From Acetivibrio alkalicellulosi (GTDB taxonomy: Bacteria; Bacillota; Clostridia; Acetivibrionales; Acetivibrionaceae): a DNA stretch of 64,000 bases. The notes below the pieces were generated by a model. That model worked only from the letters and a program-made list of their open reading frames with translations, did not search any database and was not told the origin of the DNA. This document shows positions 1 through 64,000 of this stretch, piece after piece. The stretch's first letter is position 1. Each line of letters begins with the position of its first letter. Both the position numbers and the translations under genes were made by a program. The stretch is from the NCBI GenBank assembly GCA_008125075.1, contig VLTH01000001.1, positions 696,555 through 760,554 of the forward strand. The letters run 5' to 3'.

Positions 1-243
1 CCTAAGTCAGACGCATCTATAACAAGCGGAACTTGGTAAGCCCTACACATTCTACTTTATGTAGTAACGAAGCTGCAAAGCTGAGTGACGATGAGAGGGT
101 AAAGCATATAGGAGAAAGCAAACGCTTCCTAGTAACAGGGAAGATAATATCCACTGATATGACCTGAAAGGGTGCAGACTTCCGATTGGTCTTCAACACA
201 TAAAGAAATTTGATGATGGTAGAAACGAAAGGAGTGTGATGTT

Positions 244-1743
244 ATGAATGCATGTAGAAATACAATGTCGGCTCACACAACACTTACAGACTGGAAAAGC
301 ATAAATTGGTCCAAAATAACAGAGTATGTGAAGAAACTACGTCAAAGAATTTATCGTGCCGAACAACTGGGACAACACAGGAAAGTAAGGAAACTACAAC
401 GACTAATGATACTAAGTAAAAGCAATCTGTTATTGTCTATACGTAGGGTAACACAAATCAATAAAGGGAAGAGAACAGCAGGAATAGACGGATTAACGAT
501 ATCAAATGCTTGCGAGCGGGTAAATATATATAATGAAATGCTAGAAAAGAATGTTCAACTTCACAAACCAGAACCTGCTAAACGCATATATATAAAGAAA
601 AAGAATGGAAAAATGAGGCCGTTAGGGATTCCAACTATAATAGATAGAATATATCAAAACATAACCAAAAATGCGTTGGAACCTCAATGGGAAGCACGAT
701 TTGAAAGTTGTACATATGGTTTCAGACCTGGCAGAGGTACCCATGATGCTATAGAAAGTATATTCAACAAAATAAATAGCAACACTACCAAAAAGTGGGT
801 CTTCGAAGGTGATTTTCGAGCATGCTTTGATAATCTTAATCATGATTACATAAAACAACAAATAAAAAATTTCCCGGCCAAAAAGATAATAACAAGATGG
901 CTAGACGCAGGATATATAGACAATGAGACTTTTCACCCAACAGAATCTGGAACGCCACAAGGGTCAATAATTTCGCCATTACTTGCTAATATAGCATTAG
1001 ATGGAATGGAAGAAGCTATCGAAATAGAATACAGGACAGATGCTACTTATATTGGAACAATTAAAGAAAAGTGCAAGATAGGCTTAGTCAAATATGCTGA
1101 CGACTTTGTAATAGTGACCGAAACAAAAGAAAAAGCAGAGGAAATGTATATAAAATTAGATGGATACTTAAAGAAACGAGGATTAGAACTAAGCACTGAG
1201 AAAACAAAAATTACACATATAGAAGATGGATTTGACTTCCTCGGCTTTAACGTTCGGCAATACAAGAAACAATCTGCCAACAAATTATTAATAAAACCCA
1301 GCAAAGACAGCATCAAAAAGGCAAAAAAGAAGATAAAAGAAGTATTTGATAAGCTTAAAGGACAACCAATTAAAGTAGTTATTAATATATTAAATCCAAT
1401 TATCAGAGGTTATGCAAATTATTGGAAACATGTAGTATCGAAGAAGGTATTCACGCATATGGATAACTATATATGGAAAAAATTATATAAACATCTAAGG
1501 AGACTACACCCTAAGAAAAGCTGGAAATGGATTACCAATAGATACTTTAAGAAACCAATAGATGTTACTAGAAATGACAAGTGGATTCTAACATGTCCAA
1601 AAACTAACAAACAATTATTGAAAATGGCATGGACTAAAATCGAGAGATATATTATGATAAGATTCAAAAATAGTCCAGATGACCCACTCTTATCAGATTA
1701 TTGGGAAAAAAGAAAAAGGAAAAAACTAAAAAATGCTACTTAA
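244..1743 (+). CDS. ltrA: Group II intron-encoded reverse transcriptase/maturase
   Basis: This 499-residue protein catalyses target-primed reverse transcription and helps the intron RNA splice. The N-terminal RT domain starts near residue 60. The catalytic motif YADD is at residues 284-287, with PQGSIISPLLANI upstream. A maturase (X) domain follows with the typical LNPIIRGYANYWKH stretch near residue 385. The start is supported by an AAAGGAG ribosome site just upstream. The protein ends soon after DDPLLSDYWEKRKRKK. No HNH endonuclease motif (CxxC plus HH) is visible in this frame or in the next one, so it is an endonuclease-free type or has lost that domain. The reading frame is intact and could be active. 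Confidence 0.95.
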   Translation: MNACRNTMSAHTTLTDWKSINWSKITEYVKKLRQRIYRAEQLGQHRKVRKLQRLMILSKSNLLLSIRRVTQINKGKRTAGIDGLTISNACERVNIYNEMLEKNVQLHKPEPAKRIYIKKKNGKMRPLGIPTIIDRIYQNITKNALEPQWEARFESCTYGFRPGRGTHDAIESIFNKINSNTTKKWVFEGDFRACFDNLNHDYIKQQIKNFPAKKIITRWLDAGYIDNETFHPTESGTPQGSIISPLLANIALDGMEEAIEIEYRTDATYIGTIKEKCKIGLVKYADDFVIVTETKEKAEEMYIKLDGYLKKRGLELSTEKTKITHIEDGFDFLGFNVRQYKKQSANKLLIKPSKDSIKKAKKKIKEVFDKLKGQPIKVVINILNPIIRGYANYWKHVVSKKVFTHMDNYIWKKLYKHLRRLHPKKSWKWITNRYFKKPIDVTRNDKWILTCPKTNKQLLKMAWTKIERYIMIRFKNSPDDPLLSDYWEKRKRKKLKNAT

Positions 1744-1793
1744 TATTGGGAGAAATCAATAAAGCGACGCTGTGTTCGGATAAATGGAGGCTT

Positions 1794-1868
1794 GAGCCTT
1801 ATGTCCTGAAAGGGACACGTAGGGTTCTTAAGGGGGAAAGAGACCGCGAGGTCTCCTACCTACCTGAC
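1794..1868 (+). ncRNA. Group II intron domains V and VI
   Basis: Domain V spans 1794-1827. It starts GAGCC, closes with GGTTC, and carries a GAAA tetraloop in its middle, as the catalytic domain requires. Domain VI follows with the GAGACC-GCGA-GGTCTC hairpin and an unpaired A in the CTACC stretch that would act as branch point. The two together form the splicing core. Confidence 0.85.
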
Positions 1869-1951
1869 ATCACTTCAAAGGCTTACCTATGGCTATGGGC
1901 AGGGTTAAGGCGAAATTTTAAGTTTAAGCATAAAAAGGAATGGAGAACAAT

Positions 1952-2593
1952 ATGTCTAAAGTTAGTTTAGTTAAAACAGATGAAGGAATTAAGGAAGCGT
2001 TAAATAAGTCTCTTGAGTTAATTGGGGGAATCGATAACTTTATAAACCATGATGATGTTGTAATGTTAAAGCCAAACCTTAATGGCACAGAATGGGTAAC
2101 GAATATTGAACTTGTTGAGTCACTAATTCAGTTACTAATAGAATATGGTGTAAAAAAAATAATAATAGCAGAATCAACTTTTGGAAATGAAAAAATGACG
2201 GCAATGTGTTTTAAAAAAACAGGGTATTTAGAATTATCTAAAAAATATAATATTGAGTTAAGAAATCTTAATTCGTCAGAAATTTATGAATTAAAGGTAG
2301 ATAAACCATTAATTACTGATGTACTAAATGTTGCTAAAGACATTCTTGAAGCTGACAAAATCATAAATATTCCAATTATGAAGGTTCATTACGCAACTGG
2401 AATAACTCTATCAATGAAAAATCTTAAAGGATTACTTGTAAGAGAAGAAAAAAGACGATTTCATGAAGTTGGTTTAGATAAATGTATTATTGACTTAAAT
2501 AATAGTGTTAAACCTACTTTAAATATTGTTGATTGTACAACATGTATGGAAAAGATGGGTCCTCCAGCGACGCAGAACAACACATATACATAA
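1952..2593 (+). pseudogene. DUF362 protein, C-terminally truncated
   Basis: The frame encodes about 213 residues of a DUF362 protein, a family of uncharacterised or iron-sulfur-associated proteins usually 300 residues or longer. Family features seen are VVMLKPNLNG near the N-terminus, INIPIMKVHYATGITLSMKN in the middle, and NIVDCTTCMEKMGP near residue 200. Just after this last motif the match stops and the sequence runs into a GC-rich repeat, so the C-terminal third is missing. I prefer ATG 1952 over the upstream ATG at 1940, because an AAGGAATGGAG ribosome site ends at 1944. The group II intron lies directly upstream. The stump is probably not functional. Confidence 0.75.
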
Positions 2594-2645
2594 AGGGCAA
2601 AGCATGAAGCATGACGTTGTAGAAGGGCATGAGGTCATCCTGCCC
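2589..2645 (+). repeat. Partial copy of dispersed GC-rich structured repeat
   Basis: The stretch carries CATAAAGGGCA at 2589 and GGGCATGAGGTCATCCTGCCC-like hairpin sequence at 2625-2645. Both pieces recur in the same order in the copies at 3292-3378 (other strand) and 6165-6252. It lacks the central long stem of those copies. It sits where the DUF362 reading frame breaks off. Confidence 0.5.
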
Positions 2646-2797
2646 AAATCCATTCGTTGGGGGAGTAACACTGCCAAGTAGAATGGCTCTGCGGGTTCAA
2701 CTTATGGACTTTGCAAATGTACACGTTATTGGAAATTTGACGCTAAATCTAAAGTTGTCCTATGTAGAAATGTTAAGAAAAGTAAAAAAAGCTTATA

Positions 2798-3208
2798 TTA
2801 TTTATTTTTGAGGAGGAAAGGTATTTTTATTTTATTAGTATGCTTGATAGTAATATGCTTTATTACATCAGCATGTCTTTCAAGTATTTTAAGCATTTCA
2901 TCAGTTATGTTTTCCAAAACATAGTTATATCTTTTTAGCTTATCAACCTCATTAAAACTTATAAATCCAGTGGATACATTTAACTCTTTTAATAAATATT
3001 TTTTTCTTTATTTTCGAATATTTGCAATGTTGTCAATATCATTCTCAAGCCTCGCTAATTCCTTTTGATCAAGTCCTAAATTTACATATTTCTTAAATAT
3101 CTTCAATATGTCAACATGGTATGTATTTCGTGGATTAAACCTTATTGACACAAAAACTGATTGGTATGCTTTCATAAAATGATATATACTGTTTAAATCC
3201 ACAGACAA
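2798..3208 (-). pseudogene. Small gene with an in-frame stop, unknown function
   Basis: On the minus strand a single frame runs for 137 codons from a TTG at 3208 to a TAA at 2798-2800, broken only by an in-frame TAA at 3008-3010. The first part reads NSIYHFMKAYQSVFVSIRFN and the part after the stop reads NVSTGFISFNEVDKLKRYNY. No shift of frame is needed to join them, which suggests a single recent nonsense change. GAAAGG upstream is a fair ribosome site; a GTG six bases further in would be better spaced. I do not recognise the family. The product is hydrophilic and likely cytoplasmic. Confidence 0.5.
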
Positions 3209-3244
3209 TCAACCTTTCAAAAAATCTACAAAGACTCTCCCTTA

Positions 3245-3270
3245 AAAATCCGCCATGGATGGCGGATTTT
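3245..3270 (-). terminator. Hairpin terminator
   Basis: A perfect 10-bp stem (AAAATCCGCC / GGCGGATTTT) with a 6-nt loop. On the minus strand it ends in TTTTT and lies 160 bases past the stop of the minus-strand gene at 3434-3928, so it may end that transcript. It could work in both directions. Confidence 0.6.
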
Positions 3271-3291
3271 GCTGTATGGCATGTATCGTAT

Positions 3292-3378
3292 TGTATCTGC
3301 GGTGGCTTTCCGCCTTAGATAGCTCCTATCTTAGGTGGAAAGCTGCGAGCAGACTGACCCGTGACTATGCCCTTTATG
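3292..3378 (-). repeat. Dispersed structured repeat, copy B
   Basis: This 87-base stretch, read on the minus strand, matches 6165-6252 over its whole length with scattered differences. The centre is a hairpin with a 10-bp inner stem (CCTAAGATAG / CTATCTAAGG, one A-A mismatch) and a GAG loop. An outer stem (GCTTTCCA / CGGAAAGC) flanks it. Outer-stem bases differ from copy A on both sides while pairing is kept. It lies between two minus-strand small genes. Confidence 0.7.
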
Positions 3379-3433
3379 CAGATATGTTGATATGTAAAGT
3401 GTATGTGCCCCACGGTAGCTATTCTAAATAAAA

Positions 3434-3928
3434 CTAATTTGTTTCAACATCTATAAAATCTAAAATGCCTTTGTCTTGCTCTGATAAATAATAAATACCT
3501 GTATTATTATCTGATCTGTTATCAAATCTCCACCATAACCAATGGAAAACTGATTTATTTCTCACATTCCCCTTATCTTCTGTCACTAAAATTCTTCCAC
3601 CATTATCAATATAGTAACTTTCCTTTCCTGAACTGTATTCTAAATAATATTTTGCATTCTGCACTTTTTCAAGCCACTCTTCTCTTGTTACTCTTTTTAG
3701 GGTTTTAAACTCTATTTGTTGAAAAAGTTCATTCTTAAAATTACTACTATTTATTTTTATCTCTCTTCTATTGGAATTTTCATAAACCTTTAGCTGTTCA
3801 TCTAATTCTAATATTACAGTATTTACAACTGAGTTTGCTACACTTTTTGATATTTGATTAACCTGTAAAATAACTATAATAGTTGATAAAAATAATATTG
3901 ATATGATAGCTATTATTATTTTCTTCAT
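3434..3928 (-). CDS. Small membrane-anchored or secreted protein, unknown function
   Basis: This 164-residue protein starts MKKIIIAIISILFLSTIIVI, a strong signal peptide or single N-terminal membrane anchor with no lipobox cysteine. The rest is charged and predicted extracytoplasmic. It contains a helix-like stretch (residues 40-70) and an unusual FHWLWWRFDNRSDNN segment near residue 130. The ribosome site GGGGGTG is well placed upstream of ATG 3928. Downstream come a structured repeat and a hairpin terminator. I do not recognise the family. Two other small secreted proteins (5077-5778, 6323-6934) share this region and its style, so these may be cargo of a mobile or fast-changing locus. Confidence 0.65.
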   Translation of the reverse strand: MKKIIIAIISILFLSTIIVILQVNQISKSVANSVVNTVILELDEQLKVYENSNRREIKINSSNFKNELFQQIEFKTLKRVTREEWLEKVQNAKYYLEYSSGKESYYIDNGGRILVTEDKGNVRNKSVFHWLWWRFDNRSDNNTGIYYLSEQDKGILDFIDVETN

Positions 3929-3989
3929 AACACACCCCCGTTTTTTATTTTTCTTAAAAGATATACCCTAATATAATTACACACACATT

Positions 3990-4192
3990 TTATACATCGT
4001 CCTCGCATTGAAGAAGCCTTTGAGTCCTAGTGCTTGCACTTGGCGAAAAGATTTAGGTGTAGCGTAGCGAAACCTTCAATGGATTGTTATGTAAAGTCGC
4101 GCACCCCTAGTCTCAGAGGAGTACAGGACGTCCGAACCTTAAAAAATCACTCAAATAATATTGCCAAATACCTCTTTGTTTTCTCATCTACA
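3990..4192. other. GC-rich noncoding stretch
   Basis: This stretch is more GC-rich than its surroundings and has short hairpins such as GTGCTTGCAC and CCTAGTCTCAGAGGAGTACAGG. It resembles the other junction sequences here in composition, but I could not align it to them. A short frame across it has no ribosome site and no recognisable protein. Confidence 0.35.
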
Positions 4193-4604
4193 TTAACAAA
4201 ATTCAAGCTTACATTGACCATCAGAATCATTACAATAAAGAAGTAGGTTTTTTCCTGAGTAGAATTTAATAGTTAATAAAATGCTAGAATGCCCAAATAT
4301 TTTATTGTCTAATTGCACTTTTGCCATGCAAATAACTTCATTATTTATCCAATTGTAGTCATTGCAAATTACATCGTCATCTACAAATCTTCAATGGATA
4401 AATATTCTTTATAATGATCTATTCCGCAATACCAACCATCAATAAATATTCTATACCAATCTGAATTATTGTTTGCACCTAACCAAATTAAGATTACTTC
4501 ATCATCATTTTCCAAAGATATTATTGCTTTAAGTTTACTAACTTTTATACCTGTTATCTCATTTACAACCCCTTCATAATCCTGAAATATCCTATTAACG
4601 TAAC
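4193..4604 (-). pseudogene. Frameshifted remnant, unknown protein
   Basis: Two minus-strand frames join into one plausible protein if a shift near 4388 is allowed. The upstream part includes NDDEVILIWLGANNNSDWYR and IDGWYCGIDHYKEYLSIED. The downstream part reads VDDDVICNDYNWINNEVICM and ends in KLEFC before a stop at 4193-4195. Both halves are rich in Asp, Asn, Trp and Tyr, as in one continuous domain. No start codon with a ribosome site is clear near 4604. I do not recognise the family. The frame change makes it a pseudogene unless it is a sequencing error. Confidence 0.45.
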
Positions 4605-4676
4605 AATTCCTTCAAAGCCTAACCCTATCAAATCCAAGCCGCGGATGGCGCGGCAAGCGTGTGGTTGCGTATCTGA

Positions 4677-5010
4677 TGTACGGACACCTAATATCAATAT
4701 TTTATCATAAAATGCAGGAGATGATAAGCGGAAGTAAAAAAAGGAATAGAAAAACCACCCTTAAATGATGTAAAATTGTTTTCGGTAAAAAAACAAACAA
4801 AAATTGAAGGGTGGTTAATATGACTTATAACAATGAATATATTACTACAAAACTAAGGGAAACGCTAGGTAAAATGACTATTTTGCCTCTAGGTAGATTA
4901 TACCAAATACGCTGTTTTTTAATATTTGAACTAGATGAAAATAAATTATATAATTATATTAACCAAATTATATGTAACTTTTAAAAATATTCTAATTAGG
5001 TGTCTGTACG
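4677..5010. mobile_element. MITE-like element with terminal inverted repeats
   Basis: The ends are TGTACGGACACCTAAT (4677-4692) and ATTAGGTGTCTGTACG (4995-5010), inverted and alike at 15 of 16 aligned positions. Inside is a second, perfect inverted pair, AACCACCCTT (4753) and AAGGGTGGTT (4807), followed by a 54-codon frame. The 334-bp size and the lack of a full transposase fit a non-autonomous element or an internally deleted insertion sequence. No clear target duplication is seen. Its right end lies about 65 bases upstream of the next gene. Confidence 0.55.
4820..4984 (+). CDS. Short frame inside the MITE-like element
   Basis: A 54-codon frame starts MTYNNEYITTKLRETLGKM behind an AGGGTGG ribosome site. 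It could be the N-terminal remnant of the transposase of the parent element, but it is too short to assign. The ribosome site lies inside the right arm of the inner inverted repeat, which could mask it in the mRNA. Confidence 0.3.
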   Translation: MTYNNEYITTKLRETLGKMTILPLGRLYQIRCFLIFELDENKLYNYINQIICNF

Positions 5011-5076
5011 ACAGAGAGTCATACATACAGTATAAGCGGTTTGCAACTAATATAAAATATACGAGGGAGGAGAAGT

Positions 5077-5778
5077 ATGAAGAAAAATTATATATTAATA
5101 ATTGTATTGTTGCTTTTGTGTTTACTATTAACTAGTTATACAGGAACTCAAAATGATGAATTTAATAATAAAACTTCAGAACTAGAGTCACAAGAGCTTG
5201 AAAAGATAAAAACATTATACGAAAAATTTAAATTAGAGAATGAAGGACTCAGATTAGATTATTCAAAAATTAAAGAAGAGTTATTAGATGCAGATATAAA
5301 AATTAGAAGAATGGAGGAAATCATAACTAACAGAGATAAAAGGGATATCCGTATTGTTGGATGTTCTGATAAAGTATTAAAATATGTGTATGAAGAGGAT
5401 GAATTTGAAGCTTCTTTAATTAAAACTATTATTGGTTATAATCCTGACAAATTATTAGAGAAAGAAGAAGTTGATGTTATTGATTATCGTGATGATAGCG
5501 GGTTAGTAGTTAAATTGAAAATATTTGGAAGTCTATATGATTTTGAAATTGTTAAGCGTGGATGGGATGAAAAGACTCAAGCTACTTATGATGCAGAAAT
5601 AATATGCAAACTTGAAGAAGTAAGAAATAAGGATATATTATTTAATTCAATTCTTCCTTGTGGATTTTCTACACATGAAATAAGATGGATAGATAAGAAT
5701 GGAAATCAGCACTCCTATTATGTTATATTTGAAGGATATGGTTTTTCAGGAACAATAATATGGGATAATAATTATTGA
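5077..5778 (+). CDS. Secreted protein with coiled coil, unknown function
   Basis: This 233-residue protein starts MKKNYILIIVLLLLCLLLTS, a signal peptide whose CLLLTSYTG stretch is not a clean lipobox. Residues 30-95 are rich in Glu, Lys and Leu with heptad spacing (SQELEKIKTLYEKFKLENEG), suggesting a coiled coil. The C-terminal 130 residues look like a compact beta-rich domain ending in FEGYGFSGTIIWDNNY. Ribosome site GGGAGGAG lies 5 bases before the ATG. The MITE-like element ends just upstream and may supply its promoter. No family recognised; it probably acts at the cell surface. Confidence 0.65.
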   Translation: MKKNYILIIVLLLLCLLLTSYTGTQNDEFNNKTSELESQELEKIKTLYEKFKLENEGLRLDYSKIKEELLDADIKIRRMEEIITNRDKRDIRIVGCSDKVLKYVYEEDEFEASLIKTIIGYNPDKLLEKEEVDVIDYRDDSGLVVKLKIFGSLYDFEIVKRGWDEKTQATYDAEIICKLEEVRNKDILFNSILPCGFSTHEIRWIDKNGNQHSYYVIFEGYGFSGTIIWDNNY

Positions 5779-5822
5779 TAAAACATATTTATTTGAAAAG
5801 GAATCTAGGCAATAAGAATATA

Positions 5823-6007
5823 TTATAAATTGTAATAAATGTTGCTAAGTTTTTTAATTTTTATGGCATGATGTAAAAAATCTCTTACATGATCATAATC
5901 CATTTCACTAAATGGAAGATTAAAATGATTTGTAAAATGCCTTAAGTGCATTAGGTATTTTTTTTAGTTGAAATTGCAAATTCTCTAAGTTCCATTTCTT
6001 GTTTCAT
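5823..6007 (-). pseudogene. Tyrosine recombinase N-terminal remnant
   Basis: On the minus strand the ATG at 6005-6007 starts MKQEMELREFAISTKK, and after a one-base shift in a run of T near 5960 the next frame reads KYLMHLRHFTNHFNLPFSEM and DHVRDFLHHAIKIKKLS. This is the pattern of the N-terminal SAM-like, core-binding domain of tyrosine integrases: a helix, Tyr-Leu-x-x-Leu-Arg-x-Phe, then an E-M-D...D-V-R-x-F-L segment. The catalytic domain is absent. It is a dead fragment that shows a site-specific recombinase once lay here. Confidence 0.55.
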
Positions 6008-6164
6008 TTTTTAAATGCTTTATTATTTGTCATAATATACTATAATAGACACTCTCTTTAAAAAATATTTGATTTAATTTTAAAGGAAAGTATAGTATAA
6101 TTGTTATATATTTTACTCGAGATTAAAACAAACAACAGCCACCGCGTAAGCGGTTTAGTTCAAC

Positions 6165-6252
6165 CATAAAGGGCATGCTCACGTGTCATCCTGCCCACAG
6201 CTTTGTGCCTAAGATAGGAGCTATCTAAGGCATAAAGCCGACGCAGATACAA
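6165..6252 (+). repeat. Dispersed structured repeat, copy A
   Basis: This copy has a GGGCA...TGCCC hairpin at 6171-6196. A long stem follows: GCTTTGTG (6200-6207) with CATAAAGC (6231-6238), and CCTAAGATAG (6208-6217) with CTATCTAAGG (6221-6230), closed by a GAG loop. It matches 3292-3378 of the minus strand and partly 2589-2645. It lies 70 bases upstream of a lipoprotein gene and on the same strand, so it could be part of the leader RNA. Confidence 0.7.
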
Positions 6253-6322
6253 AAGGCTAGAGTGACATCCACTTGGTTTTAGAACAAGTCGATGTAGTCT
6301 GTTTTTAAGAGGAGAGGATTGT

Positions 6323-6934
6323 ATGAAACTAAGGCTAAGAAGAACATTATATGTATTAACTGTTTTGGCTTGTTTAATTTTTAGTGGATGTAGTAATGAA
6401 TTTTCGAGTGGAGAAAACAATAATAATTCTGATGTTAAACTCAGTTATCTAAGTGAAGTCAAAGATTTTGAGAGTCCAGATTTTAATAAGATTGAAAAAA
6501 GTTTATCTAATAGGTTTAATTTTATACTAGGGTTTGGAGTTTACTCTAGAAATATATTAAACACTTTTGATAAAACCTTTACTAATGACTTGGTTAATGG
6601 ACTTTATTCAATTAATTTTACCTTATCCGATGAAGAAATGAAGTTGATTGAAAAAAAGTTTAGAGATATTGATATATTAAGTTATGCTGATGACTTTGCA
6701 CCTATTTCTATAAATCCATTGAATAATACTACGACGTATATAACTCCCCATAATACATACTATTTAAGGATAGAACTTGATGGTAAACTAAAGGAAATAA
6801 TTTGGGAAAACAGCAATCTGTCAAAGGAAGAAAGTGCTATAGTCTTAAGAAATCTGATAAAAAAAATTGAACAGATGATTTATCAACGAGATGAGTATAA
6901 AAAAATGCCAGTGCCAAAGAATGGATATAATTAA
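6323..6934 (+). CDS. Lipoprotein, unknown function
   Basis: This 203-residue protein has a type II signal peptide: MKLRLRRTLYVLTVLACLIF followed by the lipobox SGC, with Cys at residue 23 as the likely lipidated site. A low-complexity Asn/Ser linker follows, then a mixed alpha/beta domain of about 165 residues with the segment LYSINFTLSDEEMKLIEKKF. The ribosome site AGAGGAGAG is close to the ATG. The protein would be anchored to the outer face of the membrane. The family is not recognised. A structured repeat lies in the putative leader. It is the third small exported protein in this accessory stretch. Confidence 0.7.
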   Translation: MKLRLRRTLYVLTVLACLIFSGCSNEFSSGENNNNSDVKLSYLSEVKDFESPDFNKIEKSLSNRFNFILGFGVYSRNILNTFDKTFTNDLVNGLYSINFTLSDEEMKLIEKKFRDIDILSYADDFAPISINPLNNTTTYITPHNTYYLRIELDGKLKEIIWENSNLSKEESAIVLRNLIKKIEQMIYQRDEYKKMPVPKNGYN

Positions 6935-7105
6935 GAAGGGCTCTGTAAGTTCGATTCATCGACGCCGCAAATGGCAAGCGTTCTCTGAAATCCTTATGGA
7001 ACTATATGCTAACTTTAAGTGATTGATTAAAATGAGTTTGGTGTTTATCAGTTTTATAAAGCGAATTAAAGATAACTTATATAATGCATAGGAGGTAGAT
7101 TTTAA

Positions 7106-7366
7106 ATGGATATGATATTGAGCGAAGCAATTAGAATAGCGAAACTTGCTGGAACAAAAATTAAAGAACTACGAGAAACAAAACAATACAGTGAATCTGT
7201 AAAAGATGGATATGAACTTGTTACTACCGCAGATTTAGTTTCAAATGATGTCATTAAAGCAGAGATTAATAAGATATTTAGTAATCATGAGATTCTATCT
7301 GAAGAAGATAATGGGATTAAAAATCAATCTTTAAATCAGCCTACATGGATTATTGACCCTATTGAT
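7106..7366 (+). pseudogene. Inositol monophosphatase family, N-terminal stump
   Basis: The first 87 residues match the N-terminus of inositol-1-monophosphatase/CysQ-type phosphatases: AIRIAKLAGTKIKEL, then VTTADLVSNDVIKAEI, the metal-binding Glu pair in HEILSEEDNG, and WIIDPID. The family motif continues DPIDGT, but the gene is cut exactly after DPID. There the inverted repeat of an IS3-family element begins and brings a stop 18 bases later. AGGAGG lies 8 bases before the ATG, so the gene was once expressed. No matching C-terminal half is found beyond the insertion sequence. Confidence 0.8.
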
Positions 7367-7443
7367 CCCCCTGTGTTAAAATAGTTGTCGTAAGGTAAAA
7401 AATGTGTTAAGCTCAATAAAGAGATAAAAAGGAGACGACGACT

Positions 7444-7926
7444 ATGCCTAAAAATAACAAAACATATTCTAAAGAGCAAAGAGAAGCGATTTTGGCTAAA
7501 ATATTACCACCTAATAACATGCCATTATCAGAAGTTGCAAATGAAACAGGTATACCCACAAGTACTTTGAGTACTTGGAAAGCAAAAGAATTAAATAAAA
7601 ACAATAAAAAGATAAATAAATCAAAAGACAAGTTCCTGATTGTTGTAGAAACTTATACACTGTCTGAATATGAATTAAATGAGTATTGTAGAAAAAATGG
7701 TCTATATGCACAAGAAGTTAAAATGTGGCAAAAGTGTTTTGCATCTGCTCTAGATAAAGAACCAGAGCCAGTTAAAGAAATAAAGGAAGAACTACTCAAG
7801 GAAAAGAAAAAAGTTAAAACTCTTGAAAAGGAGATAAACAGAAAGGATAAAGCATTAGCTGAAGCAGCAGCTTTGTTGGTACTCAAAAAAAAGTTACAAG
7901 CGTTCCGGGGGGAAGAGGAAGATTAA
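7444..7926 (+). CDS. IS3-family transposase OrfA
   Basis: This 160-residue protein has an N-terminal helix-turn-helix that binds the insertion-sequence ends: YSKEQREAILAKI, then LSEVANETGIPTSTLSTWKA. Residues 105-150 are charged and helical and probably form a leucine-zipper-like coiled coil for multimerisation (LLKEKKKVKTLEKEINRKDK). Ribosome site GGAG lies 10 bases before the ATG. The C-terminal end overlaps the orfB frame, and the slippery site at 7887-7893 allows a -1 shift to make the full transposase. Alone, OrfA of this family usually acts as a repressor or accessory protein. Confidence 0.9.
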   Translation: MPKNNKTYSKEQREAILAKILPPNNMPLSEVANETGIPTSTLSTWKAKELNKNNKKINKSKDKFLIVVETYTLSEYELNEYCRKNGLYAQEVKMWQKCFASALDKEPEPVKEIKEELLKEKKKVKTLEKEINRKDKALAEAAALLVLKKKLQAFRGEEED

Positions 7927-7943
7927 CAACCTTATCGGAACGC
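7887..7943 (+). promoter_or_regulatory. Programmed -1 ribosomal frameshift site
   Basis: The heptamer A AAA AAG lies in the right register for orfA (7887-7893). Six bases on, a perfect 8-bp stem follows, GCGTTCCG (7900-7907) and CGGAACGC (7936-7943), which would stall the ribosome. After a -1 slip, reading continues GTT ACA AGC and joins the orfB frame without a stop. Heptamer, spacer and stem are all classical. Confidence 0.88.
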
Positions 7944-8987
7944 AAAACAATAATAGAATTAATAAATGAAGCAAGAGAAAATGGAGCAAGATTAAAACAA
8001 GCATGCGAAATAGCAGGAATAACTGATAGAACATATGAAAGATGGGTAGAAGGAAACAACATTAAGGAAGATCAAAGACCGTATGCAGATAGACCTGAAC
8101 CTGTAAATAAATTAACAGAAGCTGAATATAAATCTGTATTAAGAATTACAAATTCACCAGAGTTTGTTGATTTACCACCATCACAGATAGTGCCAGCACT
8201 TGCTGATAAGGGAGTATACATTGCTTCTGAGTCAACTATGTATAGAATATTAAGAAATGAAAATATGCAACATAATAGAGGACGTAGCAAACCACCTTCA
8301 AAGCCTAAAGCACCAGAAACATATATAGCAAAATCTCCTAATGAGGTTTGGTCATGGGACATAACTTATTTAAATACAGCAATAAGAGGACTATACTATA
8401 AATTATATATGATAATAGATATATTTAGTAGAAAGATAGTAGGATGGGAAGTATGGCCAGAAGAATCAGGAGAATATGCTTCTCAACTAGTTGAGAGAAG
8501 TGTTACATCAGAAAGAGTTAGAAATAAACCATTGATATTACATTCAGATAATGGTCCAGCGATGAAGGCCTTCACATTAAAAAGCAAGTTAGAAAGTTTA
8601 GGTATTATAAGCTCATATTCTAGGCCACGAGTTAGCAATGATAATCCGTATTCAGAGTCATTATTTAGAACATGTAAATATCGACCTAGCTATCCTAAAG
8701 AGGGTTTTAATACCATTAACGAAGCAAGAAAATGGGTTAATGATTTTGTAAATTGGTACAATAATGAACACTATCACAGCAGTATAAAATTTACAACACC
8801 AAATTCAGTACATACAGGGCAAGTAAAAGAAATATTAGAGAAGAGAAAGAAAGTATATGAAGCAGCTAGAAAACTGCATCCTGAACGATGGAAAAAACCT
8901 ATACGAGACTGGGAGCCAATTAAAGAAGTAGCTTTAAACCCAATAAAAGACGAACAAGAGGTATTAAAAGTCAAGGCTTGCAGGTAG
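7893..8987 (+). CDS. IS3-family transposase OrfB (DDE integrase domain)
   Basis: The frame is entered by -1 frameshifting from orfA and gives a fusion of about 514 residues. It starts with a second helix-turn-helix region (LSERKTIIELINEARENGAR, then YERWV). The integrase core follows with the catalytic triad Asp in WSWDITY, Asp in LHSDNG and Glu in NPYSESLFRT. The C-terminal region has the NWYNNEHYHSSI motif common to the family. No stop or frame change is seen, so the enzyme looks intact. A frame starting at GTG 8190 alone would lack the N-terminal part. Confidence 0.9.
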   Translation, partial: VTSVPGGRGRLTTLSERKTIIELINEARENGARLKQACEIAGITDRTYERWVEGNNIKEDQRPYADRPEPVNKLTEAEYKSVLRITNSPEFVDLPPSQIVPALADKGVYIASESTMYRILRNENMQHNRGRSKPPSKPKAPETYIAKSPNEVWSWDITYLNTAIRGLYYKLYMIIDIFSRKIVGWEVWPEESGEYASQLVERSVTSERVRNKPLILHSDNGPAMKAFTLKSKLESLGIISSYSRPRVSNDNPYSESLFRTCKYRPSYPKEGFNTINEARKWVNDFVNWYNNEHYHSSIKFTTPNSVHTGQVKEILEKRKKVYEAARKLHPERWKKPIRDWEPIKEVALNPIKDEQEVLKVKACR

Positions 8988-8997
8988 CTAATACAAA

Positions 8998-9039
8998 GAA
9001 TAAAAATAAATTTTTGGGGTTTAAAATTTATTTTTATTC
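8998..9039 (+). terminator. Hairpin terminator after the transposase
   Basis: A perfect 17-bp stem, GAATAAAAATAAATTTT with its inverse at 9023-9039, starts 11 bases after the transposase stop. A second GC-rich hairpin, TTGGGGAT / ATCCCCAA, follows at 9056-9080. Together they would stop transcription out of the element. Confidence 0.6.
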
Positions 9040-9305
9040 TTCACGCGGAAGGGGTTTGGGGATATCGCGCAGATCCCCAATAAAAACAAAAAAATGCACA
9101 AGCATTTTTACATTATTTAATACATACTACATTTTAATACTATATGCTTGTATCTTTATACAAACATTAATTAATAATAAATAAAGAAAATAATATATTT
9201 AACCTAAATTGATACAAAAGCATTTATATTCTTTAAAATATATAATTTTACATATTGCTTTAAAATTTATTTAAAAAATTTCGACAACTATCTTGACAAA
9301 CGGCG

Positions 9306-9451
9306 TTAATGTAATTAGAAATCCTGTAGTATTATTTAATGGTTCTAAGTCACAATCTATTTGGTTTAATATTTTCTTATTTGCAGCATTTATATCAATA
9401 ATATGGATATTTATAAAAAAGAGCTCAAATAAACGATTTTATGAAAAATAA
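9306..9451 (+). pseudogene. C-terminal stump of a membrane protein
   Basis: Directly after the right end of the insertion sequence one frame stays open to TAA 9449-9451. It reads VVLFNGSKSQSIWFNIFLFA, then a hydrophobic segment (FISIIWIFI) and a lysine-rich tail. This looks like the last membrane helix and tail of a larger protein. It does not resemble an inositol monophosphatase, so it is not the other half of the gene at the left end. The rest up to 9627 holds nothing I can name. Confidence 0.4.
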
Positions 9452-9627
9452 GTGAATTTGTTTATAAAACTATGGATTAATGTTTAATTTTCAGATAGAA
9501 GTTTTATATTTTGGAGAAAGGTGTAGTTTATTACAATGAGGTTACACTAGATATTATTAAATGGTAACAAGTTTACGTCGTGTCCTTGCAAAACTCAAAA
9601 GAATATAGGAAAAGGAGAAATTGAAAA

Positions 9628-10788
9628 TTGAGTAATAAATTTGAAGAATTTAGCCTTAAGCATTTTATATTAGAAAATCTAGAACTAGAGGGTATTAATG
9701 TTCCTACGGAGATACAAGCCCATTCTATTCCCTATATCCTAGAAGGAAAAGATGTAATAGGTAAAGCTAAAACAGGAACAGGAAAAACCTTAGCTTATTT
9801 AATACCAATGTTAGAAAAAATCCATCCTGAGAAGAAAGAACCTCAAATGCTTGTATTGTCTCCAAGCAGAGAGCTTAGTCTTCAAATCTGTAGAGAAGCA
9901 GAGCGTATTGTTAAAAATACGGGGATTACTGCAATGCCATTAGTAGAAGGAATAGATATTAAACGTCAGCTTGATAAATTAAAGAATAAGCCTCAGCTTA
10001 TTATAGCCACACCTGGAAGACTGTCACATATTATAGGATTAAAAAAGATAAAGATGCATGGAGTAAAGATGATCGCTTTAGATGAGGTTGATCAAATGCT
10101 AGAACAGGGATTACGAGAAAAGATATATTCAGTAATTGATACTACTCTAAAGGACAGACAGTTAGTGAGCTTTTCTGCAACACTTTCAAAAGATGCATTA
10201 GGTATTCTGCAATCATTAATGAAAAAGCCTCAGCATATATCTTTAGATAATGTTAAGCCTGTCCCATCAAAAATTAAACATTTATATATAGTAAGCAAGG
10301 CGTTAAAGAAAACAGAAACTTTAGCAGAGCTTATGCAAGTATTAAAGCCATCTAAATCTTTAGTTTTTATTAATAAAAATGAAAATGTAGATAGGTTTGT
10401 GAGGGAATTGAAATCATTAGGATTATCTGTTGAAGGTATACAAACAAGGACTAATAATCAGGATCGTCAACATATTCTATCTAATTTTAATAAGGGTGAA
10501 CTTAAGATTTTAGTAACAACAGATATATTCACTAGAGGAATGGATTTTAGAAATGTATCTAATATATTTAATATGGATCTACCGCTTAATCAAATTGATT
10601 ACCTCCATAGGGCTGGTCGTACAGGTAGAATGAATAAAGAGGGTGTAGTATACAATGTTGTGAGAGATAAAGAAAAGTTTATAATGTATAAAATGATGAA
10701 GAATTTAAATATAGATGTAAAACCTGTTAGTATATTAAATGGAAAAATTAAAGTTATTGAAGAAATTGAAAGTAGAAAAAAATATTAG
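9628..10788 (+). CDS. DEAD-box-type ATP-dependent RNA helicase (DEVD variant)
   Basis: This 386-residue protein is an SF2 RNA helicase that would remodel RNA, for example in ribosome assembly or mRNA decay. Motifs in order: Q-motif EIQAHSIPYI; Walker A AKTGTGKT (47-54); PSRELSLQI; TPGRL; motif II DEVD (152-155) in place of DEAD; SAT (183-185); motif V TDIFTRGMDF; motif VI HRAGRTGR. There is no C-terminal RNA-binding extension, so it is a minimal core. The start is TTG, chosen because AAAAGGAG lies 10 bases upstream and the Q-motif follows at a normal distance. It stands alone, with decayed DNA on both sides. Confidence 0.92.
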   Translation: MSNKFEEFSLKHFILENLELEGINVPTEIQAHSIPYILEGKDVIGKAKTGTGKTLAYLIPMLEKIHPEKKEPQMLVLSPSRELSLQICREAERIVKNTGITAMPLVEGIDIKRQLDKLKNKPQLIIATPGRLSHIIGLKKIKMHGVKMIALDEVDQMLEQGLREKIYSVIDTTLKDRQLVSFSATLSKDALGILQSLMKKPQHISLDNVKPVPSKIKHLYIVSKALKKTETLAELMQVLKPSKSLVFINKNENVDRFVRELKSLGLSVEGIQTRTNNQDRQHILSNFNKGELKILVTTDIFTRGMDFRNVSNIFNMDLPLNQIDYLHRAGRTGRMNKEGVVYNVVRDKEKFIMYKMMKNLNIDVKPVSILNGKIKVIEEIESRKKY

Positions 10789-10905
10789 TAAACAGAAAAA
10801 ATCTTAGGACAGATATGAAAAAATTAGCAGACTAGTTGAGGATATAAGATCTTGAATTAAAATCTACTAGGTAATCATCTTATATGTCCAAAGTGTTCAG
10901 GCTAC

Positions 10906-11075
10906 TCATAATTCTTCAGAAATCCGTTTTAATCTTTTCCATCTCTCAAAAAACAAAAAGTATAACTCTGGACCAAAAGAAAATAACATAACTGCAATAC
11001 CACAAGTGATTCCGAAGAATGTTCTAAAGCCTGCACAACAATAATTTGCTGTTTCTAGTACAGTAGGTATATTTT
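10906..11075 (-). pseudogene. C-terminal fragment of a membrane protein
   Basis: On the minus strand one frame reads PTVLETANYCCAGFRTFFG, then ITCGIAVMLFSFGPELYFLF and ends FERWKRLKRISEEL. It has one clear membrane helix and a basic cytoplasmic tail. No start or upstream domain is visible, so it is a remnant. The family is unknown. The rest of 10789-11334 holds another short remnant on the plus strand (HLERLNKVLTHPKSYFTN near 11110) and AT-rich DNA, but no gene. Confidence 0.4.
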
Positions 11076-11334
11076 TTTGTAATTATAATTTTGACAAAAA
11101 CTATTATAATTTGCACTTAGAAAGATTAAATAAAGTACTTACACATCCAAAAAGCTATTTTACAAACCTTGATTGGAATGAGAAGCTTTAAGTAGATTTA
11201 ATTATATCTACAGCTTAGTTTGATAAAAAAGAGAATGTATCTACTTGATGTATTGATGTATTCTAATCAAATTGCAAATTATACTAATATAGGGGTATAA
11301 TATAATTAGTTAATTATAAATAAAGGGTGATATT

Positions 11335-13013
11335 ATGAAAAGATAGCCTGTAGGTGTAGATGATTTTAAAAAAATAGTTGAAGAAGATTTATATTTTGTT
11401 GATAAAACACTATTTATAAGGAAATAATTGACGATAGCTCAGAAATTATATTAATTGCACGTCCAAGAAGGTTTGGAAAAACACTTGATATGTCTTTATT
11501 ACAGCATTATTTTGAAAAAAACGAAGAAGACAAGAGCTATATGTTTAAGAATTACAAAATATGGTCTCAAGGTGATAAGTACAGAGAAGAGCATGGGAAA
11601 TATCCTGTTATTAATTTAACATTCATAAGTGTAAAAACAAGCAAATGGTCTTTAAATTTTGATCTAATAAAACATGTAATTCAAGTGTAATTTAACAGGC
11701 ATTTATATTTAATGGATTCAAAAGAGGTTACATTGTCTGATAGACAAAACTTTGAAAAAATAGTTTATAATAAAGGAAGTTATGATAATTATGTAAATAG
11801 TTTAGAGATTTTATCTAGAATGATGTATATGCACTACAAACAACTGCCATATGTTCTTTTAGATGAGTATGATACAGTTTTAAATGAAGCGTATATACAT
11901 GGTCATTGGCAGGAAGCCATTGAATTTATGAAAGCTTTTATGAGTGCATCTTTTAAGAATAACAAAAATATAAACAAGGGTATATTGACAGGGATTTTTA
12001 GAGTGGCAAAGGAAAGTATATTTAGTGACATGAATAATCTAAATGTGTGTACCCTATTAAGTGATGAGTATAGTGAGTATTTTGGATTTACTCAAGATGA
12101 AATGGAAGAGATTTTAAAGAATTATGGCATAGAAGAAACAGACAAAGTTAAAGATTGGTATAATGGATATTTGTTTGGGAGAAAGAAACAAAGAGTTATT
12201 TACAATCCATGGTCAATTGTTATGTTTGTGCATAAGGGGATATTAGAACCATATTGGATAAATACTAGTGGTAATGCAATTATAAAGGAGCTTGCAACAA
12301 CGGCAAATAAAAGTATACAACTAGATATACAAAATATAATTGAAGGTAGAACTGTAGATAATGTAAAGATAGATGAGAATATAGTATATAGCGAAATAAA
12401 AAAGTCAGAAGAGAGCATATGGTCTTTTATGTTAATGAGTGGTTATTTAAAACCATTCAAATTATATTTAAAAGAAGAAGGAGTATATTGTGATCTTAAA
12501 GCACCAAATAAAGAAGTCTTCCATTTTTTTAGAAATATTTTAAGAAGCTGGTTTAGTGAGACTATAAAGGGTGGAAGCGTGGATGAAATGTTAAAAGCCC
12601 TACTTTCAGGTGATTTAGATACATTTTATGAAATTTTTGCACGTACAGTTATAAATGTTTTAAGTTATAATGATGTAGGAGAAGATAGAGCAGAAAGCTT
12701 TTATCACGCTTTTGTTTTGGGAATACTTGTTAATAAAGACAAAGAATACGATATTAAGTCAAATAGGGAATCAGACTATGGATGATATGATGTTATGATT
12801 ATACCAAAGGATAAAAATAAAAATGGTATAATAATTGAGTTTAAAAAGGCAAGTAATTTAAGAGGTGAAACAATAGATCAAGCCTTAGAATCTGCTTTAA
12901 AGCAGATAGAAGATAAAAAGTATGATGAAGAATTAAAGGGTCTTGGCATTAATGATATTGTTAAAATAGGTATTGCATTTAAAGGTAAGGAAGTTCTAGT
13001 TGATACAGTTTGA
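11335..13013 (+). pseudogene. AAA-ATPase-like / PD-(D/E)XK nuclease family gene, multiply broken
   Basis: The pieces match the family with an AAA-ATPase-like domain and a C-terminal PD-(D/E)XK nuclease-like domain, common in many copies in clostridial genomes. The start reads MKR-stop-PVGVDDFKKIVEEDLYFVDK (TAG at 11344). A frame change near 11427 leads into IILIARPRRFGKTLDMSLL, the Walker A-like motif. A second break lies near 11690. The longest piece (11712-12785) contains LLDEYDTVLNEAY. An in-frame TGA at 12783 sits where the family has Arg (ESDYG-stop-YDVMIIPKDK). The nuclease part ends IIIEFKKASN and KIGIAFKGKEVLVDTV. With four lesions it cannot make a full protein. Confidence 0.85.
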
Positions 13014-13021
13014 CTCAATTT

Positions 13022-13058
13022 TATACTTTGTCTATCAATATAGATAAAGTATATTTTT
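13022..13058 (+). terminator. Rho-independent terminator
   Basis: The 14-bp stem TATACTTTGTCTAT / ATAGATAAAGTATA has one G-T pair and a 4-nt loop, and TTTTTT follows. It lies 9 bases after the last stop of the broken ATPase/nuclease gene. Confidence 0.8.
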
Positions 13059-13250
13059 TGTGAATAAGCCTATAAATGAACTACTTTTTGGCATTTTGAA
13101 AACAGACAGTTATAATAATGCAGATGAAGAACATGTTGGTGGAAAATGACAAACGTTTAGTACTGATTATAAGGTCAGTGACCATAATATAAAAATTTAT
13201 TAAATTATAAGGTGGGGAAGAAATGGACAGGTTTTTTTAAAAAATATTAT

Positions 13251-13844
13251 TTATTGTTGTTTTAGATTTATTATCTTGCGACTTGCCGCGGAGGTATGTT
13301 CATTAAATCCTTTGATTATGAGCCAAAATGCTAAGAAGAACTCATTTAATACTATAGGCAGTAATAATATGTCTAAAATATCTATTCTAATTCCTAAGAG
13401 TTTAATTATTATCATTATAAAAAGCATTACAGATGCGCAAATTCCCCAAATAGATATAAATCTTGGAATAGCTCGTATTCGATAAAGTAAAATGTATAAA
13501 AACAACGCTCCCATAATAAAAAAGTAAACATGTATATTTTCATAAATAACACTTCTAAAGCCTACTAACGTAGGAGAAAGAATTAATACTCCTCCGATAA
13601 TCATTAAAATTCCCTCAATAATTTTACTGTATAGATATATATAATTAATACGTTTGTTTTCTGCAGAATTGAAAAGTGGAAACATAAGAACTGCTATGCC
13701 AATAACAGCTAATCCACTTATTAAATCAGCAATCACTCCTATAGTAATATGTTTGGTTATATTGTAAGTTAGCATGCTAAAAGCTACAATAATTAATGTG
13801 CCTACCAGTATGGCTCTTAATCTAATTGGTATATTTTTTAACAT
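13251..13844 (-). CDS. DUF4386 family membrane protein
   Basis: This 197-residue protein has about six hydrophobic helices and fits the DUF4386 family in length and in its ending NEFFLAFWLIIKGF. The N-terminal helix is RLRAILVGTLIIVAFSMLTY, and a loop with SAENKRINYIYLYSKIIEGI follows. The family is found in Gram-positive bacteria and has no known reaction. The ribosome site GGAG lies upstream of ATG 13844. The gene lies downstream of a regulator and a membrane protein on the same strand, 55 bases after the XRE gene, and could share their transcript. Confidence 0.75.
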   Translation of the reverse strand: MLKNIPIRLRAILVGTLIIVAFSMLTYNITKHITIGVIADLISGLAVIGIAVLMFPLFNSAENKRINYIYLYSKIIEGILMIIGGVLILSPTLVGFRSVIYENIHVYFFIMGALFLYILLYRIRAIPRFISIWGICASVMLFIMIIIKLLGIRIDILDILLLPIVLNEFFLAFWLIIKGFNEHTSAASRKIINLKQQ

Positions 13845-13898
13845 AACACATAATTCTCCTTTGATTTTTTTTTAACTATATCCGAGTAAATAATACAT

Positions 13899-14123
13899 TT
13901 AATACTCTTTTTCTTCATATGAGAATACTTCTTCAATCTTTGCTCCAAATGCATGTGCAATACGAAAAGCAAGCTCCAAAGAGGGCGAATATTTTCCAGC
14001 CTCTATTGCCACAATGGTCTGTCTTGAGGCTCCAACTTTTTCGGCAAGCTGCTGCTGTGTCATTTCATTGGCAAAGAAACGGAATTTTCTGATGTTGTTT
14101 GTAATCTGAAATTTCTTAGCCAT
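13899..14123 (-). CDS. XRE-family transcriptional regulator
   Basis: This 74-residue protein is one helix-turn-helix domain of the Cro/CI (XRE) type: MTQQQLAEKVGASRQTIVAI is the core with recognition helix, followed by EAGKYSPSLELAFRIAHAFG and KIEEVFSYEE. It has no effector domain, as in the many small regulators paired with membrane proteins in Firmicutes. Its ATG overlaps the end of the membrane protein gene at 14116-14631 by 8 bases, so the two are translationally coupled. It probably represses its own promoter at 14682-14710, where a tandem repeat lies between the -10 box and the start codon. Confidence 0.9.
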   Translation of the reverse strand: MAKKFQITNNIRKFRFFANEMTQQQLAEKVGASRQTIVAIEAGKYSPSLELAFRIAHAFGAKIEEVFSYEEKEY

Positions 14124-14631
14124 TAGTTATCCCCCTTTTATAAAAGTATATCTGAGTTAGCCCATGAAGCAGTGACCCTGCACTAAAGGTTATAAACATT
14201 ACATTAAGCATAACTGCGGGGGAATAATTTAAAATCTGTGTTAGTAGTGCTGATACAAATCCTATCCCAGCTGTAATAAAGCCTACTCTCATTGACTTAA
14301 GTTCAATGAGTTTATCCATTTCATCAGTTACCATTTCAGCATCAATAGTTTTTGCGATTTCCTTATCATCACACCTGTCATTCTTCACCTTTTCCTGTAT
14401 AGCTATCCCTATAGATAGCAGAATGTGAAAAATGATTTGAATGACAATTCCCGAGATAACACCTATAGCAATAAATACTAGTATGATGCCTGACCAGGTT
14501 TTCATATCATCTGGAGCAATATCTCCCGATTGGTATTTTCCATAAGAATAGATGCAGTAAGCTGCAAGTATTAATACTCCTATGATGATTGACACGATAG
14601 TTCTCTTTTCCTGATATGACATTTCTATCAC
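14116..14631 (-). CDS. Membrane protein coupled to the XRE regulator
   Basis: This 171-residue protein has about four membrane helices: TIVSIIIGVLILAAYCIYSY, GIILVFIAIGVISGIVIQII and two in the C-terminal third (GFITAGIGFVSALLT, AVMLNVMFITFSAGSLLH). Between the pairs is a charged cytoplasmic loop of about 50 residues. The pattern recurs next to small XRE regulators in Firmicutes, and the family has no firm function. Ribosome site AAGGAG lies 10 bases before the ATG. It is the first gene of the unit and has its own sigma-A promoter. A likely role is sensing for, or control of, the regulator; this is inference. Confidence 0.7.
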   Translation of the reverse strand: MIEMSYQEKRTIVSIIIGVLILAAYCIYSYGKYQSGDIAPDDMKTWSGIILVFIAIGVISGIVIQIIFHILLSIGIAIQEKVKNDRCDDKEIAKTIDAEMVTDEMDKLIELKSMRVGFITAGIGFVSALLTQILNYSPAVMLNVMFITFSAGSLLHGLTQIYFYKRGITNG

Positions 14632-14639
14632 TCCTTATT

Positions 14640-14681
14640 CATGTAATAACTTATATACATCATGTAATAACTTATATACAT
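14640..14681 (-). repeat. Perfect 21-bp tandem repeat, likely operator
   Basis: Two identical 21-base units (14640-14660 and 14661-14681) lie between the -10 box and the start codon of the membrane protein/XRE unit. Each unit contains ATGTA at one end and TACAT at the other, so each is itself a weak palindrome. The 21-bp period equals two helical turns, which would place two bound dimers on the same face. Confidence 0.7.
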
Positions 14682-14710
14682 ATTGTATAATAATATTTAC
14701 TTGGTGTCAA
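14682..14710 (-). promoter_or_regulatory. Sigma-A promoter of the XRE unit
   Basis: On the minus strand TTGACA (14705-14710) and TACAAT (14682-14687) are exactly 17 bases apart. The tandem repeat starts right after the -10 box, so a protein bound there would block initiation. Confidence 0.75.
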
Positions 14711-14955
14711 ATATTTTTTACATTTATCTCTGGTATATCTACATATTAATTACTTCAATAAAACAACCCAGTCTTTAGGCATGTAGAAACAACCCTATTA
14801 AAATAAATCCGAAAGGGTATATTTAATAAAAGTGTTTAAAAATATTCCAGAAACTTAAGTTTTCAGTTTAGAATCAATTACTGTTTTAAAATAAAAATGA
14901 TATTATAAAGATACGCTCTTATGCGAATATGAATTAATTGACCAAGTTTGACCAT

Positions 14956-14982
14956 AAAAAAAGTGACTTAAGTCACTTTTTT
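14956..14982 (-). terminator. Rho-independent terminator
   Basis: The perfect stem AAAAAAGTGACTT / AAGTCACTTTTTT lies about 45 bases past the stop of the stalk protein gene on the minus strand. Poly-A and poly-T on both sides let it work in both directions. Confidence 0.8.
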
Positions 14983-15027
14983 AAAATAAATTTTGGTTTA
15001 CATTATTTTAAGTCCTAGAATACTGCT

Positions 15028-16137
15028 TTAACCTACTATCAATCCATCGGGAGCTAAGATTTCAATATCAGTGTCAAAATCCATATATTCGCATTCTATT
15101 AGAAGATTAAACTCAGAGCCATCAAGACTTTTTGATGTTCCAACTGCTTCTATTTGAACAGATAGTACATGATATGTATTACGGTCAATGATCATTTTAG
15201 CACTTACACTATTAAAGCTGCAACCTTCAATTTGCTCAAGATTTAAAAAAGATTGAGTAAATTCCTTTATATCTATGTTACCTTTTAGAACAATTGTATC
15301 GGGTAAATCAGAATTATCTATGCTAAGACCTGTAGATAATAAATCATTAGAAGCGAGTTTTTCGAATGAAAACATTCCTTCGCTTTCTTCGTTATCTAAC
15401 ATCCTTTCATACCATTCATTATCAACATTTGTATAGGCCATAACACCATCAGAGAAAAATTTTATAGTGTCATTAATATGTTTGTCATCAAAAGCAACAG
15501 AAGACTTAAGTGTAAAATATAAAAATCTTTTAATATTATCACTTTCGGATATTATTTCTTGTTTGCTGATATAATTGGTGTCAATAGAAATCTTCAGATC
15601 TCCTTTAAATTTACTTCGGTAGCTTTTTAAGGAATTCATAGATTGATCTACGTTAGTTAAAATATCCTTTATCTCATTATAGTCAGATTCGTTTTTTATA
15701 AGGACTGTATGAGAAATAGAATCCCAGCCAACTTTCATACCAAAACTTTGAGAAATAAATCTTACTGGTATATAGGTTCTGTACTTGTAAATAATGGGCG
15801 CAACGTCAATAATAACAGGTTGATCATTTACGTATGCAGTAGTATCCCCAATTTTAAGATATATTTTTATTGAATCCTTATGTACAGTTACAGATTTTTC
15901 TGAAGCATTCCAGATAATATTGTTATCGTCTACACCAAGATTTTGAGAAATTTCTCTAAATGGAAGAAGAGTCCTTCCACTAACTATTATAGGTACATTT
16001 GAATAAGTACTAGCTTTACCATTAATATTGATTTTAACATTAGGGCTTTCTACTATATTGCTTTGTGCAAAGCATGTAGATACATTTAAAAAAGCAACCA
16101 TAAAAAAGCAACAAACCAACAAATAAATTTTTTTCAT
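15028..16137 (-). CDS. Secreted protein with copper amine oxidase N-terminal (stalk) domain
   Basis: This 369-residue protein has a signal peptide (MKKIYLLVCCFFMVAFLNV, cut after CFA). Residues 30-150 form a copper-amine-oxidase-N domain, a beta module common in surface proteins of Clostridia. Its marks are two halves with VSGRTLLPFREISQNLG and YRTYIPVRFISQSFGMKVGW. Residues 155-369 look like a LolA/LppX-like lipoprotein-type fold (MNSLKSYRSKFKGDLKISID, FFSDGVMAYTNVDNEWYERM), as in DUF6612-type proteins. No metal-site or enzyme motif is seen. AAGGAG is upstream of the ATG. A hairpin terminator follows, and an inverted repeat lies 60 bases upstream. It is probably an envelope-bound binding protein. 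Confidence 0.75.
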   Translation of the reverse strand: MKKIYLLVCCFFMVAFLNVSTCFAQSNIVESPNVKININGKASTYSNVPIIVSGRTLLPFREISQNLGVDDNNIIWNASEKSVTVHKDSIKIYLKIGDTTAYVNDQPVIIDVAPIIYKYRTYIPVRFISQSFGMKVGWDSISHTVLIKNESDYNEIKDILTNVDQSMNSLKSYRSKFKGDLKISIDTNYISKQEIISESDNIKRFLYFTLKSSVAFDDKHINDTIKFFSDGVMAYTNVDNEWYERMLDNEESEGMFSFEKLASNDLLSTGLSIDNSDLPDTIVLKGNIDIKEFTQSFLNLEQIEGCSFNSVSAKMIIDRNTYHVLSVQIEAVGTSKSLDGSEFNLLIECEYMDFDTDIEILAPDGLIVG

Positions 16138-16196
16138 ACAAACTCTCCTTTTTTAATTTTAAAAATATGAAATAATAACTTCTGATATAATTTCAC

Positions 16197-16231
16197 TTCA
16201 AGCGTTATTTATTACAGATAGTTCGCTTGAA
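16197..16231. promoter_or_regulatory. Inverted repeat upstream of the stalk protein gene
   Basis: TTCAAGCG and CGCTTGAA are perfect inverse arms 19 bases apart, about 60 bases before the minus-strand start codon. Position fits an operator, or an RNA hairpin if transcription starts upstream. The rest of 16138-16638 is AT-rich and shows no gene. Confidence 0.4.
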
Positions 16232-16638
16232 AATTCCAAGTAAATATTTCATATGTTTATTATACATTTAAATTTTATAAAAAACTAATGTGTGTGTCAA
16301 ATTAAATATAAAAAAAAATTTTGGTCAATGTAAATTATTGTATAGATCGATGATAATAATCTAATATATATTAAAGTTGATTTAAAAGAAGACTATTACA
16401 ATAATAATCTAAATACAAGTAATTGTTAGGTGAGGGTCTACTACTTGCTTCACAATGTTTCTTCCATATTTTTCTTCACTTAAATAATATGCACCTGTTG
16501 GGTGATATATATTTGTTAATATTATAAAAGAATAGTATAATACTATTAGATATCAAGTTGCAACATATTGTAAGAGTATGTTCAAATACTATAGAAGATA
16601 TTCTTTAACTAACATATTTTTGTGGAGCTGATTAATAT

Positions 16639-18753
16639 ATGGTAGAAAAAATAAATAATCCTCAATTGGAGATGGCATTTAGTTTTGTTCAATACACTAA
16701 TAGAAACGTTTTTTTAACTGGAAAAGCAGGTACAGGAAAGACTACTTTTTTGCATAATTTAAAAAATGTTTCTCCAAAACGCATGATTGTGGTAGCGCCT
16801 ACGGGAGTAGCTGCCATAAATGCTGGGGGAGTTACTATACATTCCTTTTTTCAGTTGCCTTTTGGTCCATTTGTTCCTGATCAAAATAGTGAAGATAGAA
16901 AAGAAAACCGCAATATTCAGAGATTTACCAGAGATAAGATAAATATAATTCGCAGTATGGATTTGCTGGTGATAGATGAAATAAGTATGGTGAGGGCTGA
17001 TGTACTTGATGCAATAGATGATGTGCTTAGAAGATTTAAAAACAGGTACAAGCCATTTGGAGGTGTTCAATTGCTTATGATAGGAGACATACAGCAATTA
17101 GCACCTGTAGTAAAAGATGAAGAGTGGAGTATCTTAAAAGAATGGTACAGTTCCATATACTTTTTTAGTAGCAGAGCATTGATGATGACTCAATACATAA
17201 GCATAGAATTAAAGCATATATACAGACAAAAAGACATTACCTTTATTGATCTACTCAATAAAATTCGAGATAATAGAATTGATGATGATATATTAAATGA
17301 GTTAAATAAAAGGTATGAGCCAGATTTTTCAAAAAAATCGCTAGATGGATATATTATACTGACCACACACAACTATCAGGCAAAATCCATTAATGAAAGA
17401 AAACTTGCTCAAATTAATAAAAAAGAATATCGTTTTTTAGCTTCAAGCCAGGGAGATTTTCCTGAGTATTCATACCCTACAGATAATGAGCTCATATTAA
17501 AAGAAGGTGCCCAGGTCATGTTTGTAAAAAATGATACTTCAAGAGGAAAGTTTTTTTATAATGGTAAAATAGGTGTAATTGAAAAAATATCTAAGGACAG
17601 TATTATTGTCAAATGCCCTAATGAAGCCAGTATTACTGTTGAACAATCAGAATGGCAGAATTACAAATATTCCATCAATGAAACAACAGAAGAAATTCAA
17701 GAGGAGGTTGTTGGAACATTTATTCAATATCCCTTGAAGCTTGCCTGGGCAATTACTATTCATAAGAGTCAGGGCTTGACTTTTGAAAAGGCAATAATTG
17801 ATGCTCAAGCTGCCTTTGCTCATGGACAGGTTTATGTGGCACTAAGTCGTTGCAAGACATTAGAGGGTTTGGTGCTAGGTTCTAAATTAACAACCAAAAG
17901 TGTCATCAGCGACAAAGAAGTACAGAATTTTTCATTGAACGTATCTAATAATCAACCTAGTAGTGATGAGCTTTTAAAATCAAAATATGGATTTCAAAAT
18001 GAACTAGTATTGGAATTGTTTGATTTTAGTCAAATTGTACGTCAGTTGTTTTATTCTTTGAAGCTGTATAATGAAAATTCCGGTAGTTTACATGATGGTT
18101 TAAAAAATGACATAGAACAGATATTAGCTTTTGTTAATGTAGAGCTAGTTGCCATATCTGATAAATTTAAACCTCATATTATCAATATGTTGGAGTCACA
18201 GCCGGATATTGAAAAGAATCAAAAGCTACAGGAGCGGATTATGAAGGCTGGCAAGTACTATGCAGAACAAATTAAAAATGGAGTTTTAATTAATTTGGAT
18301 GCTATATCTATTGAAAGTGATAACAAAAGCTTAAAAAAGAGTCTTATGAAAGCATTAGAGAAAATAAGAACAGATTTTATTATAAAGCAAGCTTGTTTTG
18401 AACAGTGTCAACAAGGATTTAACTTAAAAGACTTTTTAGATATTCGGGCAAAAGCTTCAATTGAAAAGCCACCACAGAAGAAACAGAAAGAGAATAAGGG
18501 AGATATAAGTAAAACTTTCTCTAAGTCCATCAGTAATCCAGAATTATTTGAGGATTTAAAAAGTTGGCGTACGCGCAAGGCTGAAGAATTTGATCAGCCA
18601 GCATTTTTTGTATTACATCAGAAGTGTTTGTTACAAATTGTTGAACAATTACCTAAAACCAAGGAAGAATTAAAAAGAATAAAAGGAATTGGAAAGAAAA
18701 AAGTACAAACTTTTGGAGATGAAATTATTGATATTGTAAATAGACATTCATGA
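16639..18753 (+). CDS. PIF1/RecD-like DNA helicase with HRDC domain
   Basis: This 704-residue protein is an SF1B helicase, expected to unwind DNA 5' to 3' with ATP. Walker A GKAGTGKTT lies at residues 28-36, APTGVAAINAGGVTIHSFF follows, Walker B VIDEISMVRADVLD near 112, and motif GDIQQLAPV near 148. The UvrD_C_2-type motif LAWAITIHKSQGLTFEKAII near 371 and YVALSRCKTLEGL come next. The C-terminal 80 residues are an HRDC domain (RKAEEFDQPAFFVLHQKCLL, then LKRIKGIGKKKVQTFG), a nucleic-acid binding module. The start GTGGAGCTG-TTAATAT-ATG has a modest ribosome site. It stands apart from its neighbours and may act in replication restart or recombination. Confidence 0.92.
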   Translation: MVEKINNPQLEMAFSFVQYTNRNVFLTGKAGTGKTTFLHNLKNVSPKRMIVVAPTGVAAINAGGVTIHSFFQLPFGPFVPDQNSEDRKENRNIQRFTRDKINIIRSMDLLVIDEISMVRADVLDAIDDVLRRFKNRYKPFGGVQLLMIGDIQQLAPVVKDEEWSILKEWYSSIYFFSSRALMMTQYISIELKHIYRQKDITFIDLLNKIRDNRIDDDILNELNKRYEPDFSKKSLDGYIILTTHNYQAKSINERKLAQINKKEYRFLASSQGDFPEYSYPTDNELILKEGAQVMFVKNDTSRGKFFYNGKIGVIEKISKDSIIVKCPNEASITVEQSEWQNYKYSINETTEEIQEEVVGTFIQYPLKLAWAITIHKSQGLTFEKAIIDAQAAFAHGQVYVALSRCKTLEGLVLGSKLTTKSVISDKEVQNFSLNVSNNQPSSDELLKSKYGFQNELVLELFDFSQIVRQLFYSLKLYNENSGSLHDGLKNDIEQILAFVNVELVAISDKFKPHIINMLESQPDIEKNQKLQERIMKAGKYYAEQIKNGVLINLDAISIESDNKSLKKSLMKALEKIRTDFIIKQACFEQCQQGFNLKDFLDIRAKASIEKPPQKKQKENKGDISKTFSKSISNPELFEDLKSWRTRKAEEFDQPAFFVLHQKCLLQIVEQLPKTKEELKRIKGIGKKKVQTFGDEIIDIVNRHS

Positions 18754-18801
18754 GCAAAAGCTGTATAACATAGCATAAAAGTATAGTGCGAATGAATGTC
18801 T

Positions 18802-18846
18802 ATTGCACATGTGCATGTTTGCGAAGCAAACAAATTGCACGTGCAT
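18802..18846 (+). terminator. Compound palindrome, possible terminator
   Basis: Two self-complementary blocks, TGCACATGTGCA (18804-18815) and TGCACGTGCA (18836-18845), flank the hairpin GTTTGCGAAGCAAAC (18817-18831). The outer blocks can pair with each other or fold alone. It lies 50 bases after the helicase stop. There is no strong T tract. Confidence 0.45.
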
Positions 18847-18927
18847 AAAATCAAAGGTTAGTAAACAAAGATGAAAAAATTTTAAGACTTCTACAAAAGA
18901 AATAAAAACATTAGAGGATGCTATAAT

Positions 18928-19902
18928 ATGAATAAGAATTTTGAAAAAGTTATTTTAGATGCCACTAGATCAAGTGGTTTGTATAAAATTGAAGAAATAC
19001 AGGAACTATGGGGAGGCTATGGAAAACTACTGCGTTATGGTTTAGAAGGCTCAGATATAAAAAGGGTAGTAGTTAAAAATGTATGCTTGTCAGACAAAGG
19101 TAAAAAATCTCGTGGTGGAAACATCTCGTATCAGAGGAAGCTAAAGTCATATAGAGTAGAAATGGCCTTTTATGAAAGTTGGAGCAAAAAATGTGGTAAT
19201 GAATGTAAAGTTCCCCATTGGCACGCACTTAAGTGGGAAAATGATGAGTTTTTAATGGTACTTGAAGACCTAGATTTAGCTGGATTTATAAAGAGAAGAC
19301 AAAGTATAAAATGGAATGAAATGATGTTGTGCTTGAAATGGCTGGCTAATTTTCATGGTGCATTTATGGGAGAAAAGCCTGAGAAGTTATGGTCAAAGGG
19401 TACCTATTGGCACTTAGATACTAGGCCAGATGAGCTAAAAGCTTTAAAAGACATCAAGCTAAAAAATGCAGCTAAGGCAATAGATGCAAAATTAAATAGT
19501 TGCACATTTAAAACCTTTGTTCATGGTGATGCAAAAATAGATAACTTTTGTTTTGCAAAAGATGGAAATAGTGTTGCGGCAGTTGATTTTCAGTATGTTG
19601 GCGGAGGTTGTGGCATGAAAGATATAGCGTATTTTGTAGATAGTTGCTTGTATGATGATGAATGTGAAAAATGGGAAAAGGATATTTTGGATTATTATTT
19701 TAAAGAGCTTAAAAAAGCATTGATTAATAATCAAAAAAAGTTAGACTTTGACCATCTAGAAATGGAATGGCGTGAATTATATCCAATAGCTTGGACTGAT
19801 TTTTATCGATTTTTAAAGGGCTGGGCCCCAGGTCATTATGAAAGTAAATATAGTGAACGTATAGCGTGTAAAGTAATTAATAATCTATCTCAAATGGTAT
19901 AA
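18928..19902 (+). CDS. Aminoglycoside phosphotransferase/ecdysteroid-kinase-like small-molecule kinase
   Basis: This 324-residue protein belongs to the APH/choline kinase fold, closest in pattern to the ecdysteroid-kinase-like and DUF1679 branch. Brenner motif FVHGDAKIDNFCF (near residue 200) carries the catalytic Asp, and AVDFQYVGGGCGMKDIAYF (near 225) carries the Mg-binding Asp. The N-lobe has WGGYGKLLRYGLEG as a glycine loop and VVVKNV with the ATP-anchoring Lys. LMVLEDLDLAGF forms the hinge. The substrate cannot be told; this branch phosphorylates varied hydroxyl compounds and is not proof of drug resistance. GAGG upstream supports ATG 18928. It is a single gene followed by hairpins. Confidence 0.75.
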   Translation: MNKNFEKVILDATRSSGLYKIEEIQELWGGYGKLLRYGLEGSDIKRVVVKNVCLSDKGKKSRGGNISYQRKLKSYRVEMAFYESWSKKCGNECKVPHWHALKWENDEFLMVLEDLDLAGFIKRRQSIKWNEMMLCLKWLANFHGAFMGEKPEKLWSKGTYWHLDTRPDELKALKDIKLKNAAKAIDAKLNSCTFKTFVHGDAKIDNFCFAKDGNSVAAVDFQYVGGGCGMKDIAYFVDSCLYDDECEKWEKDILDYYFKELKKALINNQKKLDFDHLEMEWRELYPIAWTDFYRFLKGWAPGHYESKYSERIACKVINNLSQMV

Positions 19903-19925
19903 TAGAAAGATTTATGGAAAAAAGA

Positions 19926-19966
19926 TGACGGGACTCATATCATCAGAGATGACATAAATCCCGTCA
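19926..19966 (+). terminator. Stem-loop after the kinase gene
   Basis: TGACGGGA pairs with TCCCGTCA across an imperfect inner stem (CATATCATC with GATGACATA). ATTTATTATG follows. It starts 24 bases after the stop. Confidence 0.6.
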
Positions 19967-20062
19967 ATTTATTATGTAAGGGGCAAAATTAAATTTTAAA
20001 GTGTTCTTCATATTAAAGTAGATTAAAGTAGTTACGTTAAGTATATTTGAATACTTTTAGTG

Positions 20063-20103
20063 TTTATCGCACCATATATGATTGCCATATATGGTGCGAT
20101 AAA
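20063..20103. terminator. Long perfect palindrome between convergent genes
   Basis: TTTATCGCACCATATATG and its exact inverse are split by the 5-nt loop ATTGC: an 18-bp stem with no mismatch. It lies between the kinase gene (rightward) and the esterase gene (leftward) and could end both. There is no T tract, so it may instead be a cruciform or repeat element. Confidence 0.5.
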
Positions 20104-20150
20104 TAAAGAGGAAAAAGTATTACATTTACAATATATAATTAACTACGTAA

Positions 20151-21605
<1,455 letters not shown>

Positions 21606-21760
21606 CTAGTCCTCCCTTTTAAATTAATATATAAACATGTACATTAAATTTTTATATTCTATATTTTAATCCTATCCCTTTTGCAGGTAAAATTCTATGA
21701 TTTTTATTAAAAAGAAATTGACTTTTTTTCTATAGTTTATATTAAGAACTATTAATCATT

Positions 21761-21818
21761 TAAGCCATAGCCTTGCAATTTTTAAACTAAAATTTAAAAA
21801 ATACAAGGCTATGGCTTA
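21761..21818 (-). terminator. 15-bp inverted repeat after the substrate-binding protein gene
   Basis: TAAGCCATAGCCTTG and its exact inverse (21804-21818) flank a 28-base AT-rich loop. It lies 70 bases past the stop of the gene at 21888-23069 and would separate it from the esterase gene on the same strand. Confidence 0.55.
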
Positions 21819-21887
21819 AGAATTAACTCAATGTTTTTGCCATTTTTTCTGATTTTGTATGGATTAAGAGTAAGAGTAATCAATTAT

Positions 21888-23069
21888 TTAATAGACTTCA
21901 TCAATAACGATGACCAGCTCAAATGGAAGCTTATAGTTGATTTTTTTTGCTACATGGGAGTTTAATGTTATTTTAGGTGTACTTTGATAGGATTGATCTA
22001 AGTCACGAAGATTGACTCCTTGCAAACTCTTGACTATTGTATGGGCACCGAAACGGCCCACGTTGATTGTGTCCATTACTGAAACGGTTATTAGAGCACC
22101 ATTTTCTACTTCTGAGCTACCTAATTGAGATAAAACAGGTATATTCTTTTCATAAAAAGGCTTCAACAATTCAGGGAGTCTTTGACTATCTATAGATGCT
22201 ATTGTAATATACATTGCATCTACATTTTGTGATAAGTATTCATAAGCAGTTTTTAGATTTTCATAATAAGCTAGAAACTCTTCTGATGTTAATGGTTCGG
22301 TTACATGTTGTTTAATTATTGTGAAATTTTTCTCCTTAGATAGAGATTCCAATTCATTAATTGCCGAATAAATTCTTGCAATATCTGAATCTTCGTATAC
22401 AACTCCAAGTTTTTTAAATTTAAACATATCATAAAATGCACTGATTTGACGATTAAATCTATATTCATCCATGTGAGCCCATACATTATCTTTGCCTGAA
22501 TCTTCAACAGAATCAATAATTCCTGAACTTACTGCATTTGACGCGGCAAAAACAAATATGTTAGTATTTTTCAAATTATTACTTAAGAGATTACCAGCTG
22601 CTGTACCCATAACAATAATGAAATCAAGATCATTATGGGCATTATATTTTTGAATGATATGAGTACTATCAGTTTCCTTTAAGTTATAAAAGGATGAGGA
22701 ATCAAATTCTAAATATGGACTAACATCATTTGAAGATAACCAGTTCCAGATTATTCTACTGTCATCATGTTTTAAAATGGTATTTAATTGGGGTGAATCT
22801 TCAATCCACCCTAACTCCTGAAAACCACGGATAATAGCTACCAGTGTTTCAGTAAATATAATAAAAGATTCACTTTCCAAATAACCTACCTTCCATTTGT
22901 TGCCGTCATCTTTTTTTATACCACTATCATTTAATGTACTAGATATATTTATAGAGGATATATAATTTTCATCATTAGAAATGGTGACATTATTTAACAA
23001 AGGCACAATTGTTCCAATTACTATTAATAGTGAAAGAACTAGAATGATATTAGTAAATACTCTATTCAT
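21888..23069 (-). CDS. ABC-type substrate-binding protein (BmpA/TrpX-like)
   Basis: This 393-residue protein has one N-terminal membrane segment (NIILVLSLLIVIGTIVPLL) without a lipobox, so it stays anchored or is released by signal cleavage. Residues 60-390 have the two-lobed periplasmic-binding fold of the ABC_sub_bind type: KWKVGYLESESFIIFTETLV, LDFIIVMGTAAGNLLSN, FKKLGVVYEDSDIARIYSAI, VDAMYITIASIDSQRL and IPVLSQLGSSEVENGALI. No ABC permease or ATPase is next to it. It is the last of three genes with a sensor-MFS fusion and a GNAT protein. GAGGTGAT upstream is a strong ribosome site. It may deliver or report a ligand to the MFS partner. Confidence 0.75.
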   Translation of the reverse strand: MNRVFTNIILVLSLLIVIGTIVPLLNNVTISNDENYISSINISSTLNDSGIKKDDGNKWKVGYLESESFIIFTETLVAIIRGFQELGWIEDSPQLNTILKHDDSRIIWNWLSSNDVSPYLEFDSSSFYNLKETDSTHIIQKYNAHNDLDFIIVMGTAAGNLLSNNLKNTNIFVFAASNAVSSGIIDSVEDSGKDNVWAHMDEYRFNRQISAFYDMFKFKKLGVVYEDSDIARIYSAINELESLSKEKNFTIIKQHVTEPLTSEEFLAYYENLKTAYEYLSQNVDAMYITIASIDSQRLPELLKPFYEKNIPVLSQLGSSEVENGALITVSVMDTINVGRFGAHTIVKSLQGVNLRDLDQSYQSTPKITLNSHVAKKINYKLPFELVIVIDEVY

Positions 23070-23169
23070 TATTTATCACCTCATTAACTAAAAAAAAACT
23101 AATATCTTATGGATTTTAAAAACAAATAACTGGTCAGCTGGCGTTTCAAAAAATCTAATCTAATGATTA

Positions 23170-23910
23170 TCATATAATTTTTGAAAACAGAATTATTATA
23201 TTGTTATTTTTATCTTTTTTAAGAGAAAAACCTCTATAGCCATTTTCCAAAAGATGTTTTTGTTTTGTATAATCAGTGTTTAAAACTTCAACAACCTGAC
23301 TTTTATCAAGTAATTGTTCATATGAAAAATCTTTATATGCTATATACCGATTCCAGTTATTGTACATTTTAGTTAGTTTGACAATGTTAAGACCAAGAGA
23401 GGTTATTGTTTGAATGCTAGGAAAGTTATGGGGAGATACTGTTGTAAACAAATAGCGTTTTTGGTGTGTTATTTTTGATCTTTCAATAAGAATAGTAGCT
23501 AATTTTTGCTGCATTTTATGTCCACGTAAATCAGAATGAACAAGAGCCATTTCAAATTGCTCAACCTGACTTAAGGAATAGGCATCAAACCCAAGTTCTT
23601 TTGCCATGTTTATATTATCAGGCACATTCCAAAGTAGAGAACAGCAGGCTCTTAATTCACCAGATATAAATGTACCTAATGAATCTCCATTTCCATCAAG
23701 TATAAAGCTTAATTCGTCATTTGTTAAAGCAACAGCAAGTTCTGATAGTCCAAGATTTTTTAAAATAGAATCTTGTAAAATCATAATATCTGTTAAATCA
23801 TCAGTATTAAGTAGCCTAATAACATATGGTTTTTCAATTCCGTTAATTAATGTAATTGTACCTCTTTCTATAACGTCAGTACTAAAATCTGAATCAATTT
23901 TAATAAGCAT
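23170..23910 (-). CDS. GNAT-family N-acetyltransferase
   Basis: This 246-residue protein holds a GNAT domain in its middle: LLNTDDLTDIMILQDSIL at the start, the acetyl-CoA loop in ALVHSDLRGHKMQQKLATIL (Arg-Gly-His-x-x-Gln), and TTVSPHNFPSIQTITSLGLN, the family's late strand and helix. The first 25 residues and the last 50 are extra and not recognised. The acceptor is unknown. AAAGGAG lies 9 bases before the ATG. It sits between the sensor-MFS gene (90 bases upstream) and the binding protein gene (100 bases downstream) on one strand, so the three are probably one unit. Confidence 0.7.
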   Translation of the reverse strand: MLIKIDSDFSTDVIERGTITLINGIEKPYVIRLLNTDDLTDIMILQDSILKNLGLSELAVALTNDELSFILDGNGDSLGTFISGELRACCSLLWNVPDNINMAKELGFDAYSLSQVEQFEMALVHSDLRGHKMQQKLATILIERSKITHQKRYLFTTVSPHNFPSIQTITSLGLNIVKLTKMYNNWNRYIAYKDFSYEQLLDKSQVVEVLNTDYTKQKHLLENGYRGFSLKKDKNNNIIILFSKII

Positions 23911-24000
23911 ATATGCACTCCTTTTTTATAAATTTTAAAAATGTTATAATCCGAGGGAAGTGATTTTAGAAAAAATTAAGTTTTTAAAAAGTTGATGAAA

Positions 24001-26256
24001 TCAAGAGATGGAACTTTTGCGACTAGTGGAAGTGTTATAAAATGAAAATAAAACAAGTAGCACAAAAAAGAGTAAAACCATTATGCCTACACCTGTTCTA
24101 ATACCTAATGTCATAGCCAAACCAAAAATTATAGGGCCTGCTATTCTACTTATGTTTACTAATATGCTAAAGTAGGCTATTCGCTGGTTAATTTCCATGT
24201 CTTTTACTCCTTTAGAGTTTAAGAAATAAGTAGTTTTTAGAGAAACGCCAAAACTTTCAGCAATTCCAAGCATAGCAAGTGTAACAAATGCAGATGTAAT
24301 TGTTCCGAAAAAGACAAATAGTAATAAGGCAACTAATACAATAGCCATACTGTAAATTACTCCTGAAGTATTACTTGTTTTTTTAGTTAAAAATTTTGTT
24401 AATATTGGACCAAAGTATATTATTATAAGACCATTTAGTAAAAAGCCACGACTAATATCGCTTTGATACAAGCCCTGTGCTGATGCAAATAATGGAAACA
24501 AGTAATCTAAGAAGGCGCTGGTTATGAAAAAAGGTATAAATATTCCTATTAAGAAAAATAAGGATTTTTTGTCACTTAGAAAAATAGCTAGCTTTTTTAT
24601 AGAGTTTTCTCTAGTTTCATAAAGGGTTTTAATTTTAAATTCAGACATTGAATTGCATACAAAAAATAATGGCACAAAAGCAATAAGGGCAGATAAAACA
24701 AATACTATACTATAGCCTATTTGATCTGCTAACATCCCACCTACAACAGCACCGCAGTTTAATCCAGCTATAGCACCGGCTGAAAAAGCAGCTATTCCTA
24801 AACTGGTCTGAGGCATAGATGCTACTAGACTACGCATTGTCATTAGAAAAAAGCCAAGACCAAGTCCTGAAATTGCCCTTGAAATAATAAATAAAGAGGG
24901 ATTAAAACTATATGCGGACATAATGTTTCCCATTATTAGAAAAAAACCACCTGTATAAAATACTTTTTGCCAACCAATCCTATGTATAAGCATGCCTGAT
25001 ATAATAATAGCCAATACGCCACCAAGCATTTCAGAAGAAAGTGGCAGGCCTAATACAACATCCTTAGAGATTCCTAAGATAGGACTATATATTTGACGCA
25101 TTACAATAGGAATAAAGGTAAGTGGAATAAATGCAGAAAAATATACGAAAAAGGACAAAGTGCGCATTAAGTTGTGGCCATTTTCACGTTCAATGATAGT
25201 TTTATTAGCGGTTTTGATTTTGGTGCTATTTTTTTTAAGAAGAAGAATTATTAAATATATCATTTCTACCATAAATATTAATGCTACTATTAAAACAGTA
25301 ATCATATCAAATAAAATTCTATTCATTTGTTTTCTTATGTAATCATTTGAAATATGAACTATTACTGTGTCATTTTCTTTTATTATTCTTTGAATTTGAG
25401 GCAAACTATTTTGTATAGACTCAAGATAGTTTTCAAATCCCTCTATATTATCTAATGATAGAGATTTGGCATTTATATTTTCAATATTAGTTTGAATAAT
25501 ATTTTGAACAAACCTTTTACTTGTATGAGCCATATTGAGATAAGCATCTTTAAATAATGTATAATTAACGATACTGTAAGAAATTTGTGCAGTCCCTATT
25601 ATAACTAGAAGTATAGTCATAAGCTTCTTTTTGCTTATGTTTAAGTTATCATAAAGTAGTTTGGATTTGTGAAAAATAATAGTTAGAATTATCATTGATA
25701 ATATTATAATGGCTATTAATATATTTATAAGTTTTAGTGTAAGAGAACTATTCCAACTCATAAATAATTTTTCAGGAAAGATCATCATTAGAGTTGCTAT
25801 ATGTTTAGAGTCCTTCTTGATTCCTATAAAAATATACCCGTGTTCCTTATAAATTCTATAGCTTAATTGTTCAGTAATAGTGTTTTCCGTAAAAGAAGAT
25901 GTTTTATGAAGTTCTTCGGGAAGAAATTTATCATTTACAAAACCATTTATATCATACAGTATTTCACCTTCTAGTGAAACAACAAATACTTCTTTTAATT
26001 CAGGTATAATATTATGAAGTTTAATCAGGGTATCATTCATTCCATAGTAATTGTCAATAGGCTTACCATAGAAAAGAGCATATTCAATGTTTCGAACTAG
26101 CTCTTGACCTGCAACTGAATAGGTGCTTGTAAGTACACGATTGTAGTTATCAGTAAACGTCATGTAATTTATCAAGCCAGAAAATGTCATAATAACTAAA
26201 AGTAAAAATGCAACTAATACATAGACTTTAATTGAAGATAATATTTTTTTTATCAT
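24001..26256 (-). CDS. Fusion of extracytoplasmic sensor domains and an MFS transporter
   Basis: I place the start at ATG 26256, where AAGGTGG lies 11 bases upstream; an upstream ATG would add 16 residues. The protein is about 751 residues. It opens with a membrane helix (VYVLVAFLLLVIMTFSGLIN) and an extracytoplasmic domain of about 130 residues (NRVLTSTYSVAGQELVRNIE, VFVVSLEGEILYDINGFV), like a Cache-type sensor. Two helices and a second outer segment (MAHTSKRFVQNIIQTNIENI) follow. After one more helix the rest is a 12-helix MFS domain (MRQIYSPILGISKDVVLGLP, ISRAISGLGLGFFLMTMRSL). The sensor part may gate transport. Neighbours are a GNAT enzyme and a binding protein. Confidence 0.75.
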   Translation of the reverse strand: MIKKILSSIKVYVLVAFLLLVIMTFSGLINYMTFTDNYNRVLTSTYSVAGQELVRNIEYALFYGKPIDNYYGMNDTLIKLHNIIPELKEVFVVSLEGEILYDINGFVNDKFLPEELHKTSSFTENTITEQLSYRIYKEHGYIFIGIKKDSKHIATLMMIFPEKLFMSWNSSLTLKLINILIAIIILSMIILTIIFHKSKLLYDNLNISKKKLMTILLVIIGTAQISYSIVNYTLFKDAYLNMAHTSKRFVQNIIQTNIENINAKSLSLDNIEGFENYLESIQNSLPQIQRIIKENDTVIVHISNDYIRKQMNRILFDMITVLIVALIFMVEMIYLIILLLKKNSTKIKTANKTIIERENGHNLMRTLSFFVYFSAFIPLTFIPIVMRQIYSPILGISKDVVLGLPLSSEMLGGVLAIIISGMLIHRIGWQKVFYTGGFFLIMGNIMSAYSFNPSLFIISRAISGLGLGFFLMTMRSLVASMPQTSLGIAAFSAGAIAGLNCGAVVGGMLADQIGYSIVFVLSALIAFVPLFFVCNSMSEFKIKTLYETRENSIKKLAIFLSDKKSLFFLIGIFIPFFITSAFLDYLFPLFASAQGLYQSDISRGFLLNGLIIIYFGPILTKFLTKKTSNTSGVIYSMAIVLVALLLFVFFGTITSAFVTLAMLGIAESFGVSLKTTYFLNSKGVKDMEINQRIAYFSILVNISRIAGPIIFGLAMTLGIRTGVGIMVLLFFVLLVLFSFYNTSTSRKSSIS

Positions 26257-26562
26257 ATAAATAAATTCCACCTTAATTATTAAAAAGTAAGTATTAAATT
26301 TCAAGCTTTGAATAGTTTGTTATCACAAAGTTACAAAATAATTGTGAAAAATGCTATTTTTGATTTAATTAATTTTATAAAAAACAAATTTTTTACTTGG
26401 AAGTATTTCTATGAACATTAGAAGAAGCTTTATTCTAGAAATACTATTCTCACAATTAGGCTAAATGAAAGGGTCGTTAAATTTTAGAAAACTCCATTAT
26501 ATATATCGGATTATATTGTAATAAATTTAATATATTTAATGAAAAAAATGCTAAAGTCATTA

Positions 26563-26606
26563 CTAAGGAATGCCTTAGAAATAACTTCATATTCTCAACA
26601 TTCCTT
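26563..26606 (+). other. Nested inverted repeats upstream of leuB
   Basis: CTAAGG-AATG-CCTTAG forms a small hairpin, and AAGGAATG can instead pair with CATTCCTT at 26599-26606, giving two exclusive folds. The rest of 26305-26772 is AT-rich spacer between divergent genes. I see no T-box or other known riboswitch in it. Confidence 0.3.
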
Positions 26607-26772
26607 AAAAATTCTCTTGTCCTTATGTAAAGGAGATAAATCATTAAAAAATGTCATAGGTAAAAATAAATATCATGAAGAAAATACAATATAAAAGGTT
26701 TATTATTGTAATATACTTTTTATTTTAATCAATTAAAAGTAAATAAATATGTTATTATAGAGGTGTTTTAAA

Positions 26773-27873
26773 ATGGGTAAATATAAAATTGCAGTACTAC
26801 CAGGTGATGGTATAGGTCCAGATGTAACAGAACAGGCCGTTAAAGTTATACATACTTTAGCAGAAAAATATAATCATGAATTTGAAATGTTAGAAGGAGT
26901 GATAGGTGGATGTGCTATAGATAAACATGGTGATCCTTTGCCTACACAAACTGTTGATCTTTGTAAATCTTGTGATTCGGTACTATTAGGAGCGGTGGGA
27001 GGTCCTAAGTGGGACAATCTTCCTGGAGATAAAAGACCTGAGGCTGGTCTTTTGGGAATTCGCTCAAAGCTTGGTTTATATGCAAATCTTAGACCTGCAA
27101 TAATATACTCTGCTTTAAAAGATGCTTCTCCTTTAAAATCTGAGATAATAGAAGACGGGATTGACATTATGGTTGTTAGAGAACTAACAGGTGGTATGTA
27201 CTTTGGAGAAAGAGGAAGAGTACAAACTGAGAACATGGGAGAGGCTGCATTTGACACAGAGAAATACAGTGTATTAGAAGTTGAGAGAATTGTTAGGCTT
27301 GCATTTGAGACAGCATCTAAAAGGGGAAAGAAGCTAATGTCTGTAGATAAAGCAAATGTACTTGAAAGTTCAAGGCTTTGGAGAGAAATTGTAATACAAA
27401 TATCTAAAGACTATCCAGAAATTGAGCTTAGTCATATGTATGTTGATAATGCTGCTATGCAGCTTGTTAGGGATCCAAAACAGTTTGATGTTATAGTAAC
27501 AACTAATATTTTTGGCGATATACTATCAGATGAGGCTTCAATGATTACTGGGTCTATAGGCATGTTGCCGTCAGCAAGTTTAGGAGATGGAACATTTGGT
27601 CTTTATGAACCTATTCATGGTTCAGCGCCTGATATTGCGGGACAGAATAAAGCAAATCCAATAGCAACTATTCTTTCTGTAGCAATGATGATGAGATATT
27701 CATTTGGCTTAACTAAAGAGGCAGAGGAAATAGAAAATGCTGTTGTAAATGTACTGGAACAAGGTTATAGAACAGGTGATATTGCATCTTCTGGCACAAA
27801 AGTTATTGGAACTTGTGAAATGGGAAATCTAATTCAATCAGAAATAATGGATAAAAAACATAGAAACATATAA
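26773..27873 (+). CDS. leuB: 3-isopropylmalate dehydrogenase
   Basis: This 366-residue enzyme oxidises and decarboxylates 3-isopropylmalate with NAD in leucine synthesis. It has the family length and marks: [20 protein letters not shown] at the N-terminus, [26 protein letters not shown] with the substrate Args, [13 protein letters not shown], the Lys of [46 protein letters not shown] with the metal Asps, and [15 protein letters not shown] for NAD. AGAGGTG lies 7 bases before the ATG. No other leu or ilv gene is adjacent. The next operon starts 120 bases on with its own promoter, so shared function is not implied, though read-through is possible. Confidence 0.93.
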
Positions 27874-27938
27874 TAATATAATAACTTAATATTAGTGTGA
27901 AGTTGATTTAAAATATGCACCCCAAAGCTAAATGTGAC

Positions 27939-27967
27939 TTTACAAATAGAAATTATTACATTAAAAT
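27939..27967 (+). promoter_or_regulatory. Sigma-A-like promoter of the transketolase/RLP operon
   Basis: TTTACA and TAAAAT are 17 bases apart and end 25 bases before the first start codon. This would let the operon be expressed apart from leuB. Confidence 0.55.
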
Positions 27968-27992
27968 ATGGATATGAAATGAGGTGTGTAAA

Positions 27993-28913
27993 ATGAATTT
28001 ATATAATACAGATGAAGTATCGGTAGAACAAGTAAGAACGGTAGCTAATGGTATACGAAGAAGGGTTCTAGAACACACCATATTAAATAAAGGCGGATAT
28101 TTAAGTCAGGCTTGTTCTTCAGCGGAGATTTTTGCTGTTCTATACACGAAGATTTTAAAATTAAGCAAATTAAAAGCACCTATTGTACCTAAACCCTTTC
28201 CAGGAGTTCCAGGGCCTTTAAACAAAGACTATTTTACAGGGGAGAGCTATCATGGAGAGAAGGGGGCGGCTTATGACCGGTTCTATCTTTCACCATCTCA
28301 ATATTCTCTTGTGATGTATACGGCACTTATTGAAGTGGGAAGGATGTCAGAGAATGGACTTTCTGATTTTAATAAAGATGGAAGTTCATTGGAAATGATA
28401 GGAGCTGAGCATTCTCCAGGGATGGGTCTTATGGGTGGATCTCTTGGTCAGTGCATTAGTCAAGCAGCTGGTATTGCACTTTCTCGAAAATTAAAAGGTG
28501 AAGAGGGAAGAGTTTTTGTTTTTTTATCGGACGGAGAATGCCAGAGTGGACAATTTTGGGAAGCGGTTCAGTGTATGGCTTATCATAAGCTTGATAATAT
28601 GGTAATGTATGTTGATGTCAATGGATATCAATGTGATGGGAAAACCTCAACGGTCATGAATCTTGAACCCTTTGATAAACGATTAGAAGCATTTGGAGCA
28701 AGAGTGTTTCGTGTGCATGGGCATGATATAGAACGATTGGCAGCTTTGGGAAAACAAAAACCAGATGGTCGCCCATTATTTATTTTAGCAGACACATGTC
28801 CCTATAAAGGAATTGGTATATTAAAGACAAGAGAACCTAAATTTCACTATGTTAGGTTCACAAAAGATGAGGAAATCAAAGATTACCATCTGGCATTAGA
28901 GAAGATGAAATGA
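27993..28913 (+). CDS. Transketolase-like, N-terminal (ThDP-binding) subunit
   Basis: This 306-residue subunit carries the ThDP-binding half of a split transketolase. The ThDP/Mg motif is SDGECQSGQFWEA from Asp180, and ends with VDVNGYQ. Upstream are GYLSQACSSAEIFAVLY, where classical enzymes have GHLGG, and MIGAEHSPGMGLMGGSLGQC. The insertion KAPIVPKPFPGVPGPLNKDY (near residue 70) is not usual. I chose ATG 27993 because GAGGTG lies 6 bases upstream; a GTG three codons earlier overlaps that site. Its C-terminal partner is at 30170, with an mtnA-type gene between. ThDP enzymes of this type cleave ketose phosphates between C2 and C3. The changes around the active site hint at a non-standard substrate. 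Confidence 0.88.
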   Translation: MNLYNTDEVSVEQVRTVANGIRRRVLEHTILNKGGYLSQACSSAEIFAVLYTKILKLSKLKAPIVPKPFPGVPGPLNKDYFTGESYHGEKGAAYDRFYLSPSQYSLVMYTALIEVGRMSENGLSDFNKDGSSLEMIGAEHSPGMGLMGGSLGQCISQAAGIALSRKLKGEEGRVFVFLSDGECQSGQFWEAVQCMAYHKLDNMVMYVDVNGYQCDGKTSTVMNLEPFDKRLEAFGARVFRVHGHDIERLAALGKQKPDGRPLFILADTCPYKGIGILKTREPKFHYVRFTKDEEIKDYHLALEKMK

Positions 28914-28944
28914 TTATTAAAGTAGTAGGAAGTTATTTTTTGCA

Positions 28945-29048
28945 ATGAACAACGAGGATCTTTTAGAATATGTAAAAGAACATGAACTTTTTTAAAGTTT
29001 CGAGGATCAGAAAATCGACAATGGGAATTTGAAATATATTCGACATAG
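28945..29048 (+). pseudogene. Short frameshifted remnant
   Basis: An ATG at 28945 reads MNNEDLLEYVKEHELF and stops; a slip in the T6 run at 28988-28993 continues with KFRGSENRQWEFEIYST and stops at 29048. There is no ribosome site. It may be the remains of a small gene of the operon, or chance. The family is not known. Confidence 0.3.
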
Positions 29049-29076
29049 TGAAATCATTTGAAGGAGAGGGATAATA

Positions 29077-30168
29077 TTGAATGAACAAATTCAAAATCCA
29101 TTACACATTTCATCAGTTTATTTAGATGATGTGGAAAATGAACTTGTTATTTTAGATCAGACGCTTTTACCCAACGAAAAGAAATTCCTAAGACTTAAGG
29201 CTTTAGAGGAAATTGTTGAAGCCATTGTATTTCTTCGCGTGAGAGGAGCACCTGCTATTGGGATTGCAGCGGCCTTTGGGGTGTATGTATCTACTTTTTA
29301 TGATAAATCTCTACCTTTTAATAATTTGAAAGAGAAATTTTTTTACTGCAAAGAAAAGATTGCAGCATCAAGGCCTACGGCGGTAAATTTGTTTTGGGCA
29401 CTTGAGAGGATGAAAGAAAAATTTTTATCACATGAAAGCTTATGTGAGAACGAAATAAAAAAGGCACTAAAAGAGGAAGCAAACCTTATTAAGAAAGAGG
29501 ATGAAATAGTTTGCAGATCTATCGGTGAGTACGGACTATCTCTATTAAAGCCAGGCGGCTTTGTTATGACCCACTGCAACCCTGGTTCTATTGCGACGGC
29601 GAAATATGGAACGGCTTTAGCTCCACTTTATTTGGCAAAAGAAAAGGGGATTGACGTTGGCGTGTTTGCCTGTGAAACAAGACCCTTATTACAAGGTGCA
29701 AGATTGACTTCTTGGGAACTTAGTGAGGCAGGAATCGATGTAACTCTAATTTGCGACAACATGGCTTCTATTGTTATGAAAGAGGGAAAAATTCAGGCAG
29801 TATTGGTGGGGTGTGATCGTATTGCAAAAAACGGAGATACTGCAAATAAAATTGGAACCTCTGGTCTTGCAATTTTAGCTAAGCATTACAATATACCTTT
29901 TTATGTTTTTTCACCCATATCTACTATTGATTTTAGCATAGAAAGCGGAGAAGAGATTCAGATTGAAATTCGGAATCCAAAGGAAATAACAAGCCAATGG
30001 TATGAAAAACCAATGGCTCCCATTGAGGTGAAAGTATATAATCCAGCATTTGATGTGACGGATAACAGTCTTATTACAGCGATTATAACAGAAAATGGAA
30101 TTGCGTATCCTCCATTTAAAGAAAACTTAGAAAAAATAATTCAAGTAAATGGGAAAGTAGAGGTGTGA
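29077..30168 (+). CDS. mtnA: MtnA-type aldose-1-phosphate isomerase (S-methyl-5-thioribose-1-phosphate isomerase family)
   Basis: This 363-residue enzyme belongs to the eIF2B-like MtnA family that turns 5-methylthioribose 1-phosphate, or the 5-deoxyribose analogue, into the ribulose 1-phosphate form. Catalytic Cys167 lies in MTHCNPGSIAT and Asp247 in VGCDRIAKNGDTANKIGTSG. Both match the Cys160/Asp240 pair of the Bacillus enzyme with the same offset. RVRGAPAIGIAAAFGVY, ETRPLLQGARLTSWEL and the C-terminal NPAFDVTDNSLITAIITENG are also typical. Start is TTG behind GGAGAGGG; the nearby ATG is out of frame. It sits between the two transketolase halves, and its stop is one base from the next start. 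The exact substrate is not shown by sequence. Confidence 0.9.
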   Translation: MNEQIQNPLHISSVYLDDVENELVILDQTLLPNEKKFLRLKALEEIVEAIVFLRVRGAPAIGIAAAFGVYVSTFYDKSLPFNNLKEKFFYCKEKIAASRPTAVNLFWALERMKEKFLSHESLCENEIKKALKEEANLIKKEDEIVCRSIGEYGLSLLKPGGFVMTHCNPGSIATAKYGTALAPLYLAKEKGIDVGVFACETRPLLQGARLTSWELSEAGIDVTLICDNMASIVMKEGKIQAVLVGCDRIAKNGDTANKIGTSGLAILAKHYNIPFYVFSPISTIDFSIESGEEIQIEIRNPKEITSQWYEKPMAPIEVKVYNPAFDVTDNSLITAIITENGIAYPPFKENLEKIIQVNGKVEV

Positions 30169-30169
30169 T

Positions 30170-31177
30170 GTGGAAATTAATTCTAGAGTACATGCCAATA
30201 ATTTATTAAAATGGGCAAAAGATAAAAAAGAAGTGGTTGTACTATCGGCAGACCTTACTAGTTCAACAGAAATTGATGCTTTTCGGGACACTTACCCAGA
30301 TCGTTTTTTTTCCATGGGCATTGCCGAACAAAATATGTTAAGTTTTGCGGGAGGTATGGCAAGGGAGGGGTTTGTCCCTTTTGTCCACACCTTTGCGGTT
30401 TTTATATATCGTCGAGCATATGATCAAATAGCAATGTCAGTGGCATACCCAAATTTGCCTGTCAAGATGTTTGGATTTTTGCCTGGCATTATGACACCAG
30501 GAGGAGCTACCCATCAAGCCATTGAAGACATTTCTGTGATGCGCTCCCTTCCAAATATGACTATTTTAGAATGTGGTGATGCCACTGAAGTTGAATCAGT
30601 GTTAGATGTTGCGATGGAAGTGAATGGCCCTGTATATATAAGAATGTTAAGGGGCGAGATACCTAGGTTGTTTTCTCAAAATGAACCGATGAGACTAAAT
30701 CAAGTAAGGGTACTATCTAAAGGCAATGACATTACCATTATTTCATCTGGGATTTGTACAGAGGAAGCCATGAGAGCAACGACAGTATTAAAATCAAAAG
30801 GAGTATCAATTAACCACCTTCATATTTCTACGTTAAAACCATTTGATGACAATCATGTAATGGATGCCATTGCCAGTGCGAAATTTGGGGTGATTACCAT
30901 GGAGAATCATTCTGTTATTGGAGGACTTGGAACCATAATAAATGAGATAATTGCAAAGAGTGGCATGCAAAAAAAGGTTACCAACATTGGGATAAAAGAC
31001 ACCTTTATCCATGGTGCAAGTAAGCAATATCTCATGAAGGAGTATGGTCTTGATGCTATGGCACTAATTCATGAGGTGGAATCAATGATGGGCAGCAGCT
31101 ATGATATTAAAGAAAATGAATTGAAAGAGGCGTTTATTGCAGCTGTACATAGTGAAGCAAAGCCAGAAGCGCTATAA
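30170..31177 (+). CDS. Transketolase-like, C-terminal (pyrimidine-binding) subunit
   Basis: This 335-residue subunit is the partner of the gene at 27993. It has the PYR domain of ThDP enzymes with the activating Glu in GIAEQNMLSFAGGMAREG, then FVHTFAVFIYRRAYDQI, THQAIEDISVMRSLPNM and the transketolase C-terminal domain (DITIISSGICTEEAMRATTV, INHLHISTLKPFDD). The start is GTG, one base after the mtnA stop, and its ribosome site GAGGTG lies inside the end of mtnA, so the two are translationally coupled. ThDP binds between the halves, so both are needed. The gene leads straight into the RuBisCO-like protein gene 12 bases on. Confidence 0.9.
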   Translation: MEINSRVHANNLLKWAKDKKEVVVLSADLTSSTEIDAFRDTYPDRFFSMGIAEQNMLSFAGGMAREGFVPFVHTFAVFIYRRAYDQIAMSVAYPNLPVKMFGFLPGIMTPGGATHQAIEDISVMRSLPNMTILECGDATEVESVLDVAMEVNGPVYIRMLRGEIPRLFSQNEPMRLNQVRVLSKGNDITIISSGICTEEAMRATTVLKSKGVSINHLHISTLKPFDDNHVMDAIASAKFGVITMENHSVIGGLGTIINEIIAKSGMQKKVTNIGIKDTFIHGASKQYLMKEYGLDAMALIHEVESMMGSSYDIKENELKEAFIAAVHSEAKPEAL

Positions 31178-31189
31178 AAGGAGAATACT

Positions 31190-32335
31190 ATGTATTTTGA
31201 TCATATAAAAGAATACCCTTTAAGCGGGGAACGGTTTTATGTACAATATCATTTGACTGGGGACGAAAAAGAGGCTTATGAAAAGGCAAAAGACATTTGT
31301 ATAGAACAGACAGTTGAGTTTCCAGAAGATCTAATTCACAATGGTTTTATAAGAGATTCTATTTTTGGAAAAATTCAATCATTTGAAAAGATAAATGATA
31401 ATGCTTATAAAGTAATTATTAGTTATGCCATTGAAATCACTTCAAAAGAATTTACTCAGTTTTTAAATGTGTTATTTGGGAATATAAGCATTAAGCCTGG
31501 AATCCGATTAGAACACATTGGAATTTCGCCTACTTTGGAAAAATGGTTTCAAGGTCCTAAGTTTGGCATAGATGGCATAAGGGAGCGTCTTGATGTTAAA
31601 GACAAGCCTTTGTTTTTTACTGCTGTAAAGCCAATGGGACTAAGTTCTAAAGAATTGGCAAAACTGGCATATACTTTTTCATTAGGTGGTATTGATATCA
31701 TAAAGGATGACCATGGACTTAGCAACCAAGAATTTTGTCCATTTGAAGAAAGGGTAGAACTTTGTTGTAAAGCAGTCCAAAAATCAAATGACGAAACAGG
31801 AAGGAAATCCATTTTTGTACCTAATATCACGGCACCACATAGGGAAATGATAAAGAAAGCGAAATTGGCAAAAGATTTGGGTGCAGGAGGTCTTCTCATT
31901 TCTCCTGGCTTGTCGGGATTTGATGTGGTCAGGGATATTTCGATAGACCAAGGGATAGATTTACCAATTTTTTGTCATCCAGCCTTTTTGGGATCATATG
32001 TATTTGGTGAAAGCGGTATTGCACATCAGGTACTGTTTGGGGAAATTCCAAGACTTTCAGGGGCGGATGCAACCATTTTCCCAAACTTTGGTGGAAGATT
32101 TTCTTTTTCATTAGAGGAGTGTAGAAAGATTGCTACATCGGGAAAAGAGGAATATGGAAGTTTAAAACCTATTTTTCCATGCCCTGCTGGAGGAATGACA
32201 ATCAAAAACATACCTAGTTCTCTTGAGGTTTATGGAAAAGATGTGGCATTTTTGGTTGGGGGAGGAATTTTTAAATTGGGTCCTGATTTGCTTCAAAATA
32301 TAAAGGCATTTCGTAAAATATTAGATGGAAACTAA
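31190..32335 (+). CDS. RuBisCO-like protein (form IV)
   Basis: This 381-residue protein has the RuBisCO large-chain fold, N-terminal domain 1-140 and TIM barrel 150-381. The Mg site is GGIDIIKDDHGLSNQ: Lys172, Asp173-Asp174 and His175. RuBisCO has Lys-Asp-Asp-Glu, so the last ligand is changed. RuBisCO loop-6 lysine is absent, while phosphate-site glycines remain (PCPAGGMTIKNIP, FLVGGGIFKLG). It therefore should not fix CO2. Known form IV proteins enolise or isomerise methylthio-ketose phosphates in methionine salvage, or act on apionate-derived acids. AAAGGAG lies 7 bases before the ATG. The genes before it suggest a substrate made by MtnA and a product used by the split transketolase. Confidence 0.9.
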   Translation: MYFDHIKEYPLSGERFYVQYHLTGDEKEAYEKAKDICIEQTVEFPEDLIHNGFIRDSIFGKIQSFEKINDNAYKVIISYAIEITSKEFTQFLNVLFGNISIKPGIRLEHIGISPTLEKWFQGPKFGIDGIRERLDVKDKPLFFTAVKPMGLSSKELAKLAYTFSLGGIDIIKDDHGLSNQEFCPFEERVELCCKAVQKSNDETGRKSIFVPNITAPHREMIKKAKLAKDLGAGGLLISPGLSGFDVVRDISIDQGIDLPIFCHPAFLGSYVFGESGIAHQVLFGEIPRLSGADATIFPNFGGRFSFSLEECRKIATSGKEEYGSLKPIFPCPAGGMTIKNIPSSLEVYGKDVAFLVGGGIFKLGPDLLQNIKAFRKILDGN

Positions 32336-32406
32336 AATAATATAAGTTAGACATTCATGAGATAAAAACTCACCAACATAGAATGAAAAGTATAATGGGG
32401 TTGAAT

Positions 32407-33279
32407 ATGAATAAAAAAAATGATATGAAAATAGAAATTTTGCCGGATTTTATTAAGGAAGATGAGTTTATGATACTTTATCCATGTGATAAAATGACTA
32501 TTTTTACAACAAAAAAACCAAATCATCTACTTAAAGGCCAATACCAGCATCTTAATTATGAGTTTATCATAACAAAGTCTGTAGTTAAGGACTTTGTACT
32601 TGATGGAAAGAAGATAAGTATTGAGCCTGATATGGTTTTTGCTATTAATTCCATGCAGATGCATGGTACTGAGCATTTGTTATCAAACGTTTCATTTATA
32701 AGTATTCAGTTTGAAAAAGAATTCTTACATGACTTAGCCTTGGGTATATATGGAATTAAAGAGATAATGTTTTCAAATCAACCAATTCCATTATATAAAG
32801 AACTTACTGAACTTATTAATACTTACGTAAAAGAGTATGAGCAAAAGAAAGAAGGATATTTTTATATTTTAAATAATTTAAGCGTACATATTGCAGTTTC
32901 TATTTTTCGAAAAATTGGAATTATAAATCATACTAATGACTTAAAAAAAGAAAAAACTGAAAAGATTCAACAAATAATTGAGTATTTTAAAAAAAACTAT
33001 GAAAAAAACATCTCTCTTGAAAAAATATCAGACATATCTAATATGAGCAAATTTGATGTAATACGAAAATTTAAAGAAAGCACAGGAATGACACCACATG
33101 ACTATCTTTTAAATATTCGAATTATGAAGGCACTTGAATACTTAAATAATCCTACAAATAAAATAATCGATGTGGCTTTACTAAGTGGGTTTGAAAATCA
33201 CAGCCATTTTTCTAAAATCTTTAAAAAGAAAAGTGGCTTAACTCCCAGTGAATATCGCAAAAAAGTTTTATATCTTTAA
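32407..33279 (+). CDS. AraC-family transcriptional regulator
   Basis: This protein of about 290 residues has an N-terminal cupin-like sensing part (LNYEFIITKSVVKDFVLDGK, ISIEPDMVFAINSMQMHG) and two C-terminal helix-turn-helix units (ISLEKISDISNMSKFDVIRK, then IIDVALLSGFENHSHFSKIF, ending KKKSGLTPSEYRKK). Such proteins usually activate a nearby operon on binding a small ligand. I prefer ATG 32407 with GGGG 6 bases upstream; ATG 32383 is possible but has no ribosome site. It is last in the row after the RuBisCO-like gene, 70 bases on, and is the obvious candidate to regulate that operon. Confidence 0.85.
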   Translation: MNKKNDMKIEILPDFIKEDEFMILYPCDKMTIFTTKKPNHLLKGQYQHLNYEFIITKSVVKDFVLDGKKISIEPDMVFAINSMQMHGTEHLLSNVSFISIQFEKEFLHDLALGIYGIKEIMFSNQPIPLYKELTELINTYVKEYEQKKEGYFYILNNLSVHIAVSIFRKIGIINHTNDLKKEKTEKIQQIIEYFKKNYEKNISLEKISDISNMSKFDVIRKFKESTGMTPHDYLLNIRIMKALEYLNNPTNKIIDVALLSGFENHSHFSKIFKKKSGLTPSEYRKKVLYL

Positions 33280-33362
33280 AAGAATCTGAATTGTAAATTC
33301 TGAATCATTTTTATGGGACGTGTAATAAATGCGAAAATAATATGAGAGCTTCTTTACATAAG

Positions 33363-33426
33363 GTTACTATTTTTATTCAAAAAAGTTTGCTTTTTAGTGA
33401 ATTTTTAAAGATAGTAGCTTTTTTAT
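33363..33426 (+). terminator. Terminator after the AraC gene
   Basis: GTTACTAT pairs with ATAGTAGC (one G-T), a looser inner stem joins ATTC and GAAT, and TTTTTT follows. It lies 85 bases past the AraC stop and before the leader of the giant gene. Confidence 0.6.
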
Positions 33427-33577
33427 GTTTATTGAATCTGAAATAACTAACTTGATTGACATATGACAATATTAGAACAAAAACATGCAATTAAGTTATA
33501 GATATAAGATATATTTTTTGATATAATTTTTAAAAAGGTTTTAACACATCAAAAGTATATATTTGTTTTACTACTAG

Positions 33578-33601
33578 GACGTGCATATTTTTTTGTACGT
33601 C
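33578..33601 (+). promoter_or_regulatory. Leader hairpin of the giant surface protein gene
   Basis: GACGTGCA and TGTACGTC pair over 8 bases with one wobble across a T-rich loop, 39 bases before the start codon. A TATAAT box at 33524-33529 fits a promoter just upstream, so the hairpin would be near the 5' end of the mRNA. The ribosome site is AAGGGGCG. Confidence 0.4.
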
Positions 33602-33639
33602 TATTTTAAATTTAATAACTTTAAGGGGCGAAATATAAT

Positions 33640-36600
33640 ATGAAAAAAATTAGCAAGCACATTGCAATTGTTTTAATTGCAATATTAACAATTCAATTGT
33701 TAAACTTTTCTTTCAACCAAACAAATCAGAAAACACAGGTTTATGCTAATGAAGAGTATAATATCTCAGAAGATAATAATAATTTATTATTAGATTTCTT
33801 AGATGAAATCACAGGAGATTTTATACAAGAAGAGAGTAATGACATATCTTATCCTGAAATTCAAAATGAAACAGATGACAGCTTAAAAACATACTCAAAA
33901 GATGAGGAAGATATTTTTCCTGTTATAGAACTTTCAGATATAAAAGAGGATGAGGAATTAGAGTCTCATGATGAAATAGAAATACTCTTAAATTCAGATA
34001 GAGGAAAAGAAGAACTTATAAATCTCCAAGCTAATAATGAAGAAGATATAATTATATTAAATTCCGATAATAAAGAAAATCCTAATTCAGACCCATCGCC
34101 TATTATAATAAATTCTTTTGTTCAACTAGAAGAAGATACTGTTTACGGAGATGTTACAATAGAAGGCGGAAGTGTGTTTTTGAATGGATATACCCTAACT
34201 GTAGAAGGAAATCTTGTGCAAAACGGGGGAAGCCTAAATATAAATGATGGTCAACTAATAATAGATGGGAATTATATAAATAGTGGATCCTCCTATTTTG
34301 AAATGTCTAGTGATAATGACTACATGTTAGTTAAGGGTGATTTCTTTATGAATTCAAGTTATTACACTTATATGTATGCAGGAACTCTAGACATAAAAGG
34401 AGACTTTACTCAGACATGTATTTATGACTGGGGAGATAATTTTATGCCAGTTGGAAGTCATAAGACAGTATTTAGTGGAGACTCTTTGCAAACAATCAAC
34501 TTTCAAACCCCTAGATCTAAATTTAATATACTTGAAATTCAAAACCATTCAGATGAAGGAGTAGAGTTTAAGCAGCATATTAATGCTAATACTTTTATTG
34601 ATAACGGATGTGTAGTAAAATATCCTGGTTCAGAATATTTAGGATGGACTTTAGAAGGAAATATGCAGCATGATGGAAATTTGTATCTTGGTGCAGGTAC
34701 TTTAGACTTAAATGGCTACAACCTAACAGTTACAGGTGACTTTATACAATCTGGTGGAACAGCTTTTATAAATGGAGGAGAGCTTTTAATATCTGGTGAT
34801 TATAGGTTGCAGACAGAATTTGAAGATGCTAGAGGAAATAAAGATTACATACATAGTATGGGCGGTTTAAAAATGGTGAAAGAAAATGATTATGTAAAAA
34901 TAGATGGCAGCTTTATAAATCAAAGTCAAAAAGCACATGGAGGTTATTTAACAGATGGAATTCTAGAAGTATTAGGTGACTTCTTTGTATATGGTTCTTT
35001 TGGTCATGGCGAAATGGAAGGTTATGGTCATAGTGAAATGGAAGGCTTTGGAGAAGGTGAAGAAGAAGGTTATGGTGGCAATTTTCATGCATTAGGGAAT
35101 CATAAATTAATACTTAGTGGAGAAAATCATCAGAAAGTTATGTTTGAAGATTCCTCAAGCAACAGTTCTTGCATAAATATTTTAGAGATAACAAATAGCT
35201 CAACACAAGGGGTAGAATTTTTATCAAATGTTGTAGTTGCAGGAGAACTTAAAGATACAACTTCTAATATAATAGGTAGTATTGTCTTAGGGAAGAATGC
35301 AATAATTAGTTGGGATACATGGAAATACGATCTTAGCATGGAAGAGCGTACTTTAGATAAAGATTTAACAATAGAAGGCAGACTATCACTATATAGAGGA
35401 ACTTTAGATTTAAGTGGATATATACTTAGTGTAGGAGAGTTAAATCTTAGCTATAGTAATATTGACATAAATGGTGGTCAACTTGAAGTAGAAAATGATT
35501 TCTCACAATATGGCGGAGAAGTCAATGTAAACCAAGGTCAGCTTAAAATTTTAAATGATTTTAATCAGTACGGTGGAGAAGTGAATATAAACAAGGGTTA
35601 TCTTCAGGTGGGAAGAGATTATTTAATGAGTCATTATACACATCTTATTATGAATAATGAAGATGATCATGTTTTAATAGAAGGAGATTTTAATTGTAAT
35701 GTATTCTACAACCTATATAGTTATCTTATAGACGGCGTATTAGAAGTAAAAGGACATTTTAATCATAAAAAAGCTTTTAGCTGGACCGATGCGCCAGGTT
35801 TTAGTGCCTCAAAAAATCATAAGACAATACTAAGTGGTGACAGTCTTCAAATAGTAACTTTTGAGACAACAGGAGTATTTAACATACTAGAAATTAAAAA
35901 CTATTCAGAGGAAGGTGTTGAATTTAGGCAGCCTATAAATGCAAATATATTTATTGATAATGGATGTGTTATAATAGCTCCTGATAGTGAACCACCAACA
36001 ATTCCACAAAATTTAGAGTTAATATCAAAATTATATAACAGTATTTCTTTTTCATGGGAAGAATCTACCGACAATGTAGAGGTAGAAGGTTATATTGTGT
36101 ATAGAAATGGATGGCAAATTGCAAATGTAAGCCATAATGAATATACAGATATAGGACTTTATACTGACACCACATATTATTATAGTGTAAAAGCATATGA
36201 TGTTAATGGAAACATATCTGACTTTAGTAATGAATTGATTGTAACGACTGACCCTGATACAGAAGCTCCTACTGCACCTCAAAACTTAACTATAATTGGA
36301 AGAACAGAGAATTCAGTATACCTAACATGGACGCCATCGACGGATAATGTAGGAGTTGCAAGTTACAGAATATATAAAAACGGTATTGAAGTAGGATTTT
36401 CAAGAACAACATGGTATAGTGAACTAAATATTGAGCCAGGTACACATATCTATACAGTTAGAGCCTATGATGAATCAGGAAACTATTCTGAAGAAAGCAA
36501 CTTTGTTTTATATGACAACATGCCACCAACAATTCCACAAAATCTAACTGCAATTTCAGTTACACAATCGACAATATCATTAGTGTGGGAAGAGTCTACA

Positions 36601-39600
36601 GATAATGTAGAAGTAGCTGGATATAGACTCTTTCGTGATGGTAATCTCATTAGAATCTTAACTGAAACAGAGTTTACAGACGCAGGACTAATAATGGGTA
36701 GCACTTATACTTATACAGTACGTGCCTACGACCATGATGGAAATGTATCAGAAGAAAGTGAAAGTCTTGTTGTAACAACAGCTACTGATACTGAGCCACC
36801 AACAATTCCTGAGAATTTAAGATTAATAACAAAAACAAATTCATCAGTAACCATCACATGGGATGAATCAAGTGACAATATAAAAGTTGAAGGTTATGAA
36901 ATATTACTAGATGGCAAAACATCGGCAAGAACGACTGATAATACATATACAATAGATCGTTTAATCCAAAATAATACTTATACATTTACTGTAAAAGCAT
37001 TTGATGAAGCAGGAAACTATTCAGAAGAAAGCCAGCCTTTAGTAGTAGCTCTTATTATGCCAACTCCTCCGCAAAATTCAACAGGAGAGGCGAAAGAGGT
37101 AGAAATTGTTCTTTCTTGGGAGGAAATTTCTTATGATGAGTTTAGTCATTACAAAGTGATTAGACAGGTTAATGGTGAAGACCCAGAAGTGATTTTTGAT
37201 AACATAACAACTACAAGTATAAGTGATATTTCAGTTACACCTAATACAGAATACACATATTACATAGTTGCTGTAGACACATATGGAAACATGAGTGATT
37301 ATTCAGAGCCAATTATAATAATTCCTCTAAATGATGAAACCAATCCACAAATAGTAAGTATTAAGGGGTCTAAATTAGCACAAATATATAGAATAAATAC
37401 TGCTGTCACTGATAACATAGGAGTTGTAGAAATAGAATTCTACTATAGAAAAAATGAAGATCCATGGACTAATTTTGAAACTGTTTCTCTGACACCTCAA
37501 AGGGAAAATATAGTTTATACTTCATATGACTGGGATACAAAAGATATCGAAGACGGAACATATGAAATAAAAGCTATTGCCATTGACGGAGCTGGAAATG
37601 AAAGCGAAGAGAAAATAATATCTGTTATTGTTAAAAATACACCTCCACGGGCACCAGAAGAGTTAGTTGTAGTTATAGATCAGCTTAGAGTAGACGTTTC
37701 TTGGTCAATTGTTGAAGATCCATACTTTAATTTATACAGGATATATAGAAGCACTAACGGACATGATTTTCAATTGCTACGAAGTACTATTCTTAGAACT
37801 TATACTGACAGAAATGTTAGTGAAGATGGAAGCTACGTATACAAAGTTACAGCAGTGGATAGATTTGGACTAGAAGGAGAAGGAATATTTAGTGAAAATA
37901 TTGGTGCTTTACCAGACACAACACCACCAGTTATAAATGGAATTTCTCCTCAAGATAATAGTAACATTAATAAAGTTACACGTATTAGTGTATTTGCTAT
38001 AGACAATGTGAACCTAAAAGATACGGAGTTTTTATATTCTATAAGTGGAGAAGATGATACATGGGAAAGTATTGAAGTAACCCAAACTGGCACAATTCAG
38101 TGGAATACACAAAACTTAGAGGATGGTACATATTACATTAAAGCAATAGTAAGGGATACTTCATTAAATGAAAGTGAATTGATTGTTTCATATAATATAG
38201 ACAACACTCCTCCACAGGTTCCTGAGTTGTCAGGAAGCTCTATAGAGCTTGGTGTACTTTTAAACTTTGAAGGTTATACAGCTCCTAATGATTTTAAACA
38301 ATTCAACATATACAAAAGTACAAATGGTGGAGAAGAAGGAACATTTTTAATTATTGGAAACACTAAGCAATATCAATATAAAGATATGGGTGCAGATAAA
38401 GATATAGAAAACTATTATAGAGTAACTGCTGTTGACATTCTTGGAAATGAGAGCGAACCTTCTAATATAGTTGCTGTTATTCCTGGCAAGGATATAACAC
38501 CACCTGATATAAAAAGGTTAATTCCAGAAAATAATTCTTATATTAGAGATGTCTTTGAGATAAGGGCATATGCGCAGGATAATGTAGCAGTAACAATGTA
38601 TTCATTTGATATAAAAAGCATAGATGGAGAGTGGATTCCATTAGTTCAAATTGGAGATGCTGGTTTAAATGAAGTATACTTTAATTTTGATACTAAAGAA
38701 GAAGGAAACGATGGGCAAAGACTATTTCTAGATGGTAAGTATGAGATAAAAGTAACTGCCTTTGACCAAGAGGGAAATTATTCTGAAAAAATAAATACCT
38801 ATATAATAGCAAATAATCCACTTTCACCTCCAGAACATTTATATGTAAAAGCTGGTGAATGGCAGTTTACAGTTAGCTGGTCACCTGTAATGAGATGGGA
38901 TTTTAGTCATTATAGCCTTTATAGAAAAGAAGGTAGAGATGGGCAGTGGGAAAAGATTTTAAATAAGACCACTTCTAATGTATATATTGACAATATGAAA
39001 GATCCTCAAAAAGAATACTTTTATAGAGTGTCAGCAGTAAATGATTTGGGAATAGAAAGTGAAAAAACTCATGACTATTCTGAGGATCCTGAGGTTAATG
39101 AAAATATTGATATTAGATCACTTCATCAAAATTCTAATCCTTTAATTATAAGAACTACACCTACAGCTCTTTCAAGAACAAACAATAAACTTGATTTGTC
39201 GGCAATGGTAAGTGACTCTGTAGGCGTAAATATATTATATGAATATGCGTATCTAGGAGAATCCATCTCAAGCGATCTAACAGGTAATGAAACATGGCAC
39301 TTAATTTGGGAAGATACTTCACCAACGAAAGGTGAAAACATTGACCTTGAAACATTTTTAGACAACATTCCAGAAGGCATACAAATGCCAAATATAGGAT
39401 TTGGAGAAGATTACTATATTTCAGAATACTATTGGGATGTAGCACATCTTCCAGAAGGTGTTTATGCAGTTAGAACAGTTGCAATAAATAGAGGAAACAA
39501 TGAAACATCACTTGTGAGAAAATATATAATAGATAGAGAAGCACCAGACTCACCTTCAGAGCCTATAGCAGTTGACACTAAAACAGGAGGAGAAATTCAA

Positions 39601-42600
39601 CTTTCATGGCAAAGAAGTGTTGCAGGTGATGTTGATTATTATATTATTTATAGATCAACTGCAAATGGTGGACCATTTGAGCCTATAGCACAGAGCAAAG
39701 CTCTTATATACAGAGATCTAGATGTTGAAGATGGAACAACATATTATTATGTTATAGCTGCACTTGATTTAGCAGGTAATGAAAGTTCTAAAACAACTCA
39801 GGTTTATGCTATCCCATCTTCTTTAAGTGATCTTTTAGTAAAAGAAATAAATACAAAGCCTGGACTTCCTACATATGAGGTTGAAGGTGAAATAACTGCT
39901 TTAATAGAAAACACTGGTTTCGCAAGAGGAAGGGGAACGGTAGGGTTTTTCTATGAAAAAGATGATACTTGGCATTTTATTGGAAGCAAAGATGTAGAAG
40001 TTAGAAGTATGGAAAGTAGGGAAGTATCAATAGAATGGACACCACAAGGGACACTTGATAATAATGTTACTTTAAAGGCTGTAGTAACTACACTTCCTTG
40101 CAGTGAAGATATTGATGAGAGCAATAATGAAAGACAGAGAGAATTTAGACTTAATTCTCCTCCAGTTGCAAATATAATTTCTAGTAGCATTGTAAATTCA
40201 GGAGACATTATTGCATTTGACGGAAGAAATTCACTAGATCCAGATGGCAGAATTGTAGCATATGCATGGGATTTAGGAGATGGAAATACAAAGAATGGCT
40301 CATATATAACCCATATGTATCAGATTCCGGGAGAATATTATATTAGTCTTACTGTAACAGACAACAGTGGAGTAAGTGTTACCAAATTTACTACAGTAAC
40401 TGTAAATGACAATAGACCTGATTTGATTATAAGTGATATTACATGGAGTCCTGAAAATCCTAATGAAGGAGATGTTATAAATATTACGGCGCAAATTGCC
40501 AACATAGGAAATGGACCAAACAGCCAAGGGTTTTTAACAGGCTTTTATGTAGACAATAAATACATGGGTTATATCAGAGTAGACGAAACAATTAATCCAG
40601 GAAATAGCACTGAAGTTACTTTTACATGGTTAGCAGACCATGGAGAGCATATTGTAAAGGTAGTGGCAAATGATATATTAGATAATCTTAAAGAAATTGA
40701 CAAAGACAACAACTGGAAAAGTGTTGTTCTTACAACTAAGCAGGTAAATTTCCCTGATGTAAAGGTAGATGATATAAGATGGACATCAGGAGACAATATA
40801 AACTTAGATAGTGAGAGTCCTTTTGGATATATTGCTACTATATCTAATATAGGATCAAAGAGAGCAGAGCGATTTTTTGTATCCCTATATATAAATGATA
40901 ATTGGGTGGCAAGACAGCATGTAAATTTACTTGATGTGGGAGAAAGCCGTGAAGTAATGTTTGTTGTAAGACCAACTCCTGGTATAAATGAAATTACCGT
41001 TAAGGCTGACGACCCAACGCCTGTTTTATTAGAACTAGATAAAGATAACAATATAAAAACAGTTACTACACCAGATTTTAATGTTGAATATCCAGAGCTA
41101 ATTTTATCACCAATAACATGGCTTCCATCTGAGAGAGTTTTAACAGAAGGGACATCTCTTACTTTTGAGACAAAAGTTAAAAATAACAGCTCAATTGATA
41201 TAAGAAAGAAATTTAATGTGGACTTTATAGTAAATGGAGAAACTATACGTACAATTGTTGTTGACGGTCTTAATGCAGGAGAGGAAAAAGAACTTTGGAC
41301 ACGTTGGTTGGCACAGCCCGGAAGTCATAAAGTCAGTATTATTGCAGATAATGATGGAGTTGTAACTGACGGTCAAGAGGTAAAAGTAGAGGCAGATGTA
41401 CCAAATATTCATTTGATTTATCCTGATTTAAATATATCTGATGTTACCTGGTCACCACTTTCTATAAAATATGCTCAGCCAGTTACATTTATAGCAAGGG
41501 TGAGCAATCAAAGTGTAACATCAATATTTGATAACTTTAATGTGGCTTTATATGTAGATGGAAAGCAAGTGGCAGGAAAAACTGTAAATGGCCTTAGAGG
41601 ACACAGTACAGCTATTGTAGACCTTACATGGAGAAATCCTGATAAAATTGGAGAAGTTGATGTAAAAATTGTAGTTGACAATTTGAGCCAATTAAACCAA
41701 CAGCCAATATCAGAAGGTGTAACTCGTGTATGGGAAGAGAGCTTTAATATATTAGACTCTTTAGCTGCAGACTTTTATCCTGCTGAGACAGAAAGCATTG
41801 TGGATGCCCATGTATTTTCAACAAAGGATAATTATGTTAGAGTAGGTGCAAGTGTAAAAAAAGGTAGCGAACCTTCAAAACTATTAGGGCCTGATGATGC
41901 TATAAGTGCATTTTATACTTTAAATAGAGGTGGAGAAGTAATTAGCAGCGGACAAATAGGTTATAATTATGTAAATAAAACCTTTGAAGGACAAATTCCA
42001 ATTGTCACAGTTCCTTCAGGAGACTATATGCTTACTTTAGAAGCTGGTGACGGAGTAGAAAATGTAGTATCAAGAAGTCATATTAAGATTGTTTTAGAGA
42101 CAATAGCCACAATTGAGACAGATAAAAAGTATTATCAGCATGGAGAAAAAGTCCAAATATCAGGGTATTTTACATTTAGAGATGGAACACCTGTAGCAAA
42201 TGAAAAAGTTGTGCTCAATTTATGCTTAAATCCAGCCCTTGAAGAACCACAACTTGTATATGAAAATGGACAATGGATATTAAAGCGATGGCATGCAGAA
42301 ACAATAAGATTTATAAATACTGATGAAAATGGATATTTTCAATTTGAATACGTACCTACTACTCTAGGTGCAGGTAAGTGGGATGTATATGCCTATGCAT
42401 ATGAATTAGGAGTTGGAGCGGCAACTAAAACTGATTTTACAGTATGGGGTATGAAAACATCACCCTCAGAATTATCTATGGTAGCATCTAAAAACTCAAA
42501 CTTTTCAAGATTTATAGAAGTGCATAATATGGCAAAAGCGGTAGAAAACTTGTCAGGAGTTAGCGCAGTACTTGTTAATCTTACTCCTAATAGTGGTGTA

Positions 42601-45600
42601 AGAGCTGTTATGGACACATCAACACTATCACCTGTAATTGGTCCAGAAGGTAAAAGTGGTGTTATGATAAACTTTAATGCACCTTTAAATTGTGAAGATG
42701 TTGCACAGTATCAGGTGGTGTTTAGTAGTAGTGAAGGTGCAGTTGCAACTTCAAACATTAAGCTTCACTTAAGACCTGCAATTCCACATCCTGTAACTGA
42801 CCCTAAAGGGTTTATGGCTGGAGTAAATACTGGTGGAAGCATTACAAGAAAAGTAACAGTTACAAATAAGGGTCTTGGAAATATGGAAAATATACATCTA
42901 GTGTCTCCTCAAAGCCTGCCATGGGTAAGAGCTATAAACCTAGACAGTAACTTTTTAGCCCCAGGAGATTCAACTAGCTTTGATATTGTAATAAAGCCTT
43001 TAGATACTACACCTCTTGGACAGTATCAGGATGTAGTAAAAGTAACTGATGGAAAGTATGAAGCTACTATTACTTTTGGAGTTGAAGTTTCAACTAAAAA
43101 CACAGGTGGTCTTTCTTTCCTAATAAAAGACGATGGTGGAGAATTTGTAGAAAACGCAGAAGTAACTATAGTTGGGAAAGAGCCATATATACAGGTTATA
43201 AGAGGGCAGGAAGTTACATATTATCAAAACTTTTATGGTAGAACCGATTCTAACGGAATAGTTACCTTTGAAGAAAAACCAATTGGAGAATACAGTTATA
43301 CTGTAAGGGCAAAGGGAAGAAACAAGGTAGATGGAACTACCTATGTAATGCCAATGAATGAGGCTCTTTTACAGGAAGTAATAATGGAAACACAGCCTGT
43401 TCAAATTGAGTGGACTGTAGTTCCTACTACCATAGAAGATAAATATGATATCCAATTGGAATTGATTTTTGGAGCTAACGTTCCACAGCCGTACTTTGGA
43501 TTTGTACCTCCATGGGTTACTGTACCAAAACAGATAGATGAACCTGTTATAGTAGAAGCAACAGTTATAAATGCAGGACTAGTTGCATTAACAGATGTAA
43601 CAGCGCAGATTAGAAGAGAGAACTCTTCTGACACTGGGATAAGTATAGTAGGAGGAGGTTACTTAGGTGAGATTCCTGCACATGGAAGTGCAAGAATAAG
43701 TATTATGGTGCAACCTGGATACTATAATCTTCGTCGAGGAGATGGTGGTAAACCATTAAATTATATATTATTGCAGGGTAAGTATGTAAGTTTTGACCAA
43801 GATACAGGACTTCCTGAATATCCACCAAAGGGAATTATGGCGGAACTTCCTCTTTATAATCCAAGTAGTCAAAAAGTAACAATAAATATAGATACTCCTG
43901 AAGGAAAAGGAACGAGGGAAGCATTTTTACCAGAAGACGATTTTGCTGAGGTGGATTACTTTTATCCATTAGATGGAGAAGGAGATGGAAGAAGAAAAGA
44001 TGATGGTACTGACTATCAGATAGTAACTCTAAAGCTTGATCAAAGTGCAACTTTAGAAAGACAGGCATTTGATGCAACACTAAAAGTAGCAAATGGATTT
44101 ATAGACAGTAGCCTTGATAATTTAGAGGTAAGAGTTGTCTTAACAGATACTGATGGAAATGATGTAACAGTTAAAAACTTTATAATTCCTACAGGGCTAA
44201 ATGGAATATCATCTCTTGATGGCTCTGATTCTCTACCTTCGGGCAACGATATGAGTGCTACATGGCAGCTAATACCTGGTGAAGGATTAGGCGGAGAGTT
44301 TTTAGAAGGAAAGGTGTATTTAGCAAAGGCAATTGTGTCTTACTATGTAAATGGCAGATATATAGAAACACAGACTCAACCTGAGGAAATAACCATATAT
44401 CCTCAGCCAAAAATAAAGCTAAACTATTATGTGCCAAAGGACATTATATCAGGAGAGCCTTTTAGGTTAGGAGTAGTTGCAGAAAACACAGGATATGGTA
44501 TTGCAAAAAATCTTGTAATAGATTCAGGACAGTTAAACATTACAACAAATCAAGCAGGGCTTCAAACTAATTTTGTAATTCGTGAGACATCTTTTGGATC
44601 TAATACTGGAAATAGCTTTAGGCTAAACTTAGGAGATATTGATCCACAGTCTAAAGTAAGTGGTTACTGGCTTGTAGAATGGGTAATGTACCAAGAAGGT
44701 GAAGGAGCTGAGCCTTTTGAAGGTGAATTTAGAGAGTTTAATGCTACCCTTACTCATCAGGATTATAAAGGAGTTACCTTAAATCCATTAATAGTTGGAG
44801 TTACTACAGAAATAATAGGAAAAGATAATATTTACATAGAAGGTGAAGGAGTATTAAGCCTTGTTGATGTTGATAATTCAGGATTTCCAAATTATTTAAT
44901 CAATCTTTCAACAGGATTAAAACTACCAATTCATGTACCACAAAGCTTAAGTGTAGAAAAAAATCCTGATGTAGAGGATGCTACAATGATATTTAATGTT
45001 CCTGCAAAAGAAGGGGATCCTGACCAATTAGGAATGCCTCGTTATCAGGTGCTTATGTTAAGAGATCCGCTAGAAAACACTCCAATAAGGTCTGTTACAA
45101 GAGATATAATTGGAGGAGAAACTCAAAATGTTACACTTTCTAAAAATAATACATGGAAAAATAACAACCACATTTATATAGTGGATGAGACTCCAATATT
45201 TGCAGAAAAACCAGAGGGCTATAGTTTAAACCAAAACAGATATTATTACCCTGCAAGTTATGAAGTTGATTTTAGCTCAGGTGCAGTAATAAATGGGATT
45301 GACTATGCAAGAAAATACTATGTTTTAGATAAAGACTATAATCCTATAACGAAATATGCTTATTATGATATTGGTGTACATCCTAATGAAGAAGAGATGA
45401 CAAGAGTAAGAGCCCTTATATACAATGAAGGAACAACCAGTGAAAGTGGCAAAGTAGAGTTTTTTGCAACAAGGCTAAATAGTAGAAATGAAGAAGAAGA
45501 GGAAATAAAAATTGGAGAGGCTAACTATAGTAACCTAAAGCCATTTCATTCAGTTTATGTATATATTGACTGGACACCGCAACAAGGTGGAAACTACATT

Positions 45601-48600
45601 TTAAGATCATCTATTTTTGGAAATGATGCATTAGATGCAACACATAAAGAAAATGCAAAAATAAACTTTAGACCTTATGCTGACGCTGGAGTTGACTTTT
45701 CAGTAAATGTTTTAGAGCCAGCAAGGTTTGATGGATCACGCTCTTATGATAGGGATGGTTATATACAAAGCTTTATATGGGAGTTTGGAGATGGAGAATC
45801 AGCCGCAGGAGTTGCGCCGGTATATACCTATAGAGATTCTGGTACGTATAAGGTAAAACTTACAGTTATTGATAACAATTATATGGAAAGCACCTCAGAA
45901 ATGATGATTACTGTAAATGAAACAAGACCTGATCTTAGAGTTACAGACATTAGATTAAGTAATGATAACCCAGATGAAGGTGAAAAAATACAGGTATATG
46001 CGACTATTTATAATGGAGGCTATTCTAAAACAAATAGTCCTTTCATTGTAAGTCTTTATGATAACAATATGTTTAAAGACTTTGTAAGGATATCAGAAAG
46101 TATCAATCCAGGTGAGTCAAAAGAAGTAACCTTTAATTGGCTAAATACTGGTGGAGTTCGAATGCTTACAGTAATTGCTAACGACATGGGAAGACCAGTA
46201 GAGGAGGCAGATCATGATAACAATCATAGAAGCCGTCCAGTTTATACTGATAATTACTTCCTTCCAAACTTAAAGGTTACAGAGTTTACTTGGGAAGGCC
46301 CTGACGAGGGAGTACTTGACTGGAATGAAGAAATCACATTGCGTGCTGTTGTACAAAACGATGGAATGGCAAATGCAGATAAATTTAATGTGGCATTTAT
46401 GGTAAATGACAGACTAATTGAAACTAAGTTAGTTGAATCACTTCCATATGCAAACGGAATTAACACAGCTATAGTTACTGCCACATGGAAAGCAGACAGA
46501 GAAGGTATACACAAATTTAAAGTGGTTGCAGACGGACCTATTTCGCATATTGTAGAAGCTGATAAGAGTGACAATGAAAAAGAAATAGTATCACCTTTTA
46601 TAAGACTAAGATATGCTGATCTGATAGTAGGAAGTGTTTCACTTCCAAATACAGAGGATATTTTGCCAGGGCAGCCATTAATGATAACTGTTAATATTAC
46701 AAATCAGGGGTATGCAAATGTTAATACACCATTTAATGTTTCTGTTTATGCTGATGACAAATATATCGGCTCAATAAACATAGAAGAGATAGAAAAAAAC
46801 AGCACTGTTAGTCGTTTGGTTGGATGGAAAAGACCTATTAATGGTGTAGAGACAATTAGGGTAATAGTAGACGAAAACTTTAATATCCGTGAGACAAACA
46901 AAGGAAACAACAATTTTGAGTATAAGTTAACTTCTCCTTTGACATTAAGACTTCCAGAACTTATTGTTGAAGAGATGGTGACAACTTCTCAAAATGAAAA
47001 TCCACAGTATAATGATGAGATGATTACTAGAGTAGTTTTAAGAAATATTGGAGAGACCCATATAAACAAACCATTTACAACAGCTTTATACGTAAATGAT
47101 ATACTAGCAGGAACATTTAGAACTTCAACAGTAATTACTCAAGGTTCAAGTGTATCAGGTGAAATTCAGTGGAAAGCAGAATATCTTCCAACTGAGCCAG
47201 GTTATGTGCTTACTGTTTATGGAGATGTCTATAGTGAACTACATTTAAATGATAGGAACAAGGCAAACAAAACAGAAAGCTTTAAAGTTAAAGACAAATT
47301 ACTAATTGAATTAGAGCCGTTTAAAGATATATATACTGTCAATGAGAATTTAGATTACAGGTTAAAAGTAGTTTCAACAGATGCACCTATTAGACCTTTA
47401 GGTACTGATGAAGGAGCACAGGCTTATATTAAAATTTATACGGGAACATTTGATGATGGAAACATAAATGGAGAAGAAGTTTTTTCATCCCTAATGAATT
47501 ATGACAGCATTTCAGGAGAATTTTATAAAACAATTGAGGAAAACTTTGAGGCAGGAAGTTATACAGTATATATGACTGTTTCAAAGGGTGAAGAGGAAGA
47601 AGGGGTTTATCATAGTCTGCAAATTGTTCCTGACTATTTAGTAACAGTATCAACGCAAAAACAAACCTATACTGTAGGGGAGAGAATAAAAGTAGACGGA
47701 AAAGTTACCACCGATGAACAAATGCTACCTATAGAAGATGCAATAGTAACAATAATTATAGTTGGAGAAGAAGAGTGGAGAAAAGATGTTGTAACTAATA
47801 GTGAAGGAAATTACAGTTACAATTTTGACCTTCCTGAAGGTTATGGAGGATCCTATTCATTAAGGGCGGAGGCTAAGGTAAATGGTGCAATAAAGTCATC
47901 TACTAGAGAAGTATTTTATGTAGAAGGTATGTATATGACGTCAGTGCCTGAGATAGAAATTACATCAGGATATGATAAAGAATTTAAAATGACATTGGTA
48001 AATGTGGGTACACTTCCTATAACATCAATAGATATAAACAATATATGGGATGAAAATACTGAGCATATCGATATCACAATAATAGATGCGGTACCAGATG
48101 CTTTAGAACCAGAAGAATCTTTGGACTTAAGGGTTAGAATTGAAGTGTTAGAGGAAGCAGAGTACAAAACAAATGGATTTAAGTTTGAAGCTCAATCTCA
48201 TGAAGGATACAGCTATACATTGCCAATAGAAATAAAAGTGTTGGAATCAATACCAGAATATGACATTATTTTTAGTGGCAATGAAGGGACAGTAAGGTCA
48301 GGTGAGATGATAACACATGTTATATCTGTTGCCAACACAGGAACTGGATCAATCAGAGATTTACAGGTAACATCTCCTGAAAAACTTCCATGGATAACAG
48401 TTACAACTTCAGGTACCGATTTGATTTTACCAATAAATAAGGGGTTGTCCATTAGAGATGAAAATGCAAGGGCAGTAATCTCGGTAAATATTGCACCTGA
48501 TAGTTATGTTAGAAACGGTGTATATGAAGATGTAATAACTATTGACTCAAATGCAGGTATTAAAGAAATACCTGTTAAGGTAAATGTAAGTGCACAAAAT

Positions 48601-51600
48601 ATAGGAACTATTGTTTTAGAGGTGGTAAACGAAAACTACGCACCTGTTGAGGACTCAACAGTAATGCTGATAGGACCTCATACATCAGATTGGGATCAGC
48701 CTTTAAACGAAGAGGTTTATATTGGTGAAATTATAGGAGATTCGTTATTCAAATTTGAAAACATTCCAGCAGGAACGTATACTTTAAAGGCTAGTGGAGA
48801 AGGGCATGAAAGTGTTGAAAAAAGCATAGATGTTAAGGCACTTATTAATCTTATACCTGAAAAAATAGTTATACAAAAGGAAAAGATAAGTTTAGGTTTT
48901 GATACTAGTGAGCTATTAAACTATATCAATGGAGGACTAAACAGTAGTGAGAGACCTGTTTTAAAGCCAAAGCTTAACACAGAAGATGGAGACTTAAAGC
49001 TTGTTCCAAGCTTCCCAGGCGATGAAATAATTGTAAAGAGTTTAGATGGAAATGTAATTACAAGTAGATTATTGACTCTCAAAAACTTTTATCAGTATGG
49101 GGATTTACAGGATGTAAGTGCAGAGATTATTTTTAATAGTTCAATTATGCCAGAAGATGCAATGTGGCTAAATTATGGAAGAGTGAGCAGTAAGTCAATC
49201 TTTTTAGGCAATTTTGCAGAAGGAGAATCAAAGAGAATAAGTTGGAGTTTTGATTTATCTCTTTTAGATGATGAAATAAGAGAAAATATTTTAGAAAGAT
49301 TATATTTTGCATTTGATGCAGATATTAAACTAACAGGCAAAACTCAAAACTCAGAGGGAGAAGAAGAGGCGGTTAGTCTTGATATTCCAATAAAGGTACA
49401 CTATTTAGATGAAGATTTTGAATTTGTTTTTGATGTAAGCTTAGAAGACTCTGTCAATGAAGGGGAAGCTGGTGAAATAAGAGAGTTTACTTATGATTTC
49501 ATTGGCAATAGATGCAAAATAGAGCTAGAGCATTTACCAGAGAGGATAGGAAGAGCTGGCGGATACTTTGGTTTTTCTCAAGATGTTGCAATGGTGGATG
49601 AAGCATTTGAAGCAAACTTTACCTTCTACAATCCATTTGAAGATAGACAAATCACTGATGTATATTTTGAATTACAGATAACAGATAAGGCGTTGGGATT
49701 AGATGGAACTTTTGAAAACGGTGCAAAAGATGCCACAAACTGGTTTGTTATAAGCTGTCATAACCGAAATGGAATAGTATCAGAAAGGACTGGTATAACG
49801 TTCCCTCATATAGAAGAAAGGGGAATAGAAAGACTTAAATATACAATTAAGAGCAAAGCAAACATGGGAGATATTAGTGGAGACTATTATGGATATGTTT
49901 TCTACAGATATACTTTAGATGGGGTAATTTTTGAAGGCTATTTAGATGGAAGGAAATTTACCATTGAGCCGCCTCCAAAACTTTATATAAGCTACAATCT
50001 TGAATTTGTTATGGAAAACCGTTATGAACTTGAAGCTGTTGTTACAAATGCAGGTGAAGGAAAAGCACATAATGTAACAATGGGGCTTCCTTTAATACCT
50101 GGTGTGTCAAATATTCAGGTAAGTGGAATAAAAAATTATAGAGGTCATTATCAAAGCCATAGTAGTTATCTTGAAATAGGTGAAGTTTTGCCTGGAGAAA
50201 CAAGGTCGGGAACTTTCGTATTAAATGGAACTGGTTTTGAAGATTGGGCCAATTTACCTGGACTTGCAGTTAGAAGTTCTCAGTTAAATGACAATATAGT
50301 TATAGCTCCAATGTCAATTCAGGAAGTTAGATTAAATGATTTTAATAATATTCTAGATGAAGTAAATATGCTAGAATGCAATATACAAAACCTCATGGAT
50401 AAAACAATTCACGATGTAGCTGTGGTAATAGTAGATATGGTAGAGTACTTTGAAGCAAATGATGAAGCAGAAAAGTTTTCACTTGCAATGGATGGTTTGT
50501 CTTCAATGATTTCTTTTGCAGGATTTCTTAAAAATGCTTTCGGATTCCTTGGGGTTAATGATGCAACAGCTAAACTAACTGTTAATTATCCAGGCGGATT
50601 TGTTCCAGCAAAATTAGCATTTACAGAAGATGAAATGAGGGATTTAGACCAGCTTAGCAAAGAACAAGTTAGAATTAAAAAAGAAGTAGAAGAGAAGAAT
50701 GAGAAGCTAAAAGAAAATAGTCTTTCAGATGAAGAAAGAAATAGAATTGAAAAAGAAATTGCAGAGCTAAAACATCAGTATGATTTAAATTATAACAGGA
50801 TAAAAGCCATTGCAGGAAGTGGTGATATACAGGAAATTGTCATGGGGAATTTGGGAATTAAAGATATAATGAGTGTTCTTAATCTTGCAAATGACATAGC
50901 TCAGTATAAAAGCAATCAAGAAGAAGCAAGAAAAATGCTAAATGATATATCAAAATTTGCTCATGATAAGTTAAAAGAAGGACATTCAAAATCGGATTTA
51001 CTTAACCTTGTAATTGAACAAATAGAGTCTAGACCTTTCAAAATTACAGATAGAGATAGAGTAAGCCATTTAATTACAAACTCTTCAAATCTAAATGAAG
51101 GTCAATTTGATAGTGCTTTTCATCAACTTCTTGAAATGGCAGAGGAAGTATCCTTAGAAGAATTAAAAGATAGAGTTAGAATTGAGCTCTTATCAACTAA
51201 GTCAATTTTAGGAACATATATAAATGACAGAAATAATGCACCTTCATACTACCCTGTAGATCCTATTTATACTTACTTAAAAGAGCTAAACAATAGTTTA
51301 GAAAGCATGTGGAAGTCAATAAACGGAGGTAAAATTAGTGGTGTTGGAAACTACAAAAATATATGGATATACCATCCTTATCATGGAGATATATTACCAC
51401 TTGAAGTTAATCTTAGCCAGTATAGAGAGCCCCTTCTAGAATCACTTAGAATTCAGTATAGGGCATATTCAAACCTATCTAACAGATGGGAATTAAATGA
51501 AACGAAGGCTCGGATGGTAATGATAGATGCGACAGCTTTTGGGATGAGCTTTATACCAAGTGCAAGTGCTGGATTGATGTCGACTTTAGTTCAAAATACT

Positions 51601-54324
51601 ATGATTGCAAACTTAAAGGCTTCTATTGCACAAGAGGAGACAATACTAAAGGATGAGCAGAGAAAGATATTTGTTGATATGGTTGGAAATATGTATGAGA
51701 CAACTAAACTGGCATCCCTTACTCTTTCAAGAGAACTTGCAATAGCAGGGTCTGTAAATAAAATGTTTGAAGCAATAGATCAGTGGAGAAAGATAGACCC
51801 TCCTTTACCTGTTGAAGTAAAGAGTATGGTTGTACCTGATGTTGTATTAGGACCTGCAAGTGAAGCGGGACAAGGAAAAGTAATTCTAAACATTAAAAAC
51901 ATCTATACAGGAACATTGACTTTAGCTCCTACAGTTGAAATATACAGTAGTAAAGGTCTAATAGATAGTCCAAGAGGAAAATGGGAATTGGTGGATCCAG
52001 GTGAAACAGTTACTATTGAGGTACCGTTTATAGTTCCAAGATCTACCCTGATGGATGCAGGAGGATATACTGCTGTTGTATTTATTGATATTGCAGAACC
52101 CGAGACCATGTCAATAGGTGATCCAGAAGGACCTCATACTGCATACTTTTTTGCAGGAACAAACGAACAAATAGAGGCAAGACGAAACTCATTTAAACCA
52201 AGTCAGCCTTTAGGAAGAGACATTGCACCAAATGAAGAAGATAGTATTGTAATAAATAAAGGATCAAATGCAGGAGAAATAAGACTGTTTATGGCTACAA
52301 GACCAGGTGCAAATCTTGAAATCTATGTTTGTGATGAGGATGGAAATGTAGCTGGGATGGTTGATGGAATAATAAAAAATGATATACCTGATGTAGTTAT
52401 AGAAGGATTGATAAATGAGAACGACTATATTAGAATAATTGCTCCAAAAAGCAGCAATTATAGAGTAGTTGTAAGGGCTCTTGATGGAGATGAACCAACG
52501 AAATATGTGCTAAACCTATTAGAAATTCCTGATTTAGGTGCTGTTCCTGATGTAAGTTATTCATACATTGTGCCTTCAAATACAAGAGAAGTATTGTTTG
52601 AAGTTGATGTTTTTGAGTCATCTCTTAGATACGATGTTGAAAAAGTTACCTTAGAAATTGGTGAGCTTAAGATGGAGGATGGCTATACAATATCTAATTT
52701 TAGTTATAAGTTTATTGATTATAAAGGCAAAGATATAGGAGATATAATACCAGCAGGAAAAGGTCTTGCTACAATAGGAGTAGTTGAAATACCAGATGAT
52801 GCACCAGATGGAATTTATATTGCTGAACTTTTAGTAACAGTTGAAGGAAGCAATTTAAACCCTGCTTTAATAGCACAAACATTTAGCATGTCAGTTACAG
52901 ATGGCCAGTATGGTTGGAGCGATAGCTTTACATCGAGTGTTAGTGGTTGGGAAGGATATACGTATAAAGTGCCACTAATAATAAGTTTAAACACATCAGT
53001 TCCTCAAACACCTGTACTTAATCCAATAAGTCAACCTTCCGAGAATTCACCACACAGGGTACTGATAAAAGGTGAAGGGGAAGAAAATATAAACATACTA
53101 ATATGGATAAATGACATTTTAGAAGATATGATAGAAACAAATAGCGAGGGAAGATTTGAATTATCAATGTCTTTACCAAAGGGTACACATAAAATTCATG
53201 TGACAGCTGCAAACAACCATGGAACTCAAAGTCTGCCTTCTGAAGAATATACTGTAACAGTAGGGGAAAAGGAAGAGCCCACTCTTACAGGTCAAAAGAG
53301 ACTTTTAGAGATAAGTGTTGTTGGAAATGGACTTGTAAGAATGAATGGCGACAATACAAGTATTCCTTCTAATTATAAATTAAGTCATGAAATTGGAGAA
53401 AGGATAAAGCTAACTGCCATAGCAGATGATAATGCACAATTTGCCTACTGGGAAGATTCTTCATTAGGAAGAATGATTTCAACAGATCCAGTTTATGAAT
53501 TTATTATGGGAACAGGTGAAAATATTAAAGCTGTATTCTTGCCTGTAACAACAGAGAATTCAACAGAGTTTAATGTTGTGTTTAAAGAAAGAAGTGCTAA
53601 AATAATTCAATCAACAAATATAGCTAAATTTGAAAGTGCAAATGAACCTACTCCACTAAAAATGGCTGGATATGAATTTATAAGATGGAATAAAGACTCT
53701 AGAAGTGTTGTAAATCATTTAATTATTGATCCTTTGTATAGAAGGCTTTCAAATGAATATGAAATAACAGTAGTAGGAGGCACTTTAAACACAGGAGAAA
53801 CTTTTGGAAGATACCAGTTTGATAGGGCTGTAGAAGTTGTTGCAGAAGTAGATGAAGGAATGAAATTTAGTCACTGGGAACAAGATGGAATGAAAATTAG
53901 CTATAATGAAAATTATTCATTCTTCATGCCTATGAGAGACACTGTTTTAACTGCTATTTATGTAGATTTGACAGCTGAATTAGAAAGAACTCCATTTATT
54001 TCTTTATCAGAACAGGTAATTGTAGACCCAGTTGATAAAACAATGATATTTATTGCTCACAGGAACATGCTAGAAGGATATAGGTTAATAGAAAGTGGAG
54101 TACTATTACGTAAGTCAAATACCCATGTGGATCAATTGACGTTAGATACTCCTAATGTAGTGAGAGGAAAGATTCATAATAATTCTACTGACCAGTTTTA
54201 TATTAGAAAAACCAATGTTAATGAGGGTGAAACATGGTATGGTAGGAGCTATTTGATTTACGAAGATGAAAATGGAGATATAAAAGTAACATACAGTGAA
54301 AATATAGCAAGCGGAGATTTATAG
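33640..54324 (+). CDS. Giant secreted multi-domain protein (6,894 residues)
   Basis: The signal peptide (1-35) and an acidic stretch (40-150) are followed by beta-repeats (165-780) with lines like GSLNINDGQLIIDGNY, as in right-handed helices. Fn3 modules and related Ig-like units span 782-2060 (PPTIPQNL...WEESTDNVEVEGY). A PKD domain (near 2172) has GRNSLDPDGRI and AWDLGDG. CARDB-like modules follow at about 2258, 2371, 2484 and 2594, then beta-sandwich units and a carboxypeptidase-regulatory-like fold near 3154. From about 4011 the order PKD, four CARDB, sandwich units repeats. A helical domain with a coiled coil near 5671-5717 spans about 5560-6055. InlB-type repeats lie near 6554 and 6705. 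No dockerin, cohesin, SLH or LPXTG is seen. It is probably a cell-surface or matrix adhesin. GGGG precedes the start. Confidence 0.9.
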   Translation: MKKISKHIAIVLIAILTIQLLNFSFNQTNQKTQVYANEEYNISEDNNNLLLDFLDEITGDFIQEESNDISYPEIQNETDDSLKTYSKDEEDIFPVIELSDIKEDEELESHDEIEILLNSDRGKEELINLQANNEEDIIILNSDNKENPNSDPSPIIINSFVQLEEDTVYGDVTIEGGSVFLNGYTLTVEGNLVQNGGSLNINDGQLIIDGNYINSGSSYFEMSSDNDYMLVKGDFFMNSSYYTYMYAGTLDIKGDFTQTCIYDWGDNFMPVGSHKTVFSGDSLQTINFQTPRSKFNILEIQNHSDEGVEFKQHINANTFIDNGCVVKYPGSEYLGWTLEGNMQHDGNLYLGAGTLDLNGYNLTVTGDFIQSGGTAFINGGELLISGDYRLQTEFEDARGNKDYIHSMGGLKMVKENDYVKIDGSFINQSQKAHGGYLTDGILEVLGDFFVYGSFGHGEMEGYGHSEMEGFGEGEEEGYGGNFHALGNHKLILSGENHQKVMFEDSSSNSSCINILEITNSSTQGVEFLSNVVVAGELKDTTSNIIGSIVLGKNAIISWDTWKYDLSMEERTLDKDLTIEGRLSLYRGTLDLSGYILSVGELNLSYSNIDINGGQLEVENDFSQYGGEVNVNQGQLKILNDFNQYGGEVNINKGYLQVGRDYLMSHYTHLIMNNEDDHVLIEGDFNCNVFYNLYSYLIDGVLEVKGHFNHKKAFSWTDAPGFSASKNHKTILSGDSLQIVTFETTGVFNILEIKNYSEEGVEFRQPINANIFIDNGCVIIAPDSEPPTIPQNLELISKLYNSISFSWEESTDNVEVEGYIVYRNGWQIANVSHNEYTDIGLYTDTTYYYSVKAYDVNGNISDFSNELIVTTDPDTEAPTAPQNLTIIGRTENSVYLTWTPSTDNVGVASYRIYKNGIEVGFSRTTWYSELNIEPGTHIYTVRAYDESGNYSEESNFVLYDNMPPTIPQNLTAISVTQSTISLVWEESTDNVEVAGYRLFRDGNLIRILTETEFTDAGLIMGSTYTYTVRAYDHDGNVSEESESLVVTTATDTEPPTIPENLRLITKTNSSVTITWDESSDNIKVEGYEILLDGKTSARTTDNTYTIDRLIQNNTYTFTVKAFDEAGNYSEESQPLVVALIMPTPPQNSTGEAKEVEIVLSWEEISYDEFSHYKVIRQVNGEDPEVIFDNITTTSISDISVTPNTEYTYYIVAVDTYGNMSDYSEPIIIIPLNDETNPQIVSIKGSKLAQIYRINTAVTDNIGVVEIEFYYRKNEDPWTNFETVSLTPQRENIVYTSYDWDTKDIEDGTYEIKAIAIDGAGNESEEKIISVIVKNTPPRAPEELVVVIDQLRVDVSWSIVEDPYFNLYRIYRSTNGHDFQLLRSTILRTYTDRNVSEDGSYVYKVTAVDRFGLEGEGIFSENIGALPDTTPPVINGISPQDNSNINKVTRISVFAIDNVNLKDTEFLYSISGEDDTWESIEVTQTGTIQWNTQNLEDGTYYIKAIVRDTSLNESELIVSYNIDNTPPQVPELSGSSIELGVLLNFEGYTAPNDFKQFNIYKSTNGGEEGTFLIIGNTKQYQYKDMGADKDIENYYRVTAVDILGNESEPSNIVAVIPGKDITPPDIKRLIPENNSYIRDVFEIRAYAQDNVAVTMYSFDIKSIDGEWIPLVQIGDAGLNEVYFNFDTKEEGNDGQRLFLDGKYEIKVTAFDQEGNYSEKINTYIIANNPLSPPEHLYVKAGEWQFTVSWSPVMRWDFSHYSLYRKEGRDGQWEKILNKTTSNVYIDNMKDPQKEYFYRVSAVNDLGIESEKTHDYSEDPEVNENIDIRSLHQNSNPLIIRTTPTALSRTNNKLDLSAMVSDSVGVNILYEYAYLGESISSDLTGNETWHLIWEDTSPTKGENIDLETFLDNIPEGIQMPNIGFGEDYYISEYYWDVAHLPEGVYAVRTVAINRGNNETSLVRKYIIDREAPDSPSEPIAVDTKTGGEIQLSWQRSVAGDVDYYIIYRSTANGGPFEPIAQSKALIYRDLDVEDGTTYYYVIAALDLAGNESSKTTQVYAIPSSLSDLLVKEINTKPGLPTYEVEGEITALIENTGFARGRGTVGFFYEKDDTWHFIGSKDVEVRSMESREVSIEWTPQGTLDNNVTLKAVVTTLPCSEDIDESNNERQREFRLNSPPVANIISSSIVNSGDIIAFDGRNSLDPDGRIVAYAWDLGDGNTKNGSYITHMYQIPGEYYISLTVTDNSGVSVTKFTTVTVNDNRPDLIISDITWSPENPNEGDVINITAQIANIGNGPNSQGFLTGFYVDNKYMGYIRVDETINPGNSTEVTFTWLADHGEHIVKVVANDILDNLKEIDKDNNWKSVVLTTKQVNFPDVKVDDIRWTSGDNINLDSESPFGYIATISNIGSKRAERFFVSLYINDNWVARQHVNLLDVGESREVMFVVRPTPGINEITVKADDPTPVLLELDKDNNIKTVTTPDFNVEYPELILSPITWLPSERVLTEGTSLTFETKVKNNSSIDIRKKFNVDFIVNGETIRTIVVDGLNAGEEKELWTRWLAQPGSHKVSIIADNDGVVTDGQEVKVEADVPNIHLIYPDLNISDVTWSPLSIKYAQPVTFIARVSNQSVTSIFDNFNVALYVDGKQVAGKTVNGLRGHSTAIVDLTWRNPDKIGEVDVKIVVDNLSQLNQQPISEGVTRVWEESFNILDSLAADFYPAETESIVDAHVFSTKDNYVRVGASVKKGSEPSKLLGPDDAISAFYTLNRGGEVISSGQIGYNYVNKTFEGQIPIVTVPSGDYMLTLEAGDGVENVVSRSHIKIVLETIATIETDKKYYQHGEKVQISGYFTFRDGTPVANEKVVLNLCLNPALEEPQLVYENGQWILKRWHAETIRFINTDENGYFQFEYVPTTLGAGKWDVYAYAYELGVGAATKTDFTVWGMKTSPSELSMVASKNSNFSRFIEVHNMAKAVENLSGVSAVLVNLTPNSGVRAVMDTSTLSPVIGPEGKSGVMINFNAPLNCEDVAQYQVVFSSSEGAVATSNIKLHLRPAIPHPVTDPKGFMAGVNTGGSITRKVTVTNKGLGNMENIHLVSPQSLPWVRAINLDSNFLAPGDSTSFDIVIKPLDTTPLGQYQDVVKVTDGKYEATITFGVEVSTKNTGGLSFLIKDDGGEFVENAEVTIVGKEPYIQVIRGQEVTYYQNFYGRTDSNGIVTFEEKPIGEYSYTVRAKGRNKVDGTTYVMPMNEALLQEVIMETQPVQIEWTVVPTTIEDKYDIQLELIFGANVPQPYFGFVPPWVTVPKQIDEPVIVEATVINAGLVALTDVTAQIRRENSSDTGISIVGGGYLGEIPAHGSARISIMVQPGYYNLRRGDGGKPLNYILLQGKYVSFDQDTGLPEYPPKGIMAELPLYNPSSQKVTINIDTPEGKGTREAFLPEDDFAEVDYFYPLDGEGDGRRKDDGTDYQIVTLKLDQSATLERQAFDATLKVANGFIDSSLDNLEVRVVLTDTDGNDVTVKNFIIPTGLNGISSLDGSDSLPSGNDMSATWQLIPGEGLGGEFLEGKVYLAKAIVSYYVNGRYIETQTQPEEITIYPQPKIKLNYYVPKDIISGEPFRLGVVAENTGYGIAKNLVIDSGQLNITTNQAGLQTNFVIRETSFGSNTGNSFRLNLGDIDPQSKVSGYWLVEWVMYQEGEGAEPFEGEFREFNATLTHQDYKGVTLNPLIVGVTTEIIGKDNIYIEGEGVLSLVDVDNSGFPNYLINLSTGLKLPIHVPQSLSVEKNPDVEDATMIFNVPAKEGDPDQLGMPRYQVLMLRDPLENTPIRSVTRDIIGGETQNVTLSKNNTWKNNNHIYIVDETPIFAEKPEGYSLNQNRYYYPASYEVDFSSGAVINGIDYARKYYVLDKDYNPITKYAYYDIGVHPNEEEMTRVRALIYNEGTTSESGKVEFFATRLNSRNEEEEEIKIGEANYSNLKPFHSVYVYIDWTPQQGGNYILRSSIFGNDALDATHKENAKINFRPYADAGVDFSVNVLEPARFDGSRSYDRDGYIQSFIWEFGDGESAAGVAPVYTYRDSGTYKVKLTVIDNNYMESTSEMMITVNETRPDLRVTDIRLSNDNPDEGEKIQVYATIYNGGYSKTNSPFIVSLYDNNMFKDFVRISESINPGESKEVTFNWLNTGGVRMLTVIANDMGRPVEEADHDNNHRSRPVYTDNYFLPNLKVTEFTWEGPDEGVLDWNEEITLRAVVQNDGMANADKFNVAFMVNDRLIETKLVESLPYANGINTAIVTATWKADREGIHKFKVVADGPISHIVEADKSDNEKEIVSPFIRLRYADLIVGSVSLPNTEDILPGQPLMITVNITNQGYANVNTPFNVSVYADDKYIGSINIEEIEKNSTVSRLVGWKRPINGVETIRVIVDENFNIRETNKGNNNFEYKLTSPLTLRLPELIVEEMVTTSQNENPQYNDEMITRVVLRNIGETHINKPFTTALYVNDILAGTFRTSTVITQGSSVSGEIQWKAEYLPTEPGYVLTVYGDVYSELHLNDRNKANKTESFKVKDKLLIELEPFKDIYTVNENLDYRLKVVSTDAPIRPLGTDEGAQAYIKIYTGTFDDGNINGEEVFSSLMNYDSISGEFYKTIEENFEAGSYTVYMTVSKGEEEEGVYHSLQIVPDYLVTVSTQKQTYTVGERIKVDGKVTTDEQMLPIEDAIVTIIIVGEEEWRKDVVTNSEGNYSYNFDLPEGYGGSYSLRAEAKVNGAIKSSTREVFYVEGMYMTSVPEIEITSGYDKEFKMTLVNVGTLPITSIDINNIWDENTEHIDITIIDAVPDALEPEESLDLRVRIEVLEEAEYKTNGFKFEAQSHEGYSYTLPIEIKVLESIPEYDIIFSGNEGTVRSGEMITHVISVANTGTGSIRDLQVTSPEKLPWITVTTSGTDLILPINKGLSIRDENARAVISVNIAPDSYVRNGVYEDVITIDSNAGIKEIPVKVNVSAQNIGTIVLEVVNENYAPVEDSTVMLIGPHTSDWDQPLNEEVYIGEIIGDSLFKFENIPAGTYTLKASGEGHESVEKSIDVKALINLIPEKIVIQKEKISLGFDTSELLNYINGGLNSSERPVLKPKLNTEDGDLKLVPSFPGDEIIVKSLDGNVITSRLLTLKNFYQYGDLQDVSAEIIFNSSIMPEDAMWLNYGRVSSKSIFLGNFAEGESKRISWSFDLSLLDDEIRENILERLYFAFDADIKLTGKTQNSEGEEEAVSLDIPIKVHYLDEDFEFVFDVSLEDSVNEGEAGEIREFTYDFIGNRCKIELEHLPERIGRAGGYFGFSQDVAMVDEAFEANFTFYNPFEDRQITDVYFELQITDKALGLDGTFENGAKDATNWFVISCHNRNGIVSERTGITFPHIEERGIERLKYTIKSKANMGDISGDYYGYVFYRYTLDGVIFEGYLDGRKFTIEPPPKLYISYNLEFVMENRYELEAVVTNAGEGKAHNVTMGLPLIPGVSNIQVSGIKNYRGHYQSHSSYLEIGEVLPGETRSGTFVLNGTGFEDWANLPGLAVRSSQLNDNIVIAPMSIQEVRLNDFNNILDEVNMLECNIQNLMDKTIHDVAVVIVDMVEYFEANDEAEKFSLAMDGLSSMISFAGFLKNAFGFLGVNDATAKLTVNYPGGFVPAKLAFTEDEMRDLDQLSKEQVRIKKEVEEKNEKLKENSLSDEERNRIEKEIAELKHQYDLNYNRIKAIAGSGDIQEIVMGNLGIKDIMSVLNLANDIAQYKSNQEEARKMLNDISKFAHDKLKEGHSKSDLLNLVIEQIESRPFKITDRDRVSHLITNSSNLNEGQFDSAFHQLLEMAEEVSLEELKDRVRIELLSTKSILGTYINDRNNAPSYYPVDPIYTYLKELNNSLESMWKSINGGKISGVGNYKNIWIYHPYHGDILPLEVNLSQYREPLLESLRIQYRAYSNLSNRWELNETKARMVMIDATAFGMSFIPSASAGLMSTLVQNTMIANLKASIAQEETILKDEQRKIFVDMVGNMYETTKLASLTLSRELAIAGSVNKMFEAIDQWRKIDPPLPVEVKSMVVPDVVLGPASEAGQGKVILNIKNIYTGTLTLAPTVEIYSSKGLIDSPRGKWELVDPGETVTIEVPFIVPRSTLMDAGGYTAVVFIDIAEPETMSIGDPEGPHTAYFFAGTNEQIEARRNSFKPSQPLGRDIAPNEEDSIVINKGSNAGEIRLFMATRPGANLEIYVCDEDGNVAGMVDGIIKNDIPDVVIEGLINENDYIRIIAPKSSNYRVVVRALDGDEPTKYVLNLLEIPDLGAVPDVSYSYIVPSNTREVLFEVDVFESSLRYDVEKVTLEIGELKMEDGYTISNFSYKFIDYKGKDIGDIIPAGKGLATIGVVEIPDDAPDGIYIAELLVTVEGSNLNPALIAQTFSMSVTDGQYGWSDSFTSSVSGWEGYTYKVPLIISLNTSVPQTPVLNPISQPSENSPHRVLIKGEGEENINILIWINDILEDMIETNSEGRFELSMSLPKGTHKIHVTAANNHGTQSLPSEEYTVTVGEKEEPTLTGQKRLLEISVVGNGLVRMNGDNTSIPSNYKLSHEIGERIKLTAIADDNAQFAYWEDSSLGRMISTDPVYEFIMGTGENIKAVFLPVTTENSTEFNVVFKERSAKIIQSTNIAKFESANEPTPLKMAGYEFIRWNKDSRSVVNHLIIDPLYRRLSNEYEITVVGGTLNTGETFGRYQFDRAVEVVAEVDEGMKFSHWEQDGMKISYNENYSFFMPMRDTVLTAIYVDLTAELERTPFISLSEQVIVDPVDKTMIFIAHRNMLEGYRLIESGVLLRKSNTHVDQLTLDTPNVVRGKIHNNSTDQFYIRKTNVNEGETWYGRSYLIYEDENGDIKVTYSENIASGDL
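40153..44660 (+). repeat. Large domain block in the giant protein, copy 1
   Basis: The block reads PKD, four CARDB-like modules, a sandwich unit (TIETDKKYYQHGEKVQISG), a unit ending LVSPQSLPWVRA, a carboxypeptidase-regulatory-like fold (GGLSFLIKDDGGEFVENAEV) and a unit ending ITIYPQPKIKLNYYVP. The same order returns at about 45,670. Sequence identity between copies is modest but the order is the same. Confidence 0.6.
45670..50220 (+). repeat. Large domain block in the giant protein, copy 2
   Basis: Corresponding units are a PKD (GSRSYDRDGYI, WEFGDG), four CARDB-like modules, VSTQKQTYTVGERIKVDGKV, VTSPEKLPWITV, GTIVLEVVNENYAPVEDSTV and FTIEPPPKLYISYNLEFV. Spacing between matching units is close to that of copy 1, about 1,500 residues in each. 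Confidence 0.6.
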
Positions 54325-54342
54325 AAATTATTTAACCAACCA

Positions 54343-54369
54343 AAAGGGGACATCTACATTGTCCCCTTT
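54343..54369 (+). terminator. Terminator of the giant gene
   Basis: The perfect 10-bp stem AAAGGGGACA / TGTCCCCTTT with a 7-nt loop starts 18 bases past the stop. A weak CTAAATTTT tail follows. Confidence 0.75.
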
Positions 54370-54509
54370 CTAAATTTTAACACAGCTTTATAGTCAATAA
54401 CTGTTATATCGAAAACTACAAGTGAACTCGTTTAGCTAAAGCTAAACATCGAGGCTTCAGGTGGAGTCTTAGAATAACATCAAAATATACTGTTTTTTGT
54501 GTATGGCTC

Positions 54510-55044
54510 TTAAGTTTCAGAATTTAAAGGGAGTTCTTTTATAAGACCTAACAAATACCTTTTTAAAATGATAAGATCAGTAATGTCGATTTTGCCATCT
54601 AAATTAAAATCAGCTACATCTAATTTATTGTGTACAGGTATGTCATTTGTCATTTCTAAAATGTATTTTTTAAGAATTGAATAATCCTTTGAAGTTACAG
54701 ATTGATCTTTGTTTAAATCACCAACTAATATTTGAGAATTCGTTATAGTTACTCCACCACCTGAAATTTCAAAATCAACCCTTTTGGGTAAAATGTATGT
54801 CTAATATTTCTAAGTCATACCCATCAAAATTAAATTCAAAATGACATTCAGATAAACCATTTGAATTAACATTTGAAATCTGAACACTTAGTGTTAAAAT
54901 ATCTCCTGGACTTGCAGAAGTGCTTTCAATGCTAATTTCTACAGTGTCAGAATGTGTTGGTGTCGATGCAAATACACTTACACCAGCAGTTAATAACATT
55001 GTGAGTATACAAAAGAAGCAAACAAGTTTTTTTAGCTTTTTCAT
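54510..55044 (-). pseudogene. Broken cohesin-dockerin protein gene
   Basis: On the minus strand ATG 55044, behind AAGGAG, opens a signal peptide (MKKLKKLVCFFCILTMLLTA) and the first 45 residues of a cohesin-like domain (SIESTSASPGDILTLSVQIS, CHFEFNFDGYDLEILDI). The frame ends in a TGA at 54775. A shift in the AAAAGGG run leads to DFEISGGGVTI and then a complete type I dockerin with two calcium loops (GDLNKDQSVTSKDYSILKKY, ADFNLDGKIDITDLIILKRY), ending at 54510. About 80 residues of the cohesin core are missing, so there was a deletion as well as a frame change. The intact form would have bound both dockerins and cohesins. Confidence 0.75.
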
Positions 55045-55079
55045 CACTTTTATTCTCCTTTTTAAATTGTACATAAAAT

Positions 55080-55892
55080 TTGACTTTAAAGTTATATGAA
55101 TTTTTAAGTCTATCAAGAGTGTACCATATCATATTATATATGCATATATGGGGGATAAATATTTATTCTGGTGGTTTACCGTGTTCAACAACTATTAAAA
55201 GAAAAGTTAAACCAATGCTTGGATTTAAAAGTTTTGATGGAGGAAATGTAGTAGGATTGATTTTTCCTGTATACTACTTTGGTATTCCTGAGATTGTAAG
55301 AAGGTTTATTGAAAAAATAAATTTAGAAAAATCGTCTTATGTTTTTGCTGTGGCAACTTATGGAAAAGGATTGCCTGGAGGTGGATTATCACAAACAAAA
55401 AAAATGCTTAAGGCAAAGGGAAAAGAACTCTCGGCAGGATTTTATGTTAAAACCGTTGATAATTTCGTAATATGGACTTGGGATGTTACACCAGAGAAAA
55501 AACACAAATCACTTCATGAAAAAGCTGAGATAAAAGCTAAAAAAATTGCTGATATAGAATCTAAAAAAAGTATAAAGTATGATAGAAGTTTAATGGAGTA
55601 CATAGGGCCTGTTATATTTAATTATAGAGGGTTTTTAAAAAAGGTTAAATCTGGCGACAAGAAATTTTATTCAACAAAGGACTGTGTTTCATGTGCATTG
55701 TGTGAAAAGGTATGCCAAGTTAAGAATATTAAGATGTCACAAGGTAAACCAGAATGGTTGAGCAAAACTTGTCAGAGATGTTTGGCGTGTTATCATTTAT
55801 GTCCTCAAAATGCTGTTCACTTTGGAGAAGTGAAGAGAAGTAGATATAAAAATCCTTATATTAATATTAAGGAGCTGACTAACGGAAACTAA
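55080..55892 (+). CDS. EFR1-type ferredoxin with flavodoxin-like domain
   Basis: The 270-residue frame joins a flavodoxin-like domain with two 4Fe-4S clusters, the layout of EFR1-family ferredoxins that move electrons in anaerobes. VVGLIFPVYYFGIPEIVRRF and VFAVATYGKGLPGGGLSQTK form the flavodoxin part. The clusters are CVSCALCEKVC and CQRCLACYHLCP near the C-terminus. The N-terminal FMN loop is odd: INIYSGGLPCSTT replaces the usual SGTGNT. No ribosome site precedes ATG 55080 or ATG 55140, and the first 20 residues look random. The true start may be lost, and the gene could be a 5'-damaged copy. It diverges from the broken cohesin-dockerin gene. Confidence 0.7.
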   Translation: MTLKLYEFLSLSRVYHIILYMHIWGINIYSGGLPCSTTIKRKVKPMLGFKSFDGGNVVGLIFPVYYFGIPEIVRRFIEKINLEKSSYVFAVATYGKGLPGGGLSQTKKMLKAKGKELSAGFYVKTVDNFVIWTWDVTPEKKHKSLHEKAEIKAKKIADIESKKSIKYDRSLMEYIGPVIFNYRGFLKKVKSGDKKFYSTKDCVSCALCEKVCQVKNIKMSQGKPEWLSKTCQRCLACYHLCPQNAVHFGEVKRSRYKNPYINIKELTNGN

Positions 55893-56095
55893 TGGGAAGG
55901 TAATATTCATTTTGTGGATATAGTTGGAGAAAGAAAGTATACATAAAAATATATATTGAGGTATATATTAACATGGATAAATTTAATATTTATATTATTG
56001 TAGGTAGTTTTGTTGTGGGAGCAATTAGTACTTTGATATATCAAGCATATATTTCTGCATTCATTAAAAATGGTGAATTGTGCAATGGACATGTT

Positions 56096-57196
56096 TCATT
56101 TATAAATCAATTTATTTTTTCCAGAGGACTTGGCTGTATAAAGTCGATTGTCTGCAAGATTTAATAAACTTTCTATATTATCTGACATATTTTCATCAAA
56201 ACATGCAAATCCAATACTAATTGTTATCCGCCCATTTTTTATTTCATCATTAAAATCAAAGTTATGCTCTTCAACTTCTTTTCGAATTCGTTCCGCGGCC
56301 ATTATGGCTCCGTCTTTAGAAGGTCTGGTAAATAGCACTACAAATTCTTCTCCACCATATCTACATATTAAATCTCTTGAAAAAGTGCTCTTCTTTATAA
56401 TTTCAACAACTTGAATTATTACATTATCACCTGTTAAATGACCATAAGTATCATTAATTTTTTTAAAATTATCTATATCAATAATAGCTATTCCGAAGTT
56501 TACTTGTTGATTAGCTTCTGTTTTATAATTAATCTCATTTAATAGCCTTTTAAGTTCAATGTCCACATATTCATTAAAAAATCTTCTATTATAAACTCCT
56601 GTAAGACTATCAGTATCAGCTACAGTTTTTAATTTCTCGTTTAGAATACTTGTTTCCAAATAAAATTTATAAAATATTGATGTTAGAAGAGATATTATAA
56701 CTATAATGTTAATAAATCCAATAACATTGACAGCAAATGTGTTAGTATTATATAGTGGAGAATATTTAAGTATATAAGCAAATGTAAAGATATATAGAGA
56801 ACTAGTTAATGCTACTTCAATAAGCTTTATATACAATTTTAAAAATGTGGAAAACATTATAACACTGCAGATAGCTATGGAATAAAAACTGAAATTACTT
56901 TCCCAGCCAAGACATAAAGTAGCAAGTGCTGCATGTAATGTTATTTCAATTATAGCAAGATGATAAGCTAAATTTAATAGACCCTTTTTGTTGATTATTA
57001 AATTAATTGAAAATATTATACAGCTAAGAACATTAAAACTTGCCATTAAATATACTTCAGTAAAAAAGAAAAAAATCAAAAGTGCTACATGAATTACGAG
57101 ACAAAGAATATATAAATGACTTGAAAATAAGTAAAACCTTAAATCATCATTTTTTATATTTTCATTATTAGGATTAATTATTTTAGGAAGTACCAT
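56096..57196 (-). CDS. Membrane-bound diguanylate cyclase (GGEEF)
   Basis: This 366-residue protein has about six membrane helices in residues 25-195 and a C-terminal GGDEF domain (195-366) that makes cyclic di-GMP from GTP. TDSLTGVYNRRFFNEY opens the domain, FGIAIIDIDNFKKINDTYGH binds metal and base, and GGEEF is at 281-285. The upstream inhibitory site RxxD is changed to Phe-Ser-Arg-Asp, so feedback by c-di-GMP may be lost. The membrane part has no named sensor family. GGAGG lies before the ATG. It is transcribed away from the cellulase genes. Confidence 0.92.
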   Translation of the reverse strand: MVLPKIINPNNENIKNDDLRFYLFSSHLYILCLVIHVALLIFFFFTEVYLMASFNVLSCIIFSINLIINKKGLLNLAYHLAIIEITLHAALATLCLGWESNFSFYSIAICSVIMFSTFLKLYIKLIEVALTSSLYIFTFAYILKYSPLYNTNTFAVNVIGFINIIVIISLLTSIFYKFYLETSILNEKLKTVADTDSLTGVYNRRFFNEYVDIELKRLLNEINYKTEANQQVNFGIAIIDIDNFKKINDTYGHLTGDNVIIQVVEIIKKSTFSRDLICRYGGEEFVVLFTRPSKDGAIMAAERIRKEVEEHNFDFNDEIKNGRITISIGFACFDENMSDNIESLLNLADNRLYTAKSSGKNKLIYK

Positions 57197-57427
57197 TTTA
57201 AACCTCCTGTTTATTTTTAAATTAATGTTATAGTAATTGATTTTAAGACAATAAAAGGTTTAGATTTTGAGTAATTTATCAATGTTTAGTGACTTAATTA
57301 TATTTCGGCAAATTTTTAAAATAACTTAAAGCCTAAATAGATTAAATTCAGCCAATAGATAGTAAGCATAATTTGTTGAAATACAGTAAGTGAAATTTGT
57401 TAGAAATTGATTTTTATGCTTGAAAAA

Positions 57428-57456
57428 TTGACTTTTATGATTTTGAGTATTATAAA
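57428..57456 (+). promoter_or_regulatory. Sigma-A-like promoter of the first GH9 gene
   Basis: TTGACT and TATAAA lie exactly 17 bases apart, 130 bases before the start codon. This leaves a leader of about 125 bases. Imperfect direct repeats (GTAAGCATAATTTGTTG, GTAAGTGAAATTTGTTA) lie just upstream at 57361-57410. Confidence 0.55.
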
Positions 57457-57534
57457 ACAAAACTAATTACGAAATATAATTGTAGATAAAAAGGTATCTA
57501 CTAAATTCTGAAAGAAATTACTCTGTGTTATAAA

Positions 57535-57574
57535 TATATCACCATTACATAGAGTGGTAGATATACGTTTTTTT
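57535..57574 (+). promoter_or_regulatory. Terminator-like hairpin in the GH9 leader
   Basis: TATATCACCA pairs with TGGTAGATATA (one bulge), followed by CG and seven T (57568-57574). The ribosome site AGGAGGGG starts at the next base. The form is that of an attenuator or an mRNA-stabilising stem. Confidence 0.5.
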
Positions 57575-57588
57575 AGGAGGGGTATGTA

Positions 57589-59697
57589 ATGAAAAGGGTG
57601 AGTTTATTGATTATGCTTACTATTTGTATTGTAAGCATAATGCCACAGTGGGTTATGGCTAAGGAAGAAAAATTCAACTATGTTGATGCATTTGCAAAAT
57701 CAATTCTATTTTATGAGGCAAATTGGTGTGGTCCTGATGCAGGAAACAACAGAATAAAATGGCGCGGACCATGTCATGTGGATGATGGAAAAGATGTAGG
57801 TCTTGACTTGACAGGAGGATTTCATGATTGTGGAGATCATGTAAAATTTGGATTGCCACAATGCGCTTCGGCTTCTAATCTAGCATGGGCGTATTATGAA
57901 TTCAAAGATGTTTTTATTGAAAAAGGTCAGGATGAATATATGCTCAATATTTTAAAACATTTTTGTGATTACTTTATAAAATGCTTTCCCAATGATAAGA
58001 CATTTTATTATCAGTTGGGTGATGGAGATATAGATCATGAGTACTGGGGACCACCAGAACTTCAAAGGTGTGACAGACCTACATATTATGTAGCAACTCC
58101 AGAAGACCCAGGTTCAGACGTTGCTGGAAATGCAGCGGCAGCATTGGCGTTAATGTACCTAAACTACAAAGACAGGGACTTAGAATACGCAGAGAAATGC
58201 TTGGCTTATGCAAAAGATCTCTACACATTTGGAATGACATATAGAGGAAACAGCAAAGGTCAAACGTACTACTTGCCTAGAGATTATCTAGATGAACTAA
58301 TGTGGGGTTCTGTCTGGCTCTATGTTGCTACAAATGATCAGAAATATATGGACAATGTTGAGTCGTTGATGATTGAAAAAAACATCACCGAAGGAAACAT
58401 GTTTAGTGACCATTGGACACAGTGTTGGGACTATGTTTTGACAGGTGTGTTTATAAAACTTGCTACACTTTCACCTAATCCAATTTATAAAATAATTGCT
58501 GAAGATCATCTAGACTACTGGCAGAATCGAATAAGAACTACTCCAGGAGGACTAAAACATCTTGACAGTTGGGGCGTTTGCAAGTATCCAGCAGCAGAGA
58601 GTATGGTGCAGCTTGTGTACTATAAAGAAACAGGGGAGCAAAAATATCTAGATTTTGCAAAAAGTCAAATTGACTATATTTTAGGAGACAATCCAAATAA
58701 CATGTCTTACATGGTTGGATTTGGAGATAATTATCCTCAGTTTCCTCATCACAGGGCTGCAAGTGGAAGACTTGAAGGACCACCAGCTGATGAACATAAG
58801 TCAATGCCTCAAAGACATATACTTTATGGTGCTCTTGTGGGGGGCGCAGATATTAACGATGAATATCGTGATGTTGTAGATGACTATGTTTACAGTGAGA
58901 CAGGATTGGACTATAATGCAGGACTAGTTGGTGCACTGGCAGGAATGTCAAAATATTTCGGAAAAGATCAATTTCCAGAAGAAACTCCAGGTATTGAGGG
59001 GCATGCCCCAGAATACTATGCTGAAGCAAAAATATATAAAGAAACTTCAACAGGAGTAACTATTGACCTGAATATGTATAATATCATTACATCACCTCCT
59101 CAATATGAAAAAGGTTTGTCATTTAAGTATTTTGTTGATTTATCAGAGTATATTTCTGACGGAATTAATATTTCAAAATTTACAACTGATATATATTACT
59201 CTCCTGCAAATGCTGAAATATCTAAACTTAAGCCATGGGATGAAGATAAAAACATTTATTATGTAGAAGTAACTTTTCTTGATGGATTGTATGCAAGAAC
59301 TTATGTGCAATTTGCAATAAACTTCTATGAAAACAGCCTTTGGGATTCTTCTAATGATTTTTCAAATGTAGGATTAACGGATACTTATTCTAAAATAAAA
59401 AATATTCCAATATATAAAAACGGTGTACAGGTATTTGGAAAAGATCCTTCTGGAGGAGAACCAGATCCAAAACCTACAGACTTTATTATAGGAGATTTAA
59501 ATGGTGATGGAGTTGTTAATTCAACAGATTGTGTTTTGTTAAGAAGGTATTTATTAGAGATTATAACTGAGTTTCCAGATAAGAATGGTTTGAAGGCTGC
59601 TGATGTAGACGGAAACGGTACTATTAATTCTATAGATTATGTTTATATGAGAAGGTATGTATTAAGTATTATTTCTGAGTTTCCTGTGAGAAATTAA
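57589..59697 (+). CDS. GH9 endoglucanase with CBM3c and dockerin
   Basis: This 702-residue secreted cellulase has a signal peptide (1-25), a GH9 catalytic domain (28-470), a CBM3c module (about 474-622) that feeds cellulose chains to the active site, and a C-terminal type I dockerin (632-702). Catalytic base Asps are Asp80 and Asp83 in HDCGDHVKFGLP, and the acid is Glu437 in YSETGLDYNAG; FPHHRAASG binds substrate. The second motif position is Cys where most GH9 have Ala (DAGD). Dockerin loops are GDLNGDGVVNSTDCVLLRRY and ADVDGNGTINSIDYVYMRRY. AGGAGGGG lies 6 bases before the ATG. The next gene is a paralogue; both are destined for the cellulosome. Confidence 0.95.
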   Translation: MKRVSLLIMLTICIVSIMPQWVMAKEEKFNYVDAFAKSILFYEANWCGPDAGNNRIKWRGPCHVDDGKDVGLDLTGGFHDCGDHVKFGLPQCASASNLAWAYYEFKDVFIEKGQDEYMLNILKHFCDYFIKCFPNDKTFYYQLGDGDIDHEYWGPPELQRCDRPTYYVATPEDPGSDVAGNAAAALALMYLNYKDRDLEYAEKCLAYAKDLYTFGMTYRGNSKGQTYYLPRDYLDELMWGSVWLYVATNDQKYMDNVESLMIEKNITEGNMFSDHWTQCWDYVLTGVFIKLATLSPNPIYKIIAEDHLDYWQNRIRTTPGGLKHLDSWGVCKYPAAESMVQLVYYKETGEQKYLDFAKSQIDYILGDNPNNMSYMVGFGDNYPQFPHHRAASGRLEGPPADEHKSMPQRHILYGALVGGADINDEYRDVVDDYVYSETGLDYNAGLVGALAGMSKYFGKDQFPEETPGIEGHAPEYYAEAKIYKETSTGVTIDLNMYNIITSPPQYEKGLSFKYFVDLSEYISDGINISKFTTDIYYSPANAEISKLKPWDEDKNIYYVEVTFLDGLYARTYVQFAINFYENSLWDSSNDFSNVGLTDTYSKIKNIPIYKNGVQVFGKDPSGGEPDPKPTDFIIGDLNGDGVVNSTDCVLLRRYLLEIITEFPDKNGLKAADVDGNGTINSIDYVYMRRYVLSIISEFPVRN

Positions 59698-59740
59698 TTA
59701 GGAATACAGAAAAATATAACTTCCACTATTATTTCATCAT

Positions 59741-59767
59741 GGGCTTATTTGATGATAAATAGGCTCC
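59741..59767 (+). terminator. Hairpin between the two GH9 genes
   Basis: GGGCTTATTT pairs with AAATAGGCTC through wobbles, 43 bases past the stop. Its CTTATTTGATG core recurs in the hairpin after the second GH9 gene. No clear T tract, so read-through into the next gene is likely. Confidence 0.45.
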
Positions 59768-59835
59768 TTGAAAAGAGGAAGAGAAGAATGGTATATATTA
59801 ACTTGTAAATGAAAAAATGATTTAGGGGGATTAAA

Positions 59836-62697
59836 ATGAATAATATAAAAAGAACACAGATATTAACAAAAATTTTACTCTGTATATTTATTATTGGGCA
59901 GCTATTTTCATCAAGTTATGCAAATTCGGCACCACCTGAAGATTTTAAACCAGCTCCAAACTGGGAGAGTTATAATCACTTCAACTTTGCCGAGGCACTT
60001 CAAAAATCAATTTACTTTTATGATGCTCAAAAATGTGGACCAGAGGCTGATTGCGACAACGGTGGAAGACTTGAGTGGAGAGGTGCATGCCATGAAAAAG
60101 ATGCTCAAATTCCATTTAAAGACACAAACCTTTCAGAGGATTTTATTAATAAATATAGGCATATTCTTGACCCTAATGGAGATGGAACAATGGATCTTCA
60201 TGGAGGCTTTCATGATGCAGGGGATCATGTGCGATTTGGTTTACCTCAGAGTTATTCGTCAGGTACTTTAGGCTGGGGTTTTATTGAATTCAGGGAATCA
60301 TATAAGGCCATTGGAGCAGAGGAACATATGCTGGAGATTTTAAGGCATTTTACAGATACATATTTAAGATGTTCCTTTCTTGATGAAGATGGTAATATGA
60401 TTGCTTTTGCTTACATGATAGGAGAGGGAGATGGAGATCATACCTATTGGGGACCACCGGAGCTATATCCGGAATACATTCCAAGGCCTGCAGAATTTGC
60501 TACTGCAGAAACTCCTGGAAGTGATGTTTGTGCCAGCACAGCTGCATCACTATGCACATCATATTTGATTTTTAAGGATTCTGACCCAGAATATGCACAG
60601 AGGTGTCTCACTGTTGCAAAGGCAATGTATGATTTTGCCAAGAAATACAGAGGGCTAAATAATGGTGCTGGTTACTATACTTCTGATTATGATGAAGATG
60701 AACTGGCTTGGGCAGCAGTATGGCTTTACGAATGTACTGGAAATATGGACTACATAAACGATATAATGTCAGTTGATGATAGCGGAAACTATACTGGGTT
60801 TATAAAAAAAATAATACCAGAAACTTACAATACCAATGTTTGGTATAATTCATGGGTTCATTGTTGGGATGCAGTATGGGGAGGCGTGTTTTTAAAATTA
60901 AACCAGCATTTTCCGAACAATGAACTGTATAGGTTTATTGCACGTTGGAATGTAGAATTCTTATCAGGTGGTGCAGCAAAACATGAGGACCCTAATGATG
61001 TTAATTATATTAGGACATCTCCTGCTGGATATACAATGATAAATGGATGGGGATCTGCTAGGTACAATACTGCTGCTCAGTTATCTGCACTTGTGTACAT
61101 GAAAAACAATCCCGAAAGGACGGATTTCGGTGAGTGGGCAAAAGGTCAAATGGAATACATTATGGGAAAAAACCCTATGGGATACTCATATATAGTTGGT
61201 TATGGTTATGAGCAGGGTTTGCCTTATGTAGAATATCCACATCACAGAGCGGCTCATGGTTCAAAGACAAATAGCATGAATGATCCAGAAGAGCATAGAC
61301 ATATCTTATGGGGAGCACTTGCAGGTGGACCAGATTTAAATGATTATCATATAGATAAAACTACTGAATACGCATATAATGAAGTTGCAACTGATTATAA
61401 TGCTGCTTTTGTTGGAGCTTGCGCAGGGTTATTTCATTTTTATGGACAAGATCATAAACCAATACCAAATTTTCCACATAAAGAAGAGAGAGTTGATGAT
61501 TACTACTGTATGACACGTATTGAAAGGGAAACTAATTCAAGTACACAAATTGTATTACGCTTGCATAATGAGTCCAGTCAACCTCCACGTTTTCAAACTG
61601 AAATGATGGTGAAATATTTTTTAAATATTAGTGAACTTATAGAAAATGGACAAGGTATTGATGATGTGATATTTGCCATTGAATTTGACGAGCAGCTTTC
61701 AAAACAGCAAGAGCCGGTCAAATACAGAGGACCTTTTAAATGGGATGATGCTGGAACATATTATTATGAACTAGATTGGAGTGGAAATAAAATATATGGA
61801 GATAGGGAACTACAGATTTCCTTTACAGCAAAACAGGATTCTAATTTCATGACCCATTGGGATCCGACCAATGACTATAGTAGGAAAAATGTAACAAGCA
61901 CTTATGCAATAAATAAAAATATACCTGTTTATTTAAATGGAGTTAAGGTATTTGGAGAAGAACCACCTAAGCTATCTCCAACACCTAAGCCAACATTTGA
62001 TCCAGCTAATCCAATTGAAAATAATGCCTTAATAAGCGTACAATACAAGTGTGGTTTAGAGGATACTACTAAAAACACAATAAGAGCTACAATAAATATT
62101 AAGAATATTGGAACTGTGCCAATTAATTTATCTGATATAAAGATACGATACTGGTTTACAAATGACGGTAACGCTCAGAATTTGTTTGTATGTGAATATG
62201 CACCTTTTGGAACGGATAAAGTAATTGGAGAAATTCACGGCATTGAAAATCCTGTGGAAAATGCTGATACCTATTGTGAGATTAGCTTTACAAATGAGGC
62301 AGGGAGGCTTCCAGTGGGAGGAAGCACAGGAGATATTCCTTTTAGAATTGAATGCGAGTCAGTTTATGATCAGACAAATGACTATTCAGTTAATTTAACC
62401 ATGACTAATGAGCTTGGAGATAATAACAAAATAACTGCTTATGTAATGGGTGCTCTTAAATACGGAATTGAGCCTGTTGACATTAGCTCTGTTATTCTAG
62501 GTGACTTAGACGGTAATGGAAGGATAGACTCAACTGACTTGGTGATTATGAGAAGACATATCCTTGAGATTATGTATATAAAGCCTGAATACCTTGAAAG
62601 GGCAGATGTAAATGGTGATAAAGTTATTAATTCGACTGATTATATTTTATTAAAAAGGTATATTCTTGGTATAATAACTTCTTTTCCAGCTAAATAG
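59836..62697 (+). CDS. GH9 cellulase with CBM3c, second CBM3 and dockerin
   Basis: This 953-residue secreted enzyme has a signal peptide (1-30), a GH9 domain (45-540), CBM3c (551-710), a Pro-Thr linker, a second CBM3 (730-880) with YKCGLEDTTKNTIRATINIK and KIRYWFTNDG, and a type I dockerin (885-953). Asp127 and Asp130 lie in HDAGDHVRFGLP; Glu516 is in NEVATDYNAA. The linker SPTPKPTFDPANP separates the CBMs. The second CBM3 would bind crystalline cellulose, which its shorter neighbour lacks. Dockerin loops are GDLDGNGRIDSTDLVIMRRH and ADVNGDKVINSTDYILLKRY. GGGGG precedes the ATG. The gap to the first GH9 gene is 138 bases, so they may be one transcript. Confidence 0.95.
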   Translation: MNNIKRTQILTKILLCIFIIGQLFSSSYANSAPPEDFKPAPNWESYNHFNFAEALQKSIYFYDAQKCGPEADCDNGGRLEWRGACHEKDAQIPFKDTNLSEDFINKYRHILDPNGDGTMDLHGGFHDAGDHVRFGLPQSYSSGTLGWGFIEFRESYKAIGAEEHMLEILRHFTDTYLRCSFLDEDGNMIAFAYMIGEGDGDHTYWGPPELYPEYIPRPAEFATAETPGSDVCASTAASLCTSYLIFKDSDPEYAQRCLTVAKAMYDFAKKYRGLNNGAGYYTSDYDEDELAWAAVWLYECTGNMDYINDIMSVDDSGNYTGFIKKIIPETYNTNVWYNSWVHCWDAVWGGVFLKLNQHFPNNELYRFIARWNVEFLSGGAAKHEDPNDVNYIRTSPAGYTMINGWGSARYNTAAQLSALVYMKNNPERTDFGEWAKGQMEYIMGKNPMGYSYIVGYGYEQGLPYVEYPHHRAAHGSKTNSMNDPEEHRHILWGALAGGPDLNDYHIDKTTEYAYNEVATDYNAAFVGACAGLFHFYGQDHKPIPNFPHKEERVDDYYCMTRIERETNSSTQIVLRLHNESSQPPRFQTEMMVKYFLNISELIENGQGIDDVIFAIEFDEQLSKQQEPVKYRGPFKWDDAGTYYYELDWSGNKIYGDRELQISFTAKQDSNFMTHWDPTNDYSRKNVTSTYAINKNIPVYLNGVKVFGEEPPKLSPTPKPTFDPANPIENNALISVQYKCGLEDTTKNTIRATINIKNIGTVPINLSDIKIRYWFTNDGNAQNLFVCEYAPFGTDKVIGEIHGIENPVENADTYCEISFTNEAGRLPVGGSTGDIPFRIECESVYDQTNDYSVNLTMTNELGDNNKITAYVMGALKYGIEPVDISSVILGDLDGNGRIDSTDLVIMRRHILEIMYIKPEYLERADVNGDKVINSTDYILLKRYILGIITSFPAK

Positions 62698-62711
62698 CTT
62701 TCATTATTGGT

Positions 62712-62754
62712 TCACTAAAAGCCTTATTTGATGTGAAATAGGGTGATTTAGTGA
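62712..62754 (+). terminator. Hairpin after the second GH9 gene
   Basis: TCACTAAA and TTTAGTGA are perfect outer arms, with CCTTATTT and AAATAGG inside. It lies 15 bases after the stop. The core resembles the hairpin after the first GH9 gene. Confidence 0.6.
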
Positions 62755-62756
62755 GT

Positions 62757-62841
62757 GTGAAGAAAAACATGGAAGAAACATTGTGAAGCATTTACAGTCT
62801 CTAGACTGCGTAACTTAAGTTTCTGGAATGTTTTTCTTCAC
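62757..62841 (+). other. Large structured palindrome of 85 bases
   Basis: Perfect 14-base outer arms (GTGAAGAAAAACAT / ATGTTTTTCTTCAC), a GGA spacer on each side, 6-base inner arms (AGAAAC / GTTTCT) and a CAGTCT / AGACTG tip make one long folded element. It starts two bases after the previous hairpin and ends 54 bases before the next start codon. It could be a MITE, a terminator or a leader RNA. Confidence 0.55.
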
Positions 62842-62894
62842 TTTAAAAATATATGCACACTTTTAGTAGAAGTGAAAAGGGGGAATACCATTTG

Positions 62895-63311
62895 ATGTTT
62901 GAAGAATTATTCATGGTACACGTGGAAATCAAAGAAGAAATTTTGTTAAATAACCTTTATGGAGATAGTGTTGTGATGATTTCTTTTACAGGTAGTGCTA
63001 CAGGTAAGTACTTTACAGGTAAAGTGCTATCTGGAGGTGTTGACACTCAGATTATAGAAAAGCAAAGAGATAGGCATATTATATCAGCTAGATATATGCT
63101 TGAAGGAAAAGATATCAATGGGCAAAAATGTAAAATTTATATTGAGAATAATGGCTACGCAATAAAAGAATCAGGTAACGTGTTGTTTAGAACTTACCCT
63201 AAAATTATCACAGACAGTAAGGCATTGAATTTTTTTAACCAGGAACTATTGACAGGGGAAGTAATTCATACGGATATAGGACTGAATATAAAGTTTTATA
63301 GGGCTATATAA
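62895..63311 (+). CDS. DUF3237 family protein
   Basis: This protein of about 138 residues fits DUF3237, a beta-barrel family of unknown function. Marks are EELFMVHVEI at the N-terminus, the ISFTGSATGKYFTGKVLSGG segment, and the ARYMLEGKDINGQKCKIYIE strand pair. The ending FYRAI is at the usual place. I chose ATG 62895 with AAGGGGG 11 bases upstream; a longer frame from 62853 has no ribosome site. No signal peptide, so it is cytoplasmic. It stands behind the structured palindrome and is not obviously linked to the cellulase genes. Confidence 0.7.
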   Translation: MFEELFMVHVEIKEEILLNNLYGDSVVMISFTGSATGKYFTGKVLSGGVDTQIIEKQRDRHIISARYMLEGKDINGQKCKIYIENNGYAIKESGNVLFRTYPKIITDSKALNFFNQELLTGEVIHTDIGLNIKFYRAI

Positions 63312-63342
63312 TAAGTTACAAGATAAGAAAATAATTATGTGT

Positions 63343-64000
63343 CTATCTATTAAACAAGGGGATTTTTTTTAATAGTAGGTTACTATTGATCAAACTATAG
63401 CTTGCAGCAAGTGAAAAAATCGATATAGCTGGATAATGATATCTACTAGCAACTTCAACTAACATATGAAATGCAATCATGCCTGATATTATAATGTATA
63501 AAAAAACAATTTTATAATGTTGTTTTTTCCTAATAACAATAAATGCACTAATTCCAAACAAAATTAACACTACATAATAATAGTAATTGCATAATAAAAT
63601 TAATCTTTTAGAATTTCTAACGATATCTATACGGGAAGCATTTTCTTTATCTAATCCAGAAGAAATATATTTAATAATATCACTATCCTCACACCACATA
63701 TTGTAATGTTTATTTTTAAGAAGTTGAACATTTTTAAAAGATTGAGATTTATATCTTGTAAGACCTCTTTTAAAAAGCTCATCATGTATTTCCTGATAAT
63801 TAGGTTCTTTTTCTTTCATTAACTGCACCAACACATCTGAATCTTCTTTATTCCAGATACCTCCGTGATTGATATTTGAACCTACAAAAAAACTAAATCC
63901 ACCTGATGACTTGGCGATATCTTGATTTAATATTCTAATTATTGAAGTGTTAATAATATGAGAGGTCAAAAGAAAGAAAATTGGTAAAGCAATAAATACA
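63343..64000 (-). CDS. GT39-like membrane glycosyltransferase, C-terminal part
   Basis: The frame is open from the window edge and ends at 63343, so at least 218 C-terminal residues are shown and the catalytic N-terminal part lies outside. GFSFFVGSNINHGGIWNKED is a motif of phospho-dolichol/undecaprenol-dependent glycosyltransferases of the GT39/ArnT type in Firmicutes. Three or four membrane helices follow the outer loop (YYYYVVLILFGISAFIVI, FLYIIISGMIAFHMLVEV, SRYHYPAISIFSLAASYSL). The RYHYP element also recurs in the family. It probably moves a sugar from a lipid carrier at the outer face of the membrane. Confidence 0.7.
   Translation of the reverse strand, partial: VFIALPIFFLLTSHIINTSIIRILNQDIAKSSGGFSFFVGSNINHGGIWNKEDSDVLVQLMKEKEPNYQEIHDELFKRGLTRYKSQSFKNVQLLKNKHYNMWCEDSDIIKYISSGLDKENASRIDIVRNSKRLILLCNYYYYVVLILFGISAFIVIRKKQHYKIVFLYIIISGMIAFHMLVEVASRYHYPAISIFSLAASYSLINSNLLLKKIPLFNR

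Follow-up and report, generated by a model that had tools for sequence, protein, structure and literature searches.

The 64-kb window, by which the whole stretch of DNA analysed is meant, contains an operon encoding, in order, the N half of a split transketolase (TktN), the isomerase MtnA, the transketolase C half (TktC) and a RuBisCO-like protein (RLP), with an AraC regulator gene after it (Table 1). All five open reading frames were found where the initial annotation had placed them, all on the + strand, and the intergenic gaps it gave, 1 base between MtnA and TktC and 12 bases between TktC and RLP, are exact. It had missed two features, leuB on the same strand, which ends 110 bases upstream of TktN, and a probable MtnK remnant in the spacer between TktN and MtnA. 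The promoter that it named was not borne out: the hexamers TTTACA-17-TAAAAT exist, but such sites occur across the window at chance number (34 found versus 33.4 expected) and are no sign of function. Translation of TktN may begin at the GTG at 27984 or at an in-frame ATG at 27993. Because the AraC frame shares its first 16 bases with a further copy of a genome-wide repeat, its translation probably begins at the in-frame ATG at 32407 or further in.

Table 1. Features of the operon and its upstream flank (positions in the window)
Feature	Position	Strand	Identifier or basis
leuB	26773-27873	+	
Promoter-like hexamers TTTACA-17-TAAAAT	27939-27967	+	named in the initial annotation
TktN, N-terminal ThDP/Mg-binding half of a specialised split transketolase	27984-28913	+	P0001, 309 aa
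Spacer TktN-MtnA, 163 bases, probable decayed MtnK N-terminus	28914-29076	+	ORF and profile matches
MtnA, 5-methylthioribose-1-phosphate isomerase	29077-30168	+	P0002, 363 aa, TTG start
TktC, pyrimidine-binding and C-terminal half of the split transketolase	30170-31177	+	P0003, 335 aa
RLP, R. palustris 3qfw type, predicted 5-methylthioribulose-1-phosphate 1,3-isomerase	31190-32335	+	P0004, 381 aa
AraC-family regulator	32383-33279	+	P0005

Active sites of the encoded enzymes

Both transketolase halves match profile NF004559 (TktN 1.6e-45, TktC 1.5e-66), TktN also belonging to Pfam PF00456. The best PDB match of TktN is the split transketolase N chain 6yak (7.7e-34), which is likewise the best structural match of its AlphaFold model, and TktC matches 6yaj (1.6e-63). 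Against the DXP synthase profile TIGR00204, TktC and TktN scored 200.4 and 21.7 bits, both under the cut-off of 465.95 bits for a profile that models a one-chain enzyme, of whose score each half can reach part only. An alignment of 54 TktN and 58 TktC sequences of this specialised type (TktA numbering) revealed that the ThDP/Mg ligands D155 and N185 are kept in 54/54 and the catalytic E411 in 58/58, with H473 and R520 also kept. In the same alignment H26 is replaced by Y in all 54 TktN, H100 by M in 48, including that of the window, and by L in six, and D469 by G in all 58 TktC. We take these three residues to be donor or acceptor hydroxyl ligands of transketolase, H100 binding the C1-hydroxyl. 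The window enzyme has thus retained its ThDP residues and lost three transketolase ligands. H100 and D469 are both present in five canonical split copies (from the host genome G000, from G002 and from three cluster-bearing relatives), whose aligned stretch excludes H26, and the Carboxydothermus split enzyme has H26 opposite Y39 of the window TktN. In a quick tree carrying a long-branch warning, the special TktC sequences group apart from the others as a clade (SH-aLRT 100%); their C-terminal tail VHSxAKAEAL is conserved, and TktN carries an extra segment relative to TktA, DXS and 6yak. The literature yielded no enzyme assay, ligand-bound structure or mutant for these special transketolases.

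MtnA exceeds the TIGR00512 cut-off of 279 bits (401.8 bits), is the single MtnA match of the host genome, and has Cys167 and Asp247, presumably the catalytic residues, which are invariant in eight aligned rows. An MTA (methylthioadenosine) phosphorylase gene (297.8 bits, cut-off 274.85) lies about 21 kb beyond the window end, and neither MtnK nor MtnN was found in the host genome. The spacer preceding MtnA reads MNNEDLLEYVKEHELF*...IDNGNLKYI. In a comparison with all ORFs of the fetched loci it was matched best by the N-termini of three MtnK proteins (E 7.8e-5, 0.006 and 0.016), and of 2000 dinucleotide shuffles one scored higher than its 7.6 bits against the MtnK profile, pointing to a probable MtnK fossil. 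The initial proposal of a route without MtnK holds for the host genome and fails elsewhere, since other clusters include MtnK and this operon probably once did too.

The RLP, the sole RuBisCO-family match in the host genome, lies over the RuBisCO large-chain Pfam cut-off and below every NCBIfam equivalog cut-off listed. It falls short of MtnW enolase (PRK09549, 225 of 409 bits; TIGR03332, 165.1 of 513.6 bits), form III RuBisCO (rubisco_III, 154.4 bits, cut-off 497.45) and OiaX (69.7 bits, cut-off 700). The best match in both phmmer (2.1e-68) and a Foldseek search with its model (4.7e-40, TMt 0.91) is R. palustris 3qfw. This entry would be RLP1 of that species, as 2qyg is titled rlp2 and the accessible part of PMC5893883 gives R. 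palustris two RLPs. Residues K147, K172, D174, H175, H263 and R303 are the same in 3qfw, in 7/7 RLPs partnered with a cupin and in 71/71 rows of the transketolase type, and the outgroup rows L096 and L097 have E at the H175 position. We assume the known RLP active site to comprise the equivalents of Lys175, Lys201 and Asp203, with His replacing Glu204. Ten of twelve positions checked are identical in all rows with either partner, the other two (336 and 358) vary inside each partner kind, and at the limits used no alignment column separates cupin-partnered from transketolase-partnered RLPs. In sequence, fold and active site the window RLP agrees with the DeepYkr type, and it is predicted to have the isomerase activity of that type.

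Recurrence of the gene set and exclusion of the cupin

At 54 of 80 named RLP loci a TktC gene on the same strand lies no more than 4 kb 5' of the RLP gene, the pairing recurring under ten phylum labels, and both halves are present at 50. The set occurs in the acetogens C. ljungdahlii and C. drakei, in Desulfosporosinus, purple sulfur bacteria, Chloroflexota, Spirochaetota and Planctomycetota, and on rhizobial plasmids. Thus the gene set, for which a neighbourhood search had been suggested, is not unique to this genome; what is found only here, among the neighbourhoods scored, is the placement of MtnA between the two halves. Within the order, special TktN (548–576 bits; next best 166) was found in exactly three of 58 genomes, and these are exactly the ones with a strong RLP match (>600 bits); four further genomes have weaker RuBisCO-family matches (190, 189, 64 and 21 bits) and no special TktN. 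MtnK and MtnA share the locus at nine of the 80, all with TktC. Five of six fetched plasmid loci read mtnK-mtnA-tktN-tktC-RLP with sugar ABC genes, and in the sixth, from Ponticoccus, mtnA, tktN, tktC and RLP follow BMP-type ABC genes, a purine-nucleoside phosphorylase and an amidohydrolase. The MtnP-like genes that adjoin RLP score 240.6 bits in L044 and 236.6 bits in L064, short of the 274.85 bits required by the MTAP profile. Class II aldolase genes occur in at least four loci (L013, L035, L058, L073), where the MtnA product might be put to a different use. A chance neighbourhood of unrelated metabolic genes, for which the separation of MtnA from tktN-tktC-RLP in genomes G002 and G003 might speak, has a negligible probability, given the recurrence under ten phylum labels and the co-occurrence within the order; moreover, MtnA in these two genomes adjoins MTA phosphorylase instead.

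The alternative partner of such RLPs is a cupin closest to Rru_A2000 (3jzv, 8.9e-42), the protein identified as MTXu-5P sulfurylase in the accessible part of PMC4958253. Of 53 RLP genomes, mostly MAGs of unstated completeness, 38 have special TktN, one of them counted by a fragment of 67 residues at the end of a contig. A cupin of at least 60 bits was found in 0 of these 38 versus 11 of the 15 others (Fisher p 1.8e-8), and one of at least 130 bits in 0/38 versus 7/15 (p 4e-5), both limits having been chosen after the scores were known. No cupin reached even 40 bits in any of the 38, none matched in G000, G002 or G003, and four of the 53 (G061, G066, G070, G079) have neither partner. Changes of partner are scattered over the RLP tree, at least four for the cupin label on starred branches alone. 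The independent contrasts on these branches number four, all as predicted, which falls short of significance (sign test p 0.125), so that the Fisher p overstates independence. Taken with the shared RLP positions, this exclusion makes it most likely, as judged from gene content, that the transketolase takes over the role of the cupin on 1-methylthio-xylulose 5-phosphate.

In C. ljungdahlii and C. drakei, which are near relatives, the whole operon is immediately preceded by a SAM riboswitch; these two make up the 2 of 29 transketolase-type loci with this element (some of the searched loci being shortened by contig ends); none was found within the 64-kb window. These data also bear on the suggestion that the cluster serves another sugar, such as the branched pentose D-apiose, MtnA being a bystander or a re-purposed isomerase. 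Split transketolases are found in apiose pathways. RLPs occur there as well, as far as the accessible part of PMC6302742 goes, and the Rhizobiaceae and Mariluticola clusters lie near a bifunctional aldolase/short-chain dehydrogenase and a sugar-binding regulator. The D-apiose alternative nevertheless found no support and is very improbable: the OiaX score is far under its cut-off, MtnA is over its own, five plasmid loci carry a gene annotated as MtnK, and both the exclusion with the MTXu-5P cupin and the riboswitches of the two relatives speak against it. No apiose gene was recognised in 24 neighbourhoods inspected by eye, a weak test.

A putative oxygen-independent salvage route

MTA is a waste product of nearly all cells whose classical salvage uses O2, and its anaerobic recycling is only partly known. 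The operon probably represents the lower part of an oxygen-independent MTA salvage route. MTA phosphorylase would convert MTA to 5-methylthioribose 1-phosphate (some relatives would instead use MTA nucleosidase with MtnK, or MtnK on imported methylthioribose), MtnA would form 5-methylthioribulose 1-phosphate, and the RLP would shift the carbonyl to yield 1-methylthio-xylulose (or -ribulose) 5-phosphate, like that of Rhodospirillum rubrum. TktN/TktC, rather than an R. rubrum-type cupin, would then cut C2-C3 to release glyceraldehyde 3-phosphate, and the methylthio group, now beta to the ThDP carbanion, would be expelled as methanethiol, leaving acetyl-ThDP for conversion to acetyl phosphate or acetate. 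There is precedent for such an expulsion from a ThDP-bound fragment, of hydroxide by phosphoketolase and of sulfite by sulfoacetaldehyde acetyltransferase. Methanethiol could return to methionine via O-acetylhomoserine sulfhydrylase in the R. rubrum manner. The initially proposed sequence of MtnA, RLP and transketolase-type cleavage is supported as a comparative-genomic hypothesis by recurrence, cupin exclusion and equal RLP positions, and also by co-occurrence in the order, the three lost ligands and the riboswitches on two operons. No paper describing an MTA route through an RLP and a split transketolase was found, in line with the initial annotation.

As to its parts, 1-methylthio-xylulose 5-phosphate is very probably the transketolase substrate, and C2-C3 is in good likelihood the bond cut. 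The initial annotation had left the choice between a methylthio and a 5-deoxy substrate open, and the former is now the better supported. A route from 5'-deoxyadenosine or 5-deoxyribose, in which the RLP would produce 1-deoxyxylulose 5-phosphate and the ThDP enzyme glyceraldehyde 3-phosphate plus acetaldehyde (or pass the C2 unit on), appears improbable, even though the loss of H100 fits a 1-deoxy substrate equally and the ABC transporters of the plasmid loci suggest an imported sugar. Likewise in its favour, the accessible parts of two reports describe Synechococcus elongatus MtnP as acting on 5'-deoxyadenosine (PMC8102628) and propose that the MJ0454 isomerase forms 5-deoxyribulose 1-phosphate (PMC6302742). 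However, special TktN excludes a cupin described for the methylthio compound, SAM riboswitches control the operon in two Clostridia, and an aldolase would manage the same job without an RLP. Both substrates may in fact be used.

The fate of the two-carbon fragment is less certain, and expulsion of methanethiol is somewhat favoured over release of methylthioacetaldehyde; the sequence fits expulsion and simple protonation alike. Protonation is ordinary for transketolase-type chemistry without an acceptor, and would give glyceraldehyde 3-phosphate and 2-(methylthio)acetaldehyde, the latter then undergoing reduction or oxidation in the manner of the DHAP shunt. R. palustris indeed makes 2-(methylthio)ethanol from this aldehyde through Ald2, according to the accessible part of PMC5893883. 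This outcome is nonetheless unlikely, since Ald2 yields the aldehyde straight from 5-methylthioribulose 1-phosphate, which would leave the RLP step without benefit; a shift of the sulfur to the neighbour of C2 would matter only if it is required to leave, and the exclusive alternative partner, the cupin, releases methanethiol. In its fullest form the methanethiol-expelling route makes TktN/TktC a 1-methylthio-xylulose-5-phosphate 'thioketolase', cutting C2-C3 and C-S in one active site to give glyceraldehyde 3-phosphate, methanethiol and acetyl phosphate, and completing a widespread energy-conserving anaerobic methionine salvage (ten phylum labels) repeatedly swapped with the MTA-isoprenoid shunt cupin, a proposal whose chances we consider even. 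If true, the methanethiol-expelling route would add a further oxygen-free MTA route acting after the RLP and recovering both sulfur and carbon, a C-S-cleaving ThDP reaction, and a role for the distinct transketolase clade as well as for a large group of unassigned form IV RuBisCO-like proteins. Methylthioribose would gain a carbon-yielding fate, gas-fermenting strains included, and the route may be one from which volatile methanethiol arises in anoxic places.

Comparison with known systems

The window enzyme shares with the Carboxydothermus split transketolase (6yaj/6yak) and DXP synthase its fold, split architecture, ThDP/Mg residues and catalytic Glu, and differs from the canonical enzymes by its own TktC clade, the replaced H26, H100 and D469, the extra TktN segment and the TktC tail. 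The proposed beta-elimination to acetyl-ThDP is that known from the ThDP-bound C2 fragment of phosphoketolase and sulfoacetaldehyde acetyltransferase (Xsc); these belong to other ThDP families, their leaving groups are water and sulfite, and to our knowledge neither has a methylthio substrate. The sulfo-TK pathway (SqwGH, 6-deoxy-6-sulfofructose transketolase), of which a Clostridia version exists, also employs a transketolase on a sulfur-bearing sugar, but its sulfonate is on the acceptor side and leaves as sulfoacetaldehyde, and the accessible part of PMC9594981 notes no RLP or MtnA.

The DHAP shunt (MtnP or MtnN with MtnK, MtnA, Ald2/DrdA) has the same upper steps and, like the proposed route, allows oxygen-independent salvage of MTA or 5'-deoxyadenosine; it differs in aldol cleavage of the 1-phosphate ketose, using neither RLP nor ThDP enzyme and retaining sulfur on the aldehyde product, methylthioacetaldehyde. 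Finally, the MTA-isoprenoid shunt of R. rubrum and R. palustris (MtnP, MtnA, DeepYkr RLP and the cupin MTXu-5P methylsulfurylase) is alike in its first three steps, RLP type, catalytic positions checked and oxygen independence, and presumably in methanethiol as the sulfur product. Unlike that shunt, the window route has a split ThDP enzyme and no cupin, and its carbon is predicted to end up in a triose phosphate and a C2 unit rather than in 1-deoxyxylulose 5-phosphate.

Operon and its recurrence

The five genes and their order described in the initial annotation were borne out base for base, the gaps of 1 and 12 bases being exact, while its promoter was dropped as evidence since promoter-like hexamers occur at chance number in the stretch. 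The transketolase halves (TktN, TktC) and the RuBisCO-like protein (RLP) are good superfamily matches, yet score far below the equivalog cut-offs listed, a first sign of specialised subfamilies, the low scores of the halves being partly due to models of one-chain enzymes. The 5.3-Mb genome has no RuBisCO-family match besides this RLP, and no MtnA (5-methylthioribose-1-phosphate isomerase) match besides that of the operon.

Genes of the operon and the preceding gene (window positions)
Gene	Position	Strand	Profile match	Remark
leuB	26773-27873	+	TIGR00169, 528 bits (cut-off 353.2)	ends 110 bases before operon
TktN	27984-28913	+		
MtnA	29077-30168	+	TIGR00512, 401.8 bits (cut-off 279)	
TktC	30170-31177	+		
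RLP	31190-32335	+		
AraC	32383-33279	+		

Directly after the operon lies a putative giant surface or secreted protein, a single 6894-aa open frame (33640-54324, +) that by eye shows a signal-peptide-like start and many repeated fibronectin/PKD/CARDB-looking segments. An intergenic repeat, TAGACATTCATGAG(N)CTCAC, is found at 32348-32373, and one exact pattern of it has 29 copies in the genome (reversed control 0); one copy overruns the start of the AraC reading frame, and another at 18741, outside the exact pattern, is by eye an imperfect palindrome ending in ATGAATGTCTA, and MITE- or REP-like.

The gene set is not confined to this genome, as emerged from a neighbourhood search of the kind proposed in the initial annotation. 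Among the best 80 of 525 confirmed RLP relatives (profile scan, one genome per species), a sample leaning to near relatives of the query alignment, TktC lies on the same strand as the RLP gene, at most 4 kb 5' of it, in 54 loci, and both halves are present in 50, three of them fused. Most of the 54 loci are MAGs, labelled at NCBI as Bacillota (15), Chloroflexota (11), Pseudomonadota (8), Spirochaetota (5), Nitrospirota (4), Planctomycetota (3), Deinococcota (2), Elusimicrobiota, FCPU426 and Myxococcota (1 each), or unassigned (3). Within the order, the TktN type of the RLP operons, termed special TktN below, was found in exactly three of 58 genomes (548–576 bits, next best 166), those matching the RLP at over 600 bits; four other genomes have weaker RuBisCO-family matches (189.9, 189.3, 63.6 and 21.4 bits) without special TktN. 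The distribution of the gene set is patchy, since none of the genus's four other genomes, one of them 55% complete, has a match to RLP or special TktN. A chance neighbourhood was rejected on the recurrence over 54 of 80 loci together with the co-occurrence of TktN and RLP in the order.

The order mtnK-mtnA-tktN-tktC-RLP, beginning with the kinase MtnK, is found in C. ljungdahlii, C. drakei and Anaerosolibacter, with sugar ABC genes preceding the cluster in the first two. Of 365 records 20 were listed, and six plasmid loci were fetched from among these 20. Five show this same order, accompanied by sugar ABC genes, a sugar-binding regulator and a bifunctional aldolase/SDR. The sixth, on plasmid p-SCP4 of Ponticoccus alexandrii, carries BMP-type ABC genes, a purine-nucleoside phosphorylase, an amidohydrolase, mtnA, a molybdopterin oxidoreductase, tktN, tktC and RLP. 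In this cluster, which includes nucleoside genes, the molybdopterin-dependent oxidoreductase (L008:9782-12058) separates mtnA from tktN, and could oxidise an aldehyde product or the purine base. The Rhizobiaceae clusters L005, L006, L009 and L010 are plasmid-borne, the fetched stretch also containing genes for plasmid replication or an integrase, and are perhaps a mobile catabolic cassette.

Two Chloroflexi-type clusters encode a second MtnA-like protein (L066:3635-4756 and L072:2201-3316) in which RGAGLIGA replaces RGAPAIGI. Both loci also carry sugar ABC genes and an LsrF-like aldolase, to which L066 adds an SDR (family names by eye); the MtnA-like protein perhaps belongs to a separate ketose-1-phosphate pathway. 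Class II aldolase-like genes stand near MtnK or MtnA in L035, L058 and L073, loci that also hold tktN-tktC-RLP, so that these loci may encode an aldolase route as well as the RLP/transketolase route, the former perhaps for 5-deoxyribose and the latter for methylthioribose.

Identity and partners of the RuBisCO-like protein

Among solved structures the RLP is closest to a RuBisCO-like protein of Rhodopseudomonas palustris, 3qfw, both by sequence (2.1e-68) and by Foldseek with an AlphaFold model (mean pLDDT 89.7; 4.7e-40, TMt 0.91). Because R. palustris has two RLPs and rlp2 is 2qyg by its structure title, we infer by exclusion that 3qfw is RLP1, an enzyme described as converting 5-methylthioribulose 1-phosphate to 1-(methylthio)xylulose 5-phosphate and 1-(methylthio)ribulose 5-phosphate (PMC5893883). 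In the alignment, ten of 12 positions checked, including K147, K172, D174, H175, H263 and R303, are identical in 3qfw, in all seven rows of RLPs partnered by a cupin and in all 71 of the transketolase type, the remaining positions, 336 and 358, mostly M and mostly G respectively, varying within the kinds, and no alignment column separated the two kinds at the limits used. RuBisCO residue numbers and the catalytic roles of the MtnA Cys and Asp are general background, the residues themselves coming from the alignments. Profile scores led to rejection of the RLP as OiaX of the D-apiose pathway (an alternative raised in the initial annotation), as MtnW enolase or as form III RuBisCO, and likewise TktN/TktC as DXP synthase.

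At two RLP loci, Syntrophomonas L021 and Pelotomaculum L029, a small cupin replaces the transketolase, its best match being 3jzv, Rru_A2000 (8.9e-42). Rru_A2000 is described as the 1-methylthio-xylulose 5-phosphate sulfurylase, the step after RLP in the isoprenoid shunt of methylthioadenosine (MTA) (PMC4958253), and PMC10663253 treats RLP with cupin as the known shunt. The two partners were compared across 53 RLP genomes. Three are the window's genome and the two others of its order with special TktN; the other 50 come from the 80 loci and comprise every locus lacking a linked TktC (26) and 24 of the 54 that have one. Of the 53 genomes, 38 carry special TktN (37 at over 300 bits and one 67-residue fragment at a contig end) and 11 a cupin of at least 60 bits, four having neither; with bit limits chosen after the scores were seen, this cupin occurs in 0/38 genomes with special TktN vs 11/15 without (Fisher p 1.8e-8), and at over 130 bits in 0/38 vs 7/15 (p 4e-5); weaker cupin matches of 35.8 and 21.1 bits, found in two genomes with TktN, were left uncounted.

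On an RLP tree built by a 'quick' method, with three long end branches and L096-L098 as outgroup, the starred branches alone require at least four partner changes for the strong-cupin label and five for the transketolase label. The best tree has seven (strong-cupin and transketolase rows only), or 11 with weak cupins. Within Chromatiaceae, Thiobaca (cupin) pairs with Thiocystis (transketolase) with support 82. With strong cupins, the starred branches give four independent pairs; each goes the way predicted, but the number is too small for significance (p 0.125). The cupin label of R. palustris is from the literature, L023 was dropped (its RLP open frame is broken), and tree and residue counts omit same-stretch copies (L001-L004, L011 or L013, L093-L095) as well as L009 and L010. 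From the mutual exclusion and the repeated partner change, the transketolase is therefore read as a non-orthologous replacement of the cupin, presumably taking the next step on the same intermediate.

Methionine link and probable substrate supply

In C. ljungdahlii and C. drakei, whose genomes have 16 and 14 SAM boxes respectively, the whole operon is immediately preceded by a SAM riboswitch (RF00162), at L019:1601-1710 (the first gene starting at 1983) and L018:1470-1580. These are two of 29 transketolase-type loci searched, some of which end at contig ends; in a third locus, L028, a SAM box lies just 3' of RLP. No RNA family, SAM riboswitches included, was found in window positions 20000-40000.

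The window's genome encodes an MTA phosphorylase (297.8 bits, over the cut-off; C1:781899-782621, a 268-aa open frame). The proposal that the route needs no MtnK holds for this genome, where neither MtnK nor MtnN found a match, but not for other clusters, MtnK and MtnA occurring together in nine of the 80 loci (best 80 of 525), all with TktC. MtnP-like genes lie near RLP in two of these 80 (L044, 240.6 bits; L064, 236.6), both below the MTAP cut-off of 274.85. Across the 53 RLP genomes MtnA was found in 52, MTA phosphorylase over the cut-off in 32, MtnK in 16 and MtnN over the cut-off in eight, C. ljungdahlii and C. drakei belonging to both of the last two groups. In the two other genomes of the order with special TktN, mtnP adjoins mtnA elsewhere in the genome and tktN-tktC-RLP stands without mtnA.

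One frame of the 163-base spacer between TktN and MtnA, which occupies the place that MtnK has before MtnA in relatives, translates as MNNEDLLEYVKEHELF*...IDNGNLKYI. Among open frames of the fetched loci the best matches to the spacer are three MtnK N-termini (E 7.8e-5, 0.006 and 0.016), and against the MtnK profile it scores 7.6 bits, exceeded by one of 2000 dinucleotide shuffles. The spacer is thus probably an MtnK remnant, of an operon that formerly had its own kinase and would now depend on the phosphorylase.

Transketolase active site and the proposed route

Both halves have a split transketolase of Carboxydothermus as best match, and the AlphaFold model of TktN (pLDDT 81.4) best matches 6yak (2.2e-18). 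Special TktC forms one clade (100% SH-aLRT, with a warning on long outgroup branches). The alignment from which residues were read included E. coli TktA, DXS and, taken from the window's genome and genomes related to it, five canonical split copies; it excluded TktN below 450 bits (L048, L085, fragments) and TktC below 500 bits (L037, L041). His26 is replaced by Tyr in all 54 special TktN, where 6yak has His; the His100 position holds Met in 48 and Leu in six of 54; and Asp469 is Gly in 58 of 58 special TktC. Asp155, Asn185, Glu411, His473 and Arg520 are retained throughout. His100 and Asp469 are present in the canonical split copies, whose aligned part stops short of His26; the H461 column is unsure, with T in these copies. 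In TktA, H26, H100 and D469 are ligands of substrate hydroxyls, and the loss of all three while the ThDP machinery stays intact fits a donor lacking the C1 hydroxyl.

The most likely pathway would convert MTA to 5-methylthioribose 1-phosphate, which MtnA would isomerise to 5-methylthioribulose 1-phosphate and RLP to 1-methylthio-xylulose 5-phosphate. TktN/TktC would then release glyceraldehyde 3-phosphate and keep a ThDP-bound two-carbon fragment, whose methylthio group, beta to the carbanion, could leave as methanethiolate to give acetyl-ThDP and hence acetyl phosphate or acetate. As an aldolase alone splits the MtnA product, there is a point to the RLP step only where sulfur has to adjoin the cleaved carbonyl, an argument that favours methanethiol expulsion over release of methylthioacetaldehyde. 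The 5-deoxy series, the other salvage substrate initially proposed, may also feed this route.

In agreement with the initial statement that no pathway with this set is described, the open-licence papers searched yielded no description of RLP with transketolase in MTA or 5-deoxyadenosine salvage, though a subscription paper may exist. PMC7325909 describes the RLPs related to its own (Spirochaetes, Planctomycetes, Moorella and others) as of unknown function. Set against what the literature searched describes, the new element would be a branch of methionine salvage employing a type of ThDP enzyme without precedent there.
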